The notes under the pieces are model-generated. The model did not search any database, had not been told where the DNA came from, and saw only the letters and a program-made list of their open reading frames with translations. DNA of 64,000 nt, taken from the NCBI RefSeq assembly GCF_000737325.1, contig NZ_CP011125.1, positions 8,928,001 to 8,992,000 of the forward strand. Reading direction: 5' to 3'. Each line of letters opens with the position of its first letter. Position 1 is the first letter of the stretch. Origin of the DNA: Sandaracinus amylolyticus. GTDB lineage: Bacteria > Myxococcota_A > Polyangia > Polyangiales > Sandaracinaceae. This document shows, in pieces, positions 1 to 64,000 of this stretch. The position numbers and the translations under genes were made by a program.

Positions 1-215
1 GGCGTGGGGCACGCGGTGTCGAGCGGGGTCGCCGGCGGATCGTTCGCGTCGATCGGGCCGCCGTCGTTCACGTCGCCCGCGTCCTCCTGCGCGACCGTGG
101 CGTCCATGCCGCCGTCGTCCCGGGCGATGTCGTCGACGATGGTGAACCCGGAAAAATCAGGGATGCACCCCTGCGACAGCACCGCGGACAGCACCGCGAA
201 AGCGAGCGCTGCTAT
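1..215 (-). CDS. lipoprotein N-terminus, partial (runs off left edge)
   Basis: Read on the minus strand there is a clean lipoprotein signal: two Arg, a hydrophobic Ala/Leu/Val stretch, a lipobox ending S-Q-G-C, then an acidic linker with repeated D-A-G and D-G-G motifs typical of myxobacterial surface lipoproteins. The frame stays open to the window edge. The problem is the start: I find no ATG, GTG or TTG in frame ahead of the signal peptide. A GGAGG sequence directly abuts an ATA codon at 215-213. It is either a non-standard start, a decayed gene, or chance. It would be divergent from the kinase that follows. Function unknown. Confidence 0.4.
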   Translation of the reverse strand, partial: MAALAFAVLSAVLSQGCIPDFSGFTIVDDIARDDGGMDATVAQEDAGDVNDGGPIDANDPPATPLDTACPT

Positions 216-233
216 CCTCCGCGGCGCAGTCGG

Positions 234-1625
234 ATGTCGGACGCGCCCGCCCTCGAGAAGAGCGTCTTCGCCCCGGTGCGCATCGGTGACGTCGTCGCCG
301 CGCGCTACCGCGTCACCCGCGAGATCGGCGCGGGCGGCATGGGCCAGGTGCTCGAGGTCGAGCACGTCGAGCTCGAGAAGCGCTTCGCGCTGAAGCTGGT
401 GCGCCCCGATCGCTGGGACGCGACCCTCGACGCGCGGTTCCGTCGCGAGGCGCGCGCGCTCGCGAAGGTCACCACCGCGCGCGTGCCGCAGATCACCGAC
501 TTCGGCGTCGACCCCGGGTGCGGCCCGTTCTACGTCATGGAGCTCGTCGACGGCACGCCGCTCGACGTGCTGCTCGCGCGCGAAGGGCCGCTGCCCCGCG
601 AGCGCGCGCTCGAGCTGGCGATCGGGATCGCGGAGGCGCTGGTGGACGTGCACGCGGCGGGCATCGTCCATCGCGACGTGAAGCCGAGCAACCTCGGCGT
701 GTGCCGCAGCGGTCCGGTGCGAGTGCGATTGCTCGACTTCGGGCTCGCGACCGGCGTGGACGAGCGCTTCGGATCGAAGATCACCGAGAGCCGCAGCATC
801 GTGGGCTCGCTGCCCTACATGGCGCCCGAGCAGTTCCACGGAGAGCGCCCGACGGTGCGCGTCGATCTGTGGGCGCTCGGCGTGATCCTCTACGAGATGC
901 TGACGGGCGCGCTGCCCTTCGAGGCGCCGTCGACCGCGGCGCTGATGCACCAGATCCTCTACGCGCCGGTGCCCTCGTCGCACGACGCGCCGCGCAGCTG
1001 CGGGAGCGTGCTCGCGAAGCTGCTCGCGAAGGATGCCGGGGAGCGGCCGGCGAGCGCGAGCGAGGCGATCGAGCTGCTCGAGGGCGCGCTGGCGAGGCCC
1101 TCGTCGGGCACCTCGCGATCGTCGCTCGCCACGCGCGCGACCGCGCCCGACTTCGAGTCGTCGCCCGAGGTGCGCAGCAGCGGCGCGGCGGCGTCTGGCA
1201 CGATCGTGCGGCCGTCGCGGGATCGCGAGGCGCGCATCATCGCGATCGGGATCGCGCTCGCGCTCGCGGGCATCGTCGCATGGGGCGCGAGCGTGTGGCT
1301 GATGCGGCGCGATGCGATCACCACGATCGAGCACGAGGCCGCGCCGGCACCGAGCGCAGCCCCCGAGCCCGCGAGCGCGCCGACGCCCGAGCCGGTGGTG
1401 GTGCCGTCCGCCGAGCCGGTGATGGAGCCAGCGCGCGAAGAAGAGACCGCGCCGGCGACGGTCACGGCACCCGAGGTGCCGCGCGAGCGAGCGCCGCGAC
1501 AGCGAGGCCGCGCCGAGCGCGCCACGACGACCACCGCCGACACGCCGCCGGCGACGACCACGCCCGCGACCCCGCCGAGCGAGCCCGCGACGACGTGGGA
1601 CGGCACGATCATCGAGCAGCACTGA
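234..1625 (+). CDS. membrane-anchored Ser/Thr protein kinase
   Basis: Hanks-type kinase with all core motifs: Gly loop GAGGMG (residues 32-37), Lys54, catalytic HRDVKPSN (146-153), DFG (168-170), APEQ (197-200). A single membrane helix at about 335-357 separates the cytoplasmic kinase from a roughly 100-residue extracytoplasmic tail rich in Pro, Ala, Glu and Thr, with no recognisable sensor domain. About 463 residues, usual for myxobacterial PknB-like receptors. Its stop codon overlaps the start of the next gene (TGATG), so the two are translationally coupled and the secreted partner may act with the kinase tail. A TATCCT hexamer at 213-218 is a possible -10 box. Substrates cannot be read from sequence. 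Confidence 0.93.
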   Translation: MSDAPALEKSVFAPVRIGDVVAARYRVTREIGAGGMGQVLEVEHVELEKRFALKLVRPDRWDATLDARFRREARALAKVTTARVPQITDFGVDPGCGPFYVMELVDGTPLDVLLAREGPLPRERALELAIGIAEALVDVHAAGIVHRDVKPSNLGVCRSGPVRVRLLDFGLATGVDERFGSKITESRSIVGSLPYMAPEQFHGERPTVRVDLWALGVILYEMLTGALPFEAPSTAALMHQILYAPVPSSHDAPRSCGSVLAKLLAKDAGERPASASEAIELLEGALARPSSGTSRSSLATRATAPDFESSPEVRSSGAAASGTIVRPSRDREARIIAIGIALALAGIVAWGASVWLMRRDAITTIEHEAAPAPSAAPEPASAPTPEPVVVPSAEPVMEPAREEETAPATVTAPEVPRERAPRQRGRAERATTTTADTPPATTTPATPPSEPATTWDGTIIEQH

Positions 1626-2407
1626 TGCGCTTCCACGTCCTCGTCGCGCTGATGATCGTCGTGCTGCCCGCGCTCGGGCGCGCGCAGGACGCTCCACCCG
1701 AGGATCGCGCGGGCACGCTCTTCGAGCGCGGCGTCGAGCGCCTGCGCGAGGGCGATCACGAGGCGGCCGCGGCGGCGTTCCGCGAGTCGTATCGCCTCGC
1801 GCCGCGCGTCACGACGATGTGCAACCTCGCGCTCACCTACGATCGCTGGGGGCCCGAGCACCGCGCGCAGGCCGCGCGCGCCTACCGCACCTGCGCGCGC
1901 GACGACGACACCGGTCGGTTCCGCACGTTCGCCGAGCAGCGCGTCGCGGAGATCGAGCGCGAGATCGTGCTCAGCGAGAGCGAGCCCACCGAGCACGAGC
2001 CGCCGCCGCCCGAGCCCGCGCCGCCGTCCGAGCCCGAGATCACGCCCCCGCCGCCGAGCGATCCGCTGCCGCCGCCCGAGCCCGATCACACGTCGCTCTA
2101 CGTCGGGCTCGGCCTCGCCGCGCCCGCCGCGGGTGCGGCGATCACCGCGATCGTGCTCGCGCTCGACGCCCAGTCGACCGTCGACGATCTGCGCGACGAG
2201 CCATTCATCGTGCGCGGCAGCCCCGAGCACGATCGTCTCGAGCAGGCCCGCACCACGGCGACCGTCGCGACCGCGCTCTACGTGACCGCGGGCGTGCTCG
2301 CGGCCGGCGCGGCGACGCTCGTGATCATCGATCTCGCGGCGAGCGACACGAGCGAGACCCACGTCGCGATCCGCCCGAACGGGATCGCGATCGAAGGTCG
2401 CTTCTAG
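1625..2407 (+). CDS. secreted TPR-like protein with C-terminal membrane segments
   Basis: About 260 residues. A cleavable signal peptide ends L-G-R-A-Q. It is followed by a TPR-like helical region of about 100 residues (FERGVERLREGDHEAAAAAF pattern), a Pro/Glu-rich linker, and two hydrophobic segments near the C-terminus. Kinase-linked genes of this shape are common in myxobacteria and usually annotated only as TPR or PEGA-type partners. The overlapping start with the kinase gene argues for one transcript. The stop codon overlaps that of the convergent HAD gene: both stops lie within the palindrome CTAG at 2404-2407. No enzymatic motif seen. Confidence 0.82.
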   Translation: MRFHVLVALMIVVLPALGRAQDAPPEDRAGTLFERGVERLREGDHEAAAAAFRESYRLAPRVTTMCNLALTYDRWGPEHRAQAARAYRTCARDDDTGRFRTFAEQRVAEIEREIVLSESEPTEHEPPPPEPAPPSEPEITPPPPSDPLPPPEPDHTSLYVGLGLAAPAAGAAITAIVLALDAQSTVDDLRDEPFIVRGSPEHDRLEQARTTATVATALYVTAGVLAAGAATLVIIDLAASDTSETHVAIRPNGIAIEGRF

Positions 2408-3582
2408 CGATCCGCGATCGCGCGTCCCTCCACGTCGACCACGCGCCCGAGCGTGTCCTCGTGCGTGCTGCACGGATAGGGCGTCGTGCGCGGCGCAGGA
2501 GGGTCGACGAAGAGCGGCTGCACGACCCAGCCCGACGCGAGCGCGTTGCACATCACGCGCACGTTCTGGCGATCGAGCACGATGGCCAGCGCGGTCGCGT
2601 CCTGCAGCATCGCGAGGTCTCCGTCGCTGTCGCCCGCGACGAGCACCGGGCGCAGCGCGGGATCGTCCTGACGCATCCGCTGCCGCGCGGAGGGCACACC
2701 GAAGATCTCGCGGTTGATCCAGCAGCGCTTGCCCTCGAGCCACGTCATCACCGGCGTCGCGAGCGGGCCCTCGCCGCACGCCTCGAAGCGCGACGTGCCG
2801 CGCCCCGCGTCGTCGTGCTCCATCCGCACCCCGACCACGCGCGCGGGATCGAGCCCCGCGATCTCCGCGATCGCTTCCACGATCGGCTCGGGCGACGCGC
2901 TCACGATCCACACCTCGACGCCGATCGCCTCGAGCGCGCGCGCGAGCTCGATCATCGGCGCGTGCAGCCGCGCGAAGCGCTCGACCTCGACCCCGCCGAT
3001 CACCTCGCGCGCACCGATCGGCGCGACGCTCGCCGCGGTGAACGCCTCGCGCGCGATCGCGCGCAGCGCGTCGTCGGTGCGCCCGGCCGCGAGCACCTGT
3101 GCGATCACGCCGTACGTCGCGCGATAGAACGGCCCCACCGACACGGTGAACGCGGGCTCGCCCTCGGGCGTCGTGCCGCGCCACGCGAGGTGCGCGACGA
3201 CGCGCCCCCGCTCGGTCGCGTCGCTCGCGCGCGCGAGCGCCTCGTGCGCGGCCGCGCTCAGCATCGCGTCGCCCTGCGGGATCACGCCCTCCGCGATCGC
3301 ACCCCGCTCGATCAGGTGCGCGAGCACGAGGTCGCCGATGTCCCCGCGCATCATCGTGTTGTCCCAGTCGAACACCGCGACGCGACGGCCGTCGCGCGCG
3401 CCGAGCTCGCCGATCACGCGCTCGATGCGCGCCCGGTTCTCGGGCAGCCAGCCCTCTTCGCGCAGCGTCACCGGCACCCGCCGCTCCTCTCTCGCGCGCG
3501 TCGCGCCACACGCAGCGAGCACGACCCACCAGCACAGTCCCCACGCGACGACGTTCGTCCGCACATTCCGCGCGCCGAGCAT
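2404..3582 (-). CDS. HAD-superfamily phosphatase, lipoprotein
   Basis: Haloacid-dehalogenase fold: motif I V-F-D-W-D-N-T (DxDxT nucleophile), motif II Ser in V-S-A-S-P-E-P, motif IV G-D-S-D-G-D. The long insertion between motifs I and II resembles the phosphoserine-phosphatase-like/PF12710 group. The start at 3582 gives a signal peptide with lipobox L-A-A-C, so the enzyme should sit in the periplasm or on a membrane, unlike the mostly cytosolic SerB group. An alternative in-frame ATG at 3612 would add ten residues. Substrate unknown. Convergent with the gene before it; shares a 247-bp divergent spacer with the protease-inhibitor gene. Confidence 0.82.
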   Translation of the reverse strand: MLGARNVRTNVVAWGLCWWVVLAACGATRAREERRVPVTLREEGWLPENRARIERVIGELGARDGRRVAVFDWDNTMMRGDIGDLVLAHLIERGAIAEGVIPQGDAMLSAAAHEALARASDATERGRVVAHLAWRGTTPEGEPAFTVSVGPFYRATYGVIAQVLAAGRTDDALRAIAREAFTAASVAPIGAREVIGGVEVERFARLHAPMIELARALEAIGVEVWIVSASPEPIVEAIAEIAGLDPARVVGVRMEHDDAGRGTSRFEACGEGPLATPVMTWLEGKRCWINREIFGVPSARQRMRQDDPALRPVLVAGDSDGDLAMLQDATALAIVLDRQNVRVMCNALASGWVVQPLFVDPPAPRTTPYPCSTHEDTLGRVVDVEGRAIADR

Positions 3583-3720
3583 ACCCGCGATCTTTTCGTG
3601 ACGGACGCCCATGGGCGCGCCCACCAACCGAGCGAGCACCACGGACGTGCGACGCGAGGAGTCGAGGCGCAGCGCGCCCCGGGGGTCCCTCCACGCGCCG
3701 GCGACGGTGCGCACGCCCGC

Positions 3721-3829
3721 GATCGGCCACGCGCTGCGAGGCCCGATCAATTGCGTTTGATTGCATCATTTGATTGGCACACGCAGGCACGACTTCACGC
3801 GGCACATCCGCTGCAGAACACGAGGCACC
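3721..3829. promoter_or_regulatory. AT-richer divergent promoter region
   Basis: The spacer between the HAD gene and the protease-inhibitor gene contains an unusually AT-rich patch for this genome, with TTTGATTG occurring twice 12 bp apart (about 3757 and 3769). Several TTGATT-type -35 candidates can be drawn on both strands, but I cannot pick one pair with confidence. Confidence 0.35.
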
Positions 3830-4939
3830 ATGCACGATCGATCCATCCTTCCCTTGCGCGCCGCGCGAGCGCTGCGCCCCGCGTTCGCGCTCCTGCTCGG
3901 CATCCCACTGCTGCTCGCGCCGCGCGGCTGCGAGGAGCCCGGGGACCCGGACACCTGCTTCTGCGCCGACATCTACGCGCCGGTCTGCGGCGCGGACGGG
4001 CGCACCTACGGCAACGCGTGCGAGGCCGAGTGCGTGGGCGCGATGATCGCGCACGAAGGCGAGTGTGACGCGGGCTGCGTCTGCCCCGCGGTCTACGCGC
4101 CGGTGTGCGGCGACGACGGCAAGACCTACGGCAACACGTGCGAGGCCGCGTGCGCCGGTGTGATGGTCGTGCGCGACGGCGAGTGCGAGACGAGCTGCGC
4201 GTGCCCCGACGTCTACGCGCCGGTGTGCGGCCAGGACGGGCGCACGTACGGCAACGCGTGCGAGGCCAACTGCGCGGGCGTGATGGTCGATCACGAAGGC
4301 CGCTGCGAGTGCCCGGCGATCCCGCCGATCTACTGCGAGTGGGGCTACGTCGTCGATCAGAACGGCTGTCCCACGCCCGAGTGCCTGCCGCCTCCGACGT
4401 GCGAGCCGGTGATGTGCGAGATCGCCTGCGAGTTCGGCCACGTGATCGACGAGCGCGGCTGCGCGATCTGCGCGTGCAACCCGCCGCCGATGTGCGAGCC
4501 CGTCCTCTGCGACGTCTACTGCGAGCACGGCCACGCGCGCGACGAGCGCGGCTGCGAGACCTGCGCGTGCGACCCGCCGCCGGTGTGCGAGCCCGTCCTC
4601 TGCGACGTCTACTGCGAGCACGGCCACGCGCGCGACGAGCGCGGCTGCGAGACCTGCGCGTGCAACCCGCCGCCGGCGGACCTCTGCCTGAGCGACGACG
4701 AGTGCGGCGCGGGCGCGTACTGCGACCACACCGTGTGCCGCTCGCCCTGCGAGGGTCTGCCCGACGACCGTGCGTGCCCCGCGGTCTGCTACGGCGAGTG
4801 CCGTCCGACGCCGCCGCCCTCGTGCTCGGCGGACGCGGACTGCGCGGCCGGTGAGGTCTGCGTCGTGCCCGTGTGCATCTGGGACGACCCGAGCGCGCCT
4901 TGTCCCGACGAGGGCACCTGCGTCCCCGTCGAGCGCTGA
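3830..4939 (+). CDS. secreted multidomain protease inhibitor (Kazal x3, antistasin-like x4)
   Basis: The start at 3830 gives a signal peptide ending near a Cys (A-P-R-G-C, a poor lipobox). Three Kazal units follow, each with the signature Y-A-P-V-C-G-x-D-G-x-T-Y-G-N and six Cys. Then come four antistasin-like units of the form C-x3-C-x3-C-x2-G-x3-D-x2-G-C-x2-C-x-C, and a C-terminal Cys-rich EGF/Dickkopf-like tail. Units three and four of the second block are a near-perfect 93-bp tandem duplication (4490-4582 and 4583-4675), so the array has grown recently. Known families of both types inhibit serine proteases; in a predatory or competitive bacterium this could protect against host, prey or self proteases (inference). 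A strong terminator follows. Confidence 0.88.
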   Translation: MHDRSILPLRAARALRPAFALLLGIPLLLAPRGCEEPGDPDTCFCADIYAPVCGADGRTYGNACEAECVGAMIAHEGECDAGCVCPAVYAPVCGDDGKTYGNTCEAACAGVMVVRDGECETSCACPDVYAPVCGQDGRTYGNACEANCAGVMVDHEGRCECPAIPPIYCEWGYVVDQNGCPTPECLPPPTCEPVMCEIACEFGHVIDERGCAICACNPPPMCEPVLCDVYCEHGHARDERGCETCACDPPPVCEPVLCDVYCEHGHARDERGCETCACNPPPADLCLSDDECGAGAYCDHTVCRSPCEGLPDDRACPAVCYGECRPTPPPSCSADADCAAGEVCVVPVCIWDDPSAPCPDEGTCVPVER

Positions 4940-4967
4940 TCCTTCTCTTCACTCCCGGTTCCTCCTG

Positions 4968-5000
4968 CCGGCCCGGTCCCACCCGGGCCGGTTCTTTTTT
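4968..5000 (+). terminator. intrinsic terminator after the Kazal protein gene
   Basis: A perfect 9-bp GC stem (4968-4976 with 4983-4991, six-base loop) is followed directly by TTCTTTTTT. This is a textbook rho-independent terminator, and rare in this GC-rich window. Confidence 0.88.
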
Positions 5001-5087
5001 GCCGGAGTGCTCGTCCCGCAGGTCCCGGACGGGAGCGCGCGAAGCGCGCGGACGGGAGGGAACGGCGGGCGAGCCGTTTTTCTTTTT
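5001..5087 (+). repeat. palindromic element, copy 1 (type A)
   Basis: A 76-bp unit (5001-5076). Inner stem GCGCGC-GAA-GCGCGC at 5035-5049; outer arms GCTCG(T)CCCGC and GCGGGCGAGC. Eleven bases, almost all T (5077-5087), follow, so as RNA it would look like a second terminator. Related copies lie at 11.1, 13.7 and 52.1 kb. Confidence 0.85.
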
Positions 5088-5157
5088 CCGTCGCGTGGGA
5101 ACCGGAAGGCGGCACGGCGCGTCTATCGCTCGCGTACTCTCGCGGAGAAGGACGCGG

Positions 5158-5895
5158 ATGCAGTCACCACGCGACCCTCGGTCGATCCGGCCCGGCCTCG
5201 TCGTCGTCAGCACGCTGGTGCTCGCGCTGCTCGCGCTCGGAGTCGGCGGCGTCGTCACTCAGCACGCGCGTACGACCGACGACGACGAAGAAGAAGATCG
5301 CGGCGGCCGCACGTTCGTGCTCGAGCCCGCGACCGACGACGACGCCGATCGCGACGACGACGGATGGGCTCGCGCCGTCGACGATCCTGGCGCGGAGGGC
5401 TCGGCGCGCGAGGCGTGGGCGCAGGCGTTCACCGATCGCGACGAGCCGCTGCCGCCGCTCGTCGAGGCGGTCGTCGATCCGCAGATGAGCCGCTACCGCG
5501 CGGTGTACACCGAGGCGCCTCCGCCGTTCACGCCGATCGGCCGTCGCGGACGCGTGCTCGCGTCGAGCGGCCTCGACATCGACTCGGCGCAGCCCTGCGA
5601 GGTGCGCGTGCTGCCCGCGGCCGACAGCGGGTTCAACTGCCTCGTGCGCGTGATGTGCGGCGAGACGGTCGTGTACCCGAACCGCGCGCAGACCGCGGGC
5701 TACGTCGCGTGCGACCTCGGCGAGGGTGGCCCGAGCGCGGCCGCCGATTCGAACCCGAGCGTCACCGATGGCGATCCCGCGATCGCGTTCGACCTCGCGC
5801 GCGGAACCGTCACGGTGCGGGACGCCGATCGCGAAGGGCGCTCGCTATTCGAGGTCACGCTGCAGCTCGATCCGACCGCGCTCCGAGTGATGTGA
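5158..5895 (+). CDS. hypothetical membrane-anchored protein
   Basis: Start chosen at the ATG at 5158, which follows GGAGAAGGA and places one membrane helix at about residues 13-35. After it comes a very acidic linker (runs of Asp and Glu), then a roughly 110-residue region with three Cys that may form a small beta domain (Q-P-C-E-V-R-V and N-C-L-V-R-V-M-C-G). Total about 245 residues. I do not recognise a family. The leader carries palindromic element copy 1 about 70 bp upstream. Confidence 0.72.
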   Translation: MQSPRDPRSIRPGLVVVSTLVLALLALGVGGVVTQHARTTDDDEEEDRGGRTFVLEPATDDDADRDDDGWARAVDDPGAEGSAREAWAQAFTDRDEPLPPLVEAVVDPQMSRYRAVYTEAPPPFTPIGRRGRVLASSGLDIDSAQPCEVRVLPAADSGFNCLVRVMCGETVVYPNRAQTAGYVACDLGEGGPSAAADSNPSVTDGDPAIAFDLARGTVTVRDADREGRSLFEVTLQLDPTALRVM

Positions 5896-5916
5896 GCGCG
5901 GCGTGACGCACGGCGA

Positions 5917-6234
5917 TCAGCTCGCCTTCGCGTAGCGACGAAGCAGTCGATCGTCGGGCGCGAGCTCGCGCAGCACGTTCGCCACAGCCTGAGCGCGCCC
6001 TGCCGCACCCGCGCGCTCGTGGAGCCAGAGCCCCTGGCGCAGCGCTTCGATCGCTTCGTCGTCGCGACGCGCACGACGCAGCATCGCGCCGGCCATCACC
6101 CACGACGCCGCATCGCCCACGATCGCCGCGCGCTCACGCAGCGCGAGCGCGGCTTTGCGGTACTCGCCCTTCGAGGCGAAGCGCTGCGCGCGGCGCTTGA
6201 GGACGTCGGCAGGCTCGGTCGAGAGGACGGTCAT
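5917..6234 (-). CDS. small TPR-like protein
   Basis: 105 residues, all-helical, with two TPR-like helix pairs (A-S-K-G-E-Y-R-K-A-A-L-A-L and D-D-E-A-I-E-A-L-R-Q-G-L). No signal peptide. The start codon and its AAGGAG ribosome-binding site lie inside a perfect 11-bp inverted repeat (6231-6255), an arrangement that could block translation initiation until the hairpin opens. Function unknown. Confidence 0.72.
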   Translation of the reverse strand: MTVLSTEPADVLKRRAQRFASKGEYRKAALALRERAAIVGDAASWVMAGAMLRRARRDDEAIEALRQGLWLHERAGAAGRAQAVANVLRELAPDDRLLRRYAKAS

Positions 6235-6255
6235 GGCGAAGCTCCTTCGCCATGA
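6231..6255 (-). promoter_or_regulatory. hairpin enclosing ribosome-binding site and start codon
   Basis: Perfect 11-base arms TCATGGCGAAG / CTTCGCCATGA with a three-base loop. On the minus-strand message, AAGGAG (end of the left arm plus loop) is the ribosome-binding site and the right arm contains the start AUG of the small TPR gene. This is a candidate translational switch. Confidence 0.6.
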
Positions 6256-6444
6256 CGCTCAGCAATCGTCGATCCATCACGACACCGCGCGAGGCGCGAC
6301 ACGGAACGACTGCGCTTTCGTGCTCACGCCTCCGCGCGCGCGGACGGAACGCGCAGCTCACGCGTGAGCGCTGCGCGACATCCACGTCGCATCGTTGCGC
6401 TCACATTGCGTGCGCGGCGCGCGCGGTGCGCCGCCCACATCGAC

Positions 6445-7008
6445 TCACGGCAGCTCGTCGATCTCCGCGATCACCTCGTCGACGTGCACGCCGGGATCGA
6501 CGTCCTCCCACACGTGCCGGACGACGCCCTCGTCGTCGATCAGGAACGTCATGCGCGCGGTCATGCCCATCTGCATCGGCACGCCGTACTGCTGCGCGAC
6601 GCGACCATCGAGATCCGCGAGCAGCTCGAAGGGCAGCTGGTGCTCGTCGTGGAAGCGACGATGCGACTCGACGTCGTCGGTCGACACGCCGAGCACGACC
6701 GCGCCCGTGCCCTGCAGCCGATCCCACGCGTCGCGGAACGCGCACGCCTCCGCGGTGCAGCCCGGCGTCGCATCGCGCGGATAGAAGTAGAGGACCACGG
6801 GGTGACCGCGGTACTCGGAGAGCTGCCGCACCCGCCCCGTCTGGTCCTGCAGCATGAACGCAGGCGCCGCCTCACCGACGGGCACCGGCGTCTCGCGCGC
6901 GGGCGCTGCTTCGGCGGTCGTCCCGCCGCCGCCGCTCACTTGCTGCGATCCTCCGCACGCCGCGAGCATCGCCGCGATCACCACGTTCCCGATCATCCGC
7001 AGCCGCAT
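6445..7008 (-). CDS. peroxiredoxin, Bcp/PrxQ type, lipoprotein
   Basis: Reduces hydroperoxides with a peroxidatic Cys in P-G-C-T-A-E-A-C; the second Cys five residues later is the resolving Cys typical of the atypical two-Cys PrxQ/Bcp group. The start at 7008 has a purine-rich AGGAGAGG upstream and yields a signal peptide with lipobox A-A-C-G-G, so the enzyme should be exported and lipid-anchored, unlike cytosolic E. coli Bcp. About 187 residues including a Gly/Thr/Ala linker. It ends in the conserved alpha-beta thioredoxin-fold tail. It probably protects the cell envelope from peroxide (inference). Confidence 0.88.
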   Translation of the reverse strand: MRLRMIGNVVIAAMLAACGGSQQVSGGGGTTAEAAPARETPVPVGEAAPAFMLQDQTGRVRQLSEYRGHPVVLYFYPRDATPGCTAEACAFRDAWDRLQGTGAVVLGVSTDDVESHRRFHDEHQLPFELLADLDGRVAQQYGVPMQMGMTARMTFLIDDEGVVRHVWEDVDPGVHVDEVIAEIDELP

Positions 7009-7079
7009 TCCGACCTCTCCTGTCGAGGCCACGGACATGCGCCGCCTCGCCCGGTTCCGCAATGACCGGACGGAGTGAA

Positions 7080-7142
7080 CCACCGAGGACACAGAGGGCC
7101 GCAGAGGGGAGAAGCGCGCGCTCTCTGCGCCCTCTGCGGTGG
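7080..7142. repeat. inverted repeat rich in CAGAGG/CCTCTG
   Basis: The arms CCACCG...CAGAGGGCCGCAGAG and CTCTGCGCCCTCTGCGGTGG can pair into a long imperfect hairpin, sitting between the peroxiredoxin start and the phosphodiesterase stop. From memory, very similar CTCTGCG-CCCTCTG sequences are scattered in many unrelated environmental genomes. That makes this a REP-like dispersed repeat rather than a gene-specific site; not checked. Confidence 0.6.
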
Positions 7143-7158
7143 ATTCTCTCTGTCGTCG

Positions 7159-7929
7159 CTACAGGACGAACTGATCGCCCAACCGACAGATGTCGAGGTT
7201 GCGATCGCGGATGCGCGACAGCTCCTTCTCGACGCGCTGCTCGAACACCGGCTTGATGTGATAGAGGAGCACCGGCAGCTCGCGGTGATCGTGGAGCTTC
7301 TGCAGCTCCGCCTCGAGCGTCTCGGGCGTGTGGTGGCCGCTCACCTTCGCGAGCTTGTGGTGCTCGTCGGGGAACGAGATCTCCATCAGCAGCGCGCGGA
7401 GATCGCGCGTCGCGTTGAGCTTCTCCCAGAACCGCGTGGTCGGCCCGGTGTCGCCGGAGTAGCCGAGCGCACCGCTCGGCGTCTCCACGACGAAGCCCGA
7501 CGCGTCGATCGTGTGGTGCACCAGCACCGGCGTGATGCGCATCCCGCTGAGCTCGGTCGTCTCCTCGGGCACGAGCGGGCGCAGCTCGATCGTCATCCCC
7601 GAGCTCCCCGCGGGGATCTTCGAGAAGTCGGGCCACAGCAGGTCGTTGAAGAAGTGCTTCTTCAGCACCTCGAGCGTCTCGGGGATGCCCGCGATCACCA
7701 GCGGCGGCCCGCCCTGCTGGCAGCGGTTGTCGGCGAGCGTCGCGAGGTCGCGCACGTGGTCGAGGTGCGCGTGGCTGACGAGCACCGTCTCGATCGCGTG
7801 CTGCTCCTCGAGCGTGAGCATCGAGGTCACCGCGCCGGCGTCGATCGCGACCTTCCCGTCGAGGAGGAAGCTCGAGGTCTTGTGCTTCGGCGTCTCACCG
7901 CCGTGGCAGCCGAGGACTCGTAGTTCCAT
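7159..7929 (-). CDS. class II 3',5'-cyclic nucleotide phosphodiesterase (MBL fold)
   Basis: About 256 residues with the metallo-beta-lactamase-fold motif S-H-A-H-L-D-H and a second metal-site Asp in G-Y-S-G-D-T-G, followed by a late His-rich strand (S-G-H-H-T-P-E, L-L-Y-H-I-K-P). The order resembles the yeast PDE1/class II cyclic-nucleotide phosphodiesterases. Its start overlaps the stop of the cNMP-binding regulator by one base, so both are made from one message. A cAMP-like signal could be sensed by one protein and destroyed by the other (inference). No signal peptide. Confidence 0.82.
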   Translation of the reverse strand: MELRVLGCHGGETPKHKTSSFLLDGKVAIDAGAVTSMLTLEEQHAIETVLVSHAHLDHVRDLATLADNRCQQGGPPLVIAGIPETLEVLKKHFFNDLLWPDFSKIPAGSSGMTIELRPLVPEETTELSGMRITPVLVHHTIDASGFVVETPSGALGYSGDTGPTTRFWEKLNATRDLRALLMEISFPDEHHKLAKVSGHHTPETLEAELQKLHDHRELPVLLYHIKPVFEQRVEKELSRIRDRNLDICRLGDQFVL

Positions 7930-8585
7930 CAGTTGCCGTCCCCGAAGCGCTCGCGCATCTCGAGGAACTCGAGGAACTCCTGCAGGCGCTGGACGTCGCC
8001 GACGACGAAGCCGTCGTCTCCTCCTTCGACGATCCGCAGACGACGCAAGCGCACCAGCACGTCCTCCGTCTCTTCTTCGCTGAGCCCGATCTCGGCCGCG
8101 AGATCGGTGCGCGTGATCGGGACCCAGACCGAGCCGTCGTCGCGCTCCTCGCCGATCATCTCCGCCTGGCGCGAGAGACCGAGGATCACGCGCGCCTTCG
8201 GGTCGCGGTGCATGAGCACCTCGATCAGCGCGTTCGCCGAGTCGAGCCGGCGCGCGAGCTTGGTGATCATGCGGACCGCGATCTCGGCGTTGCTGACGAC
8301 CATCTGCCCGAAGGTGCGCGCGTCGATCACCAGGCAGCGCAGCGGCGAGAGCGCCTCTGCGGTGGCGTTGCGCGGCTTCGAGTTGAGGATCGCCATCTCG
8401 CCGAAGAACTCTCCGGGGCCGAGGATCGCGAGCGTCTTCGTGCCGTCGCGGGTCGCCTTGGTGATCCGGACCTGACCCTGCTGGATCACGAACATCGTGT
8501 TGCCGGGCTCGTCCTCGCGGAACAGCACCTCTCCCGGCTCGAAGGTGCGGCCGAACCGCGCGAAGAGCGCGTCGCCCTCGCCCAT
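7929..8585 (-). CDS. cyclic-nucleotide-binding transcriptional regulator (CRP/FNR family)
   Basis: The N-terminal half (about residues 10-120) is a cNMP-binding beta roll with F-E-P-G-E-V-L-F-R-E and the phosphate-binding cassette region F-F-G-E-M-A-I-L. A long helix and a C-terminal winged-helix-like region with L-A-A-E-I-G-L-S-E-E-E-T follow. About 218 residues, normal for CRP. The cassette has the key G-E but lacks the usual downstream Arg-Ser pair (R-N-A-T instead), so ligand preference is uncertain. Transcribed from a strong promoter at 8596-8624 and coupled to the phosphodiesterase gene. Confidence 0.84.
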   Translation of the reverse strand: MGEGDALFARFGRTFEPGEVLFREDEPGNTMFVIQQGQVRITKATRDGTKTLAILGPGEFFGEMAILNSKPRNATAEALSPLRCLVIDARTFGQMVVSNAEIAVRMITKLARRLDSANALIEVLMHRDPKARVILGLSRQAEMIGEERDDGSVWVPITRTDLAAEIGLSEEETEDVLVRLRRLRIVEGGDDGFVVGDVQRLQEFLEFLEMRERFGDGN

Positions 8586-8595
8586 ATGGCCTGTG

Positions 8596-8624
8596 AGCGT
8601 AACGGGTGCGCGAGGTGTGGTCAA
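8596..8624 (-). promoter_or_regulatory. sigma70-type promoter of the cNMP regulator operon
   Basis: On the minus strand TTGACC (8624-8619), a 17-bp spacer and TACGCT (8601-8596). The hexamer ends 10 bases before the ATG, implying a message with almost no leader. The -35 box overlaps the stop codon of the next minus-strand gene. Confidence 0.7.
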
Positions 8625-9277
8625 AACGTGGATGTTCGCCGTCTCTGGCCGAGGAGCAGGGCGGCGGTGGCGGGCGCTGCGCGCGGATCGAGGGTGAGGT
8701 GCGTCCCGAGCAGCGCGAGATCGGCGGGCTCGTCGACGTCGTACCAGGGCGCGGTGAGCGCGATGCGCGACGGCGCGGCGCGCATCGTGTCGGCGAGCGC
8801 GTGGCGGGAGGACCAGCGGATGCGCGGATCTTCGAGGAACGTCGAGGGTGCGCGACCCGCGCTGCCGATGAGCGCGTAGCCGCCGTCGCTCGTCGGCGTG
8901 CACACGAAGTCGTCGTCGCCGAGCGCGATGCTCGCGCGACCGATCAGCGCGTGCGGCAGCGTGGGCGCGTCGGTGCCGATCACACACGCCGGGCCTGGCT
9001 CGCGATCGAGCGCGTGGCGCATGCGCGCGCCGAGATCGCCCTCGACCTGCACGATGGGCGGAGGCAGCTCGAAGCGCGCGCGGAGCTGCGCGAAGAACGG
9101 ATGGAGCTCGGTCACGTGGAGCTCGGGGCGCAGCCCTTCGCGCGCACGCACGTGCTCGAGCGTGTCGATCACGAACGCGGCGTGGAGCTCGGCGGCGCGC
9201 ACATCGCCGATCGCGCGCGCGAGGCGTGTCTTGCAGCGACCGGGGATCGGCGGGCGCGCGAAGATCGCGACGCGCAT
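8621..9277 (-). CDS. TIGR04282/DUF2064 family glycosyltransferase-like protein
   Basis: Begins M-R-V-A-I-F-A-R-P-P-I-P-G-x-C-K-T-R-L, the hallmark of the rSAM/selenodomain-associated transferase 1 group (GT-A fold, related to MobA and LpxA-type nucleotidyltransferases). It continues with I-G-T-D-A-P-T-L-P and T-S-D-G-G-Y-A-L-I-G, both typical. About 218 residues, full length. Start overlaps the preceding aminopeptidase-like gene by one base (TGATG), so the two form an operon. The substrate of this family is not established. Confidence 0.85.
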   Translation of the reverse strand: MRVAIFARPPIPGRCKTRLARAIGDVRAAELHAAFVIDTLEHVRAREGLRPELHVTELHPFFAQLRARFELPPPIVQVEGDLGARMRHALDREPGPACVIGTDAPTLPHALIGRASIALGDDDFVCTPTSDGGYALIGSAGRAPSTFLEDPRIRWSSRHALADTMRAAPSRIALTAPWYDVDEPADLALLGTHLTLDPRAAPATAALLLGQRRRTSTF

Positions 9278-10287
9278 CAGCTCGGATCGACGAGCACGCC
9301 GCTCCGCACGATCGCCTCGCCGTCGACCACGACCGACGTGCCCGCCGCGCAGCACGGGAGCGATCCCGCCGCGCTCCATGCGACGCCGGTCACGTCCGAC
9401 GCGGCATCGCCGAGCGCGAGGTGCAGGCCCGGCATGTTCTGATCGACGATCGCCTCGCCGGTGGACTCGACGATCCCGTAGTTGCATCCGATCGCGACGA
9501 GCCCGACACGATCGCGGTTCGGCGCCGACTCGATGCGCGCACGCAGCATCTGCTCGAGCACCGGATCGTCCTCGGCCGCGAGGCGCACCACGCGACCGTC
9601 GGCGATGTAGAGCGTGACCGGCGTGCTCGACGTCGCGTGTGGGCCGACCGCGGCGTTCGCGACGTACACGCCGTCGATCGAGTCCGGCACCGCGTAGAGC
9701 GCGCCCGCCGGGAGGTTGCCCCAGCGCCCCGGCTCGAGCTGACCGAGCTGCGGCATCCAGCGCGTCGCGGGCGAGGTCGCGATGCGCAGCCGCGTCCCGC
9801 TCGCGGAGCTCACGGTGATGCGCGTCGACGACGTCAGGCGCGCGAGCAAGCGCATGCCGTGGCCCGCGACCGCGTCGTAGTCGACGCGCAGCCCGCGCAC
9901 GAACGCGAGGTGGCTGACGCCCGGCATGTGCGCGTGACGCACGCGCTGCCCGGTGAGCTTCGCGAGCAGCGCGCGACGCATCGTGATCTCGGGCGCGGGG
10001 GCGCTCGCGACGAACGCGCTCGCGGTCATGCCCTCGAGCACGACGTCGATGCCGACCGGGAGCTCGAGCAGAGGGCGTGGCCCGAGATCGTCGAGCCAGA
10101 TCATCCGCGGCTCCGCGCCGCGCGCCTCGACCGCGCGCGCGAGCGCGTCGCCCATGCGCACCGACGTCGCGTCCGCGAAGATCGCGACGACCTCTCGCTC
10201 GCGCACCGCGAGCGCGCTGCCCACGACCTCGCGCGCCGCGAGATCGAGCTGCGAGACGGTGACCCGGGAGAGCGCCGTCGCCGACAT
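9277..10287 (-). CDS. aminopeptidase M29/NicX-like protein
   Basis: About 336 residues. The central part carries G-x-W-G-N-L-P-A-G-A-L-Y and a following D-G-V-Y-V...I-A-D-G-R-V-V block, which matches the leucyl-aminopeptidase-T/NicX-like metalloenzyme family. A late His (M-P-G-L-H-L-A-L-G-D) would be a metal ligand. The N-terminal 150 residues look like the usual alpha-beta lobe. The start at 10287 was chosen by the first ATG with a full N-terminal domain. Assignment is from motif memory; the Cys pair near the end (L-P-C-C-A-A-G) is unusual. Coupled to the glycosyltransferase-like gene. Confidence 0.65.
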   Translation of the reverse strand: MSATALSRVTVSQLDLAAREVVGSALAVREREVVAIFADATSVRMGDALARAVEARGAEPRMIWLDDLGPRPLLELPVGIDVVLEGMTASAFVASAPAPEITMRRALLAKLTGQRVRHAHMPGVSHLAFVRGLRVDYDAVAGHGMRLLARLTSSTRITVSSASGTRLRIATSPATRWMPQLGQLEPGRWGNLPAGALYAVPDSIDGVYVANAAVGPHATSSTPVTLYIADGRVVRLAAEDDPVLEQMLRARIESAPNRDRVGLVAIGCNYGIVESTGEAIVDQNMPGLHLALGDAASDVTGVAWSAAGSLPCCAAGTSVVVDGEAIVRSGVLVDPS

Positions 10288-10380
10288 GCTGCGATCCGAG
10301 TCTGGTCCGACGCTCGGGGCGCGGTCCACTCGGGACGCGCCCCACTTCCGCGCTCGGCGACTTCGTGATAGCGCCGCGCC

Positions 10381-11115
10381 ATGCGTTTCCACCTCGCCGC
10401 GCTCGTGCTCGCGCTCGGCATCGCATCGAGCGCGCGCGCGCAGAGCGCCGAGGACGGCTGGGCTCCACCCACCGAGGAGGTGCGGCCGACCTCGGGCGAG
10501 GCGTCGTTCCTCAGCGGGCGCACGCTCGGCGTCGGGCAGGTGCTGATGGCCGCGGCGCTCGGATGGCCCGGGCTCTGGGCGCACGTCGAGCTCGCACCGG
10601 ACTCGACGTTCAACGTCGGCGCGCGGGTCGCGGTGGTGTACGGCTCGCCGGTGATGGGGCTCGTCACCGGCGCGGGCGGCGAGCTGATCGTGCCGATGCG
10701 CGTCCATCTGTTCGGCGAGGGCGACGTCGATCTCGCGCTGCGGATCGCGCCGCAGGTCGCGCTCGGTGAAGGGCGGCTCTTCGGCGAGGCCGAGGGCGTG
10801 CGCGCGAACGATCTCGGGGTGTCGTCGCGGCTCGAGGTCGGACCGCGCCTCGGGTGGCGCGTCGCGGAGCGCGTCACGGTGCTCGCGGGCGTCGACGCGG
10901 GCGCGGGGGTGTCGTGGACGAACGGCGAGGACGTGCGCGCCATCGGCACGTTCAGCGCGACGCTCGGCATCGAGGCGCTGATGACGCTTCAGACGATGCT
11001 GTTCGCCGAGGTGTCGGGAGGCGCGGGCGTCGCGGACGGATCGGGGCGCGCGGTGCCGCTCTACCCGCAGCAGGAGATCTTCCGGCTCTCGCTCGGTCTC
11101 GCCTATGTGCTGTGA
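10381..11115 (+). CDS. secreted beta-rich (outer-membrane-like) protein
   Basis: Signal peptide ending S-S-A-R-A-Q, then about 220 residues of alternating strands (F-N-V-G-A-R-V-A-V-V-Y, V-D-L-A-L-R-I-A-P) ending L-S-L-G-L-A-Y-V-L. This is consistent with a small beta-barrel or a barrel-associated protein. The ATG is preceded by TAGCGC six bases away. It is divergent from the aminopeptidase-like gene and followed at once by the palindromic element array. No specific family recognised. Confidence 0.7.
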   Translation: MRFHLAALVLALGIASSARAQSAEDGWAPPTEEVRPTSGEASFLSGRTLGVGQVLMAAALGWPGLWAHVELAPDSTFNVGARVAVVYGSPVMGLVTGAGGELIVPMRVHLFGEGDVDLALRIAPQVALGEGRLFGEAEGVRANDLGVSSRLEVGPRLGWRVAERVTVLAGVDAGAGVSWTNGEDVRAIGTFSATLGIEALMTLQTMLFAEVSGGAGVADGSGRAVPLYPQQEIFRLSLGLAYVL

Positions 11116-11121
11116 GCACCT

Positions 11122-11327
11122 GCCGGAGTGCTCGTCCCGCCGGTCCCGGACGGGAGCGCGCGAAGCGCGCGGACGGTAGGGCCCGGCGGGCGAGCCGATT
11201 CTTTCCCGGAGTGCTCGTCCCGCAGGCCCCGGACGGGAGCGCGCGAAGCGCGCAGACGGTAGGGCCCGGCGGGCGAGCCGATTTGTTCCCGGAGTGCTCG
11301 TCCCGCAGGCCCCGGACGGGAGCGCGC
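11122..11327 (+). repeat. palindromic element, copies 2a, 2b and truncated 2c (type A)
   Basis: Two complete 76-bp units (11122-11197 and 11205-11280) and a third cut off near its centre (11288-11327). The units start exactly 83 bp apart, each followed by a short T-rich spacer. They begin six bases after a stop codon, between convergent genes. The third copy keeps only the left arm and start of the inner stem. Confidence 0.9.
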
Positions 11328-11353
11328 ACGATCGTGTGCTCATAGCATGCATC

Positions 11354-12073
11354 TCACAGATAGGTCGCCGCGCGCTCGAGGGCCCGCCGCGCCTCGGCGC
11401 CGTGCGCGACCTTCTCGTGCGACACCACGAGGCGCGTCAGATCGGGCAGCGCCGCGAGGCGCTCGAGATCGCGGCGCAGCGCGCTGCGATCCTTCACGAA
11501 CACCCGACGCACGAGGCGCGACACGCGCGGCCCGGGCGCGGAGCCGAGCAGCGTCGTGAAGAAGAAGCCCAGCGGATCGCGCTTGCGGTCCATGTTCATC
11601 ACGCAGTCGTTGAGCACGACGGTCACGCCGTCGTCGGAGCGCACGATCATCGCGCCCTCCCCTTCGTCGACGCCGGCGAGCGTCTCGAAGCGCACGCTCG
11701 CATCGCCGACGTCGACGTCGGCGTAGGTCGCGTCGACGTGCACGACCTCCTCGACGCCCTTCTTCGCGCCGCGCGGCGCGACGACGCGCGCGTGCGGATA
11801 ACGCGCGGCGTACGCCTTCGCATCGAGCCGGTGTCCTGCGTTCGGCACGACCAGGAACGCAGGCGCGCCCCACGCCTCGATGCGCTCCATCTCGCGCGCG
11901 CCGAGCGCGATGCCGCTGTGCACGACGAGCCGTCCGTCCGCGAGGCGAACGATCGTCATCGTTCGCTTCAGGGACATGCCGGGCAGCGACCCCCAGACGC
12001 GCCACAGGTTGCTCGCGAGGACCTCGATCGGCCCATGCGATAGGACCTTCCACTCCTCGAATGCTTTCGGCAC
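11354..12073 (-). CDS. DUF4336-like protein (MBL-fold related)
   Basis: About 239 residues starting at a GTG that lies six bases after TAGCAA. The sequence pattern L-W-R-V-W-G, M-T-I-V-R-L-A-D-G-R-L-V-V-H-S-G-I, and V-P-N-A-G-H-R-L-D resembles DUF4336 proteins, a metallo-beta-lactamase-like fold that mostly lacks the complete metal-binding His motif. Consistent with that, no HxHxDH is visible here. Biochemical role unknown. Confidence 0.65.
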   Translation of the reverse strand: MPKAFEEWKVLSHGPIEVLASNLWRVWGSLPGMSLKRTMTIVRLADGRLVVHSGIALGAREMERIEAWGAPAFLVVPNAGHRLDAKAYAARYPHARVVAPRGAKKGVEEVVHVDATYADVDVGDASVRFETLAGVDEGEGAMIVRSDDGVTVVLNDCVMNMDRKRDPLGFFFTTLLGSAPGPRVSRLVRRVFVKDRSALRRDLERLAALPDLTRLVVSHEKVAHGAEARRALERAATYL

Positions 12074-12154
12074 CGTGGCTTGCTAGCACGAGCCCCGGAG
12101 GGAACGAGCGATGAGCACGACGATCGATCTCCGCACCCGAGCACACGCGGCTCG

Positions 12155-13138
12155 ATGAGCGCCGACGATCTCGCTGCGCTCGCCGACGCGATCGCGCCGT
12201 TCCTCGACGATCCGCCGCTGCGCGACGACGTCGACCTCACGCGCATCGGACGCTATCGCGGCTTCGGCGAGGTGGTGGGCGCGATCGCGGCGCTGCGCGA
12301 TCGCGGCGCGCGCGTGACCGTCGCGGGGCGCTCGCACGAGGGGGCGCCGGTGCTGCGCGTCGACATCGGCGACGTCCGCGCGAGCAGCGGCTCGCTCATG
12401 ATCGCGGGCACTCACGCGATGGAGTGGATCGGCGTGGAGGTCGCGCTCGCGATCCTCGACGCGATCGCGGACGAGCCCGGCGATCGCCGCATCGTCGCGT
12501 TCCCGGTGCTGAACCCCGACGGCTATCGCCGCGCGGAGCGCGATCTGCGCTCGGGCAGGAAGATGCGTTACTCGCGCGCGAACGCGCGCGGCGTCGATCT
12601 CAACCGCAACTGGCCGACGCACTGGGCGCCCACCGGGCTCATCCCGCGCGTGCTGCCGCTGCTCGGGAGCGCGGGCTCGCACCCCGCGTCGGAGCCCGAG
12701 ATCCGCGCGGTGCTCGACACGATCCTCGAGGTGAAAGAGGCGGGCCACACCCGACTCGAGCGCGCGCTCTCGCTGCACTCGTTCGGCGCGGTGTTGCTCC
12801 TGCCCTACGGCGGACGATGGGCGCTCCCGCCCGAGCATCCGCGCCTGCACGCGATGGCGCGCGAGGTCCGGCGCGCGCTGCGCAAGCGCTACGGAATTCG
12901 TAGCGTCGCGCGCTGGGTGCCCGGCTTCTTCGCGCACGGCATGGAGGTCGATCACCTGCTGCACGAGGGGATGTCGCCGCTGCTCGTCGAGTGCTCGCGC
13001 GGGGGTCTGTCGTTCTTCGATCCCTCGAGCTGGGTCGTGCCGTTCCGCTGGTACAACCCGCCGCGCCCGGTGCGTCACGTGACCGAGCTGCAGCACGCGC
13101 TGCTGCCGTTCCTCGGCTTCGGTCACGCGAGCGAATGA
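12155..13138 (+). CDS. M14-family zinc carboxypeptidase
   Basis: Counting from the ATG at 12155, the zinc ligands are His87 and Glu90 (G-T-H-A-M-E-W) and His208 (L-S-L-H-S-F-G). The substrate-binding D-L-N-R-N-W-P is at 148-154 and the catalytic Glu is at 279 (V-E-C-S-R-G). About 327 residues, full length for the catalytic domain. No signal peptide is seen, so it should be cytoplasmic unless a longer start at 12080 is used. Likely trims peptides or peptidoglycan fragments. The downstream EVE gene has its own promoter. Confidence 0.88.
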   Translation: MSADDLAALADAIAPFLDDPPLRDDVDLTRIGRYRGFGEVVGAIAALRDRGARVTVAGRSHEGAPVLRVDIGDVRASSGSLMIAGTHAMEWIGVEVALAILDAIADEPGDRRIVAFPVLNPDGYRRAERDLRSGRKMRYSRANARGVDLNRNWPTHWAPTGLIPRVLPLLGSAGSHPASEPEIRAVLDTILEVKEAGHTRLERALSLHSFGAVLLLPYGGRWALPPEHPRLHAMAREVRRALRKRYGIRSVARWVPGFFAHGMEVDHLLHEGMSPLLVECSRGGLSFFDPSSWVVPFRWYNPPRPVRHVTELQHALLPFLGFGHASE

Positions 13139-13143
13139 GGCGA

Positions 13144-13172
13144 TCGACGCGCTCTCGCGCGTGCCCTATCGT
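13144..13172 (+). promoter_or_regulatory. promoter of the EVE-domain gene
   Basis: TCGACG (13144-13149), 17-bp spacer, TATCGT (13167-13172), ending 8 bases before the ATG at 13181. The -35 matches four of six consensus bases. Confidence 0.5.
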
Positions 13173-13180
13173 CCGCCGCG

Positions 13181-13651
13181 ATGAAGCTGTGGCTGATGAA
13201 GAGCGAGCCCGACGTCTTCTCGATCCAGGATCTCGCGCGTGATCGCACGACGACGTGGGAAGGCGTGCGCAACTACCAGGCACGCAACTTCATGCGCGAC
13301 GACATGAAGGTCGGCGACCTCGTCCTCTACTACCACTCGAACGCGGATCCATCGGGCGTCGCGGGCGTCGCGCGGGTAGCGAAGCTGGCGTACCCCGACC
13401 CGACGCAATTCGACCCGAAGAGCGAGTACTACGACGAGGGCTCGCCGAAGGACGATCCGCGCTGGCTCATGGTCGACGTCGAGTTCGTCGAGGCGTTCGA
13501 CGAGGTGGTCTCGCTCGATCGACTGAAGAGCGACAAGGCGCTCGACGGGATGCTCGTGATCAAGAAGGGACAGCGCCTGTCGGTGCAGCCCGTCGAGAAG
13601 AAGCACTTCGCGCGCGTGCTGAAGCTGGCAGGCGCGAAGACGAAGCTCTGA
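13181..13651 (+). CDS. EVE-domain protein
   Basis: 156 residues covering a complete EVE domain: M-K-S-E-P-D-x-F-S at the N-terminus, W-E-G-V-R-N-Y-Q-A-R-N-F, then V-G-D-L-V-L-Y-Y-H-S-N. The family is related to PUA and YTH folds and is thought to bind modified bases in RNA or DNA; some members accompany restriction systems. No restriction gene is nearby here, so a housekeeping or RNA-linked role is as likely. Single-gene transcript, ending in the palindromic element array. Confidence 0.93.
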   Translation: MKLWLMKSEPDVFSIQDLARDRTTTWEGVRNYQARNFMRDDMKVGDLVLYYHSNADPSGVAGVARVAKLAYPDPTQFDPKSEYYDEGSPKDDPRWLMVDVEFVEAFDEVVSLDRLKSDKALDGMLVIKKGQRLSVQPVEKKHFARVLKLAGAKTKL

Positions 13652-13925
13652 GCCCAGCGGGAGTGCTCGCCCGCGGAGGGCCCGCACGGGAGCGTGCGGA
13701 GCACGCGGACGGGAGGGCCCGGAGTGGGTGAGCCGATTGTTTGCCCAGCGGGAGTGCTCGCCCGCGGAGGGCCCGCACGGCAGCGTGCGGAGCACGCGGA
13801 CGGGAGGGCCCGGAGTGGGTGAGCCGATTGTTTGCCCAGCTGGAGTGCTCGCCCGCGGAGGGCCCGCACGGCAGCGTGCGGAGCACGCGGACGGGAGGGC
13901 CCTCCGTGGGTGAGCCGATTTGATT
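13652..13925 (+). repeat. palindromic element, copies 3a, 3b, 3c (type B)
   Basis: Three tandem units of 91, 91 and 92 bp (from 13652, 13743 and 13834). Inner stem GCGTGC-GGA-GCACGC, outer arms GCTCGCCC / GGGTGAGC. Compared with type A, the inner stem has a C-G pair replaced by T-A on both sides. The array starts one base after the EVE stop and fills the gap to the convergent gene. Confidence 0.9.
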
Positions 13926-13944
13926 GCCCAGCCCGGCTGGCGCG

Positions 13945-14634
13945 TCAGGTCTCTTCGACCTTCTTGCGGCGCGCTGGCTCGAGCTCGCGCGTCGGGCGGA
14001 CCTGCTCGAGGCCCGGCTGCGACGGCGCGCGCGCCGGCGGGAGCGCGGTGAAGCGACCGGTGCTCGCCGAGGACGCGCGCTGGGGCATCGGGGCGCCGCT
14101 CGCATCGCGCGCCGGATAGACGTCGCTCTTCGTGCGCGGGGGCGGCGGCGGAGGAACGCTGCTGCGCGGCTCGCGCTCGGCGCGCGGCGGCGGGACCGGC
14201 GTCTGCGACATCGCGCCGAGCGGCGCGCTGAACGTCTGCGAGAGCGTGCGCTGTCGTCCGCTCAGCCAGCGATGCGCCTCGTGCACCGCGCCGAACGCGC
14301 AGATCCCGGCGCGATGCGAGCGCGCGACCATGTTCACGCGCACGACCGCCATCTCGCTGCCGAGCACGAACGCGATCTGCTCGAAGACGCGCGCAGTGAG
14401 GAGCCAGCGCCACAGCGCATCGCGCACGTCGGGCGGGAGCTCGATCGCGTCGGCGGCGCGCGAGTCGATCAGCGCGCGACGCACGCCGGTGCGCCCGACG
14501 AGAAGCTCGAGCGCTGCGGCGTACTGATCGACCTCGTCGACGTTCCGGAGCGTGCCGTGCTCGACGATGAACAGATAACCCGGTCGGGTCTCGACCTCGA
14601 GGCGACCGCTCGGCAGCTCAACGGTGTCCCCCAT
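13945..14634 (-). CDS. hypothetical protein, STAS/SpoIIAA-like N-terminus
   Basis: The N-terminal 125 residues alternate strands and helices in a way like the STAS/SpoIIAA-type proteins found in myxobacteria (Y-L-F-I-V-E-H-G-T-L, R-A-L-I-D-S-R-A). The last 100 residues are a Pro/Arg/Ser-rich disordered tail. No signal peptide, no membrane segment. I cannot give a function. Confidence 0.6.
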   Translation of the reverse strand: MGDTVELPSGRLEVETRPGYLFIVEHGTLRNVDEVDQYAAALELLVGRTGVRRALIDSRAADAIELPPDVRDALWRWLLTARVFEQIAFVLGSEMAVVRVNMVARSHRAGICAFGAVHEAHRWLSGRQRTLSQTFSAPLGAMSQTPVPPPRAEREPRSSVPPPPPPRTKSDVYPARDASGAPMPQRASSASTGRFTALPPARAPSQPGLEQVRPTRELEPARRKKVEET

Positions 14635-14763
14635 TGTGCGTGCGACGCTACCGCGGGTCGGTAGGGCGCGCCACGGGGGGTTGGGTGACGGAGATCACGA
14701 GGCGAAGTGGGCGAATCGGACGCCCGCGCGGCCGGATCCGAGCGCGCGGGCGCCGGCGGCGAC

Positions 14764-15768
14764 TCAGCCGACCGTGGGCTCGTCGTACCGGACGATCGGG
14801 TTCCACGGCCCCGCGTTCGGACGCGGCTGCCAGTTGTGCCAGATCTCCGAGCCACGACCGAAGTAGAAGAGCTCGAGGCGGCCGTCCTGGTTCTGACCGA
14901 TCGCGAGATCGGTCGCTTCGTCACCGAGCACTTCCTGGTCGGTGCCCCAGTCGCCGTTCGCGTGGACCTGCCAGAGGTTCCGGATCTTCTTGTCGCCGTC
15001 GACGTAGAAGACCTCGAGGCGCCCGTCGCGGTTCTCCGCGACGTCGATGCGCTTGGCCTTCACGCCGAGGCTCTCCTGGCCGTGCCAGTCGCCGTTCGGC
15101 TCGAGCTGCCAGTCGTGCCAGACGATGTCGAGATCGTCGCGCCAGAACACCTCGAGGCGACCATCGGCGTTGCTGCCGACGACGATCTCGCGCGCCTTGC
15201 CCTGCAGCGCCTCGGCGCCGAACCAGTCGCCGTTCGGCTCCTTCTGCCAGTCGTGCATCACGGCGCCGTTCTCGCCGACGTAGAACACCTCGAGGCGACC
15301 GTCCTGGTTGCGACCGACCGCGACCGCGCTCGCGACCTTCGCGAGCTTCTCCGGTCCGTTCCAGTCGCCGTTCGGCGCGAGCTGCCAGTCGTGGTGGAGC
15401 GCGCCGTCCGCGCCGACGTAGAACACCTCGAGGCGACCATCCGCGTTGCTCGCGACCGCGAGCGCCTTCGCCTTCGCCTTCAGGTCCTCGGCGCCCGCCC
15501 ACTTGCCGCCCGGCGTGAGCTGCCAGTCGTGCATGAGCGTGCCGTCGGGCGCGACCCAGAAGACCTCGAGGCGTCCATCGGCGTTCACGCCGCAGCCGAC
15601 CTCGATCGCGTTCTGCTTCAGCGAGCTCTCGCCCTCCCAGAGACCGTTGGGCCGGCTCTGCCAGTTGTGGCGGAGCACTCCGTCCTTGCCGACGAAGAAG
15701 ACCTCGAGCCGTCCGTCACGGTTCCTGCCGATCGCGATCCGCTTCTCGCTGGAGATCTCACGCGTCAT
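14764..15768 (-). CDS. seven-bladed beta-propeller lectin-like protein
   Basis: 334 residues made of seven repeats of about 46, each with N-x-D-G-R-L-E-V-F, a D-G-x-x-x-H-x-W-Q strand and P-N-G-D-W-x-G. This matches the PLL/DUF346 propeller lectins, which bind fucose or other sugars in pockets between blades using His, Trp and Gln. All seven blades keep the D-G-R-L-E core, and most keep H-x-W-Q. No signal peptide, so it is either cytoplasmic or released by lysis or a non-classical route, as known for myxobacterial and Photorhabdus lectins. Start at 15768 has GGAGGG about ten bases upstream. Confidence 0.87.
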   Translation of the reverse strand: MTREISSEKRIAIGRNRDGRLEVFFVGKDGVLRHNWQSRPNGLWEGESSLKQNAIEVGCGVNADGRLEVFWVAPDGTLMHDWQLTPGGKWAGAEDLKAKAKALAVASNADGRLEVFYVGADGALHHDWQLAPNGDWNGPEKLAKVASAVAVGRNQDGRLEVFYVGENGAVMHDWQKEPNGDWFGAEALQGKAREIVVGSNADGRLEVFWRDDLDIVWHDWQLEPNGDWHGQESLGVKAKRIDVAENRDGRLEVFYVDGDKKIRNLWQVHANGDWGTDQEVLGDEATDLAIGQNQDGRLELFYFGRGSEIWHNWQPRPNAGPWNPIVRYDEPTVG

Positions 15769-15903
15769 CTGAGAAGGCCCTCCGGGTGTTTCTCTGCATC
15801 GCACTCGCCCGCTGGAAAGGCAAGCGTCGCGGGCGTCCGCCGCCGAGCACTTGGGTGCCGCGGCGCGCGTTCCTAGCTCGCATCGACCGAGGAGGAACGA
15901 CCC

Positions 15904-16302
15904 ATGGAGATGACCGCTCGGATGCTCGAGATGACGCCCGGGATCCGCATGCGCAGCGACCGCGCGCTGCTCGCGTGCATCGACGCGTGCTTCGAGTGCG
16001 CGCAGGTCTGCACGCTCTGCGCGAACGCGTGCCTGCAGGAGCGCATGGTCGCGATGCTGCGCCAGTGCATCCGGCTCAACCTCGACTGCGCCGACGTGTG
16101 CGACGCGACGGGGCGCGTGCTCTCGCGCGTCGGTCCGCACGGCACGCGCATGGCGCGCACGATGGTCGAGGCGTGCGCGATCGCGTGCGAAGAGTGCGCG
16201 CGCGAGTGCGAGCAGCACGCGGACGTGCACGAGCACTGCCGGCTGTGCGCGGAAGCGTGCCGGCGCTGCGAGCGTGCTTGTCGCGCGCTGCTCGCGTCGT
16301 GA
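15904..16302 (+). CDS. four-helix-bundle Cys-rich (copper-storage-like, DUF326) protein
   Basis: 132 residues with 20 or so Cys spaced as C-x3-C along predicted helices (A-C-I-D-A-C-F-E-C-A-Q-V-C, C-R-L-C-A-E-A-C-R-R-C). The layout matches Csp/DUF326 proteins, in which Cys line the inside of a four-helix bundle and bind many Cu(I) ions. No signal peptide, so it is the cytosolic Csp3-like type. A good AGGAGGAAC site precedes the ATG. A possible promoter TTGGGT-N17-TAGCTC lies upstream. It may buffer copper; I see no CueR/CopA partner here. Confidence 0.87.
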   Translation: MEMTARMLEMTPGIRMRSDRALLACIDACFECAQVCTLCANACLQERMVAMLRQCIRLNLDCADVCDATGRVLSRVGPHGTRMARTMVEACAIACEECARECEQHADVHEHCRLCAEACRRCERACRALLAS

Positions 16303-16331
16303 TCGAGCGCTGACGCGACGCTGGCGATGCC

Positions 16332-16360
16332 TTGACACTGGGACATCGCGCCGTCAGTTT
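16332..16360 (+). promoter_or_regulatory. promoter of the iron-uptake operon
   Basis: TTGACA (16332-16337), a 17-bp spacer, CAGTTT (16355-16360), then seven bases to the GTG start. The -35 box is perfect; the -10 is weak. The Fur-box-like site directly follows. Confidence 0.65.
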
Positions 16361-16367
16361 CGCGCGA

Positions 16368-16655
16368 GTGAGAATCATTCTTGACCGGGCGCCACGGGCG
16401 GCGGCGGTGCTCGCGATCGCGATCCGACTGGTCGCGAGCCTCGCCGTGGCGGTCTGCGTGGCCGCGGGGATGACGCGGTGGGTCCCTCCCGGCGGAGGCG
16501 TCGACCACGTCGTGGTGCCAGTCGTCGTCTTCCCGGTGATCTGGGCGACCGCGTTCCTCGTGCTCCAGGTCCGCCGAGGGCGGAGCGGGACGTCGGTCGC
16601 CGCCCTCGTCGCGGTCTCGGCCGCGAGCCTCCTGCCCTTCGTGATGGCGCGATGA
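16368..16655 (+). CDS. small integral membrane protein of iron-uptake operon
   Basis: About 95 residues from the GTG at 16368, with three hydrophobic segments and a short basic N-terminus. The GTG was chosen over an upstream TTG because that TTG is part of the -35 box. The stop overlaps the start of the PepSY gene (ATGA). Position at the head of a Fur-type operon suggests a helper for the reductase or transporter; no family recognised. Confidence 0.66.
   Translation: MRIILDRAPRAAAVLAIAIRLVASLAVAVCVAAGMTRWVPPGGGVDHVVVPVVVFPVIWATAFLVLQVRRGRSGTSVAALVAVSAASLLPFVMAR
16369..16384 (+). promoter_or_regulatory. Fur-box-like operator
   Basis: TGAGAATCATTCTTGA is close to the 7-1-7 Fur consensus TGAGAAT-N-ATTCTCA. 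It overlaps the start codon and first bases of the operon, so bound Fur would block transcription when iron is plentiful. Confidence 0.7.
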
Positions 16656-18268
16656 GCGAGCCGTCCGCGAGCGGGCCGTCGACGCGCCGTCGACTCTTCG
16701 AGGTGCACACGTGGAGCGGGCTCCTCGTCGGGCTCCTCGGCTTCGTGGTGATCGGCTCGGGCGCGATCGTCGTCTTCGCGGACGACATCGACGTGTGGGC
16801 GCACCGGGATCGACCGCACCCCGAGCTCCACGACGTCGACGCGCTCGGCCTCGAGCGAGCGATCGCGCGCGTCGCGACGACGGTGCCGCCCGAGCACCTC
16901 GAGGACATCGGCCTCTGGACGGCGCACGGCTCGGTCGTCGCGTGGATGCATCACCACACGACGGACGCGAGCGGCGCGCCCATCGAGCGCGGCACGGTGG
17001 TGCACCTCGACCCGGCCAGCTGGGGCGAGCGCGCGCGACGCAGCGGCACGGTCGACGAGGTGTTCGCGCCTTCGCCACGCGAGGCGCTCTCGCGCTTCTT
17101 CGTCGATCTCCACATCCGTCTGTTCCTGCCCGACACGACCGGGCTCTGGGCGACCGGCCTCGTGGGCTTCGGGCTCTTGCTGCTCGTGGTGACCGGGCTC
17201 TTCGTGCACCGGCCGTTCTTCCGTCACGCGACGCGGGTCCGCGGCACCGCCGCGCCGAGGAAGCTGCTGCACGATCTGCACACCGTGGTCGCGGTGTGGA
17301 CGCTGCCGTTCACCGCGGTGCTCTCGCTCACCGGCGCGTTCCTCTCGTTCGGCGGTGCGCTCGTGTTCCCGCTCCTCACCGAGGCCGCGTTCGGCGGGGA
17401 CGAGGCCGCGCTCGATCGCGCGTTCTCCGGCGCGCCCGAGCCCGCCGCCGAGATCGCGATCGCGCCCGCGACCACGGCGCTCGGCGCCGCGCTCACGGAC
17501 GCGCGCAGCCGCAGCGAGCACGACGCGCGGCGCGTCGAGTGGATCGAGGTCGCGCACTGGAGCCGCAGCGACGCGCACATGACGCTCTACACGAGCCCGG
17601 TGTTCGGCCCGCAGTACGACGTCTCGCATCGCTACGACGGCGACGGGACCTGGCGGAGCGTCCGCGCGTGCTTCGGGAACGGACAGTCGTTCGGCGGCGC
17701 GCTCTACCAGTGGATGTCGGCGCTCCACTACGGGAACTTCGGCGGAGGCCTGGTGCGCGCGCTGTGGATGCTGCTCGGCGTGCTCGCGGCGTCGCTCGCG
17801 CTGACCGGGCTCGGCATCTGGAGCGTGCGACGCACCGGCGGCGCCGAGGCGCGCGCAGGGCGCGTCGCGGGCGTGCTCACGATCGGCGCCGGGCTCGGGC
17901 TTCCGCTCGGCGCGGCGGTCGCGGTGCACGCGTGGGCGCTCGCGAACGCCTCCGGCGCGTCGCCGTACGCGGCGATGGCGGTGTCGCTGGTCCTCGGGCC
18001 GGCGATCGTCGTGTGGCACGCGGCGCGTCGTTCGTTCCGGAGCGTGCTGCGGCTCGGGCTCGTGGCGCTCGGCGTCGCGTGCGTGCTCGCGCCGCTCACG
18101 GCGCTCGTCGCGGTCGGGGATGCGTTCGGCGCGGCGTGGTGGATCGACGTGACGTTCGCCGTGACGGGCATCGCCGCGATCGCCGCGGGAGCACGCATCG
18201 GGCGCGCCGTCGCGCCGGACGTCGTGCGCCGCGTCGCGGTCTCCGGCCCGAGCGCGCGCGAGGCATGA
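16652..18268 (+). CDS. PepSY-domain membrane protein (ferric reductase-like)
   Basis: About 538 residues. Layout: first membrane helix at about 18-42, PepSY-like periplasmic region, conserved D-L-H-I-R-L-F-L and further helices with paired His (L-L-H-D-L-H-T), a second PepSY region, then a block of four or five C-terminal helices. PepSY-associated membrane proteins next to TonB receptors reduce ferric siderophores or handle haem. The histidines that could bind haem are present (H-x3-H pairs). Coupled upstream by ATGA and one base from the TonB receptor gene, in the same Fur-type operon. Confidence 0.83.
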   Translation: MSEPSASGPSTRRRLFEVHTWSGLLVGLLGFVVIGSGAIVVFADDIDVWAHRDRPHPELHDVDALGLERAIARVATTVPPEHLEDIGLWTAHGSVVAWMHHHTTDASGAPIERGTVVHLDPASWGERARRSGTVDEVFAPSPREALSRFFVDLHIRLFLPDTTGLWATGLVGFGLLLLVVTGLFVHRPFFRHATRVRGTAAPRKLLHDLHTVVAVWTLPFTAVLSLTGAFLSFGGALVFPLLTEAAFGGDEAALDRAFSGAPEPAAEIAIAPATTALGAALTDARSRSEHDARRVEWIEVAHWSRSDAHMTLYTSPVFGPQYDVSHRYDGDGTWRSVRACFGNGQSFGGALYQWMSALHYGNFGGGLVRALWMLLGVLAASLALTGLGIWSVRRTGGAEARAGRVAGVLTIGAGLGLPLGAAVAVHAWALANASGASPYAAMAVSLVLGPAIVVWHAARRSFRSVLRLGLVALGVACVLAPLTALVAVGDAFGAAWWIDVTFAVTGIAAIAAGARIGRAVAPDVVRRVAVSGPSAREA

Positions 18269-18269
18269 G

Positions 18270-20423
18270 ATGAGCGCGCGCGTCGCCGTGCTGATCGCGC
18301 TCGCGCTCGCGACGTGCGCGTCGCGCGCCCTCGCGCAGGATCCAGACGCGCCCGATCCGGCGTCGGACGAGCTCGACGACGACGATTTGCTCACCGAGGA
18401 CGTCGTCGTGTCGACGACGAGCGAGGCCGACGCGATCGCGGAGTCGGCGGACTCGGTGCTCGTGCTCGAGACCGACGTCGTGCGCATCCAGGCCGCCGAC
18501 GCGGGCGAGGTCCTCGCGCGACAAGAAGGGATCTCGGTGCGCCGCGGAGGAGGGCTCGGCTCGAGCGCGCGCATCTGCATCCACGGGATCTGCGACGCCG
18601 GGATCCGCTACTTCCTCGACGGCGTCCCGCTCGAGCTCGCAGGGTTCGGCCACGGGATCTCGAACGTCCCGCTCTCGATGGTCGAGCGCGTCGAGATCTA
18701 TCGCGGCGCGGTTCCGATCCGGCTCGGCACGGACGCGCTCGGCGGCGTGATCGACCTCGTGCGCGAGCAGGCGTACTTCGTCCCGCACGCGTCGGCATCG
18801 CTCCTCGCGGGCTCGTGGGGCACCTACCGCGCGTACGTCGACGGCGGCTACCGGCACGACGCGTCGGGCTTCTACGCGGGCGCGAGCGCGTTCGTCGATC
18901 ACGCGGACAACGACTACCCGATCGACGTGCTCGTGACCGACGCGGCGGGGCGCCTCTCACCGGCGCGCGTGCGCCGCTTCCACGACGCGTACGACGCGTA
19001 CGGCGTCGCGGCGGAGGTCGGTCTCGTCGGCGTCCCGTTCGCCGATCGGCTCCTGCTCCGCGGCTTCGTGAACGAGTACGACCGCGAGCTCCAGCACAAC
19101 GTCGTGATGACGGTGCCCTACGGCGAAGTGACGTACGGCGAGGTCTCGGCGGGCGGGCTCCTCCGCTACTCGCACACGATCGACACGCAGTGGTCGATCG
19201 ACGCGTTCGCCGGCTACACGCGCCGCGAGATCACGTTCCGCGACGCGTCGACGTGGGTCTACGACTGGCACGGACGGCGCGTCCGCGAGCGACGCGTCGC
19301 GGGCGAGATCGATCCTCGCGCGCGCGACCAGGTCGTGTGGGAGGACGCGGCGCCGGCGCGCCTGACGCTGTCGTTCCAGCTCACGCCCGAGCATCTCTTC
19401 GTCGCGAACGTCACGCCCGAATTCACGAGCCGCTCGGGCGACGAGCGCGTCCAGGTCGATCCGATGGCGCGCGATCCGCTCAGCGCGCAGCGCGACCTCT
19501 TCACGATGGTCTCCGGCATCGAGCACCGCATGAGCGTCTTCGACGACGCGCTCGAGACGTCGCTGTTCATCAAGGACTACGTCTACGCGAGCGCGTCGGA
19601 GGAGGTGCTGCGGGACTCGATCGTCGCGCGCCACGATCGCAGCACGCACGACGTCGGCGCCGGCGCGGCGGCGCGGTACCGCATCGCCGACGGCATCCTC
19701 GCGCGCGCGACGTACGAGTACGCGACGCGCCTGCCCGAGCCGTACGAGGTGTTCGGCGACGGAGTCCTCGTCGTCGAGAACCTCGATCTTTTGCCCGAGC
19801 GCAGCCACAACGCGACGCTCGAGGGATCGCTCGACGTGCGCGCCGACCCGGGGCGCTTCGAGGCGAGCATCGCCGGCTTCGTGCGCGCGCGGGAGAACAT
19901 GATCGTCCTCCTCGGCACCCAGCGGAGCTTCTCCTATCAGAACGTGTACAGCGCGCTCGTCGTCGGCGGCGAGGCGTCGGTGCGCTGGACGAGCCCGGGC
20001 GACTGGGTCGTGCTCGCCGCGAACGCGACGTACCAGGAGGACCGGAACACCAGCGCCGAGGGCACGTTCGCGCGGGTCCGCGGTGATCGCATCCCGAACC
20101 GGCCCTTCTTGTTCGCCAACTTCTCGGCCGAGCTCCACGCGAGCGGCGTGCTCGGCCATCGCGACGAGCTGACGCTCGGATGGCGTGGCCGCTACGTCCA
20201 CGAGTTCTTCCGCGGCTGGGAGTCGCAGGGGAGCGTCGAGCACAAGCAGACGGTGTCCTCGCAGCTCGCGCAGGACGTGTGGCTCACCTACGTGGTCGAC
20301 GGCGAGCCGCGCATCTCGACGTCGCTCGAGGTCCAGAACCTCGCGGACGCGGCGCTCTTCGACTTCTTCGGCGCGCAGCGCCCGGGGCGCTCGTTCTTCG
20401 TTCGCGTCACGGCGGAGCTCTGA
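18270..20423 (+). CDS. TonB-dependent outer-membrane receptor
   Basis: 717 residues. Signal peptide ending S-R-A-L-A-Q, a TonB-box-like segment (E-D-V-V-V-S), the plug domain (V-R-R-G-G-G-L-G-S-S and Y-F-L-D-G-V-P-L, M-V-E-R-V-E-I-Y-R-G), then a barrel of many strands ending S-F-F-V-R-V-T-A-E-L. Two Cys pairs flank the plug loop (I-C-I-H-G-I-C), unusual and possibly a disulphide. Takes up ferric siderophore or haem using TonB energy (family knowledge). The operon contains no biosynthesis gene, so it may use foreign siderophores. Confidence 0.92.
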   Translation: MSARVAVLIALALATCASRALAQDPDAPDPASDELDDDDLLTEDVVVSTTSEADAIAESADSVLVLETDVVRIQAADAGEVLARQEGISVRRGGGLGSSARICIHGICDAGIRYFLDGVPLELAGFGHGISNVPLSMVERVEIYRGAVPIRLGTDALGGVIDLVREQAYFVPHASASLLAGSWGTYRAYVDGGYRHDASGFYAGASAFVDHADNDYPIDVLVTDAAGRLSPARVRRFHDAYDAYGVAAEVGLVGVPFADRLLLRGFVNEYDRELQHNVVMTVPYGEVTYGEVSAGGLLRYSHTIDTQWSIDAFAGYTRREITFRDASTWVYDWHGRRVRERRVAGEIDPRARDQVVWEDAAPARLTLSFQLTPEHLFVANVTPEFTSRSGDERVQVDPMARDPLSAQRDLFTMVSGIEHRMSVFDDALETSLFIKDYVYASASEEVLRDSIVARHDRSTHDVGAGAAARYRIADGILARATYEYATRLPEPYEVFGDGVLVVENLDLLPERSHNATLEGSLDVRADPGRFEASIAGFVRARENMIVLLGTQRSFSYQNVYSALVVGGEASVRWTSPGDWVVLAANATYQEDRNTSAEGTFARVRGDRIPNRPFLFANFSAELHASGVLGHRDELTLGWRGRYVHEFFRGWESQGSVEHKQTVSSQLAQDVWLTYVVDGEPRISTSLEVQNLADAALFDFFGAQRPGRSFFVRVTAEL

Positions 20424-20429
20424 GCTACC

Positions 20430-20469
20430 TGAGAACGACATTGCGAATCGTTCTCACATCGCCTATCCT
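20430..20469 (+). promoter_or_regulatory. Fur-box-like site and promoter before the MxcI-like gene
   Basis: A perfect 9-bp inverted repeat TGAGAACGA / TCGTTCTCA (20430-20438, 20448-20456). The right half, TGCGAATCGTTCTCA, matches the Fur 7-1-7 pattern at most positions. TTGCGA-N17-TATCCT (20441-20469) overlaps it, so a bound repressor would cover the -35 box. Confidence 0.62.
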
Positions 20470-20498
20470 GGGACGGCTTCGCCGAAAGGATGCAGACG

Positions 20499-21740
20499 AT
20501 GCGCTCGAGGACGCCGACCGGTAGGAACCCATCCGCAGCAGCCGGGCTGCTGCTCGCAGGGATGCTCGCGGGCGCCGTCGGGTGCGGCGGCGACGACGAC
20601 ACGGGCGGCGGCCCGGGCCCGGAGGGACCGCTCTACGCCGTCATGTACGAGGTCTACGACGACGTCGGATCGACGAGCTACCTCAGCCTGCTCGACTCGC
20701 TCGACATCGAAGAGATCGACACGACACGCACGCGCGAGTACGGCGGCGGCCGCGCGTTCATCCAGGCCTACAACGGCTGGCTCTTCGTCGGGGAAGCGCA
20801 GTCTCCCACGGTGATCCGCTACAGCGTCGACGACGACGGAGAGCTGGTGGAAGAGGGGCGCGTCAGCTTCTCGAACTACGGCCTCGAGTCGGCGGTCCTC
20901 GACGACTGGGCGATCACCTGGCTCAGCCCGACGAAGGCCTACCTCGTGAACTTCGCCGACGGGCGGACGATCATCTGGAACCCGACGACGATGGAGATCA
21001 CGGGCGAGATCGAGCCCGCGGAGGAGTTCCTGCGCGAGGGTCTCTCGCTCGAGGGCGCACCGGCCGCCGTGCGCGGGAACCTACTGTTCCGGACGTTCAA
21101 CTGGGTGAACTACGACACGGCCGAGTACTCGACCGACTTCCTGCTCGCCATCTACGACACCGACAGCGACGAGCTGATCGAGCTCGTGACCGAGACGCGC
21201 TGTCCGGTGCCGGGCAACCTCGTGCACCAGGACGAGGCGGGCAACATCTACTTCAGCAACTGGCTGTGGCCGCTGGCGGGCACGATCATGCGCGACGCGC
21301 CCGAGAGCTGCGTCCTGCGCATCGCGCCCGGCGAGACCCGCTTCGACCCCGAGTGGACGCTCGACTACGCCGACGTCACCGACGGTCATCACGGCGCGAT
21401 GTTCACCTACGTGGGCGATGGCGAGGCGCTCGCGTCGGCGTTCTACGACGAGCGCACGTCGTTCGACGAGACGACGAACCCGTGGAGCTACCTGTCGACG
21501 CTGAACTGGCGCATCTGGCGCTTCGACATCGACGACCCGAGCACCGCGGCGCCGCTCGAGGGGCTCGACTTCAACGGTGGCGCGTTCACGCCCGTGCAGT
21601 TCGACGACCGCCTGCTCCTGATGGTCCCGGGCGGCGAGGCCGAGGGCTACGCGACGCAGATCTACGAGGTCGAGGGCAACCAGGCGACGCCGCGCGTCAG
21701 GCTTCCCGGCTGGTCGTATCAGTTCGTGAAGCTGCGCTGA
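20499..21740 (+). CDS. MxcI-like secreted lipoprotein
   Basis: About 413 residues, with a lipoprotein signal ending A-G-A-V-G-C followed by Gly/Asp. The rest has the strand-rich rhythm of a beta-propeller (Y-L-V-N-F-A-D-G-R-T-I-I-W-N-P repeating units). It resembles in context and shape MxcI of the Stigmatella myxochelin cluster, an iron-regulated lipoprotein of unknown role; that assignment is from memory. The ATG at 20499 is preferred over one at 20490 because it follows AAAGGA at proper spacing. Its 3' end overlaps the convergent gene by 22 bp. Confidence 0.66.
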   Translation: MRSRTPTGRNPSAAAGLLLAGMLAGAVGCGGDDDTGGGPGPEGPLYAVMYEVYDDVGSTSYLSLLDSLDIEEIDTTRTREYGGGRAFIQAYNGWLFVGEAQSPTVIRYSVDDDGELVEEGRVSFSNYGLESAVLDDWAITWLSPTKAYLVNFADGRTIIWNPTTMEITGEIEPAEEFLREGLSLEGAPAAVRGNLLFRTFNWVNYDTAEYSTDFLLAIYDTDSDELIELVTETRCPVPGNLVHQDEAGNIYFSNWLWPLAGTIMRDAPESCVLRIAPGETRFDPEWTLDYADVTDGHHGAMFTYVGDGEALASAFYDERTSFDETTNPWSYLSTLNWRIWRFDIDDPSTAAPLEGLDFNGGAFTPVQFDDRLLLMVPGGEAEGYATQIYEVEGNQATPRVRLPGWSYQFVKLR

Positions 21741-22954
21741 GCGGCGCGACGTCGCGCGATCACGAGCGCGAGGAGGAGGCCGATCGCCCACGTGGTGATC
21801 GGCCTTCGTGCGTCCGTCGCGCCCACCGCGCGGCAGCCGCAGCCGCCATCGCTCGACGTGCTCACCGGCATGCAGTAGCCGCCCATCGTGCTGCACACCT
21901 CGCCGCCGCGACACTCGTCGTCGTCGTCGCAGAGCACGCGGCACATGCCGCCGACGCACGTCATGCCGCCCGCGCAGTCGGTCGGCATCGTGCAGGTCAC
22001 GCGCACGCACTCGCCCGCGCTGCACCGCTCGCCGCCCGCGCACTCGCGATCCTCGGTGCAGCTCGTCGAGCTCGAGCCCGCGTCGTCGTTCGACGAGGTG
22101 CCGGCGTCGAGCGTGGTGCTCGCGTCGCGCACGCCCGCGTCGCTCGTGGTCGAGCCCGCGGGCGCGACGTCGAGCCGGATCGCCCAGTCCCCGCCGATGC
22201 CGGTCGCGCCGGTCGCGGGATCGCTGATGTCGCTCGACTCGTTCCAGTGCCAGCCCGCGGGGACCGCGCCGCCGAGCGCCTCGACCGCGTAGATGAAGCC
22301 GACGTTGTTCTCGATGCGTCCGTCGTCGTCGCGCAGACCGACCGCGCTGGGCGGCTCGAGGCCGAGATCGCTGCACGACGCGGACGTGCTGGCGCCGCTC
22401 GGGATCGTCACCACGACGCGCAGATACGTGTTGGGCGCATCGACGCGCGCCGAGATCGGCACCGACGTCAGCATCACCTCGTACATGCGCGAGCCCGGCG
22501 TGGTCTCGACGCTGAGGTTGAGCTCGGCGCTCTCCGCGAAGACCTGCGTCTCGCCGGGCCACGGGCCCGAGCCGGGCATGCTCGTGATCGATCCGCGAGG
22601 CGCGGTGGGACCCGCGTACACTTCGATCATCATCGAGACCATCCCGCCGCCCGCGGTGCCCGAGCACGTGTAGCCCTCGAGGATGCCGCCCGTGATCTGA
22701 GTGCGCGCGACGCCGACGTCGACCGAGGTGAGCGTGAGCGGGAACTCGTCCGCGCGCAGACCACCGCCCGAATCGAGCGGGCGGAACACCATGCCGAACC
22801 GCTCGCCGGCGCAGAAGCCGCACGAGATCGCGGCGGGCGACTCGCTCGTGAGCGTGTCGTACTGCACGCGTCGCTGCGCGCTCGCGGATGGAGCCGCGGC
22901 GACGATCGCGACGAGCACGAGCAGCGAGAGCGAAGACACTGCGTGGCGCGGCAT
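21719..22954 (-). CDS. secreted Cys-rich protein with MYXO-CTERM-like sorting tail
   Basis: Signal peptide ending S-A-S-A-Q. A beta-rich N-terminal domain of about 240 residues comes next, then a Thr/Asp/Ala linker, three short Cys knots (C-T-E-D-R-E-C, C-T-M-P-T-D-C, C-D-D-D-D-E-C; Dickkopf/EGF-like), and a tail of C-G-C-R, a hydrophobic helix and R-R-R. The tail matches MYXO-CTERM, used to anchor myxobacterial proteins at the outer surface. About 411 residues. Ligand unknown. Confidence 0.8.
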   Translation of the reverse strand: MPRHAVSSLSLLVLVAIVAAAPSASAQRRVQYDTLTSESPAAISCGFCAGERFGMVFRPLDSGGGLRADEFPLTLTSVDVGVARTQITGGILEGYTCSGTAGGGMVSMMIEVYAGPTAPRGSITSMPGSGPWPGETQVFAESAELNLSVETTPGSRMYEVMLTSVPISARVDAPNTYLRVVVTIPSGASTSASCSDLGLEPPSAVGLRDDDGRIENNVGFIYAVEALGGAVPAGWHWNESSDISDPATGATGIGGDWAIRLDVAPAGSTTSDAGVRDASTTLDAGTSSNDDAGSSSTSCTEDRECAGGERCSAGECVRVTCTMPTDCAGGMTCVGGMCRVLCDDDDECRGGEVCSTMGGYCMPVSTSSDGGCGCRAVGATDARRPITTWAIGLLLALVIARRRAAQRSFTN

Positions 22955-23113
22955 GCGATCGAGCCTATCAGCGGTGCGGATCGCACGGAAAGAAGGGGTG
23001 GGAAGACGCGCGAGGGGACACGATCTCGCGATCGCGCCCCCTCGCGGCGTCCCCCCTCCCCGCGCGCTCAACGCTGCTCGGCGGCCAAACGCGCGCGGTC
23101 GCTCGTGCGTGCA

Positions 23114-24781
23114 TCAACGCCGGCGGCGCGTGATCGCGAGCGCGATCACCACACCGACGGCCAACAGCACGCTGGCTCCTCCTGCGCGCGAGCTCGCGCT
23201 CGCCGCGCAGCGCGGTCCTCCTCCGCCCGGACGCAGCGCGCGGCGCGCTGCCGTCGCCCGCAGGCGATCCTCGGACGTCCACGGCGCGAAGTCGCCGCTG
23301 CGCATGTCGTCGCAGAGGTCCTCGTCGCTCCCGCCGTACGCGATGCCCTCGCGCCACCGCTCGGCCCGACCGCTCGGCAGCTCGATGCGCTGCGGCGCGG
23401 TCCAGTGCAGGTACTGCTCGCTGCACTCCGTCACGACCGTCGCGACGTGCGCGTTCGAAACGTCGGGCAGGCCCGAGTCGAGCGAGAACGTCGGGTCGAG
23501 CGTCATCTCGTCGGCGCTCATCGTCGTGAAGAGGCGCGTGAGCCGCGCGTGCCGCGCGAGCATCTGCTGCGCCTCGCGACGCGGCTCGACGATCTGCGTC
23601 TCGAGCGCGGCGACGAGCCCCGCCGCGTCGAGCTCGCCGTCGAAGCCGCACGTCGCGGCCGAGCCCCACGAGAAGAAGAGGCAGTTGTAGTACTGGCTCG
23701 GATCGCTCGCGTACATCGCAGGCGGCGGCAGGAAGCGCGCGAGGATGCCGAGGAGCTGCGAGTCGCCGACGAACCCGCGGCCGCGCAGCTGCTGGAGGAG
23801 GTCGGTCGGATCGGTGAGCGTCGCGAGGTCGCTCACCGAGGGCAGCTCGAGGAAGAGATCGGGCGTGCGCCCCGCGAACTCGGGCACGAAGCCGCGCCCA
23901 CCCGCGTCGTCGATCAGGTTCGAGACGTACGTCGGGTAATACGAGAAGTCCCGCCACAGCCGGACGTCGTCGTACGTGGGCTCGACGCGCGAGTAGTTGT
24001 TCGGCGTCGCGTACCGATCGGCGAGGAAGTACGCGATGATCGGCATGTCGGGGATCGTCGCGATCGCGGTCAGGCGGATCGGCACGCACGGCTGGCCCTC
24101 GCGATAGCGCAGCACGATCGGCTGGATCTCGCGGGTGCTCGCGTTCGCGAGGAGCTTCAGCGCGACGAAGACGTGGCGCGCCGCGACGTAGTCCGCGACG
24201 AGCGGGCGCGACGAGTCGGGGATGCGGTACTCGTTCTCGTCGAGCCACGCGAAGAGCTCGTCGGCCGAGCCCGACTGCAGCACGACCGCGTCGTACGGAC
24301 CGACCGCGCCGCGGAAGTGGACGGTCACGCCGCCGCCCGCGTCGGCGAACGAAGCGCCGGCGTCGGCGACCGCGCCGGGCGCGGGCCACGGGCCGTCGTC
24401 GGTGCCGTCGAGCTCGCAGCGCTCGGGCGGGTAGCGGCAGGTGCCGTCGGTGCGGCTCGCGAGATCGAAGCGCGTCGCGGTGCGCTGGCCGAGCTGGCGG
24501 AAGAGCTCGTCGCTGCCGACGTCGAGCTCGGGCACGCTCGGGAGCGGGAGGATCCACGCGAACGCGTCGGCCTCGCCCGAGTAGAGGATCTGCACGTGCG
24601 TGGTGAGCGTGCCGTCCCCCTCGATCGAGAAGAGGATGTTCTCGCCCGCCTGATCCATCGGGACGTTCTGGCAGAAGAACCCGCCGCACGCGGACGCGCG
24701 ATCGGGCGCGAGCAGCGATGCGCCGAGCGCGATCCCGAGCGCGCCCATGCACGACGTCCACCGACGATCGTTGGTGCTCAT
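23114..24781 (-). CDS. DUF2330 secreted protein with C-terminal membrane anchor
   Basis: About 555 residues beginning with a signal peptide that ends at A-C-G-G-F-F-C, the diagnostic DUF2330 start. A strand-rich ectodomain follows, and the C-terminus is Cys, a helix and R-R-R-R, similar in plan to MYXO-CTERM though without the C-G-C motif. DUF2330 proteins have no established function. Independent unit, divergent from the ECF sigma factor gene. Confidence 0.84.
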   Translation of the reverse strand: MSTNDRRWTSCMGALGIALGASLLAPDRASACGGFFCQNVPMDQAGENILFSIEGDGTLTTHVQILYSGEADAFAWILPLPSVPELDVGSDELFRQLGQRTATRFDLASRTDGTCRYPPERCELDGTDDGPWPAPGAVADAGASFADAGGGVTVHFRGAVGPYDAVVLQSGSADELFAWLDENEYRIPDSSRPLVADYVAARHVFVALKLLANASTREIQPIVLRYREGQPCVPIRLTAIATIPDMPIIAYFLADRYATPNNYSRVEPTYDDVRLWRDFSYYPTYVSNLIDDAGGRGFVPEFAGRTPDLFLELPSVSDLATLTDPTDLLQQLRGRGFVGDSQLLGILARFLPPPAMYASDPSQYYNCLFFSWGSAATCGFDGELDAAGLVAALETQIVEPRREAQQMLARHARLTRLFTTMSADEMTLDPTFSLDSGLPDVSNAHVATVVTECSEQYLHWTAPQRIELPSGRAERWREGIAYGGSDEDLCDDMRSGDFAPWTSEDRLRATAARRALRPGGGGPRCAASASSRAGGASVLLAVGVVIALAITRRRR

Positions 24782-24858
24782 CCGGCTTCGTCCCCCCACA
24801 CCGGCGCCCTGACGTCGCGCGCCGCGCGGGTGCGAACAGCAAGTCACGCGCCTGCAGG

Positions 24859-24896
24859 AATTGCCGGGAATTCCGCGATGTGAGAGGGTCGAGAGC
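24859..24896 (+). promoter_or_regulatory. possible ECF-type promoter
   Basis: GGAATT, 15 bp, then GTCGA, close to the -35/-10 spacing of ECF sigma factors (GGAACTT, GTC). It begins with the inverted repeat GGAATT-GCCG-GGAATTCC and lies about 130 bp upstream of the sigma gene, so it may be autoregulatory. Low confidence. Confidence 0.35.
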
Positions 24897-25019
24897 GCGC
24901 GGGGGCGCTCGGCGACGTGCGGAGGCGTGCCACGTGGAGATCGTCGCGCGACGTGGCGCGTCCGTGGGGGACGCCGCGTCGATCACGCGCGCGGTCACAG
25001 CGAGCGGGGACGCAGTCAC

Positions 25020-25604
25020 ATGGACGACAGGATGACCTGGGCGATGCCGCAGACGAACCCGGATCCCATCGAGGATCCGATCGAGCGATCGATCCGGGCG
25101 GGCGCGTTCCGAGACGCGATCGCCCTGTGCGCGCGCATGCATGGAGCGCCCCTCGGGCGGCTCTGCATGGCGATGTTGGGGAGCCAAGCCGAAGCGGAGG
25201 AGTGCGTGCAGGAGGTCCTGCTCGCCGCGCACGACGCGTTCCCCAGCTACCGCGGGGAAGGCACGGTGCGCGCGTTCCTCTTCGGCATCGCGCGACGGAT
25301 GTGCGCGCGACGGCTCGAGATGCGAGGACGACGCGAGCGCCGGCTGCGGCTGGTGCACGACGCGGACGCACCGTCGAGCGACCCGGAAGGGCTGCTCGAG
25401 GCGCGACGCGAAGCGGAGAAGGTGCGCGACGCGCTCGAGCGACTGAAGCCGAGCGAGCGCGACGCGGTGGTGATGCGGTACCAGGGCGGCCTCGAGTACC
25501 GCGAGATCGCCGCAGCGTGCGGCATCGACGAGCCCGCCGCGCGCAAACGCGTGAGCCGGGGACTGGCGCGGATGAAGGAGCTGCTCTCGGAGGTCGAGCG
25601 ATGA
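25020..25604 (+). CDS. ECF RNA polymerase sigma factor
   Basis: About 194 residues. Region 2 is seen in E-A-E-E-C-V-Q-E-V-L-L-A-A-H-D-A-F with R-A-F-L-F-G-I-A-R, and region 4 in R-D-A-V-V-M-R-Y-Q-G-G-L-E-Y-R-E-I-A-A with a helix-turn-helix ending A-A-R-K-R-V-S-R. The start at 25020 is the first ATG consistent with the family length. The stop overlaps the start of the huge FecR-VIT-vWA gene (ATGA), so the two proteins are made in step, as for sigma/anti-sigma pairs. Confidence 0.88.
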   Translation: MDDRMTWAMPQTNPDPIEDPIERSIRAGAFRDAIALCARMHGAPLGRLCMAMLGSQAEAEECVQEVLLAAHDAFPSYRGEGTVRAFLFGIARRMCARRLEMRGRRERRLRLVHDADAPSSDPEGLLEARREAEKVRDALERLKPSERDAVVMRYQGGLEYREIAAACGIDEPAARKRVSRGLARMKELLSEVER

Positions 25605-28600
25605 ACCGCAACGAGAACATGGAGAAGTTGCTCGACGAGCTCGCGCTCGTGGTCGACGGCGATCGCGAGGCGATGGAGCGTCATGCGGACTTCCTCGCCG
25701 ACGACGACGAGGCGCGCGACCTCAAGCACGACGCGATGGAGACCGCGGAGCGCCTGGCGGAGGCGGGCGCGGACTACGTGCCGCCGGCGGACCTCGAGGC
25801 GCGGCTGATGGCGGCGCTCGATGCGCGCGCGGCGGGCACGGTGCCTGCGGTCGAGGGCACGACGCGCAAGACCGATCCCGGGTTCGTGCTCGACCCGCAC
25901 GCGCAAGCGGAGATCGCGAAGGTCGAGGCGCGCATGAACGAGCCCGCGCCGATCGCGGAGCGCGCGGTCGCGCCGACGGTCGCGATGCGCGAGGTCGTGG
26001 AGCCCGCGCCGCGCGAAGAGGCGAAGAAGGTCGAGCCCGCGCGTGGCAACGGGCTCGCGAAGGTGATCGTGCTCTTCGGCGCGCTGGGCGTCGCGGCCGC
26101 GGCGGCCGCCGCGCTCGTGGTGATCGGCGCGAGCATGCTCGGCGGCGGCGAAGAGGTCGCCGAGGGCGAGACCGAGACGCCGGTCGTGATCGCGCAGGGC
26201 GCGACGACGGGGCGCGTCGTGGAGATCGCGCGCTCGTCGAGCGACGGCGCGAGCGGCGTGCAGGTGCGCGCGGCGGGCGGCGCGTGGCAGCCCGCGACGC
26301 AGGGCGCGGAGATCGCGGCGGGCGCGGCGATCCGCACCGACGAGCGCACGCGCGCGCGCATCACGCTCTCGGACGGCAGCGAGATGGTGCTCAACCACTC
26401 GACCGAGGTGCGCTTCGACCCCCAGCAGGCGCGCCGCTTCGAGCTGCCCGCGGGCGAGGTGCTCGCCGAGATCGCGCACCTCGAGAACGGGCCGAACCTC
26501 GGCATCACGGTGCCGACCGGGCGCGTCGAGGTGCTGGGCACGAAGTTCGTGCTCGCCGCGACGCCCGAGAGCGCGAGCGTGCGCGTGACCCGCGGCACGG
26601 TGCGCGTCCACGGTGCGAACCAAGGCTCGCGCGAGGTGAAGAGCGGCGAAGAGGGCGTGCTGCGCGCGAACGCGGCGCCCGAGGTCGCGCCGGTGATGGA
26701 CCTCGCGCGCTCGCTCTCGTGGAGCGAGCTGAACAACGTCGTCGCGCAGGACGATCCCGAGACCACGCTGCCCGGCATCGGCTCGCTGCGCGCGCGCCGT
26801 CCCGGTGAGCGCGAGGATCGCGAGCGCCCGCTCACGCTCGCGCGCCACGACGTGCGGGTGCGCATCGTCGGCAACGTCGCGCGCACCGAGATCGAAGAGG
26901 TCTTCCGCAACGACTCGGACGCGACGCTCGAGGGCATCTACCGCTTCCCGCTGCCCGCAGACGCGCAGATCGCGCGCCTCGCGCTCGACGTGAACGGCGT
27001 GATGGAAGAGGGCGCGTTCGTCGCGCGCGAGCGCGCGCAGCGCATCTGGCGCGGCGTGATCCGCAACGCGACGCCGGTCGCGGAGCGCCGTCCCACGGAG
27101 GAGTTCATCTGGGTGCCCGGCCCGTGGCGCGATCCCGCGCTGCTCGAGTGGCAGCGGGGCGGTCAGTTCGAGCTGCGCATCTTCCCGATCCCCGCGCACG
27201 GCGAGCGTCGCGTGGTGATCGCGTACACCCAGACGATCGCGCCGACGGCCGAGGGCCGTCGCTACGTGTACCCGCTCGCGCACTCGCGCGACGAGTCGCT
27301 GCGCGTCGGGGAGTTCAACGTCGACGTGCGCGTCGCGAACGCGCAGCGCGTGAACGCGTCGGGCTACCAGGTGCGCAGCGCAGCGGACGCCGACGCGACG
27401 CGTCTCTCGTACCAGCAGACGGGCTTCCTGCCGAACGGCGATCTCGTGATCGACTACGCGATCCCGGGCGGTGAGCGCGAGCTCGCGTTCTGGACCTACC
27501 AGGGCGACGCCGCGCAGGCGCCGCCCGCGCAGAGCCGCGATCAGGATCGCGAGGTGATCGATCTGCAGCGTCAGATCGCGGCGGACTCGCGGCCCTACGT
27601 CGCGTTCGCGCTGCGGCCCGAGCTGCCGGCGCGCACCGAGGGCGCGGCGCGCGACTACGTGATCGTCGTCGACTCGAGCCAGTCGATGGTCGGCGAGCGC
27701 TTCCAGCGCGCGAGCCGTCTCGTGTCGGGCGTGATCGCGGAGATGGATCGCCGCGATCGCTTCACCGTGCTCGCGTGCGACTACGAGTGCCGCTCGATGG
27801 AGGGCACCGCCGAGAACGCGCGGATGCGCGTGCCGAGCGCGGGCGAGATGTCACAGGTCTCGCAGTGGCTCTCGCGCGTGGAGCCCGCGGGCGCGAGCGA
27901 TCTGATCGCGACGATGCGGACCGCGTCGCGCGCCGGATCGGCGCAGCGCGAGACGAGCCGCCGCGTGCACGTGATCTACGTCGGTGACGGCGTCGCGTCG
28001 GCGGGCCATCGCAGCACCGCGGCGCTGAGCTCGGAGGCCGAGCGCCTCGCGACGAGCGCGCACGTCGCGTTCACGACCGTCGGCATCGGCGGTGACGCGG
28101 ACGCGACCTCGCTCGCGGCGATCGCGCGCAGCGGTGGGGGTCACTACGTGCCCTTCGTGCCCGGCCAGCGCGCGTCGCTCGCGGCGCTCTCGGTGCTCGA
28201 GACGACGTACGGCGTCGCGCTGCGCGACGCGCGCCTCGAGCTGCCCTCGGGCCTCGTCGAGGTCGCGCCCGAGCGGCTTCCGACGATCCGCGCCGGTGAA
28301 GAGGTGATCGTCACCGCGCGCATGAGCAGCGCGAGCGAGCTGAGCGGTGACGTCGTGCTGCGCGGCACGGTGGGCGGCGAGCCCTTCGAGCAGCGCTATC
28401 CGGTGCGCCTCGTGCCGAGCACCGCGGCGGGCAACCGCTTCGTGCCCGCGCTCTGGGCCGCGCACCGCATCGAGCAGATCGAGGCCGCGGGGCGCGGCGA
28501 GGACGAGGCGCGCATCGTCGCGATGAGCAAGGCGTACTCGGTGATGTCGCGCCACACGTCGCTGCTCGTGCTCGAGAGCGAGGCGATGTTCCGCGCGTTC

Positions 28601-29977
28601 GGCATCGATCGCGCGGAGGCCCCGGTCGCGCAGTGGACCGGCGAGGACGACGTCGAGGGCGGCACGGCCATCGGCGCGCTCGCGCTGCCGCCGAGCGAGA
28701 TGGGCGGCGTCGGCGACGTGCTCGCGGGCGGCGCGGTGACGAGCTCCGCGAGCGGCGCCGGTCGGAGCGGCGGTGGGGAAGCGGCCGCGGGCTTCGCGAC
28801 CTCGGGCACCCGCGCAGCGCGCCGCGCCCCGGCGGAACCGACGGTCACCGAGGCCGCGCCGATGGCGGAGGAAGCGGAGGAGCGCTCGCGCGGGCGCGCG
28901 GCCGACTCGAGCGCGGTCGCGCAGACGCGTGACGACTTCGATCGCGCGTGGCGCGAGCAGCAGCAGCAGGCGCCGCAGCGGCCGCCCGCCGCCGCCGCGC
29001 CGACCCCGACCGTGCCCGCGATGCGTCCGCGTGGACCCGGTCAGTGGATGCGCCGCGTGTACTACCGCGTCGGCGAGATCCAGGAGGACGGCGCGCCGAG
29101 CTTCCGCGAGCAGGAGCAGGCGCGGCTCGCGGAGGAGTCGCTGCGCATGCAGCCCGACAGCCGCGATCGTCATCGTGCCGCGGTTCGTGCGCTCTCGCGC
29201 GCCGGCAACCTCGAGCGCGCGCTCGAGGTGGCGGAGGCGTGGTTCTCGCGCGATCGCCTCGACCCCGAGGCGCTCGTGGCGCGGGCCGACGTGCTGGCGC
29301 GGCTCGGTCGCCGTGACGAAGCGCTGCGCCTCCTGACCGGCGTGGTCGACGTGCGGCCCGACGACGCGGCGCTCCACACCCGTCTCGCCGGCGCATTCGA
29401 GCGTGCGGGCGACGAAGCGCGCGCGTGCGCGCACCGGATCTCGCTCGCCGAGATCCGCAACGAGGACGCCGAGATCGTGGCGGACGCGGTGCGCTGCGAG
29501 CGCATGGCGAGCCACCGCGAGCTCGCGCAGCTCCTCCTCGACGGAGTGCGCGAGGACCGTGCGCGCACCCGCGCTGCGACGCTCGCCGAGCAGGCGGACG
29601 ACGCGCGCCGCAGCCGCGGCGAGATCACGGTGGAGGCGAGCTGGCCGGGCGGTGACGACGTCGACGTCGCGCTGATCGCGCCCGACGGCTCGCGCCTCTC
29701 GTGGATGGGCGGGCGCACGACGATCGTCGGTGAGGACGCGCGTCGCGACGGGCGCGAGACGATCGGGCTCTCGCGCGCGACGGTGGGCAACTACCTCGTC
29801 GAGGTCGCGCGCACGAGCCCCGAGCAGCGCGGCGCCATCCGCGGCACGCTGCGCATCCGCGCGCTCGACGGGACGCGCACCGTGCCCTTCGTGATCGACG
29901 ACGGCGAGCGCGAGAGCGTCGCGCGCATCGTGGTGCGTCGCGAGAGCCGCATGGAGGCCGTGGGCGCAGGGTGGTGA
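25601..29977 (+). CDS. giant FecR-VIT-vWA-TPR membrane protein, probable anti-sigma partner
   Basis: 1458 residues. Order: cytosolic helical N-terminus (1-150), membrane helix (about 154-180), FecR-like domain (about 205-365), VIT domain (about 410-545, with I-Y-R-F-P-L-P and R-E-R-A-Q-R-I-W), vWA domain (about 684-870) with MIDAS D-S-S-Q-S, a disordered Gly/Ala/Pro linker, TPR-like repeats (about 1165-1335) and a C-terminal DUF2135-like strand domain (P-G-G-D-D-V-D-V-A-L). In other bacteria the FecR part regulates ECF factors, while VIT-vWA is an inter-alpha-trypsin-inhibitor-like adhesion unit. Fusing both, coupled to the sigma gene, suggests an envelope sensor that turns on transcription when its adhesive ectodomain is engaged (inference). 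A tandem hairpin follows the stop. Confidence 0.83.
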   Translation: MNRNENMEKLLDELALVVDGDREAMERHADFLADDDEARDLKHDAMETAERLAEAGADYVPPADLEARLMAALDARAAGTVPAVEGTTRKTDPGFVLDPHAQAEIAKVEARMNEPAPIAERAVAPTVAMREVVEPAPREEAKKVEPARGNGLAKVIVLFGALGVAAAAAAALVVIGASMLGGGEEVAEGETETPVVIAQGATTGRVVEIARSSSDGASGVQVRAAGGAWQPATQGAEIAAGAAIRTDERTRARITLSDGSEMVLNHSTEVRFDPQQARRFELPAGEVLAEIAHLENGPNLGITVPTGRVEVLGTKFVLAATPESASVRVTRGTVRVHGANQGSREVKSGEEGVLRANAAPEVAPVMDLARSLSWSELNNVVAQDDPETTLPGIGSLRARRPGEREDRERPLTLARHDVRVRIVGNVARTEIEEVFRNDSDATLEGIYRFPLPADAQIARLALDVNGVMEEGAFVARERAQRIWRGVIRNATPVAERRPTEEFIWVPGPWRDPALLEWQRGGQFELRIFPIPAHGERRVVIAYTQTIAPTAEGRRYVYPLAHSRDESLRVGEFNVDVRVANAQRVNASGYQVRSAADADATRLSYQQTGFLPNGDLVIDYAIPGGERELAFWTYQGDAAQAPPAQSRDQDREVIDLQRQIAADSRPYVAFALRPELPARTEGAARDYVIVVDSSQSMVGERFQRASRLVSGVIAEMDRRDRFTVLACDYECRSMEGTAENARMRVPSAGEMSQVSQWLSRVEPAGASDLIATMRTASRAGSAQRETSRRVHVIYVGDGVASAGHRSTAALSSEAERLATSAHVAFTTVGIGGDADATSLAAIARSGGGHYVPFVPGQRASLAALSVLETTYGVALRDARLELPSGLVEVAPERLPTIRAGEEVIVTARMSSASELSGDVVLRGTVGGEPFEQRYPVRLVPSTAAGNRFVPALWAAHRIEQIEAAGRGEDEARIVAMSKAYSVMSRHTSLLVLESEAMFRAFGIDRAEAPVAQWTGEDDVEGGTAIGALALPPSEMGGVGDVLAGGAVTSSASGAGRSGGGEAAAGFATSGTRAARRAPAEPTVTEAAPMAEEAEERSRGRAADSSAVAQTRDDFDRAWREQQQQAPQRPPAAAAPTPTVPAMRPRGPGQWMRRVYYRVGEIQEDGAPSFREQEQARLAEESLRMQPDSRDRHRAAVRALSRAGNLERALEVAEAWFSRDRLDPEALVARADVLARLGRRDEALRLLTGVVDVRPDDAALHTRLAGAFERAGDEARACAHRISLAEIRNEDAEIVADAVRCERMASHRELAQLLLDGVREDRARTRAATLAEQADDARRSRGEITVEASWPGGDDVDVALIAPDGSRLSWMGGRTTIVGEDARRDGRETIGLSRATVGNYLVEVARTSPEQRGAIRGTLRIRALDGTRTVPFVIDDGERESVARIVVRRESRMEAVGAGW

Positions 29978-30034
29978 TCGTTCTCCTGGGATGAACGATG
30001 CGAGGCCGGTCGCTCGAGAGAGCGGCCGGCCTCG
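29977..30034 (+). terminator. double hairpin after the giant membrane protein gene
   Basis: A short hairpin (ATCGTTC / GAACGAT, 29977-29999) is followed by a 15-bp stem (30001-30015 with 30020-30034, loop GAGA) with only one wobble pair, then TGCTTTCC. Likely terminator for the sigma/FecR operon. Confidence 0.65.
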
Positions 30035-30054
30035 TGCTTTCCGTCGAGGAGGCG

Positions 30055-30060
30055 TAGCGT
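30055..30060 (+). promoter_or_regulatory. -10-like TAGCGT, six bases before the start codon
   Basis: TAGCGT ends six bases before the ATG of the following lipoprotein gene. No clear -35 box, but the position matches the start-proximal promoters elsewhere in this window. Confidence 0.4.
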
Positions 30061-30066
30061 CGTCGC

Positions 30067-31302
30067 ATGCGCATCTCCTTCGTCGTGATCCTGAGCAGCC
30101 TCGTCGTCGCGTGCGGCGGCGCGGCGTCCTCCTCGCCACCACGCGACACCACGCCCGCGGCACGCGCGGGCGGCGGTTGCAACGTCGCGCCGGTCGCGCT
30201 GCGCTTCGCTTGGCCCGACGGCATGCGCGCGCGGGTGCGGGGCGTCGATCTCACCGAGAGCGCGTTCGCCGACGGCTCGCACCCGATGCGCGGCGAGTCG
30301 GTCTCCGAGCTGCGCCTTGAGGTGAGCGCGGAGGGCGACACGCGGCGCATGCGGTTCCTCGTCGAAGGACGCAACCGCTTGCGCAGCCAGGGCCTCGCGC
30401 CCGACATCGCCGGCGCGCGCCCGACGCTCGTGCTCGACGGCGGCGGCGCCGTGGTCGGCGTCGAGGGTGTCGACGAGATGCGCCGCGCGCTCGGCGATGC
30501 AGTCGCGCGCGGCGAGCTCGATCCGCGCTCGGTCGCGATGATCGAGCCGAACCTCACCGCCGAGGCGCAGCTCGCGACCGCGCACGCCCACTGGGACTGG
30601 GTCGTGCGCGCGTGGAGCGGGCAGACGCTCGGGTGCGGACAGGTCGTCCGCGGCTCGGCGACCGTGCCTGCGCTCTCCCTCGGGACGACGACGCCGACCG
30701 AGGTCGACACCGAGCTCGAGCTGATCGGTGAAGCGCCCGGCGAGGCGGCGGTCTCGCCCGAAGCGCGGTGCGTCGCGCTGCAGGTGCGCCAGCGCGCGCG
30801 CCCGGGCTCGCTCCGGTCCGCGCTCGCCGGGTTCGCGGCGCAGCAGGGCGCCGTGCTCGCGAACGCGACGCTCGAGCGCACGATCGATCTCGTGGTCGAG
30901 GTCGCGACGCTCGCGCCGCACCGGATCGTGGTGGAGGAGCGCACGTCGCTCACGTGGCGCGCGCCGGGGCAGCCCGACCTCACGCGCAACATCGTCGATC
31001 GACAGGACTACGCGTTCGACTACGCGGTCGTGCCGACGCCGGGCGCCCAGCGCAGCACTCAGATCGTGGTGGACCCCGAGGGCGGCGGGTTCGCGGTGTT
31101 CCGTGACGGCCAGCAGGTGCAGCTGCCGCCGACGCCCGCGTGCCGAGCCTTCGTCGCGTGCTGCGGCGCGATCGCGAGCGCGGGCCCGATCTGCGGCATC
31201 CTCGTCGCGCAGCACGAAGGCGGCGACTGCACCGAGGAGCTCGCGACGGTGCGCCTCGTCGCGGCCGGCGGCGACGGCGAAGTGCCCACCGAGTGCCGCT
31301 GA
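30067..31302 (+). CDS. lipoprotein of unknown function
   Basis: About 411 residues with lipobox V-V-A-C-G-G and a Ser/Thr/Ala-rich linker, then a mostly beta domain with two Cys and a Cys pair near the C-terminus (A-C-C-G-A and C-G-I-L). The stop lies inside a hairpin (31301-31325) similar to the one following the giant gene upstream. Secreted or periplasmic. No family recognised. Confidence 0.75.
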   Translation: MRISFVVILSSLVVACGGAASSSPPRDTTPAARAGGGCNVAPVALRFAWPDGMRARVRGVDLTESAFADGSHPMRGESVSELRLEVSAEGDTRRMRFLVEGRNRLRSQGLAPDIAGARPTLVLDGGGAVVGVEGVDEMRRALGDAVARGELDPRSVAMIEPNLTAEAQLATAHAHWDWVVRAWSGQTLGCGQVVRGSATVPALSLGTTTPTEVDTELELIGEAPGEAAVSPEARCVALQVRQRARPGSLRSALAGFAAQQGAVLANATLERTIDLVVEVATLAPHRIVVEERTSLTWRAPGQPDLTRNIVDRQDYAFDYAVVPTPGAQRSTQIVVDPEGGGFAVFRDGQQVQLPPTPACRAFVACCGAIASAGPICGILVAQHEGGDCTEELATVRLVAAGGDGEVPTECR

Positions 31303-31325
31303 TCGTTCTTCCCAGGAGAACGATC
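31301..31325 (+). terminator. hairpin overlapping the stop codon
   Basis: Perfect 9-bp stem GATCGTTCT / AGAACGATC with a seven-base loop; the stop codon forms its first bases. Little T tract, so a weak terminator at best. The same sequence family as 29977-29999. Confidence 0.45.
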
Positions 31326-31412
31326 TGCCTCGCGGCGCGAATGCCTCGTAGGCAGTGATGCTCGCACCGTCGCGCGCCGCAGCGGTCCATGCGTGGCAGA
31401 CTCGGCGCGTCG

Positions 31413-33608
31413 ATGGACGAGCGACTGTATCCCGCGCCCCCGCCGCGACTGCCGCCGGGCTATCTCGGGTCCTCCTTCTCGTACCGCGCCCAAGCGCTCG
31501 GTGTGCTGCTCGCGATGGGCACCTTCGTCGCGGTCTACGTCGCGCTGCTCGCGTGCACGGTCGGCGCGCTGCGCTGGGTGGTCGTGCACGTGCCACCGCG
31601 CGATCTCCCGATCTTCCTCTTCTTGTTCTGGGTCGGCGCGATCGTCGCGCTCGGGCTCGTGCTGCTCTTCCTGCTGAAGGGCCTGCTCGTGCGTCAGGCG
31701 CGTGCGCGCGACGAGTGGATCGAGCTGCTCCCCGCGCGCGAGCCAGTGCTCTTCGCGTTCTTGGCGCGCCTCGCGAAGGAGGTCGGCGCGCCGGTCCCGA
31801 GGCGCGTCTACGTCGCGCCCGACGTGAACGCCGCGGTGTTCCAGGACACGACGCTGCTCTCGCTCGTCCTGCCCTCGCGCAAGCAGCTCGTCATCGGTCT
31901 CGGTCTGATCAACTCGCTCGATCTGCGCGAGCTCAAGGCCGTGCTCGCGCACGAGCTCGGGCACTTCTCGCAGCGCTCGATGCGGCTCGGCAGCTACGTC
32001 TACTTCGGCCAGCAGATCCTCGTGCAGCTGGTCGCGGGGCGCGACGCGGTCGACGTCGCGATCGATCAGCTGCGCTTCGCGTCGCGCCGCGAGCTCAGCC
32101 TCGTCGGCTGGACCGCGTACGGGCTCGTGGCCTCGATGCGCGCGGTGCTCGCGACGACGTACCGGCTGGTCACCCTCGCCGACCGCGCGCTCTCGCGCGA
32201 GATGGAGCTCCACGCCGATCGTGTCGCGATCGCGGCAGCAGGGAGCGACGCGACGGTGCGACTGCTCGGGCGCGTCGCGTACGGCCAGGCGTGCCTCGAT
32301 CACGCGATGTCGGAGCTCGCGCACGCGGGCGATCACGCGCTCTTCACGACGGATCTCTACGCGCACCAGCTACGCGCCGCGGAGACGCTGCCCGACGAGG
32401 CGTTCCGCGCCGAGTGGGCCCGGCTCGACGCGCCGCTGGGGCCCGATCTGCCGCCGCTCTTCCCGCCGGGCGCCGACGACGCGCGGCCTTCGATGTGGGC
32501 GACCCATCCGCCGAACGCGGCGCGCGAGGACGCGGCGCGCGCACCGTGGATCGACGCCGCGCGCAGCGCGGGCGACGAGACGTCGGCGTGGGCGCTGTTC
32601 GCCGATCCCGACGGGCTCCGCCAGCGCATGACGATGCAGCTCTTCCGGCGCATGCATCCCGGGCGCACGCTGCGGTTCAGCGATCCCACGACGGTCGAGC
32701 GCTTCCTCGTCGAGGAGCGCGAGAGCGCGAAGCTGGACGAGCGACACCGCGGCGCATACGGGCAGCGCCTGATCGCGTTGCTGCCGCTCGACGAGATCTT
32801 CGCGCGTGCGAGCGCATCGGCGATGTCGGCCGACGCCGTCGAGCGTGCGCGCATCGAGCTCTACGGGCCCGATCACACGCGCGCGGTCGCGCGCGCCGAG
32901 GCGATCCTGCGCGAGCTCGAGTCGCTCTCGCGGGCGCTCGCACACGCGGAGCAGGAGGGGCGCTCGAGCGTGACGGTGCGCGGCTTCGAGCGACCGCTCG
33001 AGGAGGTGCGCGACGTCGCGATGCCGCTCGAGGCCGAGCTCGAAGCGCTGGGCTCGGCGCGCGACGCGTGGGACCGCCGCGTCGCCGAGGTGCACGCGCG
33101 CATGGCCGCGGACCTCGGGCCCGACGCGACGAACGAGCTGCGCGCGCGGTACGCGTTCCACCTCGCGATCCAGGATCTGCGCCGCGGGCTGCACCGCGCG
33201 GCGGCGCTGCTGCATCCCGCGATCGAGGCCGCGGGCGTGCAGGTCGCGCTCGCGCCGCACGTGCAAGAGCATGCGATGCGGCTCGCGCTCGACGCGCGCG
33301 GCGTGGTCGCGGAGGTGCTCGCGCACGCAGGCACGCTCACGCCGCCGGCGCTGCCGGGCCTCGCTGCGGATCGCGGCGGAGCACAGCCGGAGCGGCTCGC
33401 GCGCGTGCTGCTGCCCGAGCCGCTGATCTCCGACCCGCGGCTGATGGAGGCGCGCGTCTCCCGCGAGGTGATCGAGCGTCTCGCGCGACAGCACGGCGAG
33501 GTGCTGGATCGGCTCGAGCGCGTCCGGCGCAAGAGCCTCGCCGGGCTGGTCGCGTCGCAGGACGCGATCGCGGCGCGCTGGTCGAGCGCGCGGCGCACGA
33601 GCGCGTGA
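31413..33608 (+). CDS. M48-family metallopeptidase, membrane-bound
   Basis: Zinc motif H-E-L-G-H (His180, Glu181, His184 counting from 31413) and third ligand Glu265 in S-R-E-M-E-L-H-A-D. Two membrane helices at about residues 27-52 and 67-90 place the catalytic part in the cytosol, as in HtpX and related quality-control proteases. About 731 residues, longer than HtpX because of a C-terminal helical region of about 350 residues. An in-frame ATG at 31389 is also possible; I prefer 31413 because CAGACT lies ten bases before it. Probably trims damaged membrane proteins (inference). Confidence 0.85.
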   Translation: MDERLYPAPPPRLPPGYLGSSFSYRAQALGVLLAMGTFVAVYVALLACTVGALRWVVVHVPPRDLPIFLFLFWVGAIVALGLVLLFLLKGLLVRQARARDEWIELLPAREPVLFAFLARLAKEVGAPVPRRVYVAPDVNAAVFQDTTLLSLVLPSRKQLVIGLGLINSLDLRELKAVLAHELGHFSQRSMRLGSYVYFGQQILVQLVAGRDAVDVAIDQLRFASRRELSLVGWTAYGLVASMRAVLATTYRLVTLADRALSREMELHADRVAIAAAGSDATVRLLGRVAYGQACLDHAMSELAHAGDHALFTTDLYAHQLRAAETLPDEAFRAEWARLDAPLGPDLPPLFPPGADDARPSMWATHPPNAAREDAARAPWIDAARSAGDETSAWALFADPDGLRQRMTMQLFRRMHPGRTLRFSDPTTVERFLVEERESAKLDERHRGAYGQRLIALLPLDEIFARASASAMSADAVERARIELYGPDHTRAVARAEAILRELESLSRALAHAEQEGRSSVTVRGFERPLEEVRDVAMPLEAELEALGSARDAWDRRVAEVHARMAADLGPDATNELRARYAFHLAIQDLRRGLHRAAALLHPAIEAAGVQVALAPHVQEHAMRLALDARGVVAEVLAHAGTLTPPALPGLAADRGGAQPERLARVLLPEPLISDPRLMEARVSREVIERLARQHGEVLDRLERVRRKSLAGLVASQDAIAARWSSARRTSA

Positions 33609-33614
33609 TTCGCG

Positions 33615-34352
33615 CTACGGCAGCTCGACGTCGGTGAAGCGCGAGCGGCCGTGATCGAAGTGCAGGTGGTCGAGGTGATCGGCGCGGGGCGGGCCGACGA
33701 TCCCGCGGAAGCTCTGCTCGTCGATCATGCGCCGCACCAGCGCGTGCCAGAACCGCACGTGGATCGCGTCCTCGCCGGTCGCGCTCCAGTGATCGCGGAT
33801 CGTGATCTCCTCGCCTTCGTCGAGCACGATCCCGCGCAGATCGACCGCGTTGCCGAGCGCGTGCTCGCTGATGCGCGTCGGGTTGCCGCGCATCGTGCGG
33901 CAGCGATGGCTGCTCGCCGACAGGATGCGGATCGGCGCGCGGTGATACGTGAGGATCGCGGTCTCGACGATCGCGCGCTCGAGCGCGCGCACCGCGGGCA
34001 CCAGCGCGGGATGGACGCGCAGCGCAGGACGCCAGGGCACCGGATCGCCCGCGTGATCGACGAGCGGCACCTCGGGACAGCCCTCCGCGAGCTGTGCGCC
34101 GTCGCGCGGGAGATCGTCGAGCGCGTAGGGCACCTCGACCCGCGGCGTCGGAGCGACCTCGGCCGCGCCCGCATCGACACGCTCGATGCCCGCATCGATC
34201 GACACGACGCTCGGCGCGCGCACCTCGGGCTCGGGCCGCGTCGCCACCGCCGCCGCGAGCGCGACCAGCGCGACGAACGAGAGCAGCACCGTGATCGCCG
34301 CGACGAGCCCGCGCGCGTCCCGCTCGATCACCTCTCGGGCGCTCCGCCACAT
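33615..34352 (-). CDS. extensin-like C-terminal domain protein (putative murein hydrolase)
   Basis: N-terminal membrane helix (about residues 15-38), a short linker, then the extensin-like C-terminal domain of about 180 residues: R-A-L-E-R-A-I, S-E-H-A-L-G-N-A-V-D-L-R-G and the late H-L-D-H-L-H-F-D. The layout and His/Asp residues resemble M15-type D,D-peptidases, so a zinc peptidase acting on peptidoglycan in the periplasm is likely. The start at 34352 was chosen to give a normal N-terminus; the frame stays open further upstream. Convergent with the M48 gene. Confidence 0.78.
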   Translation of the reverse strand: MWRSAREVIERDARGLVAAITVLLSFVALVALAAAVATRPEPEVRAPSVVSIDAGIERVDAGAAEVAPTPRVEVPYALDDLPRDGAQLAEGCPEVPLVDHAGDPVPWRPALRVHPALVPAVRALERAIVETAILTYHRAPIRILSASSHRCRTMRGNPTRISEHALGNAVDLRGIVLDEGEEITIRDHWSATGEDAIHVRFWHALVRRMIDEQSFRGIVGPPRADHLDHLHFDHGRSRFTDVELP

Positions 34353-34414
34353 CCGACCGAGAACATGCGGGCCCGAGCGCGCGATGGAAACCCGCCGCGC
34401 GCTCGTCGACCCAT

Positions 34415-34443
34415 TTGACATCGCTGCAGGCGCGGCCGAGCCT
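34415..34443 (+). promoter_or_regulatory. promoter of the following secreted-protein gene
   Basis: TTGACA (34415-34420), exactly 17 bp, GAGCCT (34438-34443), then 10 bases to the ATG. Perfect -35, weak -10, start-proximal pattern like 16332-16360. Confidence 0.55.
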
Positions 34444-34453
34444 GCCTCCACGC

Positions 34454-35293
34454 ATGCCTTCACACCGCATCTCGACATCGCTGGGGACGCTCGTCGCGAT
34501 CGCGCTCTCGATCCTCGCTCCAGCCGCGCTCGCGCACGCGCAGGAGTGCGCCGAAGGACGCGTCAGCACACCGGCGACGCTCGGCCGCTGTTGTTGGCCC
34601 GGCCAGTCGTTCTCCGAATCGCTCGGTCGCTGCTCGGGCGCGCCGGCGTGCCCGCCTCCGTTCGTCGCCGAGGGCGATGCGTGCGTGCCGCCGTACACCG
34701 CGCACTACGGCCTGCCCGAGGAGTGGGCGAACGCGCCACCGCCGGCCGACGATCTCGTGCAGGTCCCGAGCTCGATGCGCGCGCCGGGGACCACGACCTC
34801 GCCCGCGCTCGCCTGGCCCGACGAGCCGCGCTCGCTGGCCGACGCCATCGTCTCGCCGCGGCTCGAGCGCGGCACCGACGACGGCCTGCTGGTCGCCGGG
34901 CTCACCGCGTTGCTCGGCGGGTACGTCGGCGGCTTCGTGCTCGCGCTCGCCGACGAGGCCGCGCGCAACTGTCAGCAGTTCGGCCCGGTGAGCTTCGGCT
35001 CGGTCGGCTGCGAGAGCTGGCCCTACGCGTTCATCCCGGTCGTCGGCGGTGTGCTCGCAGGGACGGTGATCGAGCGCGAGAACGCGTGCTGTCGCAACGT
35101 CGCGCTCGGCATCGGTCTCGGCCTGCCGCTCGCCGCGATCCAAGGGTTCGGCCTCGCGCTGATGACGATCGCGCTCTTCGGCGGCGCCGAGCACCTCGTG
35201 CCCGGCGAGATCGGCGGCGAGCACGCGAGCGTCGCGCTCACGCCCTACTTCACTGGCACGGAGGGCGGCACGTGGCTGCGCGTCGAGCTCTGA
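34454..35293 (+). CDS. secreted Cys-rich protein with membrane segments
   Basis: About 279 residues: signal peptide ending A-L-A-H-A-Q, a Cys-rich N-terminal region (R-C-C-W-P-G, C-S-G-A-P-A-C), then three or four hydrophobic Gly-rich stretches such as L-T-A-L-L-G-G-Y-V-G-G-F-V-L-A-L and a short charged tail. A membrane or pilus-associated location is plausible; the fold is not recognised. Overlaps the start of the next small lipoprotein by 22 bp. Confidence 0.65.
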   Translation: MPSHRISTSLGTLVAIALSILAPAALAHAQECAEGRVSTPATLGRCCWPGQSFSESLGRCSGAPACPPPFVAEGDACVPPYTAHYGLPEEWANAPPPADDLVQVPSSMRAPGTTTSPALAWPDEPRSLADAIVSPRLERGTDDGLLVAGLTALLGGYVGGFVLALADEAARNCQQFGPVSFGSVGCESWPYAFIPVVGGVLAGTVIERENACCRNVALGIGLGLPLAAIQGFGLALMTIALFGGAEHLVPGEIGGEHASVALTPYFTGTEGGTWLRVEL

Positions 35294-35682
35294 TCGCGCT
35301 CGTGCTCGCGGGCGCGTCGTCGCTCGCGTCGCTCGGGTGCCAAGCGTCGCAGCGCGTGCCGCCGGTGCTCGTCGGCCCGATGCGCGTCGCGCCCTCGCGC
35401 GAGGCGTTCGAGCGCCTGCTCGACGGCGCGCGCGCCGCCGGGTTCTCGGTGGAGGACGCCGACGTCGTCGCGGGGCGCTTCCGCGTCGTGTCGCGCTACG
35501 CCGATCGCTCGACGCGCATCGGCGAGCACGCGTTCGTCGTGCAGTGCCACCAGAGCGGGCACGTGCAGATCGTCGCGGTCGGACCGCGCGTCACGCACGA
35601 CGGATCGGAGTACGTGATGCCGCCCGGTCTGCGTCGCGAGCTCGTCGCGCTCTCGCAGGTGCTCACCCGCGCCACGATGTGA
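35272..35682 (+). CDS. small lipoprotein
   Basis: 136 residues from the GTG at 35272, which has GGAGG seven bases before it. The signal peptide ends with lipobox L-G-C, then a roughly 110-residue alpha-beta domain (F-E-R-L-L-D-G-A-R-A-A-G-F-S-V). Starts inside the previous gene, so both come from one message. Its stop abuts the stop of the convergent TerC gene with no gap. Confidence 0.75.
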   Translation: MAARRALIALVLAGASSLASLGCQASQRVPPVLVGPMRVAPSREAFERLLDGARAAGFSVEDADVVAGRFRVVSRYADRSTRIGEHAFVVQCHQSGHVQIVAVGPRVTHDGSEYVMPPGLRRELVALSQVLTRATM

Positions 35683-36723
35683 TCAGACCGGGCTCTCGGT
35701 CCCGCCGCGCTCGTCGCGATCGACGTCGACCGGCGCGGGCGTGTGATCGGGGCGCGGCTTCAGCGGGTCGTGCGCGGCCATCAGCGGATCGTGCTCGTCG
35801 CGCTCCTTCGGCCAGATCATCGACGCGACGATCGACGCGGTGATGATCAGCGCGATCACACCGAGCGAGAGCCCGATCGGGACGTGCACGACGTCGGCGA
35901 TCAGCATCTTCACGCCGACGAGCACGAGCACCGCGCTCAGGCCGAGCTTGAGGAAGTGGAACCGGTGCACGACGCCCGCGAGCAGGAAGTAGAGCGAGCG
36001 CAGGCCGAGGATCGCGAAGATGTTCGACGTGTAGACGAGGAACGGATCGGTGGTGATCGCGAACACCGCCGGGATCGAGTCCACGGCGAACACGAGATCG
36101 GTCGTCTCGATCAGCACGAGCACCACGAAGAGCGGCGTCGCCATGCGCTGCATGCGCCCGGGGCTCGTCTCGCGCTGCACGAAGAAGTGCGAGCCCTCGT
36201 AGGTGCGGCTGATCGGCATGATGCGCTTGAGGAGGCGCAGCACCGGGTTCGACTCGAGCTCGATGTGGTGCTCGCTCTGCGTCGCCATGCGCAGCCCGGT
36301 GATCACCAGGAACGCGCCGAAGATGTAGAGGATCCAGTGGAAGCGGCTGACGAGGAACGCGCCCGCGGCGATCATCGTGCCGCGCATCACCAGCGCGCCG
36401 AGGATGCCCCAGAAGAGCACGCGGTGCTGGAACTGCGGCGGAACGCGGAAGTAGCCGAAGATCAGAACGAAGACGAAGATGTTGTCGACCGAGAGCGCCT
36501 TCTCGAGCAGGTAGCCGGTCAGGAATTGCGTGCCCGCTTCGGGCCCCCGGAACCAATAGATCCCGGCGCAGAACGCGAGCGCGAGCGCGACCCAGACCAC
36601 GCTCCACACCGCGGCCTCGCGGAGCCGAACTCGATGCGCTTCGCGATGGAAGACGAAGAGATCGAGCGCGAGCATCGCGAGCACGAACCCGTTGAAGATC
36701 ACCCAGGGCCAGATCTCCGCCAC
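35683..36723 (-). CDS. TerC-family membrane protein
   Basis: About 346 residues with eight or nine helices and the TerC signatures E-K-A-L-S-V-D-N and, later, E-T-T-D-L-V-F-A-V-D-S-I-P-A. Two conserved Asp/Glu inside helices are the metal-binding positions. TerC proteins are linked to manganese export and tellurite resistance. GTG start chosen because GAGGAGA precedes it. No yybP-ykoY-type riboswitch is visible in the 130-bp leader. Confidence 0.9.
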   Translation of the reverse strand: MAEIWPWVIFNGFVLAMLALDLFVFHREAHRVRLREAAVWSVVWVALALAFCAGIYWFRGPEAGTQFLTGYLLEKALSVDNIFVFVLIFGYFRVPPQFQHRVLFWGILGALVMRGTMIAAGAFLVSRFHWILYIFGAFLVITGLRMATQSEHHIELESNPVLRLLKRIMPISRTYEGSHFFVQRETSPGRMQRMATPLFVVLVLIETTDLVFAVDSIPAVFAITTDPFLVYTSNIFAILGLRSLYFLLAGVVHRFHFLKLGLSAVLVLVGVKMLIADVVHVPIGLSLGVIALIITASIVASMIWPKERDEHDPLMAAHDPLKPRPDHTPAPVDVDRDERGGTESPV

Positions 36724-36805
36724 GCGCTTCTCTCCTCGTGTATCGGCCGAGCGCGTTGCGAGAACGGTGCCGGCTGATCCCGCGTCCCGCGCGCACACGA
36801 AACAC

Positions 36806-36839
36806 GACGAGCCCGCGGCGTGACCGCCACGGGCTCGTC
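36806..36839 (-). terminator. hairpin terminator after the small acidic lipoprotein gene
   Basis: A 15-bp stem (36806-36820 with 36825-36839, loop TGAC) with one mismatch, followed on the minus strand by GTGTTT. It lies between the acidic lipoprotein stop and the TerC gene, so it separates those two minus-strand units. Confidence 0.7.
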
Positions 36840-36861
36840 CTCGATCGAGCCGTGAGCTCGA

Positions 36862-37134
36862 TCAGTCCTGCTCGCCCTCGTCGGGCATCTGGATGTCGAC
36901 GGTCGGCATCTCGACGCGCTCCTCGCGCGTCTGGACGTCGATGTCCGGCACCTCGACGGTGTCGGTGCGCGTGCCGGTCTCGATCTCGGCGGTGTCGACG
37001 TCGTACGCGGGCATGTCGCCCTCGCGGACCTCGACCTCGGGGAGCCGGCCTTCACGCGTCTGGTCGATGTCGCAGCCGATCGCGAAGGCCGCGAGGCCGA
37101 ACGCGACGAGGAGCTTCGTAGCGTGGCGGTACAT
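36862..37134 (-). CDS. small acidic lipoprotein
   Basis: 90 residues: lipoprotein signal (A-I-G-C-D) followed by a strongly acidic tail built of repeated V-D-V/I-x-T/P segments (V-E-V-P-D-I-D-V-Q-T, V-E-M-P-T-V-D-I-Q-M-P). Good AGGAGAAG ribosome-binding site. Short acidic lipoproteins of this sort occur in myxobacteria without known function. Confidence 0.72.
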   Translation of the reverse strand: MYRHATKLLVAFGLAAFAIGCDIDQTREGRLPEVEVREGDMPAYDVDTAEIETGTRTDTVEVPDIDVQTREERVEMPTVDIQMPDEGEQD

Positions 37135-37317
37135 GGGTCTTCTCCTCCCGCGCTCGTGTTCGCGGGCATCGTGTGGAACGCCCTGCGACACAGCACGCGA
37201 CGTGCCGTCAGCGCGCGAGGAGCGCGAGGAATGAGGGCGCACGCCCGTGCGCGCATCGCGCCGCGGGGCAGATCGCCGCACCACGGACGCGCGCGACACG
37301 ACACGCGCGGCGACTCG

Positions 37318-38265
37318 TCAGCCCTGGAGCTCGATCGCGCGGCCCTTCACGCGCGCTGCGCCCGCCGGCCAGATCGCCTCGAGGTGCCGCGTGAACATCG
37401 CGTTCGTCATCCCGAACGTCAGGAACGTGCGCCGGTATCCGGCGTGCTGCGACGCGACGATCGCCGCGCGCTCGGACGCCTCGAACGTGCGCTCGAGCGC
37501 ACGCGCCAGGACGCGCTCGTCCATCTCCGCCTGCTCGGCGAGGAGCGCGTCGATCGCGCTCACGAGCTCGAGGTACTCGGTGAACGCCTGCTCGATCTGC
37601 CCGCGCGTCGCGAGCCGCAGCAGCTTGTCGAGCTCGAGCGCGTCGATGCGCGCGTGCTGCGACTCCTCGAGCCAGTGCATGCGCAGCAGCTTCGAGAAGA
37701 ACGGATCGATCGTGTCGTCGTCGCGCACGCACTCGACGTAGTGCGCCTGCGTCATGATCTCGAGGTGGAGCGTCACCATCATCACGGCGATGGGGCTCTT
37801 GCTGAGCACGACGTTCGCGACGTCCGACGCGCCTCGGAGCACCTCGGTCGCGTAGCCGGAGTCGCGGCGGAACGCGTCGCCGTAGCGCTGGAAGAGCTTC
37901 TGGTGCTTCGCCTCTTCGTCGGCGAAGCGCAGCAGCGCGCGGACGGCGTCGTGGTCTCCGAAGAGCTCGGCGCGCGCGTGCTGCATCATCAGCGCGAGGA
38001 TGTACTCCTCGACCAACGCGAAGAGGTTCAGGTACGCGTTGCCGTTGATCTGGTTCAGCACGCGCTCCGCGCGCGCGTCGAGGAACGCGTGGGTGTCGCG
38101 CCCGGCGAGCGCGCGCGGGAGGAAGGGTCGCGTGAAGTCGAGGCGAGTGCCCCGCGGCATCACGTCGTCGATCGCCCACGAGACCTTCTCGGACGCGCGG
38201 ACGCACGATTCGTAGTCGTACGCGAGATCGAGCATCGTCCCCCACTTCCCGCGCGCCGTGCTCAT
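37318..38265 (-). CDS. ferritin-like diiron protein (AurF-type oxygenase family)
   Basis: About 315 residues, all helical, with metal motifs E-E-Y (first Glu), D-E-E-A-K-H (ExxH), L-H-L-E-x5-H and E-E-S-Q-H (ExxH). This is the four-helix diiron pattern of the AurF-like PF11583 group, which uses O2 to oxidise amines, though many members remain uncharacterised. No secretion signal. The start at 38265 is the first ATG with full N-terminal helix. A 183-bp spacer without recognised features separates it from the lipoprotein before it. Confidence 0.8.
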   Translation of the reverse strand: MSTARGKWGTMLDLAYDYESCVRASEKVSWAIDDVMPRGTRLDFTRPFLPRALAGRDTHAFLDARAERVLNQINGNAYLNLFALVEEYILALMMQHARAELFGDHDAVRALLRFADEEAKHQKLFQRYGDAFRRDSGYATEVLRGASDVANVVLSKSPIAVMMVTLHLEIMTQAHYVECVRDDDTIDPFFSKLLRMHWLEESQHARIDALELDKLLRLATRGQIEQAFTEYLELVSAIDALLAEQAEMDERVLARALERTFEASERAAIVASQHAGYRRTFLTFGMTNAMFTRHLEAIWPAGAARVKGRAIELQG

Positions 38266-38648
38266 GCCGCGCGCCGCGTCGAGCGGCACCGAACGAGACC
38301 ACGCTAACGCGGACGGCAACCCTGGGGGAAGCCCTCGGTGGGTCACCCGCGCGAGGTCTCGCACGCGCTCGGACGAGCGCGCCCGAGGCGCAGCGTCGAC
38401 ACGAAGACGAACGCGGTGGACAGGATCACGAACCCGGCGACGAAGGTCATGCCGGGACGACGTCTCACGCCGCGTGCCGCGACGAAGCACCGAGATCTGC
38501 GCGGATCTCCGCGTCCGCGAGACACGGCGGCGTGTCGCCCCCGACGCGGTTGGAAATCGCACGGCGCGCGGACGAATCCCGGCAACGCCCGCGAGGACGC
38601 TCGCACTGAGGTCCCCGGGGCACGCGCGAGAGCCCCGGGGAGGCTCGA
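38266..38648. other. non-coding stretch, no clear gene
   Basis: About 380 bp between divergent genes. A short minus-strand reading frame for a possible 35-residue membrane microprotein is listed separately. Otherwise only unlikely reading frames; no repeats or clear promoter recognised. Confidence 0.5.
38343..38450 (-). CDS. possible 35-residue single-helix membrane microprotein
   Basis: An ATG at 38450 opens a 35-codon frame with one hydrophobic helix (T-F-V-A-G-F-V-I-L-S-T-A-F-V-F-V) and a basic tail. No ribosome-binding site. Plausible but unproven. Confidence 0.3.
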   Translation of the reverse strand: MTFVAGFVILSTAFVFVSTLRLGRARPSACETSRG

Positions 38649-39185
38649 GTGGAGAACCAGAGAAGGTGCGCGGCGGTGATGGTGTGCGTGGGCCTCGCGA
38701 TCGGGTGCGCGAGCACCGAGCGAGCGGTGGGCAGCGGCCTCGGCGAGGAGCGCTCGCTCTCGGCGCTCTCCGGCGACGAGGTCCGCGTGCTGTGCGAGTG
38801 GCAGCTCGCGCCGATCCACGAGGCGCGCGGGCCGGAAGCGCTGAGCCGCACGTCGTGCCTCTCGGGCGCGCTGCGCACGACCGAGGACGAGGCGGCGTGC
38901 GAGGCGTCGGTCGCGGCGTGCCTCGCGGCGACGCGCGCGCGGTTCGACGAGGCCAACGCGTGCGACGGCGCGCACGCGGTGCCGGCGTGCGACCCGGCCC
39001 ACCGCGTCGGTGACTACGAAGCGTGCGCGCGCGACGCCGTCGAGGCGCTGCTCACGATCGAGCTCGACTGCTCGATGGCCGGCGACACCGCGCGCATCGA
39101 CGCGGAGCTCGCAGCGCTCGATCCGTCGCCCGAGTGCACGTGGATGAACGCGCGCGCGTGCGCGCCGTTCGCGCCGGCGGAGTGA
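38649..39185 (+). CDS. Cys-rich lipoprotein
   Basis: About 178 residues, lipobox G-L-A-I-G-C, then a short linker and a compact helical domain with about ten Cys, several in pairs about 20 apart, suggesting disulphides. The GTG start is used because it gives an N-terminus with two Arg; an ATG 30 bases later is a second choice. It lies just ahead of the sigma/FecR operon genes and may belong to that transcript. Confidence 0.7.
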   Translation: MENQRRCAAVMVCVGLAIGCASTERAVGSGLGEERSLSALSGDEVRVLCEWQLAPIHEARGPEALSRTSCLSGALRTTEDEAACEASVAACLAATRARFDEANACDGAHAVPACDPAHRVGDYEACARDAVEALLTIELDCSMAGDTARIDAELAALDPSPECTWMNARACAPFAPAE

Positions 39186-39192
39186 TGCGGTG

Positions 39193-40173
39193 ATGCGAGC
39201 GCGCGGCGCCGTGATCGTGATCGCGCTCTGCGCCCTCGCCTCGCGCGCGGCGGCGGACGGACGCGTCGTGCTGCGCATCGCGAGCGACGATCCACTGAGG
39301 AGCGCGCTCGCGTTCGAGCTCCGACAGCGCGGCCTCGAGACGATCGACGACGCCCCGCCCGGCGAGGGTGACGCGCAGCGGCGCGCGCACGAGTCGCGCG
39401 TGATGGCGCAGGCGCTCGGCGCCGACGCGGCGCTCTGGGTCGACGCGGGGCCGGACTGGCAGACCGCGGTGGTGCGCGTCGTGCGCGCGGAGGATGGACG
39501 CGAGACGAGCACGCCGCTGCCACGTCGCGCGCTGATCGACGAGCCGCGCGAGGCCGCGCTCGTCGCGTCGGTGCTCGTCGAGGAGCTGCTCGCCATGCCG
39601 ATCACGCCGCCGCCGCCTCCACCACCGACGACGTCGGACGCGGAGCGCGCGCCCGTGATCGCGAGCGCGCCGCGCGACGTCGTGATCGCCGAGGAGCGCG
39701 TGTTCGGGCTGCTCGCGACGGGCTTCTGGATCGAGCCTGCGCGCGCCGCGCGCGGAGGGTTCGCGGTGCGGGGCGCGGTCGGGCTCGAGTGGCGGAGCGG
39801 GCTTCGCGCCGCGGTCTCGCTCGCGGCGATGCCGACCAACGAGAGCGGCGAGTGGAACGACCGTCGGGTGTCGGGCCTCGCGGGCGCGATCGCGATCGGC
39901 GTCGAGGGCGGGCTGCGCGCGGCGGTGCCGGGCCACGCGCTGTCGATCGGCGCGCACGCGGTGATCGGGCAGGCGCGCCACGTCGGGCTCGCGATCGATC
40001 GCGAGCCGATGCCGTGGTCGTTCGTCGCGATCCTCGGCGGGCACGCGGGGATGACGATCCCGATGGGCCGCACCGCGGAGATGGGCGTGCGCATCGACGT
40101 CGACGTGTGGCTCGCGGCGGAGCGCGCGGCGATGCCCGCGGTCGGGCTCTCGACGCAGTGGGGATGGCGATGA
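39193..40173 (+). CDS. secreted protein encoded with a sigma/FecR pair
   Basis: About 326 residues: signal peptide (C-A-L-A-S-R-A-A-A), an N-terminal domain of about 110 residues, a Pro-rich linker, and a C-terminal strand-rich half (G-F-A-V-R-G-A-V-G-L-E-W-R-S-G-L) that looks like a small barrel or porin-like domain. The stop overlaps the sigma factor start (ATGA). It may be the surface signal receiver for the pair that follows, by analogy with other sigma/FecR loci (inference). Confidence 0.72.
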   Translation: MRARGAVIVIALCALASRAAADGRVVLRIASDDPLRSALAFELRQRGLETIDDAPPGEGDAQRRAHESRVMAQALGADAALWVDAGPDWQTAVVRVVRAEDGRETSTPLPRRALIDEPREAALVASVLVEELLAMPITPPPPPPPTTSDAERAPVIASAPRDVVIAEERVFGLLATGFWIEPARAARGGFAVRGAVGLEWRSGLRAAVSLAAMPTNESGEWNDRRVSGLAGAIAIGVEGGLRAAVPGHALSIGAHAVIGQARHVGLAIDREPMPWSFVAILGGHAGMTIPMGRTAEMGVRIDVDVWLAAERAAMPAVGLSTQWGWR

Positions 40174-40787
40174 GCGACGCGCTGCGGCTCGATGCGCTCG
40201 CCGACTGGGTGCACCTGTCACCGGGCACACAGGACGACCGCGTGATGCTCGAGCGCCTCGTCGCGCGGCTGCGAGGAGGCGACGACCGCGTGCTCGAGCG
40301 CGTGGTGCGCGAGCTCGTGCCCTCGGTGCGGCGCTGGGCGTACCGCCTGCTCGGACCGCATCCCGAGCTCGACGACGCGATCCAGGACTCGCTCGCGGAG
40401 ATCGCGTCGGCGCTGCCTCGCTTCGAAGGGCGCTCGAGCGTCGCGACGCTCTCGCATCGCATCGTGGTGCGCACCGTCGCGCGCTACTACGGGCGAAGGC
40501 GCGCGCGCGGCGATCACGACGTCGAGACGCTCCCCGACGAAACGAGCTGTCCCGAGCGCGCGCTCTCGTCGCGACAGCGCGTCGCGCGGCTCTACGCGCA
40601 CCTCGACGCGCTCTCCGAGCCGCGGCGCACGGCCTTCGTGCTCTGCGCGATGGAGGAGATGTCGCCGAGCGAGGCGGCGGCGATCGTCGGGTGCACGCCG
40701 CTCGCGATGCGCAGCCGGTTGTTCGATGCGCGGCGCGAGCTCGAGGCGCGGATCGCGAAGGACGCGGCGCTGAGGAGGGAGCGATGA
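40170..40787 (+). CDS. ECF-like RNA polymerase sigma factor
   Basis: About 205 residues; region 2 (L-D-D-A-I-Q-D-S-L-A-E-I-A) and region 4 (R-R-T-A-F-V-L-C-A-M-E-E-M-S-P-S-E-A-A-A, then a helix-turn-helix with A-M-R-S-R-L). The ATG at 40170 is chosen over 40164 because it follows GGGGA at proper spacing and overlaps the preceding stop. Its own stop overlaps the FecR gene start (ATGA), so the three proteins are stoichiometrically linked. Confidence 0.82.
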   Translation: MSDALRLDALADWVHLSPGTQDDRVMLERLVARLRGGDDRVLERVVRELVPSVRRWAYRLLGPHPELDDAIQDSLAEIASALPRFEGRSSVATLSHRIVVRTVARYYGRRRARGDHDVETLPDETSCPERALSSRQRVARLYAHLDALSEPRRTAFVLCAMEEMSPSEAAAIVGCTPLAMRSRLFDARRELEARIAKDAALRRER

Positions 40788-41980
40788 GCGAGCTCGACGA
40801 GCTGCTCGAGGACGCGCGCGCGCTCGAGCCTCGGCACGGCGAGGCCGACGATGCGTCGCTCGCGAGGCGTGCCGTGCTCGCCGGCCGCGCGCGAGCACGC
40901 GCGAGGGCGTGGCGCGCCCGGATCGCGCTCCTCGGAGCGGGGGTCGCGATCGCCGCGATCGCGCTGCTCGCGTGGACGCCCGAGAAGGCGCGGCGCGAGA
41001 CGGTCGCGCACGAGATCGTCGAGCTCACGCTGCCCACCGGCGATCGGCTCGCGACGACGGGCGATGCGCGCTTCGAGGTCCGCTCCGCCGAGCGCGCGCG
41101 ACGCATCCATCTCGCGCAGGGCGCCGCGATGTTCGACGTCGCGCCGCTCGGGCCGGGATCGTCGTTCGAGGTGTCGACGCCGCACGCGATCGTCGCGGTG
41201 CGCGGCACGGTGTTCGTCGTCGAGGTCGGAGCGCGCGCGACCTCGGTGCGCGTCTACGAGGGACACGTCGAGGTTCGTGCGCGCGGCGAGCGCCTCGCGC
41301 TGCACGCGGGAGACCACGTCCATCGCGACGCTGCGACCCAGCGGAGCGCGCGGCTGGAACGCCGCGCCCGCGAAGCCGCCGATCGACGCGCGCGCGTCGC
41401 GCGCATCGCGGCACCGGAGCCCGACGCGGACCAAGCACACGCGTCGGATCCGCCTGCTGCATCACCGCGCCCTCGCGCCACGCGACGCGCGCATCCGACG
41501 ACGACGCGCGCGGAGCCCGCGATCGACCCCACCGAGCGGCGCGACGCGGCGCGCGCCCACCTGCTGCAAGGCGATCCCGCGGCCGCGCTCGCCGCGCTGC
41601 CGCCGCCGCCCGAGCGCGACGGAGAATGGACGCTGCTCGAAGCCGACGCACTGCGCGCGCTCGGTCGCGATGCCGAGGCCGCGCACACCTACGAGCGCGC
41701 CGCGCGCACGCTGCCTCCCGGCCTCGCGCGGAGCGCGGGGTTCCTCGCGGCCGAGCTCTACCTGCGTCGCTTGCACGATCCCGCGCGCGCGCTCGCCGCG
41801 CTCGACGCGAGCCGCGTCGACGCGGAAGGCACCGCGCTGCGCGAGCGCGCGCTGGTGCTCCGCGCCGAGGCGCAGCTCGCGAGCGATCGTCGCACCGAGC
41901 TCACCGAGACCGCGCGCCGCTACCTCGATGCGTACCCGAACGGCCCGCGCGCCGCGTGGATGCAGCTCCACGCGCAGTGA
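40784..41980 (+). CDS. FecR-domain membrane protein, anti-sigma/regulator
   Basis: About 398 residues: short cytosolic N-terminus, membrane helix at about 47-65, FecR domain (L-T-L-P-T-G-D-R-L-A-T-T-G-D-A-R-F-E-V, I-V-A-V-R-G-T-V-F-V-V-E-V), then a Pro/Ala linker and a TPR-like C-terminal half. The arrangement (sigma factor, FecR membrane regulator, separate secreted protein) parallels the 25-30 kb locus, but without the VIT-vWA fusion. A perfect palindrome just after the stop may end transcription. Confidence 0.83.
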   Translation: MSELDELLEDARALEPRHGEADDASLARRAVLAGRARARARAWRARIALLGAGVAIAAIALLAWTPEKARRETVAHEIVELTLPTGDRLATTGDARFEVRSAERARRIHLAQGAAMFDVAPLGPGSSFEVSTPHAIVAVRGTVFVVEVGARATSVRVYEGHVEVRARGERLALHAGDHVHRDAATQRSARLERRAREAADRRARVARIAAPEPDADQAHASDPPAASPRPRATRRAHPTTTRAEPAIDPTERRDAARAHLLQGDPAAALAALPPPPERDGEWTLLEADALRALGRDAEAAHTYERAARTLPPGLARSAGFLAAELYLRRLHDPARALAALDASRVDAEGTALRERALVLRAEAQLASDRRTELTETARRYLDAYPNGPRAAWMQLHAQ

Positions 41981-41984
41981 GCGT

Positions 41985-42005
41985 CCAGTGCCACCGTGGC
42001 ACTGG
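41985..42005. terminator. palindromic bidirectional terminator
   Basis: A perfect 21-bp palindrome with 10-bp arms (CCAGTGCCAC / GTGGCACTGG around one base) in the 30-bp gap between convergent FecR and DUF1552 genes. No T run, but it is symmetric and could act in both directions. Confidence 0.6.
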
Positions 42006-42010
42006 CGCGA

Positions 42011-43372
42011 TCACGCCATCAGCTCGCTCACCGTCTCGCTCACCTGACCGCCGCGATTGCCGAACTGGGTGAACGGCAGATCGAGCGCCTGCAGGATCGA
42101 GAGCAGGATCTTGCTCGTGTTGTCGCCCAGCCGACGCACGTGCACGCCCGAGCGCAGCCGCCCGCCGGCGCGGCCCGCGACCAGCACCGGGTAGTCGTCG
42201 ATCGAGTGCGCGCGACCGTCCGCCACGTCGCTGCTCGCCAGGATCGCGCAGTGGTCGAGCAGGTTCCCGTCGCCCACCGGGATCGCGCGCAGCGCTTCGA
42301 GCTGGTACGCGAACTCCTCCATGATGTAGCGCGTGATGTTCTGCATCATCGGCTGATCACCGGCCTCGTCGTGGCTGAGGCTGTGGTGGTTCTCGCCGGC
42401 GCCGAGCGCGCGATACACCGCGAGGCTGACGCCGCCGCTGAACATGTTCGAGAAGACGCGCGTCTGGTCGCACGCGAGCGCCATCGCGACGAGGTCGCTC
42501 ATCGTGCGCGAGATCGGGCGGTAGTCGAACGAGTCGAACGTGCCCGGCGCCTCGGGGCGCATGCACGCGTCGATCGGCGGCGGCATCGTCTCGATGAGCT
42601 CGATCTGCCGCTCCAGCGTCCGCACGCTCTCGAGGTGCTGCTGGATCCGCATGCGATCCGTCGAGGACACGCGCGACTCGATCGCGCGCGCGTCGCTCAT
42701 CACCGCGTCGAGGATCGAGCGGCGCAGCGCGAGGCGCGGATCGATCGTCGGCGTCGTCGAGGGATCGGTGAACCCGTCGCCGAAGATCCGATCGAACACC
42801 GCGCGCGGCGAGTAGATCGGCGGGTTCGCGTTGTCCGGGCCGTTGTGCGAGAGGTAGTGGAGCGTCGTGCCCTCGCCGCGCACGACCTGCTGCGTGATGC
42901 CGATCTCCAGCGAGCGGAAGCGCGTGGGCGACGTCTCCGCGAACGCGCGCGCGACGACCTGGTCGATGCTCGGCGCGCTGAACGTCGACGCGTAGGGCGC
43001 GCCCATCGGGTCCTGCGAGATCATCGGCGAGCCCGAGAGGATGCCGACCGCGCCCGCGTGGTGACCGCGCTCGTTGCCGGTCTTGATGTCCATCCCGCTG
43101 ACGACCGAGACGTAGTCCTTCACCGCCGCGAGCGGCTCGAGCGCCGGCGAGAGGGGATAGTCGGCCCCGGTGCCGCTGGGGTTCCAGCGGTCCTTCTTGA
43201 CCCCGTTGCCCCAGAAGAAGACGCCGAACCGCTTCGGGATGGTCTCGCCACCCGCGTACGCGGTGCCGTTCACGTCGAACATCGCCTCGAGCGGCGGAAG
43301 CGCGACGGCGATCGCCGCGCCACCGAGCATCCCGCGGAGGACCGTGCGCCGATTGAGCGTGAAGCGTCCCAT
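42011..43372 (-). CDS. DUF1552 protein, Tat-exported
   Basis: About 453 residues. N-terminal R-R-T-V-L-R-G-M-L-G-G with a short hydrophobic stretch is a Tat signal, so it is exported folded. The body has typical DUF1552 features: F-F-W-G-N-G, R-G-H-H-A-G-A-V-G-I-L-S-G, late S-S-D-V-A-D-G-R-A-H-S-I-D-D-Y-P-V-L-V-A-G. DUF1552 proteins, found with DUF1592 partners, are abundant in myxobacteria and planctomycetes; no function is proven. One base separates it from the DUF1592 gene, so they are co-transcribed. Confidence 0.86.
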   Translation of the reverse strand: MGRFTLNRRTVLRGMLGGAAIAVALPPLEAMFDVNGTAYAGGETIPKRFGVFFWGNGVKKDRWNPSGTGADYPLSPALEPLAAVKDYVSVVSGMDIKTGNERGHHAGAVGILSGSPMISQDPMGAPYASTFSAPSIDQVVARAFAETSPTRFRSLEIGITQQVVRGEGTTLHYLSHNGPDNANPPIYSPRAVFDRIFGDGFTDPSTTPTIDPRLALRRSILDAVMSDARAIESRVSSTDRMRIQQHLESVRTLERQIELIETMPPPIDACMRPEAPGTFDSFDYRPISRTMSDLVAMALACDQTRVFSNMFSGGVSLAVYRALGAGENHHSLSHDEAGDQPMMQNITRYIMEEFAYQLEALRAIPVGDGNLLDHCAILASSDVADGRAHSIDDYPVLVAGRAGGRLRSGVHVRRLGDNTSKILLSILQALDLPFTQFGNRGGQVSETVSELMA

Positions 43373-43373
43373 G

Positions 43374-45017
43374 TCAGTCCGCGCTCCCTGCGAAACGGAA
43401 TCCATCGCTCGTCACGAGCTCGACCATCAGCGCGCCCAGCTCGGGCTCGCCGGCGAACGCATCGGCCAGGTCGCGGATCGTCGGCTCCTCGCCGCGCGTC
43501 TCCACGTGACCCGTGCCGTAGCGGTAGAGGTTGCGCACCAAGCACGCGGTGAGCTGCGGGTGCGACGCCATCGCCTGTCCGAGCTCGCGCGCGTCGGCGA
43601 ACGCGGTGCCGTCGAGCTCGCCGCTCGGGTCGATCGTCGCGCCGTTCTCCTGCTCGCGGAAGCTCCCGATCGCGTCGAAGTTCTCGAGCGCGAGGCCGAT
43701 CGGGTCGGTGATCGAGTGGCAGCTCGCGCAGGCCGGGTTCGCGCGGTGCTCCTGGAGGCGCTCGCGCATCGTCGGCAGCTCGGGGCTCGGCTCGGGCAGC
43801 TCGCCGACGTCGGCGGGCGGGGGCGGGATCGACTGGCAGAGCAGCGTCTCGCGGACGAACTTGCCGCGCAGCGTCGGCGACGACGCGTGGCTGTGCGAGA
43901 AGAGCGCGAGCACCGACGCCTGGCCGAGCAGACCCGCGCGCGGACCGTCGGGCAGCTCGACGCGCGCCCACTCGCCCTCCGCCGGCGCCTCGACGCCGTA
44001 GAGCGCCGCGAGCTCGGGGTTCACGAACGTCGTGCGCGTGGTGAAGAGGTCGCGGTAGCTGCCGCCCTCGACGAGCAGGTGATCCTCGATCGTGCGCAGC
44101 GTCGACTCGCGCATCGCCGCGCCGATCGTCGCGCTCATCGCGGGGAACTCGTCGGGATCCTGCGGCAGGCGATCGAGGCCCTCGAGGCGCAGCAGCTCCG
44201 CGAAGAAGTCGCGCAGCGCGCCGCGGCTGCGCTCCTCCGCGACCATGCGCTCGGCCTGCGCGCGGAGCAGCTCGGCGTCGACGAGATCGCCGCGCTCACC
44301 GGCCGCGAGCAGCGCCTCGTCCGGAGGCGCGTTCCAGATGAGATAGGAGAGGCGCGACGCCATCTCGACGCTCGAGTAGCGACGGCGGCCGTCGGCCTCT
44401 TCGCCGATCTCGACGCGGAAGAGGAAGTTCGGCGACTGCAGCAGGCCCGCGGTCGCCATCGCGAGGCCCTCGTAGAAGTCGCCGAGCACCGTCGCCGACT
44501 GATCCGCGATCGCGACGTAGCGGGTCACCTCGTCGACCGCGAGCGGGCGGCGCCACGCGCGGCGGCCGAAGGTCTCGACGAACTCGCGCGCGCACGCGCT
44601 GTCGACCGTGCCGCTCGGCGTGCAGGGCACGACGTCGCCGCGACGCGCGGGATCCGTCAGCTCGCTCTCCGCGATGCGCAGCGCGGCCGACTCGTAGAGC
44701 TCGGCGGCGCGCGGCGAGATCGTGGTGCGCGCGCTGCCGATCGCGACGAAGCCGTTCACCGGGGTATCGGCCTCGAGCTCGGCGTCGACCTGGACGTCGT
44801 CGCCGAAGAGCGCGCGCATCGTCGCGTCGTACTGCACCGCCGTCAGGCGCCGCATCGCGGCCTGCACTGGCTGCGTCGTCGCGGGGATGGGCTCGGGACC
44901 GCCGTTCCAGCCTCCGGGACCCACACCGCGCGAGTCTCCGAGGTCGCCGACGCACCCACCGAGCGCGAGGAGGCCGGCAGTCACCAGCAGCATCGCGCGA
45001 AGTCCTGAGAGGCGCAT
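43374..45017 (-). CDS. DUF1592/DUF1588-type lipoprotein with C-S-C-H haem-like motif
   Basis: About 547 residues: lipoprotein signal (L-A-L-G-G-C-V-G), DUF1587/1592/1588 domain string with F-G-R-R-A-W-R-R-P-L, and a late C-A-S-C-H, a cytochrome-c-type haem site, in A-C-A-S-C-H-S-I-T-D-P-I-G. Known relatives are paired with DUF1552 proteins; the C-x-x-C-H suggests electron transfer. Between it and the divergent kinase gene lies a tandem inverted repeat (45081-45118), a candidate operator for both. Confidence 0.86.
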   Translation of the reverse strand: MRLSGLRAMLLVTAGLLALGGCVGDLGDSRGVGPGGWNGGPEPIPATTQPVQAAMRRLTAVQYDATMRALFGDDVQVDAELEADTPVNGFVAIGSARTTISPRAAELYESAALRIAESELTDPARRGDVVPCTPSGTVDSACAREFVETFGRRAWRRPLAVDEVTRYVAIADQSATVLGDFYEGLAMATAGLLQSPNFLFRVEIGEEADGRRRYSSVEMASRLSYLIWNAPPDEALLAAGERGDLVDAELLRAQAERMVAEERSRGALRDFFAELLRLEGLDRLPQDPDEFPAMSATIGAAMRESTLRTIEDHLLVEGGSYRDLFTTRTTFVNPELAALYGVEAPAEGEWARVELPDGPRAGLLGQASVLALFSHSHASSPTLRGKFVRETLLCQSIPPPPADVGELPEPSPELPTMRERLQEHRANPACASCHSITDPIGLALENFDAIGSFREQENGATIDPSGELDGTAFADARELGQAMASHPQLTACLVRNLYRYGTGHVETRGEEPTIRDLADAFAGEPELGALMVELVTSDGFRFAGSAD

Positions 45018-45080
45018 GGTCGGCGCACCTCTGCACCGGTCGTACCGGGACGAAACACCCCGGATCTCCGCGTGATCCGT

Positions 45081-45118
45081 GGAGCACCGCGTGCTCTGCG
45101 GAGCACCGCGTGCTCCGC
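45081..45118. promoter_or_regulatory. tandem 19-bp inverted repeat, candidate operator
   Basis: Two copies of GGAGCACCGCGTGCTC(T/C)GC lie head to tail (45081-45099, 45100-45118), each a hairpin GAGCAC-CGC-GTGCTC. It sits between the divergent DUF1592 lipoprotein and kinase genes. Confidence 0.55.
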
Positions 45119-45218
45119 GCCGGGGTCTGCAGGCCCGCTCGTCGACGACGCGATGTCGCCGGCTGCTTCACGAACGAGCGCAGCGAGCGAGGCTCGCCGC
45201 GAAGGCATCGCTCGCCCT

Positions 45219-46370
45219 ATGCTCGCCGTCGTGGCGGGGATCGGGTCGGTGCTCGGCGGTCGCTGGGAGCTCGTCGCGCCGGTGGGCGGCGGCGGGATGG
45301 GCACCGTCTGGCGCGCGCGCGATCGGCAGGGCGGCGACGACGTCGCGGTGAAGCTGATGGCGAAGCACGTGCGCGGCCTCGCGTCGTTCGAGGAGCGCTT
45401 CTCACGCGAGGCGATCGCGTGCGAGTCGGTGCGTCATCCGAACGTCGTCTCGGTGCTCGGCCACGGCACGACCGACGAGAACGAGCCCTATCTCGTGCTC
45501 GAGCTGCTCGAGGGCGAGAGCCTCGGCTGGAGGATCGAGCGAACGCCGCCGCCGATGGCGCGCGAGGCGATCGGATGGATCGTCGATGCGCTCGCGGGGC
45601 TCGAGGCGGTGCACGCGGCGGGGATCGTCCATCGCGATCTCAAGCCCGACAATCTCTTCCTCGCGAACGCGCCCGGCGGGCGCACGCGCGTGAAGCTGCT
45701 CGACTTCGGCATCTCGCGGATGACCGCCGCGCCGCCGATGGGTCGCGCCGCGCAGTGGGACTCGCTCACGCGGAGCGGCGAGATGCTCGGCACGCCGGTG
45801 TACATGGCCCCCGAGCAGGGCACCAACGCGCACCACGTCGATCACCGCGCGGACCTCTTCAGCGTCGGCGCGATCCTCTACGAGACGCTCGCGGGGCGCG
45901 CGCCGTTCGAGGGCGCGAACGTCGGTGAGATCCTGCTCGCGGTGTCGGCCGACGATCCCGAGCCGCTCCACGAGCGCGTGCCCGCGATCGGCTCCGAGGT
46001 GAGCGCGGTGGTCGCGCGCGCGCTCGCGAAGTCGCCCGACGATCGCTGGCCCGACGCACGCGCGATGCGCGAGGCGCTCGAGATCGCGCTGCGATCGGTG
46101 CCCGCGGACGCGTCGTGCGGGTTCGTGATCGGCAGCGCGCGGATGCCGCAGATCCATCCGCAGCGCGCGCGCGACGAGGAGTCGAAGAAGACGGTCCGCA
46201 GCGAGCCGCCTCCCGGAGGTCGCGAGCTGCCCGAGGACGCAGGCGAGGTGTTCGGGACCGAGACCGACCGGCCCCCGCCGTCGCGGCGCACGATGCTCGC
46301 GGTGGCGCTGGCGATGCTCGGCGCGCTCGCGATCTTCGTCGCGTACGTGGTGCTCGGAGGCGATCCCTGA
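45219..46370 (+). CDS. membrane-anchored Ser/Thr protein kinase
   Basis: About 383 residues with GGGGMG (23-28), Lys45, H-R-D-L-K-P-D-N (138-145) and DFG (162-164); a C-terminal hydrophobic helix (T-M-L-A-V-A-L-A-M-L-G-A-L) anchors it. A GTG at 45231 is a reasonable second start because TATGCT ends seven bases before it. The second kinase gene follows after about 35 bp, so the pair is likely one operon. Confidence 0.92.
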   Translation: MLAVVAGIGSVLGGRWELVAPVGGGGMGTVWRARDRQGGDDVAVKLMAKHVRGLASFEERFSREAIACESVRHPNVVSVLGHGTTDENEPYLVLELLEGESLGWRIERTPPPMAREAIGWIVDALAGLEAVHAAGIVHRDLKPDNLFLANAPGGRTRVKLLDFGISRMTAAPPMGRAAQWDSLTRSGEMLGTPVYMAPEQGTNAHHVDHRADLFSVGAILYETLAGRAPFEGANVGEILLAVSADDPEPLHERVPAIGSEVSAVVARALAKSPDDRWPDARAMREALEIALRSVPADASCGFVIGSARMPQIHPQRARDEESKKTVRSEPPPGGRELPEDAGEVFGTETDRPPPSRRTMLAVALAMLGALAIFVAYVVLGGDP

Positions 46371-46405
46371 GCGACCGCTCGCAGACGCGCGCGGCGCATC
46401 CGCTG

Positions 46406-48349
46406 GTGCGACGCGAGGCGCTGATGGTGCTCGCGTTCGGCATCGTGCTCACGATCGCCGCGACCGCGCTCGCGCACGAGCGCGCGCAGCAGCACGATCG
46501 CCAGCGCCTCGCGGATCGCGCCGAGCGCCTCGGAGACGCGCTGCGCGACGAGCTCGGCAGGCCGCTCGAGGTGCTGCGCGCGGTGCCGTCGTTCTTCGCG
46601 GCGAACGACGGCGTGCCGAGCCGCGCGGCGTTCGGCGTGTTCGTGCGCGATGCGCTGGCGCGTCACCAAGGGATCGCCGCGCTCGAGTGGGTGCCCTTCG
46701 TGCGCGATGCCGATCGCGACGCGCTCGGGCTCGCGATCACCGAGCAGGCGTCCGACGGTACGATGCAGCCCCGCGCGCGCGACGCGCTCTACGCGCCGCT
46801 GCTCTATGCCGAGCCGCCCGACGGCATCGCGTTCGGCTACGACCTGATGAGCGAGCCGGTGCGGCGCGCGAGCGTGCTCCAGGCGCGCGAGCTCGGACAG
46901 CCGGTGGGCTCGCGACGGCTGCGCCTCGTCGAAGATCCCGAGGGCGTGTTCTCGCTCGCGGTGTACCTCGCCGTCTACGAAGGCGGCGCGCGCCCCGACG
47001 CGATCGCGAACCGCGAGGCGCGCGCGCTCGGGCTCGCGATCGCGCTCTTCCGACTCCGTCCGTTGCTCGAGCCGCTGGTCGCGCCGGTGGTGCGCGAGCA
47101 CGTCGAGCTCGCGCTGATCGATCCCGACGCGCCCGAGGATCTGCGGGTCCTCTACGAGACCGCGCCCGGCGTCGCGAGCGATGTCACGTCGTTCTCGCGC
47201 GAGGTGGAGATCCCGTTCGCGGAGCGCAGCTTCCGGCTCGTCGCGCGGCCCGGCGCGGGGTTCGGCGGCGCGCGCACGGACACGCTCGTGGTGCTCGTCG
47301 TGGGGCTCGTGCTGAGCGTGCTGCTCGCGTGGGGCGCGAGCGGCATCGCGCGGGTTCGCGCGCTCGAGGACGAGGTGCGCAGCGCGCGTCGGCTCGGTCG
47401 CTACGTCCTCGAGCGCAAGCTCGGCGAGGGCGGCACCGGCGTCGTCTATCTCGCGAAGCACGCGATGATGAAGCGGCCCACCGCGATCAAGATCCTGCGC
47501 GGCGCGGACCGCGAGCGGGCGGCGCGCTTCGAGCGCGAGGTGCAGATGGCCTCGCGCCTCGTGCACCCGAACACGGTGCAGGTCTGGGACTACGGCCGCA
47601 CCCCGAGCGGCGAGCTCTACTACGCGATGGAGCACGTCGACGGGCTGCCGCTCGACCTCGTGGTGCGCGAAGAGGGCGCGCTGCCGCCGGGGCGCGTGGT
47701 GCGCATCGTGCGCGCGATCGCGGAGGCGCTCGACGAAGCGCACGCGCTCGGGATCGTGCACCGCGACGTGAAGCCCGCGAACGCGATGATCGCGGTGCGC
47801 GCGGGCACGCCCGACGCGGTGAAGGTGCTCGACTTCGGGCTCGGCAAGATGCTCGGCGCGGAGCTCACGGACGGCGCGGCGTTCTCGCACGAGGGCACGA
47901 TGATCGGCACGCCGGTGTACATGGCGCCCGAGCAGATCAGCGCGCCCGATCGCATCGACGCACGCGCCGATCTCTACGCGGTCGGCGCGCTCGCGTACCA
48001 CCTGCTCACGGGCACGCCGCCGTTCGTCGGCGAGACGCCGCTCGCGGTGGCGACGATGCAGCTGCGCGCGGAGGTGGAGCCGCCGAGCCAGCGCCTCGGG
48101 CGCGCGCTGCCTGCGGAGCTCGAGGCGCTGGTGATGCGGCTGCTCGAGAAGGATCGCGCCCGTCGCATCGCGAGCGCGCGCGCGCTGATCGAGGCGATCG
48201 ACGCGCTCGGCGGCGTGGTGCCCTTCGGCGACGACGCGGCGCGCGCGTGGTGGGCGAGCCGCGGCGAGGCGCTGCGCGCGAAGATGGTCGCGGAGCAAGC
48301 GGCGGGCGGCGGCGCGGTCGACGTGGACGTCGAGCGCCGCGTCGCGTGA
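46406..48349 (+). CDS. Ser/Thr kinase with CHASE sensor domain
   Basis: About 647 residues: N-terminal membrane helix (5-23), an extracytoplasmic CHASE-type domain (about 45-285; F-V-R-D-A-L-A-R-H-Q-G-I-A-A-L-E-W-V-P), second helix (293-311), then kinase GEGGTG (340-345), Lys362, HRD (452-454), DFG (476-478), APEQ. CHASE usually sits on histidine kinases or cyclases, where it binds cytokinin-like ligands; on a Ser/Thr kinase it is unusual. Shares a transcript with the preceding kinase (inference). Start at GTG 46406 keeps two Arg before the first helix; an ATG at 46424 is possible. Confidence 0.88.
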   Translation: MRREALMVLAFGIVLTIAATALAHERAQQHDRQRLADRAERLGDALRDELGRPLEVLRAVPSFFAANDGVPSRAAFGVFVRDALARHQGIAALEWVPFVRDADRDALGLAITEQASDGTMQPRARDALYAPLLYAEPPDGIAFGYDLMSEPVRRASVLQARELGQPVGSRRLRLVEDPEGVFSLAVYLAVYEGGARPDAIANREARALGLAIALFRLRPLLEPLVAPVVREHVELALIDPDAPEDLRVLYETAPGVASDVTSFSREVEIPFAERSFRLVARPGAGFGGARTDTLVVLVVGLVLSVLLAWGASGIARVRALEDEVRSARRLGRYVLERKLGEGGTGVVYLAKHAMMKRPTAIKILRGADRERAARFEREVQMASRLVHPNTVQVWDYGRTPSGELYYAMEHVDGLPLDLVVREEGALPPGRVVRIVRAIAEALDEAHALGIVHRDVKPANAMIAVRAGTPDAVKVLDFGLGKMLGAELTDGAAFSHEGTMIGTPVYMAPEQISAPDRIDARADLYAVGALAYHLLTGTPPFVGETPLAVATMQLRAEVEPPSQRLGRALPAELEALVMRLLEKDRARRIASARALIEAIDALGGVVPFGDDAARAWWASRGEALRAKMVAEQAAGGGAVDVDVERRVA

Positions 48350-48390
48350 CGGTTGCGCACGCAACCGTGAGGGTTGCGCGCGCAACTCTC
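48349..48390. terminator. twin GGTTGCG hairpins between convergent genes
   Basis: Two adjacent hairpins: ACGGTTGCG / CGCAACCGT (48349-48368, perfect) and GAGGGTTGCG / CGCAACTCTC (48369-48390, one wobble). They start in the stop of the CHASE kinase and end in the stop of the convergent gene. Candidate bidirectional terminator. Confidence 0.65.
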
Positions 48391-48823
48391 AGCGATCGCA
48401 GAGCACGGCCTCCTCGGTGCTGCTCGTCGAGCACGCGAGGATCGTGACGGACCGGGGACCGAAGCCGTCCGTCCTTCGCTCGATCGGGCCGACGCAGCGG
48501 AACGCGACGAGCCGCGGGCACGCGCCGTCGCCCCCGCTGGGATCGCCGTCGTAGGAGAGCGCGCGGGCGCTGCCGTCCTCGCGACGCGTGACGTACGTGC
48601 GCACCTCGGAGTCGATGCCGAAGCGCGCGAATCCCGCGGAGAACGCGCGCTCTTCGGCGATCGCCTGCTCCGCGCACGCGAGCACGGGCGCGGGGTCGTC
48701 GCCCAGCCGGACGAAGCCGCAGTCGGTCGCGCCGTCGCCCGCGAGATCGCGCGCGATGTCGGTCGCGTCGCACGGGCAGCCGCACCCGGCGAGCACGATC
48801 GCGAGCAGGAGCGCGCGCCTCAT
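48389..48823 (-). CDS. small Cys-rich lipoprotein
   Basis: 144 residues with lipobox V-L-A-G-C and, immediately after it, C-P-C-D; another eight Cys spread through a small mixed fold. Its start overlaps the stop of the larger membrane-protein gene upstream (ATGA). No family recognised. Confidence 0.7.
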   Translation of the reverse strand: MRRALLLAIVLAGCGCPCDATDIARDLAGDGATDCGFVRLGDDPAPVLACAEQAIAEERAFSAGFARFGIDSEVRTYVTRREDGSARALSYDGDPSGGDGACPRLVAFRCVGPIERRTDGFGPRSVTILACSTSSTEEAVLCDR

Positions 48824-50058
48824 CGCGCCTCCGCTGCGTCGCGCCACGCGCCGTGCTCGGTCTCGTGCGCGGCTTGGCGGCGCGCCGCGTCGGCGTCCTC
48901 GTGGAACGTGTCGCCGAGCGGGCGCCCTCCCCGTCCGAGCCGCGAGAGGATCGCGCCGTCGGGGCCCTGCTCGATCACCAGCGTCTCGACGCGCTGTCCG
49001 TCGGTGCGCAGCAGGCGCGGCTCGACCGGCCAGGCGTCGTCGTCGAGCGACGAGACGGCGTGGCCCTGCACGTCGGCGCGCTCGCGCAGCGCCATCGGGC
49101 GCGCGCTCGCGGGCAGCCCGAGGTCGAGGCCGAGCACGATCGCGGAGCGCTCGACGCGCCCGTCGGCATCGAGCACCTCGACGTGGAGGTGCAGCCCGAT
49201 CGCGGGATCGTCGAGATCGCTCGGGAGCTGGCGCACGCGCGTGCGCCGATCGCGCGAGACGAGCATGCCGCGCGCATCGAGCTCGACGTCGGGGCCGAGA
49301 CGCTCGATCAGTCGCCGCCTCAGCACGCGCAGCCCGAGCGCGATCCCGAGGAAGTGTCGCTGCGCCCCCGCCGTGAGCACGAGGCTCACCACCAGCACGG
49401 CGAGCGCGACCGGCACGCGCTCGATCGTGACGAGCCACGCGACCAGCATCGTCGCGAGCCCGAACGTGATCGAGACCACGAGCGCGCGTCGGAACGCGCG
49501 ACGCTCGGGTGCCAGCCGACGCCGCAAGGAGAACGACGCGGCCCGACGCTCGGCCTCACGATACGCGGCGCGTGGCTCGCGCTGCATCATCACGCGCGCG
49601 CCCTCGCGCCGGAGCCGAGCCACGCGCTCGCTGATGACGAGCTCGTCCTCGGCCCGGACGCGGTACACACCCGGAGGTGCGTGCGCGCGCAGCGTCGCGA
49701 GCAGCGTCTCGCCGAGCAGCAGCGCTGGGACGGTGAGCCGACGTCGGGCGTGGGACGTCACGATCAGCTCGCGCGTGATCCCCGCGGCGAGCTCGACGGC
49801 CGCGATCTCGCTCCACGCGATCCGAGCGACGCGGAACAGCCGCGGTTGGCGGATGCCGTCGCGATCGACCTCGAGCCACTCGGCGCGCTTCACGAGCTCG
49901 GCGCTGAGCACGGTCATCGCGAAGAACATGCTGGCGATCGCAGGCGCCGCGACCGGCGCGCGAGGGGATGCGAAGAGCGCCAAGACACATGGCACCGCGG
50001 AGACCGCGGGCACAATCCAGAACAGCCGCGCGTGCGAGCTCTCGAAGCGCGCCCCCAT
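48820..50058 (-). CDS. membrane protein with PH-like domain
   Basis: About 412 residues. The N-terminus has two close membrane helices (about 12-30, 38-52). A PH-like beta domain follows (L-E-V-D-R-D-G-I-R, I-A-W-S-E-I-A-A-V-E-L) with similar lengths and order to bacterial PH-domain proteins. Another helical pair occurs near residue 190, and a long charged tail. Coupled to the small lipoprotein. I cannot name a function. Confidence 0.65.
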   Translation of the reverse strand: MGARFESSHARLFWIVPAVSAVPCVLALFASPRAPVAAPAIASMFFAMTVLSAELVKRAEWLEVDRDGIRQPRLFRVARIAWSEIAAVELAAGITRELIVTSHARRRLTVPALLLGETLLATLRAHAPPGVYRVRAEDELVISERVARLRREGARVMMQREPRAAYREAERRAASFSLRRRLAPERRAFRRALVVSITFGLATMLVAWLVTIERVPVALAVLVVSLVLTAGAQRHFLGIALGLRVLRRRLIERLGPDVELDARGMLVSRDRRTRVRQLPSDLDDPAIGLHLHVEVLDADGRVERSAIVLGLDLGLPASARPMALRERADVQGHAVSSLDDDAWPVEPRLLRTDGQRVETLVIEQGPDGAILSRLGRGGRPLGDTFHEDADAARRQAAHETEHGAWRDAAEAR

Positions 50059-50225
50059 CGCCCCGCATCACAGCACGAAGCCCGTCGCCATGGCTCCCCC
50101 AGACGCCAGGTGCGCTGGGGTATGGCGACCACCGACCCCAGCCTCGACGCAGCGCGTTATCACGATTTTCTTGCGCAATTCGTCTATCCCACATGCGGCA
50201 CGGGATCTGTAATCGGCCGCCTCGC
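50059..50225 (+). promoter_or_regulatory. AT-richer leader of the papain-like gene
   Basis: The 167-bp spacer contains an AT-richer block (about 50158-50190, with TTGCGC and TATCCC) between divergent genes. Promoters should be here, but I could not fix a -35/-10 pair. Confidence 0.35.
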
Positions 50226-52103
50226 ATGTCGCTCACGAACCGCCGCCCATTCCTCCTCGCGTCGCTCGTCGCGCTCGCCGGCTGCGCGAACAGCCCCGAC
50301 GACGACCTCCCGCTCACCTACGACGAAGCGCCGGTCTCCGAGCTCGGTCCGCTCGTCGACGGCATCCCGCCGAACGCCGAGCTGCCCGACGAGAGCAAGG
50401 CCGACGAGGTCTATCCCGCGCGCTTCGATCTGCTCGAGACGCAGACGCCGGTGCGCAACCAGGGCAGCCGCGGCGTGTGCTCGATCTTCGCGACCGCGGC
50501 GCTGATGGAGTCGCTCTACATCAGCGAGGGCACGATCACGAGCCCCGACTTCAGCGAGCAGTACCTGCAGTGGTCGGTGAAGACCGAGGTCGGCGCGTTC
50601 ACCAACACCGACGGCTCGAGCGCGCAGCGCAACCTCGAGGCGATCAACCGCTTCGGCATCGTGGAAGAGTCGCTCTGGCCCTACGAGTCGCGCGGCTGGA
50701 GCACGACGCAGGATGCCGCGTGCACCGGTGAGAACCGCCCGGTGCGCTGCTGGACCAACGGCGAGCCGCCCGCCGCGGCGCGCGAGGGCATGCGCTGGCA
50801 CCTGCCCGCGGGCCGCTGGATCCGCAGCACGCCGCGGAGCATCCAGGGCCACATGGTCACCAAGCGCACGCCGGTCGTCGTCGGCGGCGACTTCTTCTAC
50901 CAGGCGTGGAACCACGGCGGCTCGATGCTGCCGACGAACGGCGAGAACTCGCGCCGCGGCATCGTGATGTCGCCGAACGACGCGGACATCGCGGACTCGC
51001 GCATGCGCCCGGCTGGTCACGCGTTCCTGCTCGTCGGCTGGGACTCGGAGATGGAAGTCCAGCGCCTCGACGGCGAGGGCAATCCGGTCGTCGACGCGAT
51101 GGGCCGCCCGGTGATGGAGCGCGGCTTCTTCATGTTCAAGAACTCGTGGGGCACCACGCGCTTCGGCACCGAGGGCACGCAGCCCGACGGCTACGGCTGG
51201 ATCTCGTTCCGCTACGTCGAGCAGTACCTCACGGCGTACGTCAGCGCGGTGCCCACGGTCCGCCTGCCTCCCGAGACCTGCAACAACACGAGCGACGACG
51301 ATCGCGACGGTGCGATCGACTGCGAGGACAGCGACTGCGCGAGCGACCGCGCGTGCATGGACAGCACGAGCGAGACGACGCACTCGGCGATGCCGATGGT
51401 CGCGATCCCCGACAACACGCCGGCCGGCGTGAGCAGCGAGATCGTGGTGGCCGAGGCGGGCGCGATCAGCTCGCTCGCGGTGACCGTCGACATCACGCAC
51501 ACGTACCGCGGCGATCTGCAGGTGCGCCTCGAGCGCGACGGCCGCGTGGTCACGCTGCTCGATCGCGCGGGCGGCGCGGACGATCACGTGCAGCAGACGT
51601 TCAGCGTCGCCGACTTCAACGGCGTCGACGCGGCGGGCACGTGGCGCCTCGTGGTGGTCGACACGGCGAGCGCCGACGTGGGCACGCTGAGCTCGTGGAG
51701 CCTCGCGATCACGCGCTGCGAAGGCGCGAGCTGCGGCGGCACCGAGCAGACGCGCGAGCACTCGGCGACGCCGGCCGCGGCGATCCCCGACGACAGCACG
51801 AGCGGCGTGACCAGCGACATCGTGGTGAGCGACGCGGGAACGATCTCGCGCATGAGCGTGACGGTCGGCATCACGCACGAGTTCCCGATGGACCTCACGG
51901 TGCGCCTCTCGCGCGTCGGTGGTCGTGAGTTCGTGCTGCTGCGCGAAGCGTCGATCGACGCGGGCAGCTTCGAGCGCACGTTCGCGGTCGAGGGCTTCGT
52001 CGGCGAGAGCGTGACCGGCACGTGGCGCCTCACGGTGGTCGACGGCGCGCGCAACGACGTGGGCACGCTCGACCGCTGGTCGATGAGCGTCACGACGCGC
52101 TGA
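50226..52103 (+). CDS. papain-like (C1A) cysteine protease with two P-domains, lipoprotein
   Basis: 625 residues. Signal with lipobox A-L-A-G-C (Cys20). C1A catalytic domain: Gln79, Cys85 (V-R-N-Q-G-S-R-G-V-C-S), His265 (A-G-H-A-F-L-L-V-G), Asn306 (F-K-N-S-W-G), the standard Q-C-H-N set, though the usual C-G-S-C-W is changed to R-G-V-C-S-I. Two proprotein-convertase P-domains of about 120 residues each follow, beta-sandwiches that often target proteases to surfaces. A secreted or surface protease for digestion of prey or matrix is likely (inference). The stop is followed by palindromic element copy 4. Confidence 0.88.
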   Translation: MSLTNRRPFLLASLVALAGCANSPDDDLPLTYDEAPVSELGPLVDGIPPNAELPDESKADEVYPARFDLLETQTPVRNQGSRGVCSIFATAALMESLYISEGTITSPDFSEQYLQWSVKTEVGAFTNTDGSSAQRNLEAINRFGIVEESLWPYESRGWSTTQDAACTGENRPVRCWTNGEPPAAAREGMRWHLPAGRWIRSTPRSIQGHMVTKRTPVVVGGDFFYQAWNHGGSMLPTNGENSRRGIVMSPNDADIADSRMRPAGHAFLLVGWDSEMEVQRLDGEGNPVVDAMGRPVMERGFFMFKNSWGTTRFGTEGTQPDGYGWISFRYVEQYLTAYVSAVPTVRLPPETCNNTSDDDRDGAIDCEDSDCASDRACMDSTSETTHSAMPMVAIPDNTPAGVSSEIVVAEAGAISSLAVTVDITHTYRGDLQVRLERDGRVVTLLDRAGGADDHVQQTFSVADFNGVDAAGTWRLVVVDTASADVGTLSSWSLAITRCEGASCGGTEQTREHSATPAAAIPDDSTSGVTSDIVVSDAGTISRMSVTVGITHEFPMDLTVRLSRVGGREFVLLREASIDAGSFERTFAVEGFVGESVTGTWRLTVVDGARNDVGTLDRWSMSVTTR

Positions 52104-52107
52104 TCCT

Positions 52108-52183
52108 GCAGGAGTGCTCGTCCCGCGGGTCCCGCATGGCAGCGCGCGCAGCGCGCGGACGGACGGGACCAGCGGGCGAGCCG
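52108..52183 (+). repeat. palindromic element, copy 4
   Basis: A 76-bp unit with arms GCTCGTCCCGCGGGTCCCG / CGGGACCAGCGGGCGAGC, which can pair with one bulge and one mismatch. In the middle of the arm this copy has a T-A pair where other copies have C-G. Four bases after a stop codon, like the other loci. Confidence 0.85.
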
Positions 52184-52480
52184 ATCTTCAACCGAGCGAC
52201 GTGGCGAGTGCCAGTACGTGTCCGGGCAGAGCTCGTCGATCTCCCGCGTGACGCGCGCGAGCGCCCGTGCGGTCGGCAAACCGTCCGCGCCGATCGGCGG
52301 CTCCGGCGGTGGATCGGTGAAGTCGACCACCTCCGGCACCGGCACGTGCGCTGATGCGCGATCGAGCTCCTCCATTCGCGCGGCAAACGTGGAGTCGTCA
52401 GGCGAATCCGCCGGTGAGCCGCAGCTGGCTGCGAACGCAGCGAGCATCGCGAGTGGAGCGAGGCCGCGCACGGCGCACAT
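52184..52480 (-). pseudogene. truncated lipoprotein gene abutting the palindromic element
   Basis: From the ATG at 52480 a lipoprotein signal (A-F-A-A-S-C-G-S), a short linker and a helical segment read well until D-E-L-C-P-D-T-Y-W. The frame then enters the palindromic element and antisense of the protease gene without a stop. Many myxobacterial lipoproteins continue from a C-P-D-T-W/Y motif into a Cys-containing domain, which is missing here (memory). It appears to be cut off, perhaps by deletion or element insertion. Confidence 0.5.
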
Positions 52481-52511
52481 CGTATTTCGGACTGCCGGTC
52501 GCGGGCACACG

Positions 52512-52548
52512 AAGAGCGCCGATCCTCCGCGAGGGGATCGGCGCTCTT
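52512..52548 (-). terminator. terminator hairpin of the zinc-ribbon operon
   Basis: A perfect 14-bp stem (52512-52525 with 52535-52548, nine-base loop) just after the zinc-ribbon gene stop. On the plus strand it is followed by TGTCGTTTT, so it may work both ways. Confidence 0.72.
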
Positions 52549-52555
52549 GTCGTTT

Positions 52556-52948
52556 TCAGCGCAGCAACACGAGCGCGACCGCGACGCCCGCGGCCATCAT
52601 CCCGAGCACGACGAGCGTCGACACGATCATCACGATCGCGATGCCGCGCCCCATCGCCTGCGCCTGCTTCGCGACGATCGCCGACGGGTCGCCATACGCC
52701 TGCGTGATCACCGCCGGCGGCGGCCCGCCCGGCGGTCCTCCTCCGAGCGGCGGCGGGGCATACGGACTCTGCACGTAGCCCGCCTGCGCCATCATCTGAT
52801 TCATCATCGCGCCCGCGACCTGCGCGTGCTGCGCGGCCTGCGAGTGATGCGGATAGACGACCTGGCAGTACGGGCACTGCGTCTTGCGCATGTCGTCGAG
52901 CGTCAGCCCCGCGCCGCAGCCCTGGCACTTCTGGACGACTTGGTACAC
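52556..52948 (-). CDS. zinc-ribbon membrane protein
   Basis: 130 residues. Two Cys pairs near the N-terminus (C-Q-G-C-G...C-P-Y-C) form a zinc ribbon, followed by a Gly/Pro/Gln-rich linker and one C-terminal membrane helix (I-A-I-V-M-I-V-S-T-L-V-V-L-G-M). Starts at GTG 52948, seven bases after the stop of the Tudor-like gene, so both are co-transcribed. Function unknown; the two may work as one complex (inference). Confidence 0.75.
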   Translation of the reverse strand: MYQVVQKCQGCGAGLTLDDMRKTQCPYCQVVYPHHSQAAQHAQVAGAMMNQMMAQAGYVQSPYAPPPLGGGPPGGPPPAVITQAYGDPSAIVAKQAQAMGRGIAIVMIVSTLVVLGMMAAGVAVALVLLR

Positions 52949-52955
52949 GGGGCGC

Positions 52956-53789
52956 TCAGACGCTCAGGTACTGGTTCGCGATCCACATCGTACGGCCGTC
53001 GGAGAACACGATCTGCGACTGGCCCTGCGCGATCTGCATGATCGTCCCGGGGTACTTGTTCCCGTCCGACCACTGCACCTTCACCGCCGCGCCGACGATC
53101 AGCCCGCTGCCGCCGCCGAGCTGCGCCATGCCGCTCGCCATCTTCACCGCGGCCTGCACCGCGCCCTGGTTCATCACCGCGGCCGCCTGCGCGAAGTACT
53201 GCTGGTTGTGCTGCGCGGCCGCGTTCATCTGCATCGCGGCGTGCGCGTTGGGATCGAACGCCGCCGCGCCGCCCGCCACCGCAGCGCCCGCGGGACCGCG
53301 CTCCACGACGACCGCCTTCGGCTGACCACCCGCGCGCAGCCGCTGCGTCTCCTGCTCCTGCAGCGTGTTGCGCTTCATCGCGAGGTTCATCGGATCACGG
53401 CTCAGCTCGCTCTGCCAGTGCGCGCTGATCGTCGTCCACTCGCCCTGCGTGACCCCGAAGTGCTTCATCGCGGCCTCGTAGCCGAACACCGCGATCGCCG
53501 CGCTCATCGCGCACCAGTCTTCGAACGAGACCTTCGCGACGCCGGTCTTCTTCGCGAGCGCCTGGTTGTAGAGGCCCATGTACTTCGTCGCGACGGCGCC
53601 CATCAGACTCATGTCCTGCATCCGCGCGGTCCAGCCGTTCTTCGCCGCGGTCCAGTCCGCCGCGCTCACGCCGAGCTGCGCGACCTTCGCGATCTGCGCC
53701 TGCTCGTCGGTGATGCCGTCGAGCTCCGCGCCGAGCTCCGCGTAGCGTTCGAGCGAGATGCCTTGGATCGGGGCGTAGGGGTCGGACAC
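52956..53789 (-). CDS. protein with C-terminal Tudor/SH3-like domain
   Basis: About 277 residues from a GTG with AAAGGAG eight bases upstream. The N-terminal half is helical (A-D-W-T-A-A-K-N-G-W-T-A-R-M). The middle is Ala/Gln/Met-rich and probably disordered. The last 55 residues form a Tudor/SH3-like barrel (V-K-V-Q-W-S-D-G-N-K-Y-P-G-T-I), a fold that binds nucleic acid or modified proteins. Operon with the zinc-ribbon gene downstream. Confidence 0.72.
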   Translation of the reverse strand: MSDPYAPIQGISLERYAELGAELDGITDEQAQIAKVAQLGVSAADWTAAKNGWTARMQDMSLMGAVATKYMGLYNQALAKKTGVAKVSFEDWCAMSAAIAVFGYEAAMKHFGVTQGEWTTISAHWQSELSRDPMNLAMKRNTLQEQETQRLRAGGQPKAVVVERGPAGAAVAGGAAAFDPNAHAAMQMNAAAQHNQQYFAQAAAVMNQGAVQAAVKMASGMAQLGGGSGLIVGAAVKVQWSDGNKYPGTIMQIAQGQSQIVFSDGRTMWIANQYLSV

Positions 53790-54313
53790 GCGAGGGCTCC
53801 TTTCGAGACTGACGAAGCGCCCCGGTGCACCCGGCGAGCCAAGGCGGGATCGCGAATTTCCGTGGGAATTGCCCGCTCGCCCGAGCGTGCGCGCACGGTT
53901 CGCGCACGTTTTGCCCGATGCGACGCGGGCGCCGGCCGGTGCCCTCGGGCGCTGGCTGAGCCCCGACTCGGCGGTGCTTCCGGTCTGCGAATGACGTTCT
54001 GAGGAAGAGAGCTTCCGAGGAGGGCAGGAGGAGAAGGAAGACCACGTCGATGGTTCTTCCTTTCGTCGCGCCTGCGCTCGGAACGCGCTCGGGATTCCGA
54101 GGAAAGCAGGCGAGTTAGGAGGACCACGTGGATTCTGGTCGTCTGCTGACCTGCTGGATCCACCGGGCGCTTCGCACGTGAAGCCGATCGGCTTCGACTC
54201 GAGCGCTCGACGCGCCACGCCGTGATGACCTGCGCGCGCATTGCCGTGGTCTTCCTTCTCCTCCTGCTCTCCTCAGAAGCGGCTCCGGCTCTCCTCGGAA
54301 CGCGCCGTCGGGC
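53790..54313. repeat. repeat- and palindrome-rich non-coding island
   Basis: About 520 bp without a credible gene. A 35-bp motif starting TTCYGAGGARRGC occurs twice in direct orientation (54012-54046, 54094-54128) and once inverted (54245-54279); the outer two copies match at about 33 of 35 bases. Weaker partial copies lie at 53997 and 54300. Perfect palindromes such as GAAGCCGATCGGCTTC (54180-54195) and TCGAGCGCTCGA lie between. The outer inverted pair could be the ends of a MITE about 300 bp long. Confidence 0.7.
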
Positions 54314-55915
54314 TCAGCGCTTTCGCAACGCTCGGTGAGGCACTCGACCCACTGCGCCGAGCTCCACGAGCATTCGCTCGATCACCGCGAGCGCCGGGGA
54401 CGTCTCGCCGCGGGCGCGCACCGTCTCGACCAATCCGCGCAGCTCCGACACTGCGCTCGTGAGCTCCGCCTCGTGCGGCGCGAGCAGCGGTGCGAACGCG
54501 GGATCGAACAGGTGCGCCGCGCGCGGCGCGTGCGCGGCGACGCAGTCGAGGAACACGTCGTGGCGGCGCGCCGCCTCCGCGAAGTCGTCTCCCTGCTCGG
54601 CGAGCGCGATCCAGTCGAGGTCGTCGCTCCACAGCTCCTCGACGAAGCCGCGGCGCGCCGGCGTGAGCGCGGTGCCGAGGAAGTCGCGACTGCCGCGCCG
54701 CTCGCTCCCCCGCACCGCGCGCCGCACCGCGTCCGCGATGCGATGGAAGTTCGGGTCGTCGAGCGAGAACCCGACGAAGAGCATGTGCCGCGTCATCAGG
54801 AGCGCCTGCACGATGCCCATCAGCGCGCCGCGCTCTTCCGCGTAGCGGAGATAGTCGGTGCGCGTGAGCACGATCTCCTCGGGCCGCGTCACGCACCCGT
54901 GCATCTTGAGCAGCCAGCGCGCGCGATCGCTCCGTCGTCCCGGCCCGAGCACCGCGAGCGCGTCGGCGCCGATCACCGGCTCGCTCGCGATCTCGAAGAG
55001 TCGATCGTAGTTCGTCGTGACGATCTCGTTGACGGGCAGCGCCGCGAGCAGCGCATGCGCGAGCGAGGATCGCTCCGAGCCGAGCAGCGACGCGACCTCG
55101 CGACCGAGCGCCGCGGTCCCTCCGAAACGTCGCTCGAGCACCTCCGCGCGATCGAGGTGATCGAGCCGCGCGAAGCCCGCGCGATCGTCGATCGCGGCGC
55201 GCGCCGCGAGCTGCTCGAGCAGCGTCGCCCAGTCGGGCAAGCCCGCGCCGCGCGAGATCCCCGCGCCGAGGAAGAGCACGAGCTTGCCCTCGACCGCCTG
55301 CTGCGCGAGCGCGATCGCGCGCGCGCGCTGCGCCTCGGTGAGCGCAGGCCACGCCGGCTCGTGGGGCGAGCGCGACGCCCAGTACGCGCGGCGCGTCGCC
55401 TGCGCGGCCGCGTGGTTCGACGCATCGAGCGACACCAGCGCGATGTCGATCCCGCGCGCCTCGCTCTCGCGCTCGAGCTCGGGCAGCAGCATCGTCACGA
55501 TCTCGCCCGCGCGCGCCGCGCCGCCGCCGTAGCCGGTGCCGACGATCGGCATCGCGAGCAGGTGACGCGCGCGACCGTGACGCGGCGGATGACCGTCGCG
55601 TCGCAGCCGCTCGTGCGCGCGCGCGACGAACTCGAGCGCGCCCTCGACGAACCACGCGACCTCGGCGTCCTTGCCGCCGCCGATGTGCGTCGCGAACGGT
55701 CGCGGCCGATCGTGATCGCCCTCGAGCGCGACGCAGCGGAGCACCTTGGTCCAGTCGCCGGGCGGCCACTCCCACGCGTCGTAGATGTCGGCGTTGGGCG
55801 GGATGCGCCAATACCCCGCCGTGCTCCCTCCGACGCCGCACGGCAGCAGCCACGCGTCGCACTCGAGGCGCAGCAGGTTGCCGTGGACGACGAAGACGTG
55901 GCCGCGATCGCGCAT
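54314..55915 (-). CDS. macro-like domain fused to SIR2 (NADase-type) domain
   Basis: 533 residues. Residues 1-170 resemble a macro (ADP-ribose-binding) fold: V-V-H-G-N-L-L-R-L-E-C-D-A-W-L-L-P and P-I-V-G-T-G-Y-G-G-G (123-132). From about 205 a SIR2_2-like domain: G-A-G-I-S-R-G-A-G-L-P (217-227), T-N-Y-D with Asn302, M-H-G with His339, and G-F-S-L-D-D (382-387). In known bacterial defence proteins this SIR2 type destroys NAD+ after phage sensing, using the Asn and His. No partner gene is adjacent; the repeat island lies just downstream. Confidence 0.78.
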   Translation of the reverse strand: MRDRGHVFVVHGNLLRLECDAWLLPCGVGGSTAGYWRIPPNADIYDAWEWPPGDWTKVLRCVALEGDHDRPRPFATHIGGGKDAEVAWFVEGALEFVARAHERLRRDGHPPRHGRARHLLAMPIVGTGYGGGAARAGEIVTMLLPELERESEARGIDIALVSLDASNHAAAQATRRAYWASRSPHEPAWPALTEAQRARAIALAQQAVEGKLVLFLGAGISRGAGLPDWATLLEQLAARAAIDDRAGFARLDHLDRAEVLERRFGGTAALGREVASLLGSERSSLAHALLAALPVNEIVTTNYDRLFEIASEPVIGADALAVLGPGRRSDRARWLLKMHGCVTRPEEIVLTRTDYLRYAEERGALMGIVQALLMTRHMLFVGFSLDDPNFHRIADAVRRAVRGSERRGSRDFLGTALTPARRGFVEELWSDDLDWIALAEQGDDFAEAARRHDVFLDCVAAHAPRAAHLFDPAFAPLLAPHEAELTSAVSELRGLVETVRARGETSPALAVIERMLVELGAVGRVPHRALRKR

Positions 55916-55943
55916 CGTGTGCGGTGCGCGCGATCCTACGAGA

Positions 55944-56276
55944 TCAGCGTCCCTTCGCGCGCGCCTTCTCGTAGCGCTCGCCCCAGTCGGCGATCGGGCC
56001 GAGCGCTTCGTTCAGCGAGGCGCCGAGCGGCGTGCACGAGTACTCGACGTGCGGCGGCACCGCGACGAGCACCTCGCGATGCACGAGCCCGTCCGCCTCG
56101 AGCTCGCGCAGCTGCTGGGTGAGCATCTTCTCGCTGATCCCGGGCACGAGGCGCTTGAGCTCGCCGAAGCGCTTCGCGTCGGTGTGCATCTCCCAGAGGA
56201 TCTGCGCCTTCCACTTGCCGCCGATCACCTCGAACGCGGGACCGATGCCGCACACCCGAGGGCGCTTCTTCGCCAT
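55944..56276 (-). CDS. HxlR-family transcriptional regulator
   Basis: 110 residues: winged helix of the HxlR/MarR-like type, with C-G-I-G-P-A-F-E-V-I-G-G-K-W and an L-T-Q-Q-L-R-E-L-E-A-D-G-L recognition region. The N-terminal Cys is a possible redox sensor, as in some family members. Divergent from the dehydrogenase gene, with a perfect inverted repeat in between that should be its operator (inference). Start at 56276 removes an unlikely 25-residue extension. Confidence 0.87.
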   Translation of the reverse strand: MAKKRPRVCGIGPAFEVIGGKWKAQILWEMHTDAKRFGELKRLVPGISEKMLTQQLRELEADGLVHREVLVAVPPHVEYSCTPLGASLNEALGPIADWGERYEKARAKGR

Positions 56277-56297
56277 CCTCGCCTCCACGCACCAGAA

Positions 56298-56312
56298 GGT
56301 ACGTACCGTACC
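56298..56312. promoter_or_regulatory. perfect inverted repeat, probable HxlR operator
   Basis: GGTACG-TAC-CGTACC, 15 bp, centred between the divergent HxlR and dehydrogenase genes. GTAC-based palindromes are typical of HxlR operators. Confidence 0.65.
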
Positions 56313-56374
56313 AAGACATCCGTACTCGACGTCCGGTTCGAGCATCCACACAGCTCGTCGCGAAGGAGGTTCGG

Positions 56375-57238
56375 ATGCAGACGAGCGACGTGACGGTGGT
56401 GGGCCTGGGCGCGATGGGCGTGACGATCGCCGGCCTCTTCCGCGCGAACGGCATGCGGGTGACCGTGTGGAACCGGAGCGCGACGAGAGTCGCGGAGGAG
56501 GTCGCGCGCGGCGCGCTCGCGGCGCCCGACGTCGCGTCGGCGTTCGCCGCGAGCCCGGTGATCGTGATGTGCGTCTCGAACGACGACGCGGTCGACACGA
56601 TCCTCGCGGCCCCCGGCGCGACGCTCGCGGGCCGCACGCTGATCCAGCTGACGACGATCTCGCCCGAGAGCGCGCGCCGCGGCGCGCGCTGGGCGCGCGA
56701 GCACGACGGACACTTCCTCGCGGGCGCGATCCAGGCCGCGCCGAGCCAGATGGGCCACCCCGACACGCCGGTGCTCGTCAGCGGCGATCGCGCGACGTGG
56801 GACGCGCAGCGCGCGCTGCTCGAGACGCTCGCCGGCGGCCTCGTGTACCTCGGCGACGATCCCGCCGCGGCCGCGACGATGGATCTCGCGACGCTCTCGT
56901 GGGTCTACGGCGCGATGATCGGCTTCGTGCACGGCGCGACGATCGCGCAGAAGGAGGGCCTCGACGTCGCGACCTACGGCCGCATCGTGCGCGACATCGG
57001 GCCCTCGTTCGGCGCGTTCTTCCAGCACGAGGGCGCGGTGATCCAGTCGGGCGACTTCACCGTCAGCGAGAGCCCGCTTCGCATCTCGGTCGACGCGACC
57101 GCGCGGCTGCTCGAGACCGCGCGCGCATCGGGGCTGAGCACCGAGTTCCCCGCGCTCGCCGCGGGCATCTTCGCGCGCGCCGCGCGCGCCGGGCTCGCCG
57201 ATCGCGAGGCCGCCGCGATCATCGAGGTGATGCGCTGA
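56375..57238 (+). CDS. NAD(P)-dependent beta-hydroxyacid dehydrogenase/IRED-like
   Basis: 287 residues: N-terminal Rossmann motif G-L-G-A-M-G (10-15), then I-V-M-C-V-S-N-D-D-A and L-I-Q-L-T-T-I-S-P. The all-helical C-terminal half fits the 3-hydroxyisobutyrate dehydrogenase superfamily, which includes imine reductases and glyoxylate reductases. The substrate-binding G-x-x-Q/G and catalytic Lys positions are not clearly conserved (M-D-L-A-T where Lys is expected), so an imine-reductase-like role is possible. Expression probably responds to the divergent HxlR regulator. Confidence 0.83.
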   Translation: MQTSDVTVVGLGAMGVTIAGLFRANGMRVTVWNRSATRVAEEVARGALAAPDVASAFAASPVIVMCVSNDDAVDTILAAPGATLAGRTLIQLTTISPESARRGARWAREHDGHFLAGAIQAAPSQMGHPDTPVLVSGDRATWDAQRALLETLAGGLVYLGDDPAAAATMDLATLSWVYGAMIGFVHGATIAQKEGLDVATYGRIVRDIGPSFGAFFQHEGAVIQSGDFTVSESPLRISVDATARLLETARASGLSTEFPALAAGIFARAARAGLADREAAAIIEVMR

Positions 57239-58030
57239 CTACGAGCTCGCGCTCGTGTAGCGACGGATCGACGTGAGCCACACCGCGCGCGCCGCGAGCG
57301 CGAACACGAGGCCGCCGATCCACGCGCCGATCACCGTCGACCAAGGAAGTCGTCCGAGCAGCGCGCCGGCCGGGTAGCTCGTCATCAGCGCGAGCGGGAT
57401 CACGAACGTGAACACGAACGAGAGCACGCCGCGATAGACCGTGCTCGGCCAGCGCGCCGCGTCGAACACCGCGAGGAACAAGAAGCGCAGGTTGTCGATG
57501 CGCCCCACGTAGAACGCCGCGCTCACCACGATGATCCAGAGCGCGTAGAGCACGATGATCGCGAGCACGAGCATCAAGCCCGCGAGCGCGACGTGCGCGG
57601 GCTCGGGCGCGCGGCCCATCTCGAAGAACGCGTAGATCAGCACGCCGATCCCGGCGAGCACGTTCACGCCGCGCCACGGCGCGAAGCGCTGCGTCGAGAC
57701 GAGGAACTGCGCGTCCGCGGGCTTCAGCAGCACGAAGTCGAGCGTGCCCGTGCGGATCGCGTCGATCACGGTCGCGAGGCTCGGATGGATCGCGCCCTCG
57801 AGGATCCCCTGTAGCAGCGTGAAGAACCCGACGACCGTGAGCGCCTCGGGGTACGTGTAGCCCGCGATCACCGGGCGCTCGTCGAACACGAGCCAGAGCG
57901 GGAGCAGCGCGGTGATCGTCCAGAAGATCGAGAAGAAGCCGTCGAGCAGGAACTCCCAGCGGTACTGCAGCGCGAGCAGCCCCGAGAGCCGGAGCTGCGC
58001 GGCCAGCAGTCGCAGGTGACGACGGATCAT
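57239..58030 (-). CDS. ABC-2 type transporter permease
   Basis: 263 residues, six helices, with the N-terminal Y-R-W-E-F-L-L-D-G and mid-protein R-T-G-T-L-D-F-V-L-L-K-P motif of the ABC-2 permease group usually encoded beside an ATPase. The ATPase is not in this direction. The start overlaps the stop of the next gene (ATGA), so it is the second gene of at least a two-gene unit. The stop abuts that of the dehydrogenase with no spacing. Confidence 0.86.
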   Translation of the reverse strand: MIRRHLRLLAAQLRLSGLLALQYRWEFLLDGFFSIFWTITALLPLWLVFDERPVIAGYTYPEALTVVGFFTLLQGILEGAIHPSLATVIDAIRTGTLDFVLLKPADAQFLVSTQRFAPWRGVNVLAGIGVLIYAFFEMGRAPEPAHVALAGLMLVLAIIVLYALWIIVVSAAFYVGRIDNLRFLFLAVFDAARWPSTVYRGVLSFVFTFVIPLALMTSYPAGALLGRLPWSTVIGAWIGGLVFALAARAVWLTSIRRYTSASS

Positions 58031-58509
58031 CCGGCGCGACGTAGCGCGTTCGTCGCGACGGGACGAGCGATCTCGTGCACGCCCGACGTCGGCTCGAGGC
58101 GCTCCTCGAGCATCTCGGCCCAGGCGCGCATGTACTTCACGACGTGCGCGCGATCGCGGCGATCGAGCGGCCGCTCCTCGAGCGGGATCCGCGCGAGCAC
58201 GTCGGGCGCGGAGAGGCGCTCGAGCTCGCCGATGTCGCGCAGCTCCATGCCTGCGTCGAGCATCGTCGTGATCACGTCGTCGATCGGCAGGCCGCTCGTC
58301 GCGCAGTGCTCGATCGACTGATCGCCCCAGTCGCCCGCGCGCTGGAGCGCGAGCCGGTGGAGCTCGGCGCGATCGATCCGCGTGAGCGTCTGCGCGAGGT
58401 GCCCGCAATTGCACGCGCCCATGTGCGTCCACTGGTACGTGGCGCCGTCTTCGAGGCGCGCCGCAGTGGTGCGCAGCGCAGTGACCAGCTCCGAAGTCGC
58501 GATGGCCAT
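58027..58509 (-). CDS. conserved hypothetical protein
   Basis: 160 residues, all alpha, with a Cys/His motif (G-A-C-N-C-G-H) near the N-terminus and a His-x3-Cys later (I-E-H-C-A-T) that may bind a metal. CATACT ends seven bases before the ATG. Co-transcribed with the permease gene downstream, but I see no functional link. Confidence 0.65.
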   Translation of the reverse strand: MAIATSELVTALRTTAARLEDGATYQWTHMGACNCGHLAQTLTRIDRAELHRLALQRAGDWGDQSIEHCATSGLPIDDVITTMLDAGMELRDIGELERLSAPDVLARIPLEERPLDRRDRAHVVKYMRAWAEMLEERLEPTSGVHEIARPVATNALRRAG

Positions 58510-58575
58510 GCGCACGAGTATGGGTCGCGCGCTGCACCCCGAAAAGCGGGCACGCGCGCTGCAGCGATCTGTCGC

Positions 58576-58827
58576 ATGGCGAACCAGAAGCAGGCGGGCT
58601 CGCAGCCGCAGGAGCGCAGCGAGCCGGCCAAGAAGACCGGAACCGAGTGGCCCCACAACCCGCCGCTGCCGTCGCGCGAGGAGGACCCGACGGGCGAGGG
58701 CGACGCCCTGCGCTCGAAGGCGCACCCCGGCGACGACACGGTGTTCGCGGCGAACGCCGACGACGAGAAGAAGCCGAACAGCGCGCCGAAGAAGAAGGAG
58801 GACAACCAGCAGAAGAAGCCGAACTGA
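58576..58827 (+). CDS. small charged, disordered protein
   Basis: 83 residues, almost entirely Lys, Glu, Asp, Pro, Gln, Asn and Gly, with Lys runs near the C-terminus (P-K-K-K-E-D-N-Q-Q-K-K-P-N). Looks intrinsically disordered. Function unknown. Confidence 0.55.
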   Translation: MANQKQAGSQPQERSEPAKKTGTEWPHNPPLPSREEDPTGEGDALRSKAHPGDDTVFAANADDEKKPNSAPKKKEDNQQKKPN

Positions 58828-58884
58828 GCGGCGCGAGCAAGGCACGCCGCACGCCGATCCCGCGGCGCGTTGCGACCGACTACG

Positions 58885-60744
58885 ATGCGCGTGGTGTCAG
58901 CCCGCCACGTGTCGGTCGCGCTTTGCTCGGCGCTCCTCTTGCTCGTCGCGTGTGACGATCCCGTCCCGTTCGCGCCGACCTCGCGCGACGCCGGACCGCC
59001 GCCGGTCTGCGAAGGTGCGAGCGAAGGCATCGTGTGCGCGGGCGACGTCGCGTGGTCGTGCGATGCGCGCGGCGTCCCGCGCATGCCCGACGACTGCGCC
59101 GCGCGAGGCGAGCGCTGCGTGACCGGCACCGGCTGTCGTCCTTGTCTGCCCAACGAGGTGCGCTGCGACGGCGAGACGATCGAGGTCTGCGACGCCGCGG
59201 GCAGCGGCTGGACGCGCGGCGCGACCTGCGATCCGAGCACGGGCCAGCGCTGCAGCGCGGATGGCTGCGTCGATCTCTGCGCGCGCGCCGCCGAGGATCG
59301 CTCGTACCTCGGGTGCGAGTACTGGCCGGTCGTGACGCGCAACGCGCCGCTGCCGCGCGAGTTCACGTTCGCGGTCGCGATCGCGAACCCGCAGCTCGTG
59401 CCCGCGGTGATCGTCGTCGATCGCGCGGGCACCGAGATCGCGCGGCGCACCGTCGCGCCGGGCGCGCTCGAGATCGTCGCGCTGCCGTGGATCGAGTCGC
59501 TGCGCGCGCCGCTCGGGATCGCGTCGGTGCGCGAGGCGGACGGCGCGTACCACCTCGTGTCCGACGTGCCGGTCGTGGTCACGCAGTGGAACCCGCTCGA
59601 GTTCCGGCTCGAGCACGACTGCGAGGACGAAGAGGGCGTCGCCGGCGATCGCCAGTGCCACTCGTTCACCAACGACGCGTCGCTGCTGCTGCCCGCGCAC
59701 GTGCTCACCGGCAACTACGTCGCGGTCTCGCGGCCCACGTTCTTCCTCGGACGCGCGGGCACGTACTCGACGTCGCCGGGGTTCGTGACGATCGTCGGCG
59801 CGGCCGAGGGCGAGGTGTCGGTCGAGATCGAGGCGAGCGCGCGCATCGCGCCGAGCCTCGACGGAACGTTCGCCGCGATGGCGCCCGGCGAGCGGCGCAC
59901 GATCACGCTCGCGCGCGGCGAGGTGATTCAGCTCGCGAGCGAGGGCGCGGAGACGTGCCCGGGCGTCGAGCGCGTCGAGACGAGCGCGCTCGATCCCGGC
60001 GTGCGCTACTGCGATCCCGGCGCCGAGTACGATCTGACGGGGACGATCGTGCGCGCCGACGGACCGGTCGCGGTGATCGCGGGCCACGACTGCACGTTCG
60101 TGCCCTTCGATCGCTGGGCGTGCGATCACCTCGAGGAGCAGCTCTTCCCGGTGGAGTCGCTCGGTCGCTCGGCGTTCGTCGCGCCGACGAGCCCGCTGCG
60201 CGACGAGCCGAACCTCTTGCGCGTCGTGAGCGCGGCCGACGCGAACACGATCACGTTCACGCCCGCGATCCACGCGCCGATCACGCTCGGCCGCGGTGAG
60301 CACGCCGAGCTCGAGCTGCGCGACGGCGTGCGCGTCGAGGGCACGGGCGCGCTGCTCGCGACGCTGTTCCTCGTCGGTCAGGACTACGCGGGGCTCGGCA
60401 CGTCGGGACGCGGAGGCAGCGGCGATCCCGGGATGGCGCTCGCGATCCCCGACGCGCAGTTCCGCAGCTCGTACACGGTGCTCGCGCCCGAGACGTACCG
60501 TCAGAGCTGGCTCGACATGATCGCGCCGACCGGCGCGCGCGTCGAGCTCGATCGCACGATCGTCACCGGCTGGCGCGAGATCGAGGGCACGGGGTGGTCG
60601 CACGCGAGCATGCAGATCCAGCCCGGCGTGCACCGCGCGAGCGCAGAGCGCCCGTTCGGCCTGCAGGTCTACGGGTTCGGCGCGTACACGAGCTACGTCG
60701 TGTCGGGCGGGCTCGATCTGCGGCCGATCACGCCGCCGATTTGA
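58885..60744 (+). CDS. IgGFc-binding-like secreted lipoprotein
   Basis: 619 residues. Lipobox L-L-V-A-C, then a Cys-rich part of about 100 residues, then the IgGFc-binding N-terminal-like region (E-F-T-F-A-V-A-I-A-N, V-V-V-T-Q-W-N-P-L, V-A-V-I-A-G-H-D-C-T). Proteins with this domain are numerous on myxobacterial surfaces; the name comes from a mammalian mucin-associated protein, so no antibody function is implied. A 41-bp tandem repeat array follows. Confidence 0.82.
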   Translation: MRVVSARHVSVALCSALLLLVACDDPVPFAPTSRDAGPPPVCEGASEGIVCAGDVAWSCDARGVPRMPDDCAARGERCVTGTGCRPCLPNEVRCDGETIEVCDAAGSGWTRGATCDPSTGQRCSADGCVDLCARAAEDRSYLGCEYWPVVTRNAPLPREFTFAVAIANPQLVPAVIVVDRAGTEIARRTVAPGALEIVALPWIESLRAPLGIASVREADGAYHLVSDVPVVVTQWNPLEFRLEHDCEDEEGVAGDRQCHSFTNDASLLLPAHVLTGNYVAVSRPTFFLGRAGTYSTSPGFVTIVGAAEGEVSVEIEASARIAPSLDGTFAAMAPGERRTITLARGEVIQLASEGAETCPGVERVETSALDPGVRYCDPGAEYDLTGTIVRADGPVAVIAGHDCTFVPFDRWACDHLEEQLFPVESLGRSAFVAPTSPLRDEPNLLRVVSAADANTITFTPAIHAPITLGRGEHAELELRDGVRVEGTGALLATLFLVGQDYAGLGTSGRGGSGDPGMALAIPDAQFRSSYTVLAPETYRQSWLDMIAPTGARVELDRTIVTGWREIEGTGWSHASMQIQPGVHRASAERPFGLQVYGFGAYTSYVVSGGLDLRPITPPI

Positions 60745-60758
60745 TACATCGGCGCGAG

Positions 60759-60970
60759 AACGGCTCCCCGCGGCCGCCTCGGACCCGTCGTTCGGCCGAA
60801 GAACGGCTCCCGCCCCAGGAAACCCGCGGGTTTTCGCCGAAAAACGGCTCCCGCCCCGGGAAACCCGCATTTTTTCGCCGAAAAACGGCTCCGCCGCTGC
60901 TTCGGACGCGTTTTTCCACCAAAAAACGGCTCTGGCCCCGGGCCAGACGCGTTTTTTGGTGAAAAAACGC
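60759..60970. repeat. 41-bp tandem hairpin array between convergent genes
   Basis: Six units, the last five about 41 bp apart (ACGGCTC at 60803, 60844, 60885 and 60926, then ACGCC at 60967). Each carries a short hairpin of the TTTTT-CGCC-AAAAA kind (for example GCGTTTTTT / AAAAAACGC near the end) or the GC palindrome TCTGGCCC / GGGCCAGA. AT-rich beyond anything else in the window. Candidate bidirectional transcription barrier. Confidence 0.78.
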
Positions 60971-61023
60971 CAGTCTCCCGCGGCCAGGCGCGATCCTCGG
61001 CGCCAGCGCGGCTCGGGTCGCGA

Positions 61024-62979
61024 TCACAGCTCGCGGAACGCGCCGCTCGACTCGAAGCGGCCCTCCGCCGCGCGCCACGTGGGCGCCGAGCCGAGCTGCG
61101 TTCCCTCGGCGATCCCGGTCGAGAGCGCGCGGCCGCCGATCGTGATGGTCGACGGCGCGCGCAGCGTCGGCGCGGGCAGCGCGGGCTGCGAACGATCGAG
61201 CAGCGAGCTCGCGAGGAAGTGGCTCAGCACCGCGACGTACGCGCGCACCGTCGCGGTCTCCGCGCTCGACATCGCGCGCCCTTCGGCGGCGACGCGCAGC
61301 TCGGTGAGCTCGATCCCACCGAAGCTCGGATCGGCGCCCGACGACACGGTGCTCGCGCGCGCGAGCGCCGAGAAGCGCACCCGCAGTCCGTCGCCGTAGG
61401 GCGCGGGCCCGTCGAACGTCGCCGTCATCCCGCCGAGCATCAGCGACACGCCGCTCGCGTCGACGCTCGCGATCGGCGGCACCGTCGCGTCGAGCCGCAT
61501 CATGTCCGGCGCGACCACCATGTCCGGCGCGACCACCATGTCCGGCGCCACGACCATGTCCGGCGCGACCACCATGTCGGGCGCGACGACTCCGTCGAGC
61601 GCGCCCGCGCGATGCAGCGCGTGGAACGTCTGGTTCAGCGCGACGACCGACACCGCGGATCGGCTCGCCTCGTGGAGCATCGTGTCGACGTCGATCGCCG
61701 CGCTCTCGAGCGCGATGCCGCGCCCGCCGTCGCGCACCGCATCGCCCATCAGCTCGTAGCGGCTGCGGATCCCGAGCAAGAGGCCGTGCTCCGCGCTCGC
61801 CTCGATGCGCGTCGGGGTCGCCGCGAGGCGCAGCTCGGTCGTCGCGCCGGCGTAGCTCGGCACGCTCAGGCTGCCGCGCGCGAGCGGCGTCTCGAGCCCG
61901 CGCAGGAGGCCTTCGACGAGCGCGCGCACGCCCTCGCCGTACGCGTCACCGAGGTCGTCGCGCGCGCTCGCGGTCGCGCGCTCCGACGGGAGCTGGCTCC
62001 GCAGCGAGCCCACGATCGGGTCGCGGATGAGCTCGTGGATGTCGGGCAGCTCGACGTCGACGCTCGTGATGCGCACGGCTTCGATGGTGCGCGTCGTCGC
62101 GGTCGGCGTGGCTCCGTCGAGACCGACGTCGACGATCGTGGTGATCTCGAGGTCGAGCTCGACCGTGCCCATCGAGTCGAAGTCCGGGCCGACGGGATGG
62201 CACTCGAGGGTCACGTCGTCGCAGACCATGTGGGCCTCGTAGGTCCAGCCCACGACGTGCACGCCGAGCCGCAGATCGCGGCTGCGCGCGATCACGCGCA
62301 GGCCGCCGTCGACGACCGAGAGCTCGCTCTCCTCGGGCGCGCCGAGCATGCTCGTGTCGAGATCGATCGTCGTGAACATCACCTGCGGCCCGGTGGAGCA
62401 CCCGGTGCCCGGGTCGGTGGTGCACGGCACGACGTCGAACACGAAGCTGCCGAGCCCGACGTCGAGCGCGCCCGCGATCAGCCCCGCGGTGCCGGCGCGC
62501 GTGAGCACGTCGTCGAGCGAGCCGAGCGTCGTGTCGTCGTCGCCGTCGTCGACGCCGGATCCACCGATCTGCAAGAGCGCGGTGGTGCCCACGCGCGGAT
62601 CGTCGCCGTCGGTCGCAGCGAACGCGGGCGCGACCACGAACGTGCAGAGCTGACGCACGCCGTCGACCTCGACCTCGACGTCGTTCACGCCGAAGCGCAC
62701 CGGGATCTCGGTCGTGACGAGCCCGTTCGCGTCGATCGCGATCGCCACGTCGTTCACGCGCGCGCTCGTCGCGCCCGGCGCGCGGATCGCGGCGACGAAC
62801 GGGATCGGGCGCATCGGCTCGTCGAGCACCATCTCGCCGTGGAACGGCCGCACGCACTCGATCGCCGGTGTGATCGCCGCATCGATCACGGCACCGGCAT
62901 CGGCGGGATCGCTCGGAGATCCCCCACACGCGATCAGCAGAGCGAAGACGAGAGCACACGGCGCGCGCATCGCGCCCAT
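61024..62979 (-). CDS. lipoprotein with in-frame 18-bp VVAPDM repeats
   Basis: 651 residues, lipobox L-I-A-C-G-G. The body is beta-rich (repeated strand/turn D-G-D-D and V-D-V patterns) and may bind a ligand or surface. Near residue 465 five copies of V-V-A-P-D-M sit head to tail, encoded by an 18-bp near-identical DNA repeat (61502-61591). The length keeps the frame at any copy number, so the stalk length could vary. The start at 62979 has GGAG five bases upstream; another ATG is at 62970. Confidence 0.74.
   Translation of the reverse strand: MGAMRAPCALVFALLIACGGSPSDPADAGAVIDAAITPAIECVRPFHGEMVLDEPMRPIPFVAAIRAPGATSARVNDVAIAIDANGLVTTEIPVRFGVNDVEVEVDGVRQLCTFVVAPAFAATDGDDPRVGTTALLQIGGSGVDDGDDDTTLGSLDDVLTRAGTAGLIAGALDVGLGSFVFDVVPCTTDPGTGCSTGPQVMFTTIDLDTSMLGAPEESELSVVDGGLRVIARSRDLRLGVHVVGWTYEAHMVCDDVTLECHPVGPDFDSMGTVELDLEITTIVDVGLDGATPTATTRTIEAVRITSVDVELPDIHELIRDPIVGSLRSQLPSERATASARDDLGDAYGEGVRALVEGLLRGLETPLARGSLSVPSYAGATTELRLAATPTRIEASAEHGLLLGIRSRYELMGDAVRDGGRGIALESAAIDVDTMLHEASRSAVSVVALNQTFHALHRAGALDGVVAPDMVVAPDMVVAPDMVVAPDMVVAPDMMRLDATVPPIASVDASGVSLMLGGMTATFDGPAPYGDGLRVRFSALARASTVSSGADPSFGGIELTELRVAAEGRAMSSAETATVRAYVAVLSHFLASSLLDRSQPALPAPTLRAPSTITIGGRALSTGIAEGTQLGSAPTWRAAEGRFESSGAFREL
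61502..61591 (-). repeat. five in-frame 18-bp repeats (VNTR-like)
   Basis: ATGTCCGGCGCGACCACC-like 18-bp units on the plus strand, five times with a few changes, encoding V-V-A-P-D-M on the minus strand. Whole-codon length means slip-strand changes would alter protein length but not frame. Confidence 0.75.
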
Positions 62980-62990
62980 CGTACTCCCGA

Positions 62991-64000
62991 TCAGCTCGTC
63001 ATCGCGGAGATCGTCCCGCTCACCTCGCCGAGCGTGTCGCTCTCGTAGCCCGCGGCCTGCATCGCGGTGACGAGGCAGTGCGCGGGGTGCGCGCCCGCCG
63101 CGTCGACGTGCTGCCCGGTGCGCAGCGAGCCGTCACCGCGCCCCGCGACCAGCATCACCATGCGCTCGACGCTGTGCGTCTGGAAGTCGGTGGTCGCGTC
63201 GTTGAGCTGTCGACCGTGCCCCGCCTCGGGCGTGAACACGACGACGGAGTGATCGAGCAGCGAGCCGTCGCCCTCGCTCGTGCCGCGCATCTTGTCGATC
63301 AGGTACGCGTAGTGGCTCACGTGCCACTGCATCATCAGGCTCACCGCGAACTGACCGCGCGTGTTGGCGTCGCCGTTGTGCCCGACCTCGTGCAGGTCCG
63401 CGTAGATTGGCGTGCCGAGCATCTCGCTCACCGGCAGCACGCTCATGTGGCTCTGGAAGGTCGTGATCTGCAGCGTCGCGACGCGCGTGAGGTCGCAGAC
63501 GAACGCCATGTGGATCAGGTCCGCCATGATCCGCGCGCGCTCGTGCTCGTTCGAGTAGCCCGCGCCGGGGCGGATGTCGTCGCTGCCGCTGCCGGTGTTG
63601 TCGCCGCCGATCGGCGAGTCGGGCCCGGGATCGGTCGGCACCTCGCAGCCGCCGCCCGCGACCGGAGGGAGCGCGGCGATGCGGGTCTCGAGATCGCGCA
63701 GCTCGTCGAAGTGCCGCTCGATGCGCTCGCGATCGGCGCGCCCCAGCCGCGCGAGGAGCTGATCGCGCTTGCCGAGCACCACGTCGAGCACGCTGCGCCG
63801 CGCGCGGCGCTCGAAGTCCTGGCGCGCGGCGGCCGCGTCGTCGTCGGGCACGAACCCGCGGAACAGCGAGTCGAACGCGATCTGCGGCGAGGTCTGCGCC
63901 TCGATGGGATCGCGCATCCCGCGATAGCTCACGTACTGGCGCCCAGCGTAGCTCGAGCCGCTGAGATACCAGCTCGGCTGCGCGCGCAGCACCAGCGACT
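62991..64000 (-). CDS. DUF1552 protein, second copy, partial (runs off right edge)
   Basis: Minus-strand frame open to the window edge, at least 336 residues. DUF1552 features: D-P-I-E-A-Q-T-S, the D-L-E-T-R-I helix, H-N-G-D-A-N-T-R-G-Q-F-A, and the late H-S-V-E-R-M-V-M-L-V-A-G-R-G-D-G-S-L-R-T-G. Lacks its N-terminal Tat signal only because of the edge. The gene that follows on the same strand is the VVAPDM lipoprotein, not DUF1592, so this copy may differ from the 42-45 kb pair. Confidence 0.82.
   Translation of the reverse strand, partial: SLVLRAQPSWYLSGSSYAGRQYVSYRGMRDPIEAQTSPQIAFDSLFRGFVPDDDAAAARQDFERRARRSVLDVVLGKRDQLLARLGRADRERIERHFDELRDLETRIAALPPVAGGGCEVPTDPGPDSPIGGDNTGSGSDDIRPGAGYSNEHERARIMADLIHMAFVCDLTRVATLQITTFQSHMSVLPVSEMLGTPIYADLHEVGHNGDANTRGQFAVSLMMQWHVSHYAYLIDKMRGTSEGDGSLLDHSVVVFTPEAGHGRQLNDATTDFQTHSVERMVMLVAGRGDGSLRTGQHVDAAGAHPAHCLVTAMQAAGYESDTLGEVSGTISAMTS

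Follow-up and report, generated by a model that had tools for sequence, protein, structure and literature searches.

The locus analyzed here raises the question of whether a giant membrane protein holds the ECF sigma factor encoded directly upstream of it and, if so, by which of its domains and at which promoters the released sigma factor would act. The window, i.e., the whole stretch of 64,000 nucleotides that was analyzed, lies in the 10.33 Mb genome of Sandaracinus amylolyticus, which is a single contig. The initial annotation had the stop of the sigma gene overlap the start of a gene for a 1458-residue membrane protein, and the two open reading frames (25020-25604 and 25601-29977) do indeed share four nucleotides (25601-25604) with the sequence ATGA. 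The features of the operon are as follows:

24991-25026, forward strand: predicted operon promoter, with GGTCAC at 24993-24998 and (GT)CAC at 25015-25019 (24.9 bits)
25020-25604, forward strand: ECF sigma factor gene, 194 aa (Pfam Sigma70_r2 and r4_2; NCBIfam sigma70-ECF)
25601-29977, forward strand: gene of the giant, a predicted anti-sigma factor and sensor of 1458 aa (Pfam domains, relatives and alignment)
25601-25834, forward strand: predicted cytosolic class I anti-sigma domain, aa 1-78 (C...HxxxCxxC in relatives; RsiW, RsrA and zf-HC2 matches)
26048-26152, forward strand: single transmembrane segment, aa 150-184 (hydropathy; hydrophobic at aa ~150-182)
26327-26605, forward strand: FecR domain, aa 243-335 (Pfam PF04773, 1.7e-15; 27/27 sequences)
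26843-27226, forward strand: VIT domain, aa 415-542 (Pfam PF08487, 2.8e-15; 27/27 sequences; model matches ITIH1)
27659-28147, forward strand: vWA domain, aa 687-849 (Pfam VWA_3, 6.3e-13; MIDAS invariant)
29102-29590, forward strand: TPR superhelix, aa 1168-1330 (model with pLDDT 90; Foldseek TPR matches)
29624-29956, forward strand: C-terminal beta-sandwich, aa 1342-1452 (model; PPC-like match below threshold)

The true start of the sigma gene is probably the ATG at 25032 or 25044 rather than the one at 25020, since the predicted -10 element extends to 25019 and adjoins the latter. At the other end of the operon, 89 nt 3' of the giant, lies a gene for a 411-aa putative lipoprotein (30067-31302, forward strand) which matched no Pfam family, has a counterpart only in a locus of the same genus (L044) and may be co-transcribed with the giant.

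The first 540 residues of the giant were used as a query against 56 relatives, of which 41 gave a match, 35 of them at E < 1e-60. The sigma gene was found directly upstream and on the same strand in 30 of the 32 loci retrieved, where the overlap of -4 is often repeated, and likewise directly upstream in 67 of 80 named loci from Sandaracinaceae, Polyangiaceae, Sorangium cellulosum, Polyangium, Labilithrix and Kofleriaceae MAGs; ten of the 13 exceptions in this second set have 351 or fewer bases of upstream sequence. The initial annotation had pointed to conserved coupling in other Polyangiales, and this was borne out: when both sets, which share some genomes, are pooled, the sigma gene is directly upstream in 97 of 112 loci, and 11 of the 15 exceptions end at a contig edge. 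Judged from gene order, the pair recurs across the order far beyond chance, while the genes flanking it are otherwise conserved only inside the genus. The distance correlation (mirror-tree) was 0.44 between sigma and anti-sigma domain, no higher than the 0.50 between sigma and ectodomain, and therefore does not discriminate. Viral contigs scanned with single proteins gave no relatives, and tblastn against plasmids gave only VIT-vWA relatives that cover at most 41% of the query and from which the anti-sigma part is absent. It should be noted that one locus (L070, G022:C144) carries two giant homologues within ~8 kb, with a sigma gene found upstream of the second only.

The FecR, VIT, vWA and TPR content proposed by the initial annotation was recovered with Pfam (TPR at aa ~1222-1275, 5e-5), the vWA domain being found in all 27 giant-family sequences. 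The MIDAS, which had been described as intact, proved to be invariant at D691, S693, S695 and D796 in the 27 aligned sequences. The cysteine pairs C726/C730 and C1276/C1299 are also invariant in the family alignment, which fits the expectation for extracytoplasmic domains. A model of residues 186-1010 (pLDDT 82) had inter-alpha-inhibitor heavy chain 1 as its top match (E 1e-28), and a C-terminal model (pLDDT 90) showed a TPR superhelix and, after it, a beta-sandwich. The sandwich had been described as DUF2135-like, an identity which we reject: DUF2135 gave no Pfam match at E <= 1 in the window's giant and does not appear in the family lists of the relatives. A PPC match below threshold was obtained in four of the 27 sequences. 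With its VIT domain followed by a vWA domain with MIDAS, the giant shares the arrangement of the ITIH heavy chains (ITIH1, 6fpy, is the best solved-structure match at 1.1e-28) and of the marine sortase target proteins, but differs from both in being a predicted membrane-anchored anti-sigma factor, and it scores 119 bits against a cutoff of 552 for the marine sortase target model TIGR03788. The initial annotation had suggested that surface adhesion or substrate binding is directly coupled to sigma release; by topology from the inner-membrane anchor the vWA domain would be periplasmic, and the roughly 1270-residue part beyond the membrane (FecR, ITIH-like VIT-vWA, TPR, beta-sandwich) is read as a periplasmic sensor.

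The part that holds the sigma factor is likely to be the cytosolic N-terminal domain, of class I, and not the FecR domain. Zinc-type class I anti-sigma domains are marked by the motif C...HxxxCxxC, which divergent relatives have in their N-terminus, and a profile of the domain searched against the PDB matched RsiW (5wuq, 6.6e-6) and RsrA (5frf, 1.1e-3); two designed repeat proteins outscored these in the same search, only via summed weak repeats. The profile comes from an alignment of 22 rows, one of which (L058) has a one-residue slip (MTDSP for MSDSP) that is of no consequence for the outcome. Pfam zf-HC2 was matched by eight of 27 relatives at E <= 1, with 0.0018 as the best value. As in the class I anti-sigma factors RsiW, RsrA and ChrR, the cytosolic anti-sigma domain, which resembles solved members, is N-terminal, and its gene directly follows that of an ECF sigma factor, an adjacency conserved in the relatives; the zinc motif of these factors is also present in many relatives of the giant. 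Unlike them, the giant has an ectodomain of ~1270 residues with FecR, VIT, vWA, TPR and beta-sandwich, and in its family the zinc site has changed several times. The initial annotation had coupled the giant to the sigma factor by way of a FecR-type regulatory domain: the coupling is upheld by linkage, anti-sigma domain and operon promoter, and the part of regulator passes from FecR to the N-terminal class I domain as the candidate.

The presence of a FecR domain does bring to mind cell-surface signaling of the FecI/FecR type, in which the signal of a TonB-dependent receptor would reach the FecR domain, with sigma activity depending on the cytosolic part. As in those systems (AS243), the sigma gene of the window is followed by that of a protein which spans the membrane once and has its FecR domain in the periplasm, and a TonB-dependent receptor gene is found at 18270-20423. 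However, the N-terminus of the giant is RsiW/RsrA-like, and no FecR-type N-terminal regulator domain is listed for the 27 members; by Pfam the receptor is composed of plug and barrel only, with no N-terminal signaling domain reported; the pair has no linked signaling receptor; and the neighboring genes are not conserved beyond the genus. The window pair further differs in its additional VIT-vWA-TPR part and in predicted targets unrelated to those of iron signaling. Membership in FecI/FecR was rejected on the RsiW/RsrA-like N-terminus, and we regard this type of signaling as very improbable here. A simpler sigma/FecR operon, placed at 39.2-42.0 kb by the initial annotation as a comparison, is present in the window with corrected coordinates (sigma 40158-40787, FecR 40784-41980, forward strand). 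Its FecR protein has a short cytosolic N-terminus, and the anti-sigma profile of the giant family gave no match to this second pair (40158-41980).

The genome also encodes a tandem pair of lipoproteins, 1604 and 1379 aa long, whose genes share one base (L009:8274-13088 and 13088-17227; G000:C1 10.224-10.233 Mb) and near which no sigma gene was found. They resemble the giant in the FecR-VIT-vWA-TPR order of their modules, the FecR match of the first copy falling short of the Pfam cutoff, and differ from it by a lipobox, a TonB_C-like insert and the lack of an anti-sigma domain. Paired weaker matches (e.g., in G007:C1 and G011:C236) suggest that this tandem is conserved in relatives. Because these two lipoproteins of the same genome share the module order without a nearby sigma gene, FecR is best read as a part of the ectodomain. 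Their existence would also suit a VIT-vWA giant with a mainly structural or adhesive role, expressed by way of the neighboring sigma factor and exerting no inhibition on it, as would the conserved promoter of the operon. Against this, the cytosolic anti-sigma domain is conserved beside the sigma gene in nearly all relatives, and both homologues without an anti-sigma domain (L075 and L122) are also without a nearby sigma gene; two others (L153 and L154) have kept the domain but no sigma gene was found nearby. Such a role is in our judgement improbable.

Within the predicted anti-sigma domain the zinc ligands are an all-or-none trait: among 96 sequences, 55 have CHCC, three -HCC, one HHCC, and 37 are without the C..C pair. 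The Hx3Cx2C motif is missing from the window protein and its clade of 22 rows and is present in most other relatives. This motif is optional in class I, whose members occur with and without zinc, sometimes inside one group, RskA and RseA being zinc-free (PMC7406223), and its lack in the window protein is compatible with a class in which it is not obligatory. Mapped on the ectodomain tree, the trait requires five changes, at least four of which are forced by strongly supported branches, against 22.5 for shuffled labels. As judged from the alignment, the window's clade has lost all of its zinc ligands together.

A de novo count of bipartite words in the upstream regions of the relatives found GTCAC-N17-GCAC ahead of 30 of 79 sigma genes, while any word in shuffled sequences reached at most 7. 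The matrix derived from these regions was refined to GGTCAC[AG]AA-N14-[GC]CAC; 64 of 77 upstream regions score above the shuffled 99% level of 5.8 bits, and the reversed-sequence control gave no matches at 21 bits. Some branches, e.g., the Labilithrix-like one, are without this promoter.

Searching the relatives with the motif identified sites outside the operon near the starts of exported proteins. Genome-wide the counts rise only modestly over controls, with 99 matches vs. ~80 for a spacer one base longer, a search that served as a control only; a stricter pattern gave some 60 matches in 144 genomes, about twenty of which are operon promoters, and in the window's genome strict patterns showed no rise over controls. 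The motif search found the signature at a family of ~300-aa exported proteins in five genomes and at DUF2330 proteins in two species, both of one other genus. A protein search with the ~300-aa family identified 11 strong homologues in the 56 genomes searched, and all 11 genes have the signature closely upstream (p <= 0.001 in shuffling for every one); seven of these were found by protein similarity and not by the motif, and one (L248) is nearly identical to another (L247). The start codon follows the CAC by 7-9 nt in ten of the 11 genes, and the remaining one (L256) fits at its second ATG, a spacing which suggests that the mRNAs of this family are leaderless. The copy in the window's own genome (L259; G000:C1:6081026-6081952, reverse strand) encodes 308 aa and has a site of 16.3 bits. 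At the N-terminus the family has a hydrophobic segment, as is typical of exported proteins, and no Pfam family was matched in the two members scanned. As it is strong in only 11 of 56 genomes, the pathway must have other targets in much of the order. In the window a DUF2330 gene (23114-24847, reverse strand) is divergent from the sigma operon, an arrangement seen in three genomes of the genus, and no promoter-like site was found upstream of it. A different sigma factor might of course read the conserved promoter and control both operon and exported family, given that further sigma factors are encoded in the genome, including one in the window. This is rather unlikely, as the motif is present at the operon itself in 64 of 77 loci and as the giant is encoded in each of the 11 genomes where the exported family has a strong copy.

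The reading we prefer, and hold to be quite probable, is that of an order-wide, autoregulated sigma/anti-sigma pathway in which the giant holds the sigma factor and senses on the periplasmic side, and whose exported regulon is small; the sequence evidence for it consists of linkage, anti-sigma homology, topology, promoter and target association. The giant would be a single-pass inner-membrane anti-sigma factor whose N-terminal class I domain, by homology and conserved linkage, holds the sigma factor in the cytosol. A signal on the periplasmic side, in the simplest case a partner that binds to the vWA/TPR region or leaves it, would lead to release of the sigma factor via a conformational change or regulated proteolysis. 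Proteolytic release is known from RseA- and FecR-type systems (PMC9249621) and would by analogy be plausible here. The free sigma factor would then read GGTCAC[AG]AA-N14-[GC]CAC promoters, raising its own operon and turning on the ~300-aa exported protein, apparently from a leaderless mRNA.

The role of bacterial VIT-vWA proteins is, to our knowledge, mostly unknown. In the giant the VIT-vWA part is tied to a transcriptional output by anti-sigma homology, gene order and promoter, and the role of the ectodomain can therefore be tested with a reporter; promoter code and exported target would offer a direct read-out of the pathway, and the zinc site, having changed repeatedly in one orthologous family, lends itself to a natural test of the role of zinc in class I domains. 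The open-access literature that was searched on FecR with VIT, vWA with anti-sigma and DUF2330 gave no description of such a system. We lean towards an undescribed, order-wide envelope-sensing pathway of myxobacteria: an ITIH-like VIT-vWA ectodomain would control the ECF sigma factor by way of a class I anti-sigma domain from which the zinc site was lost repeatedly, and the pathway would have a recognizable promoter code and leaderless mRNAs for an uncharacterized exported family. In some relatives the targets of the sigma factor may include DUF2330 and other exported proteins. At one locus (L244, G052:C211) a promoter-like site of 32 bits lies 17 nt before the gene of a 737-aa exported-looking protein with CxxCH motifs, which is possibly another target.
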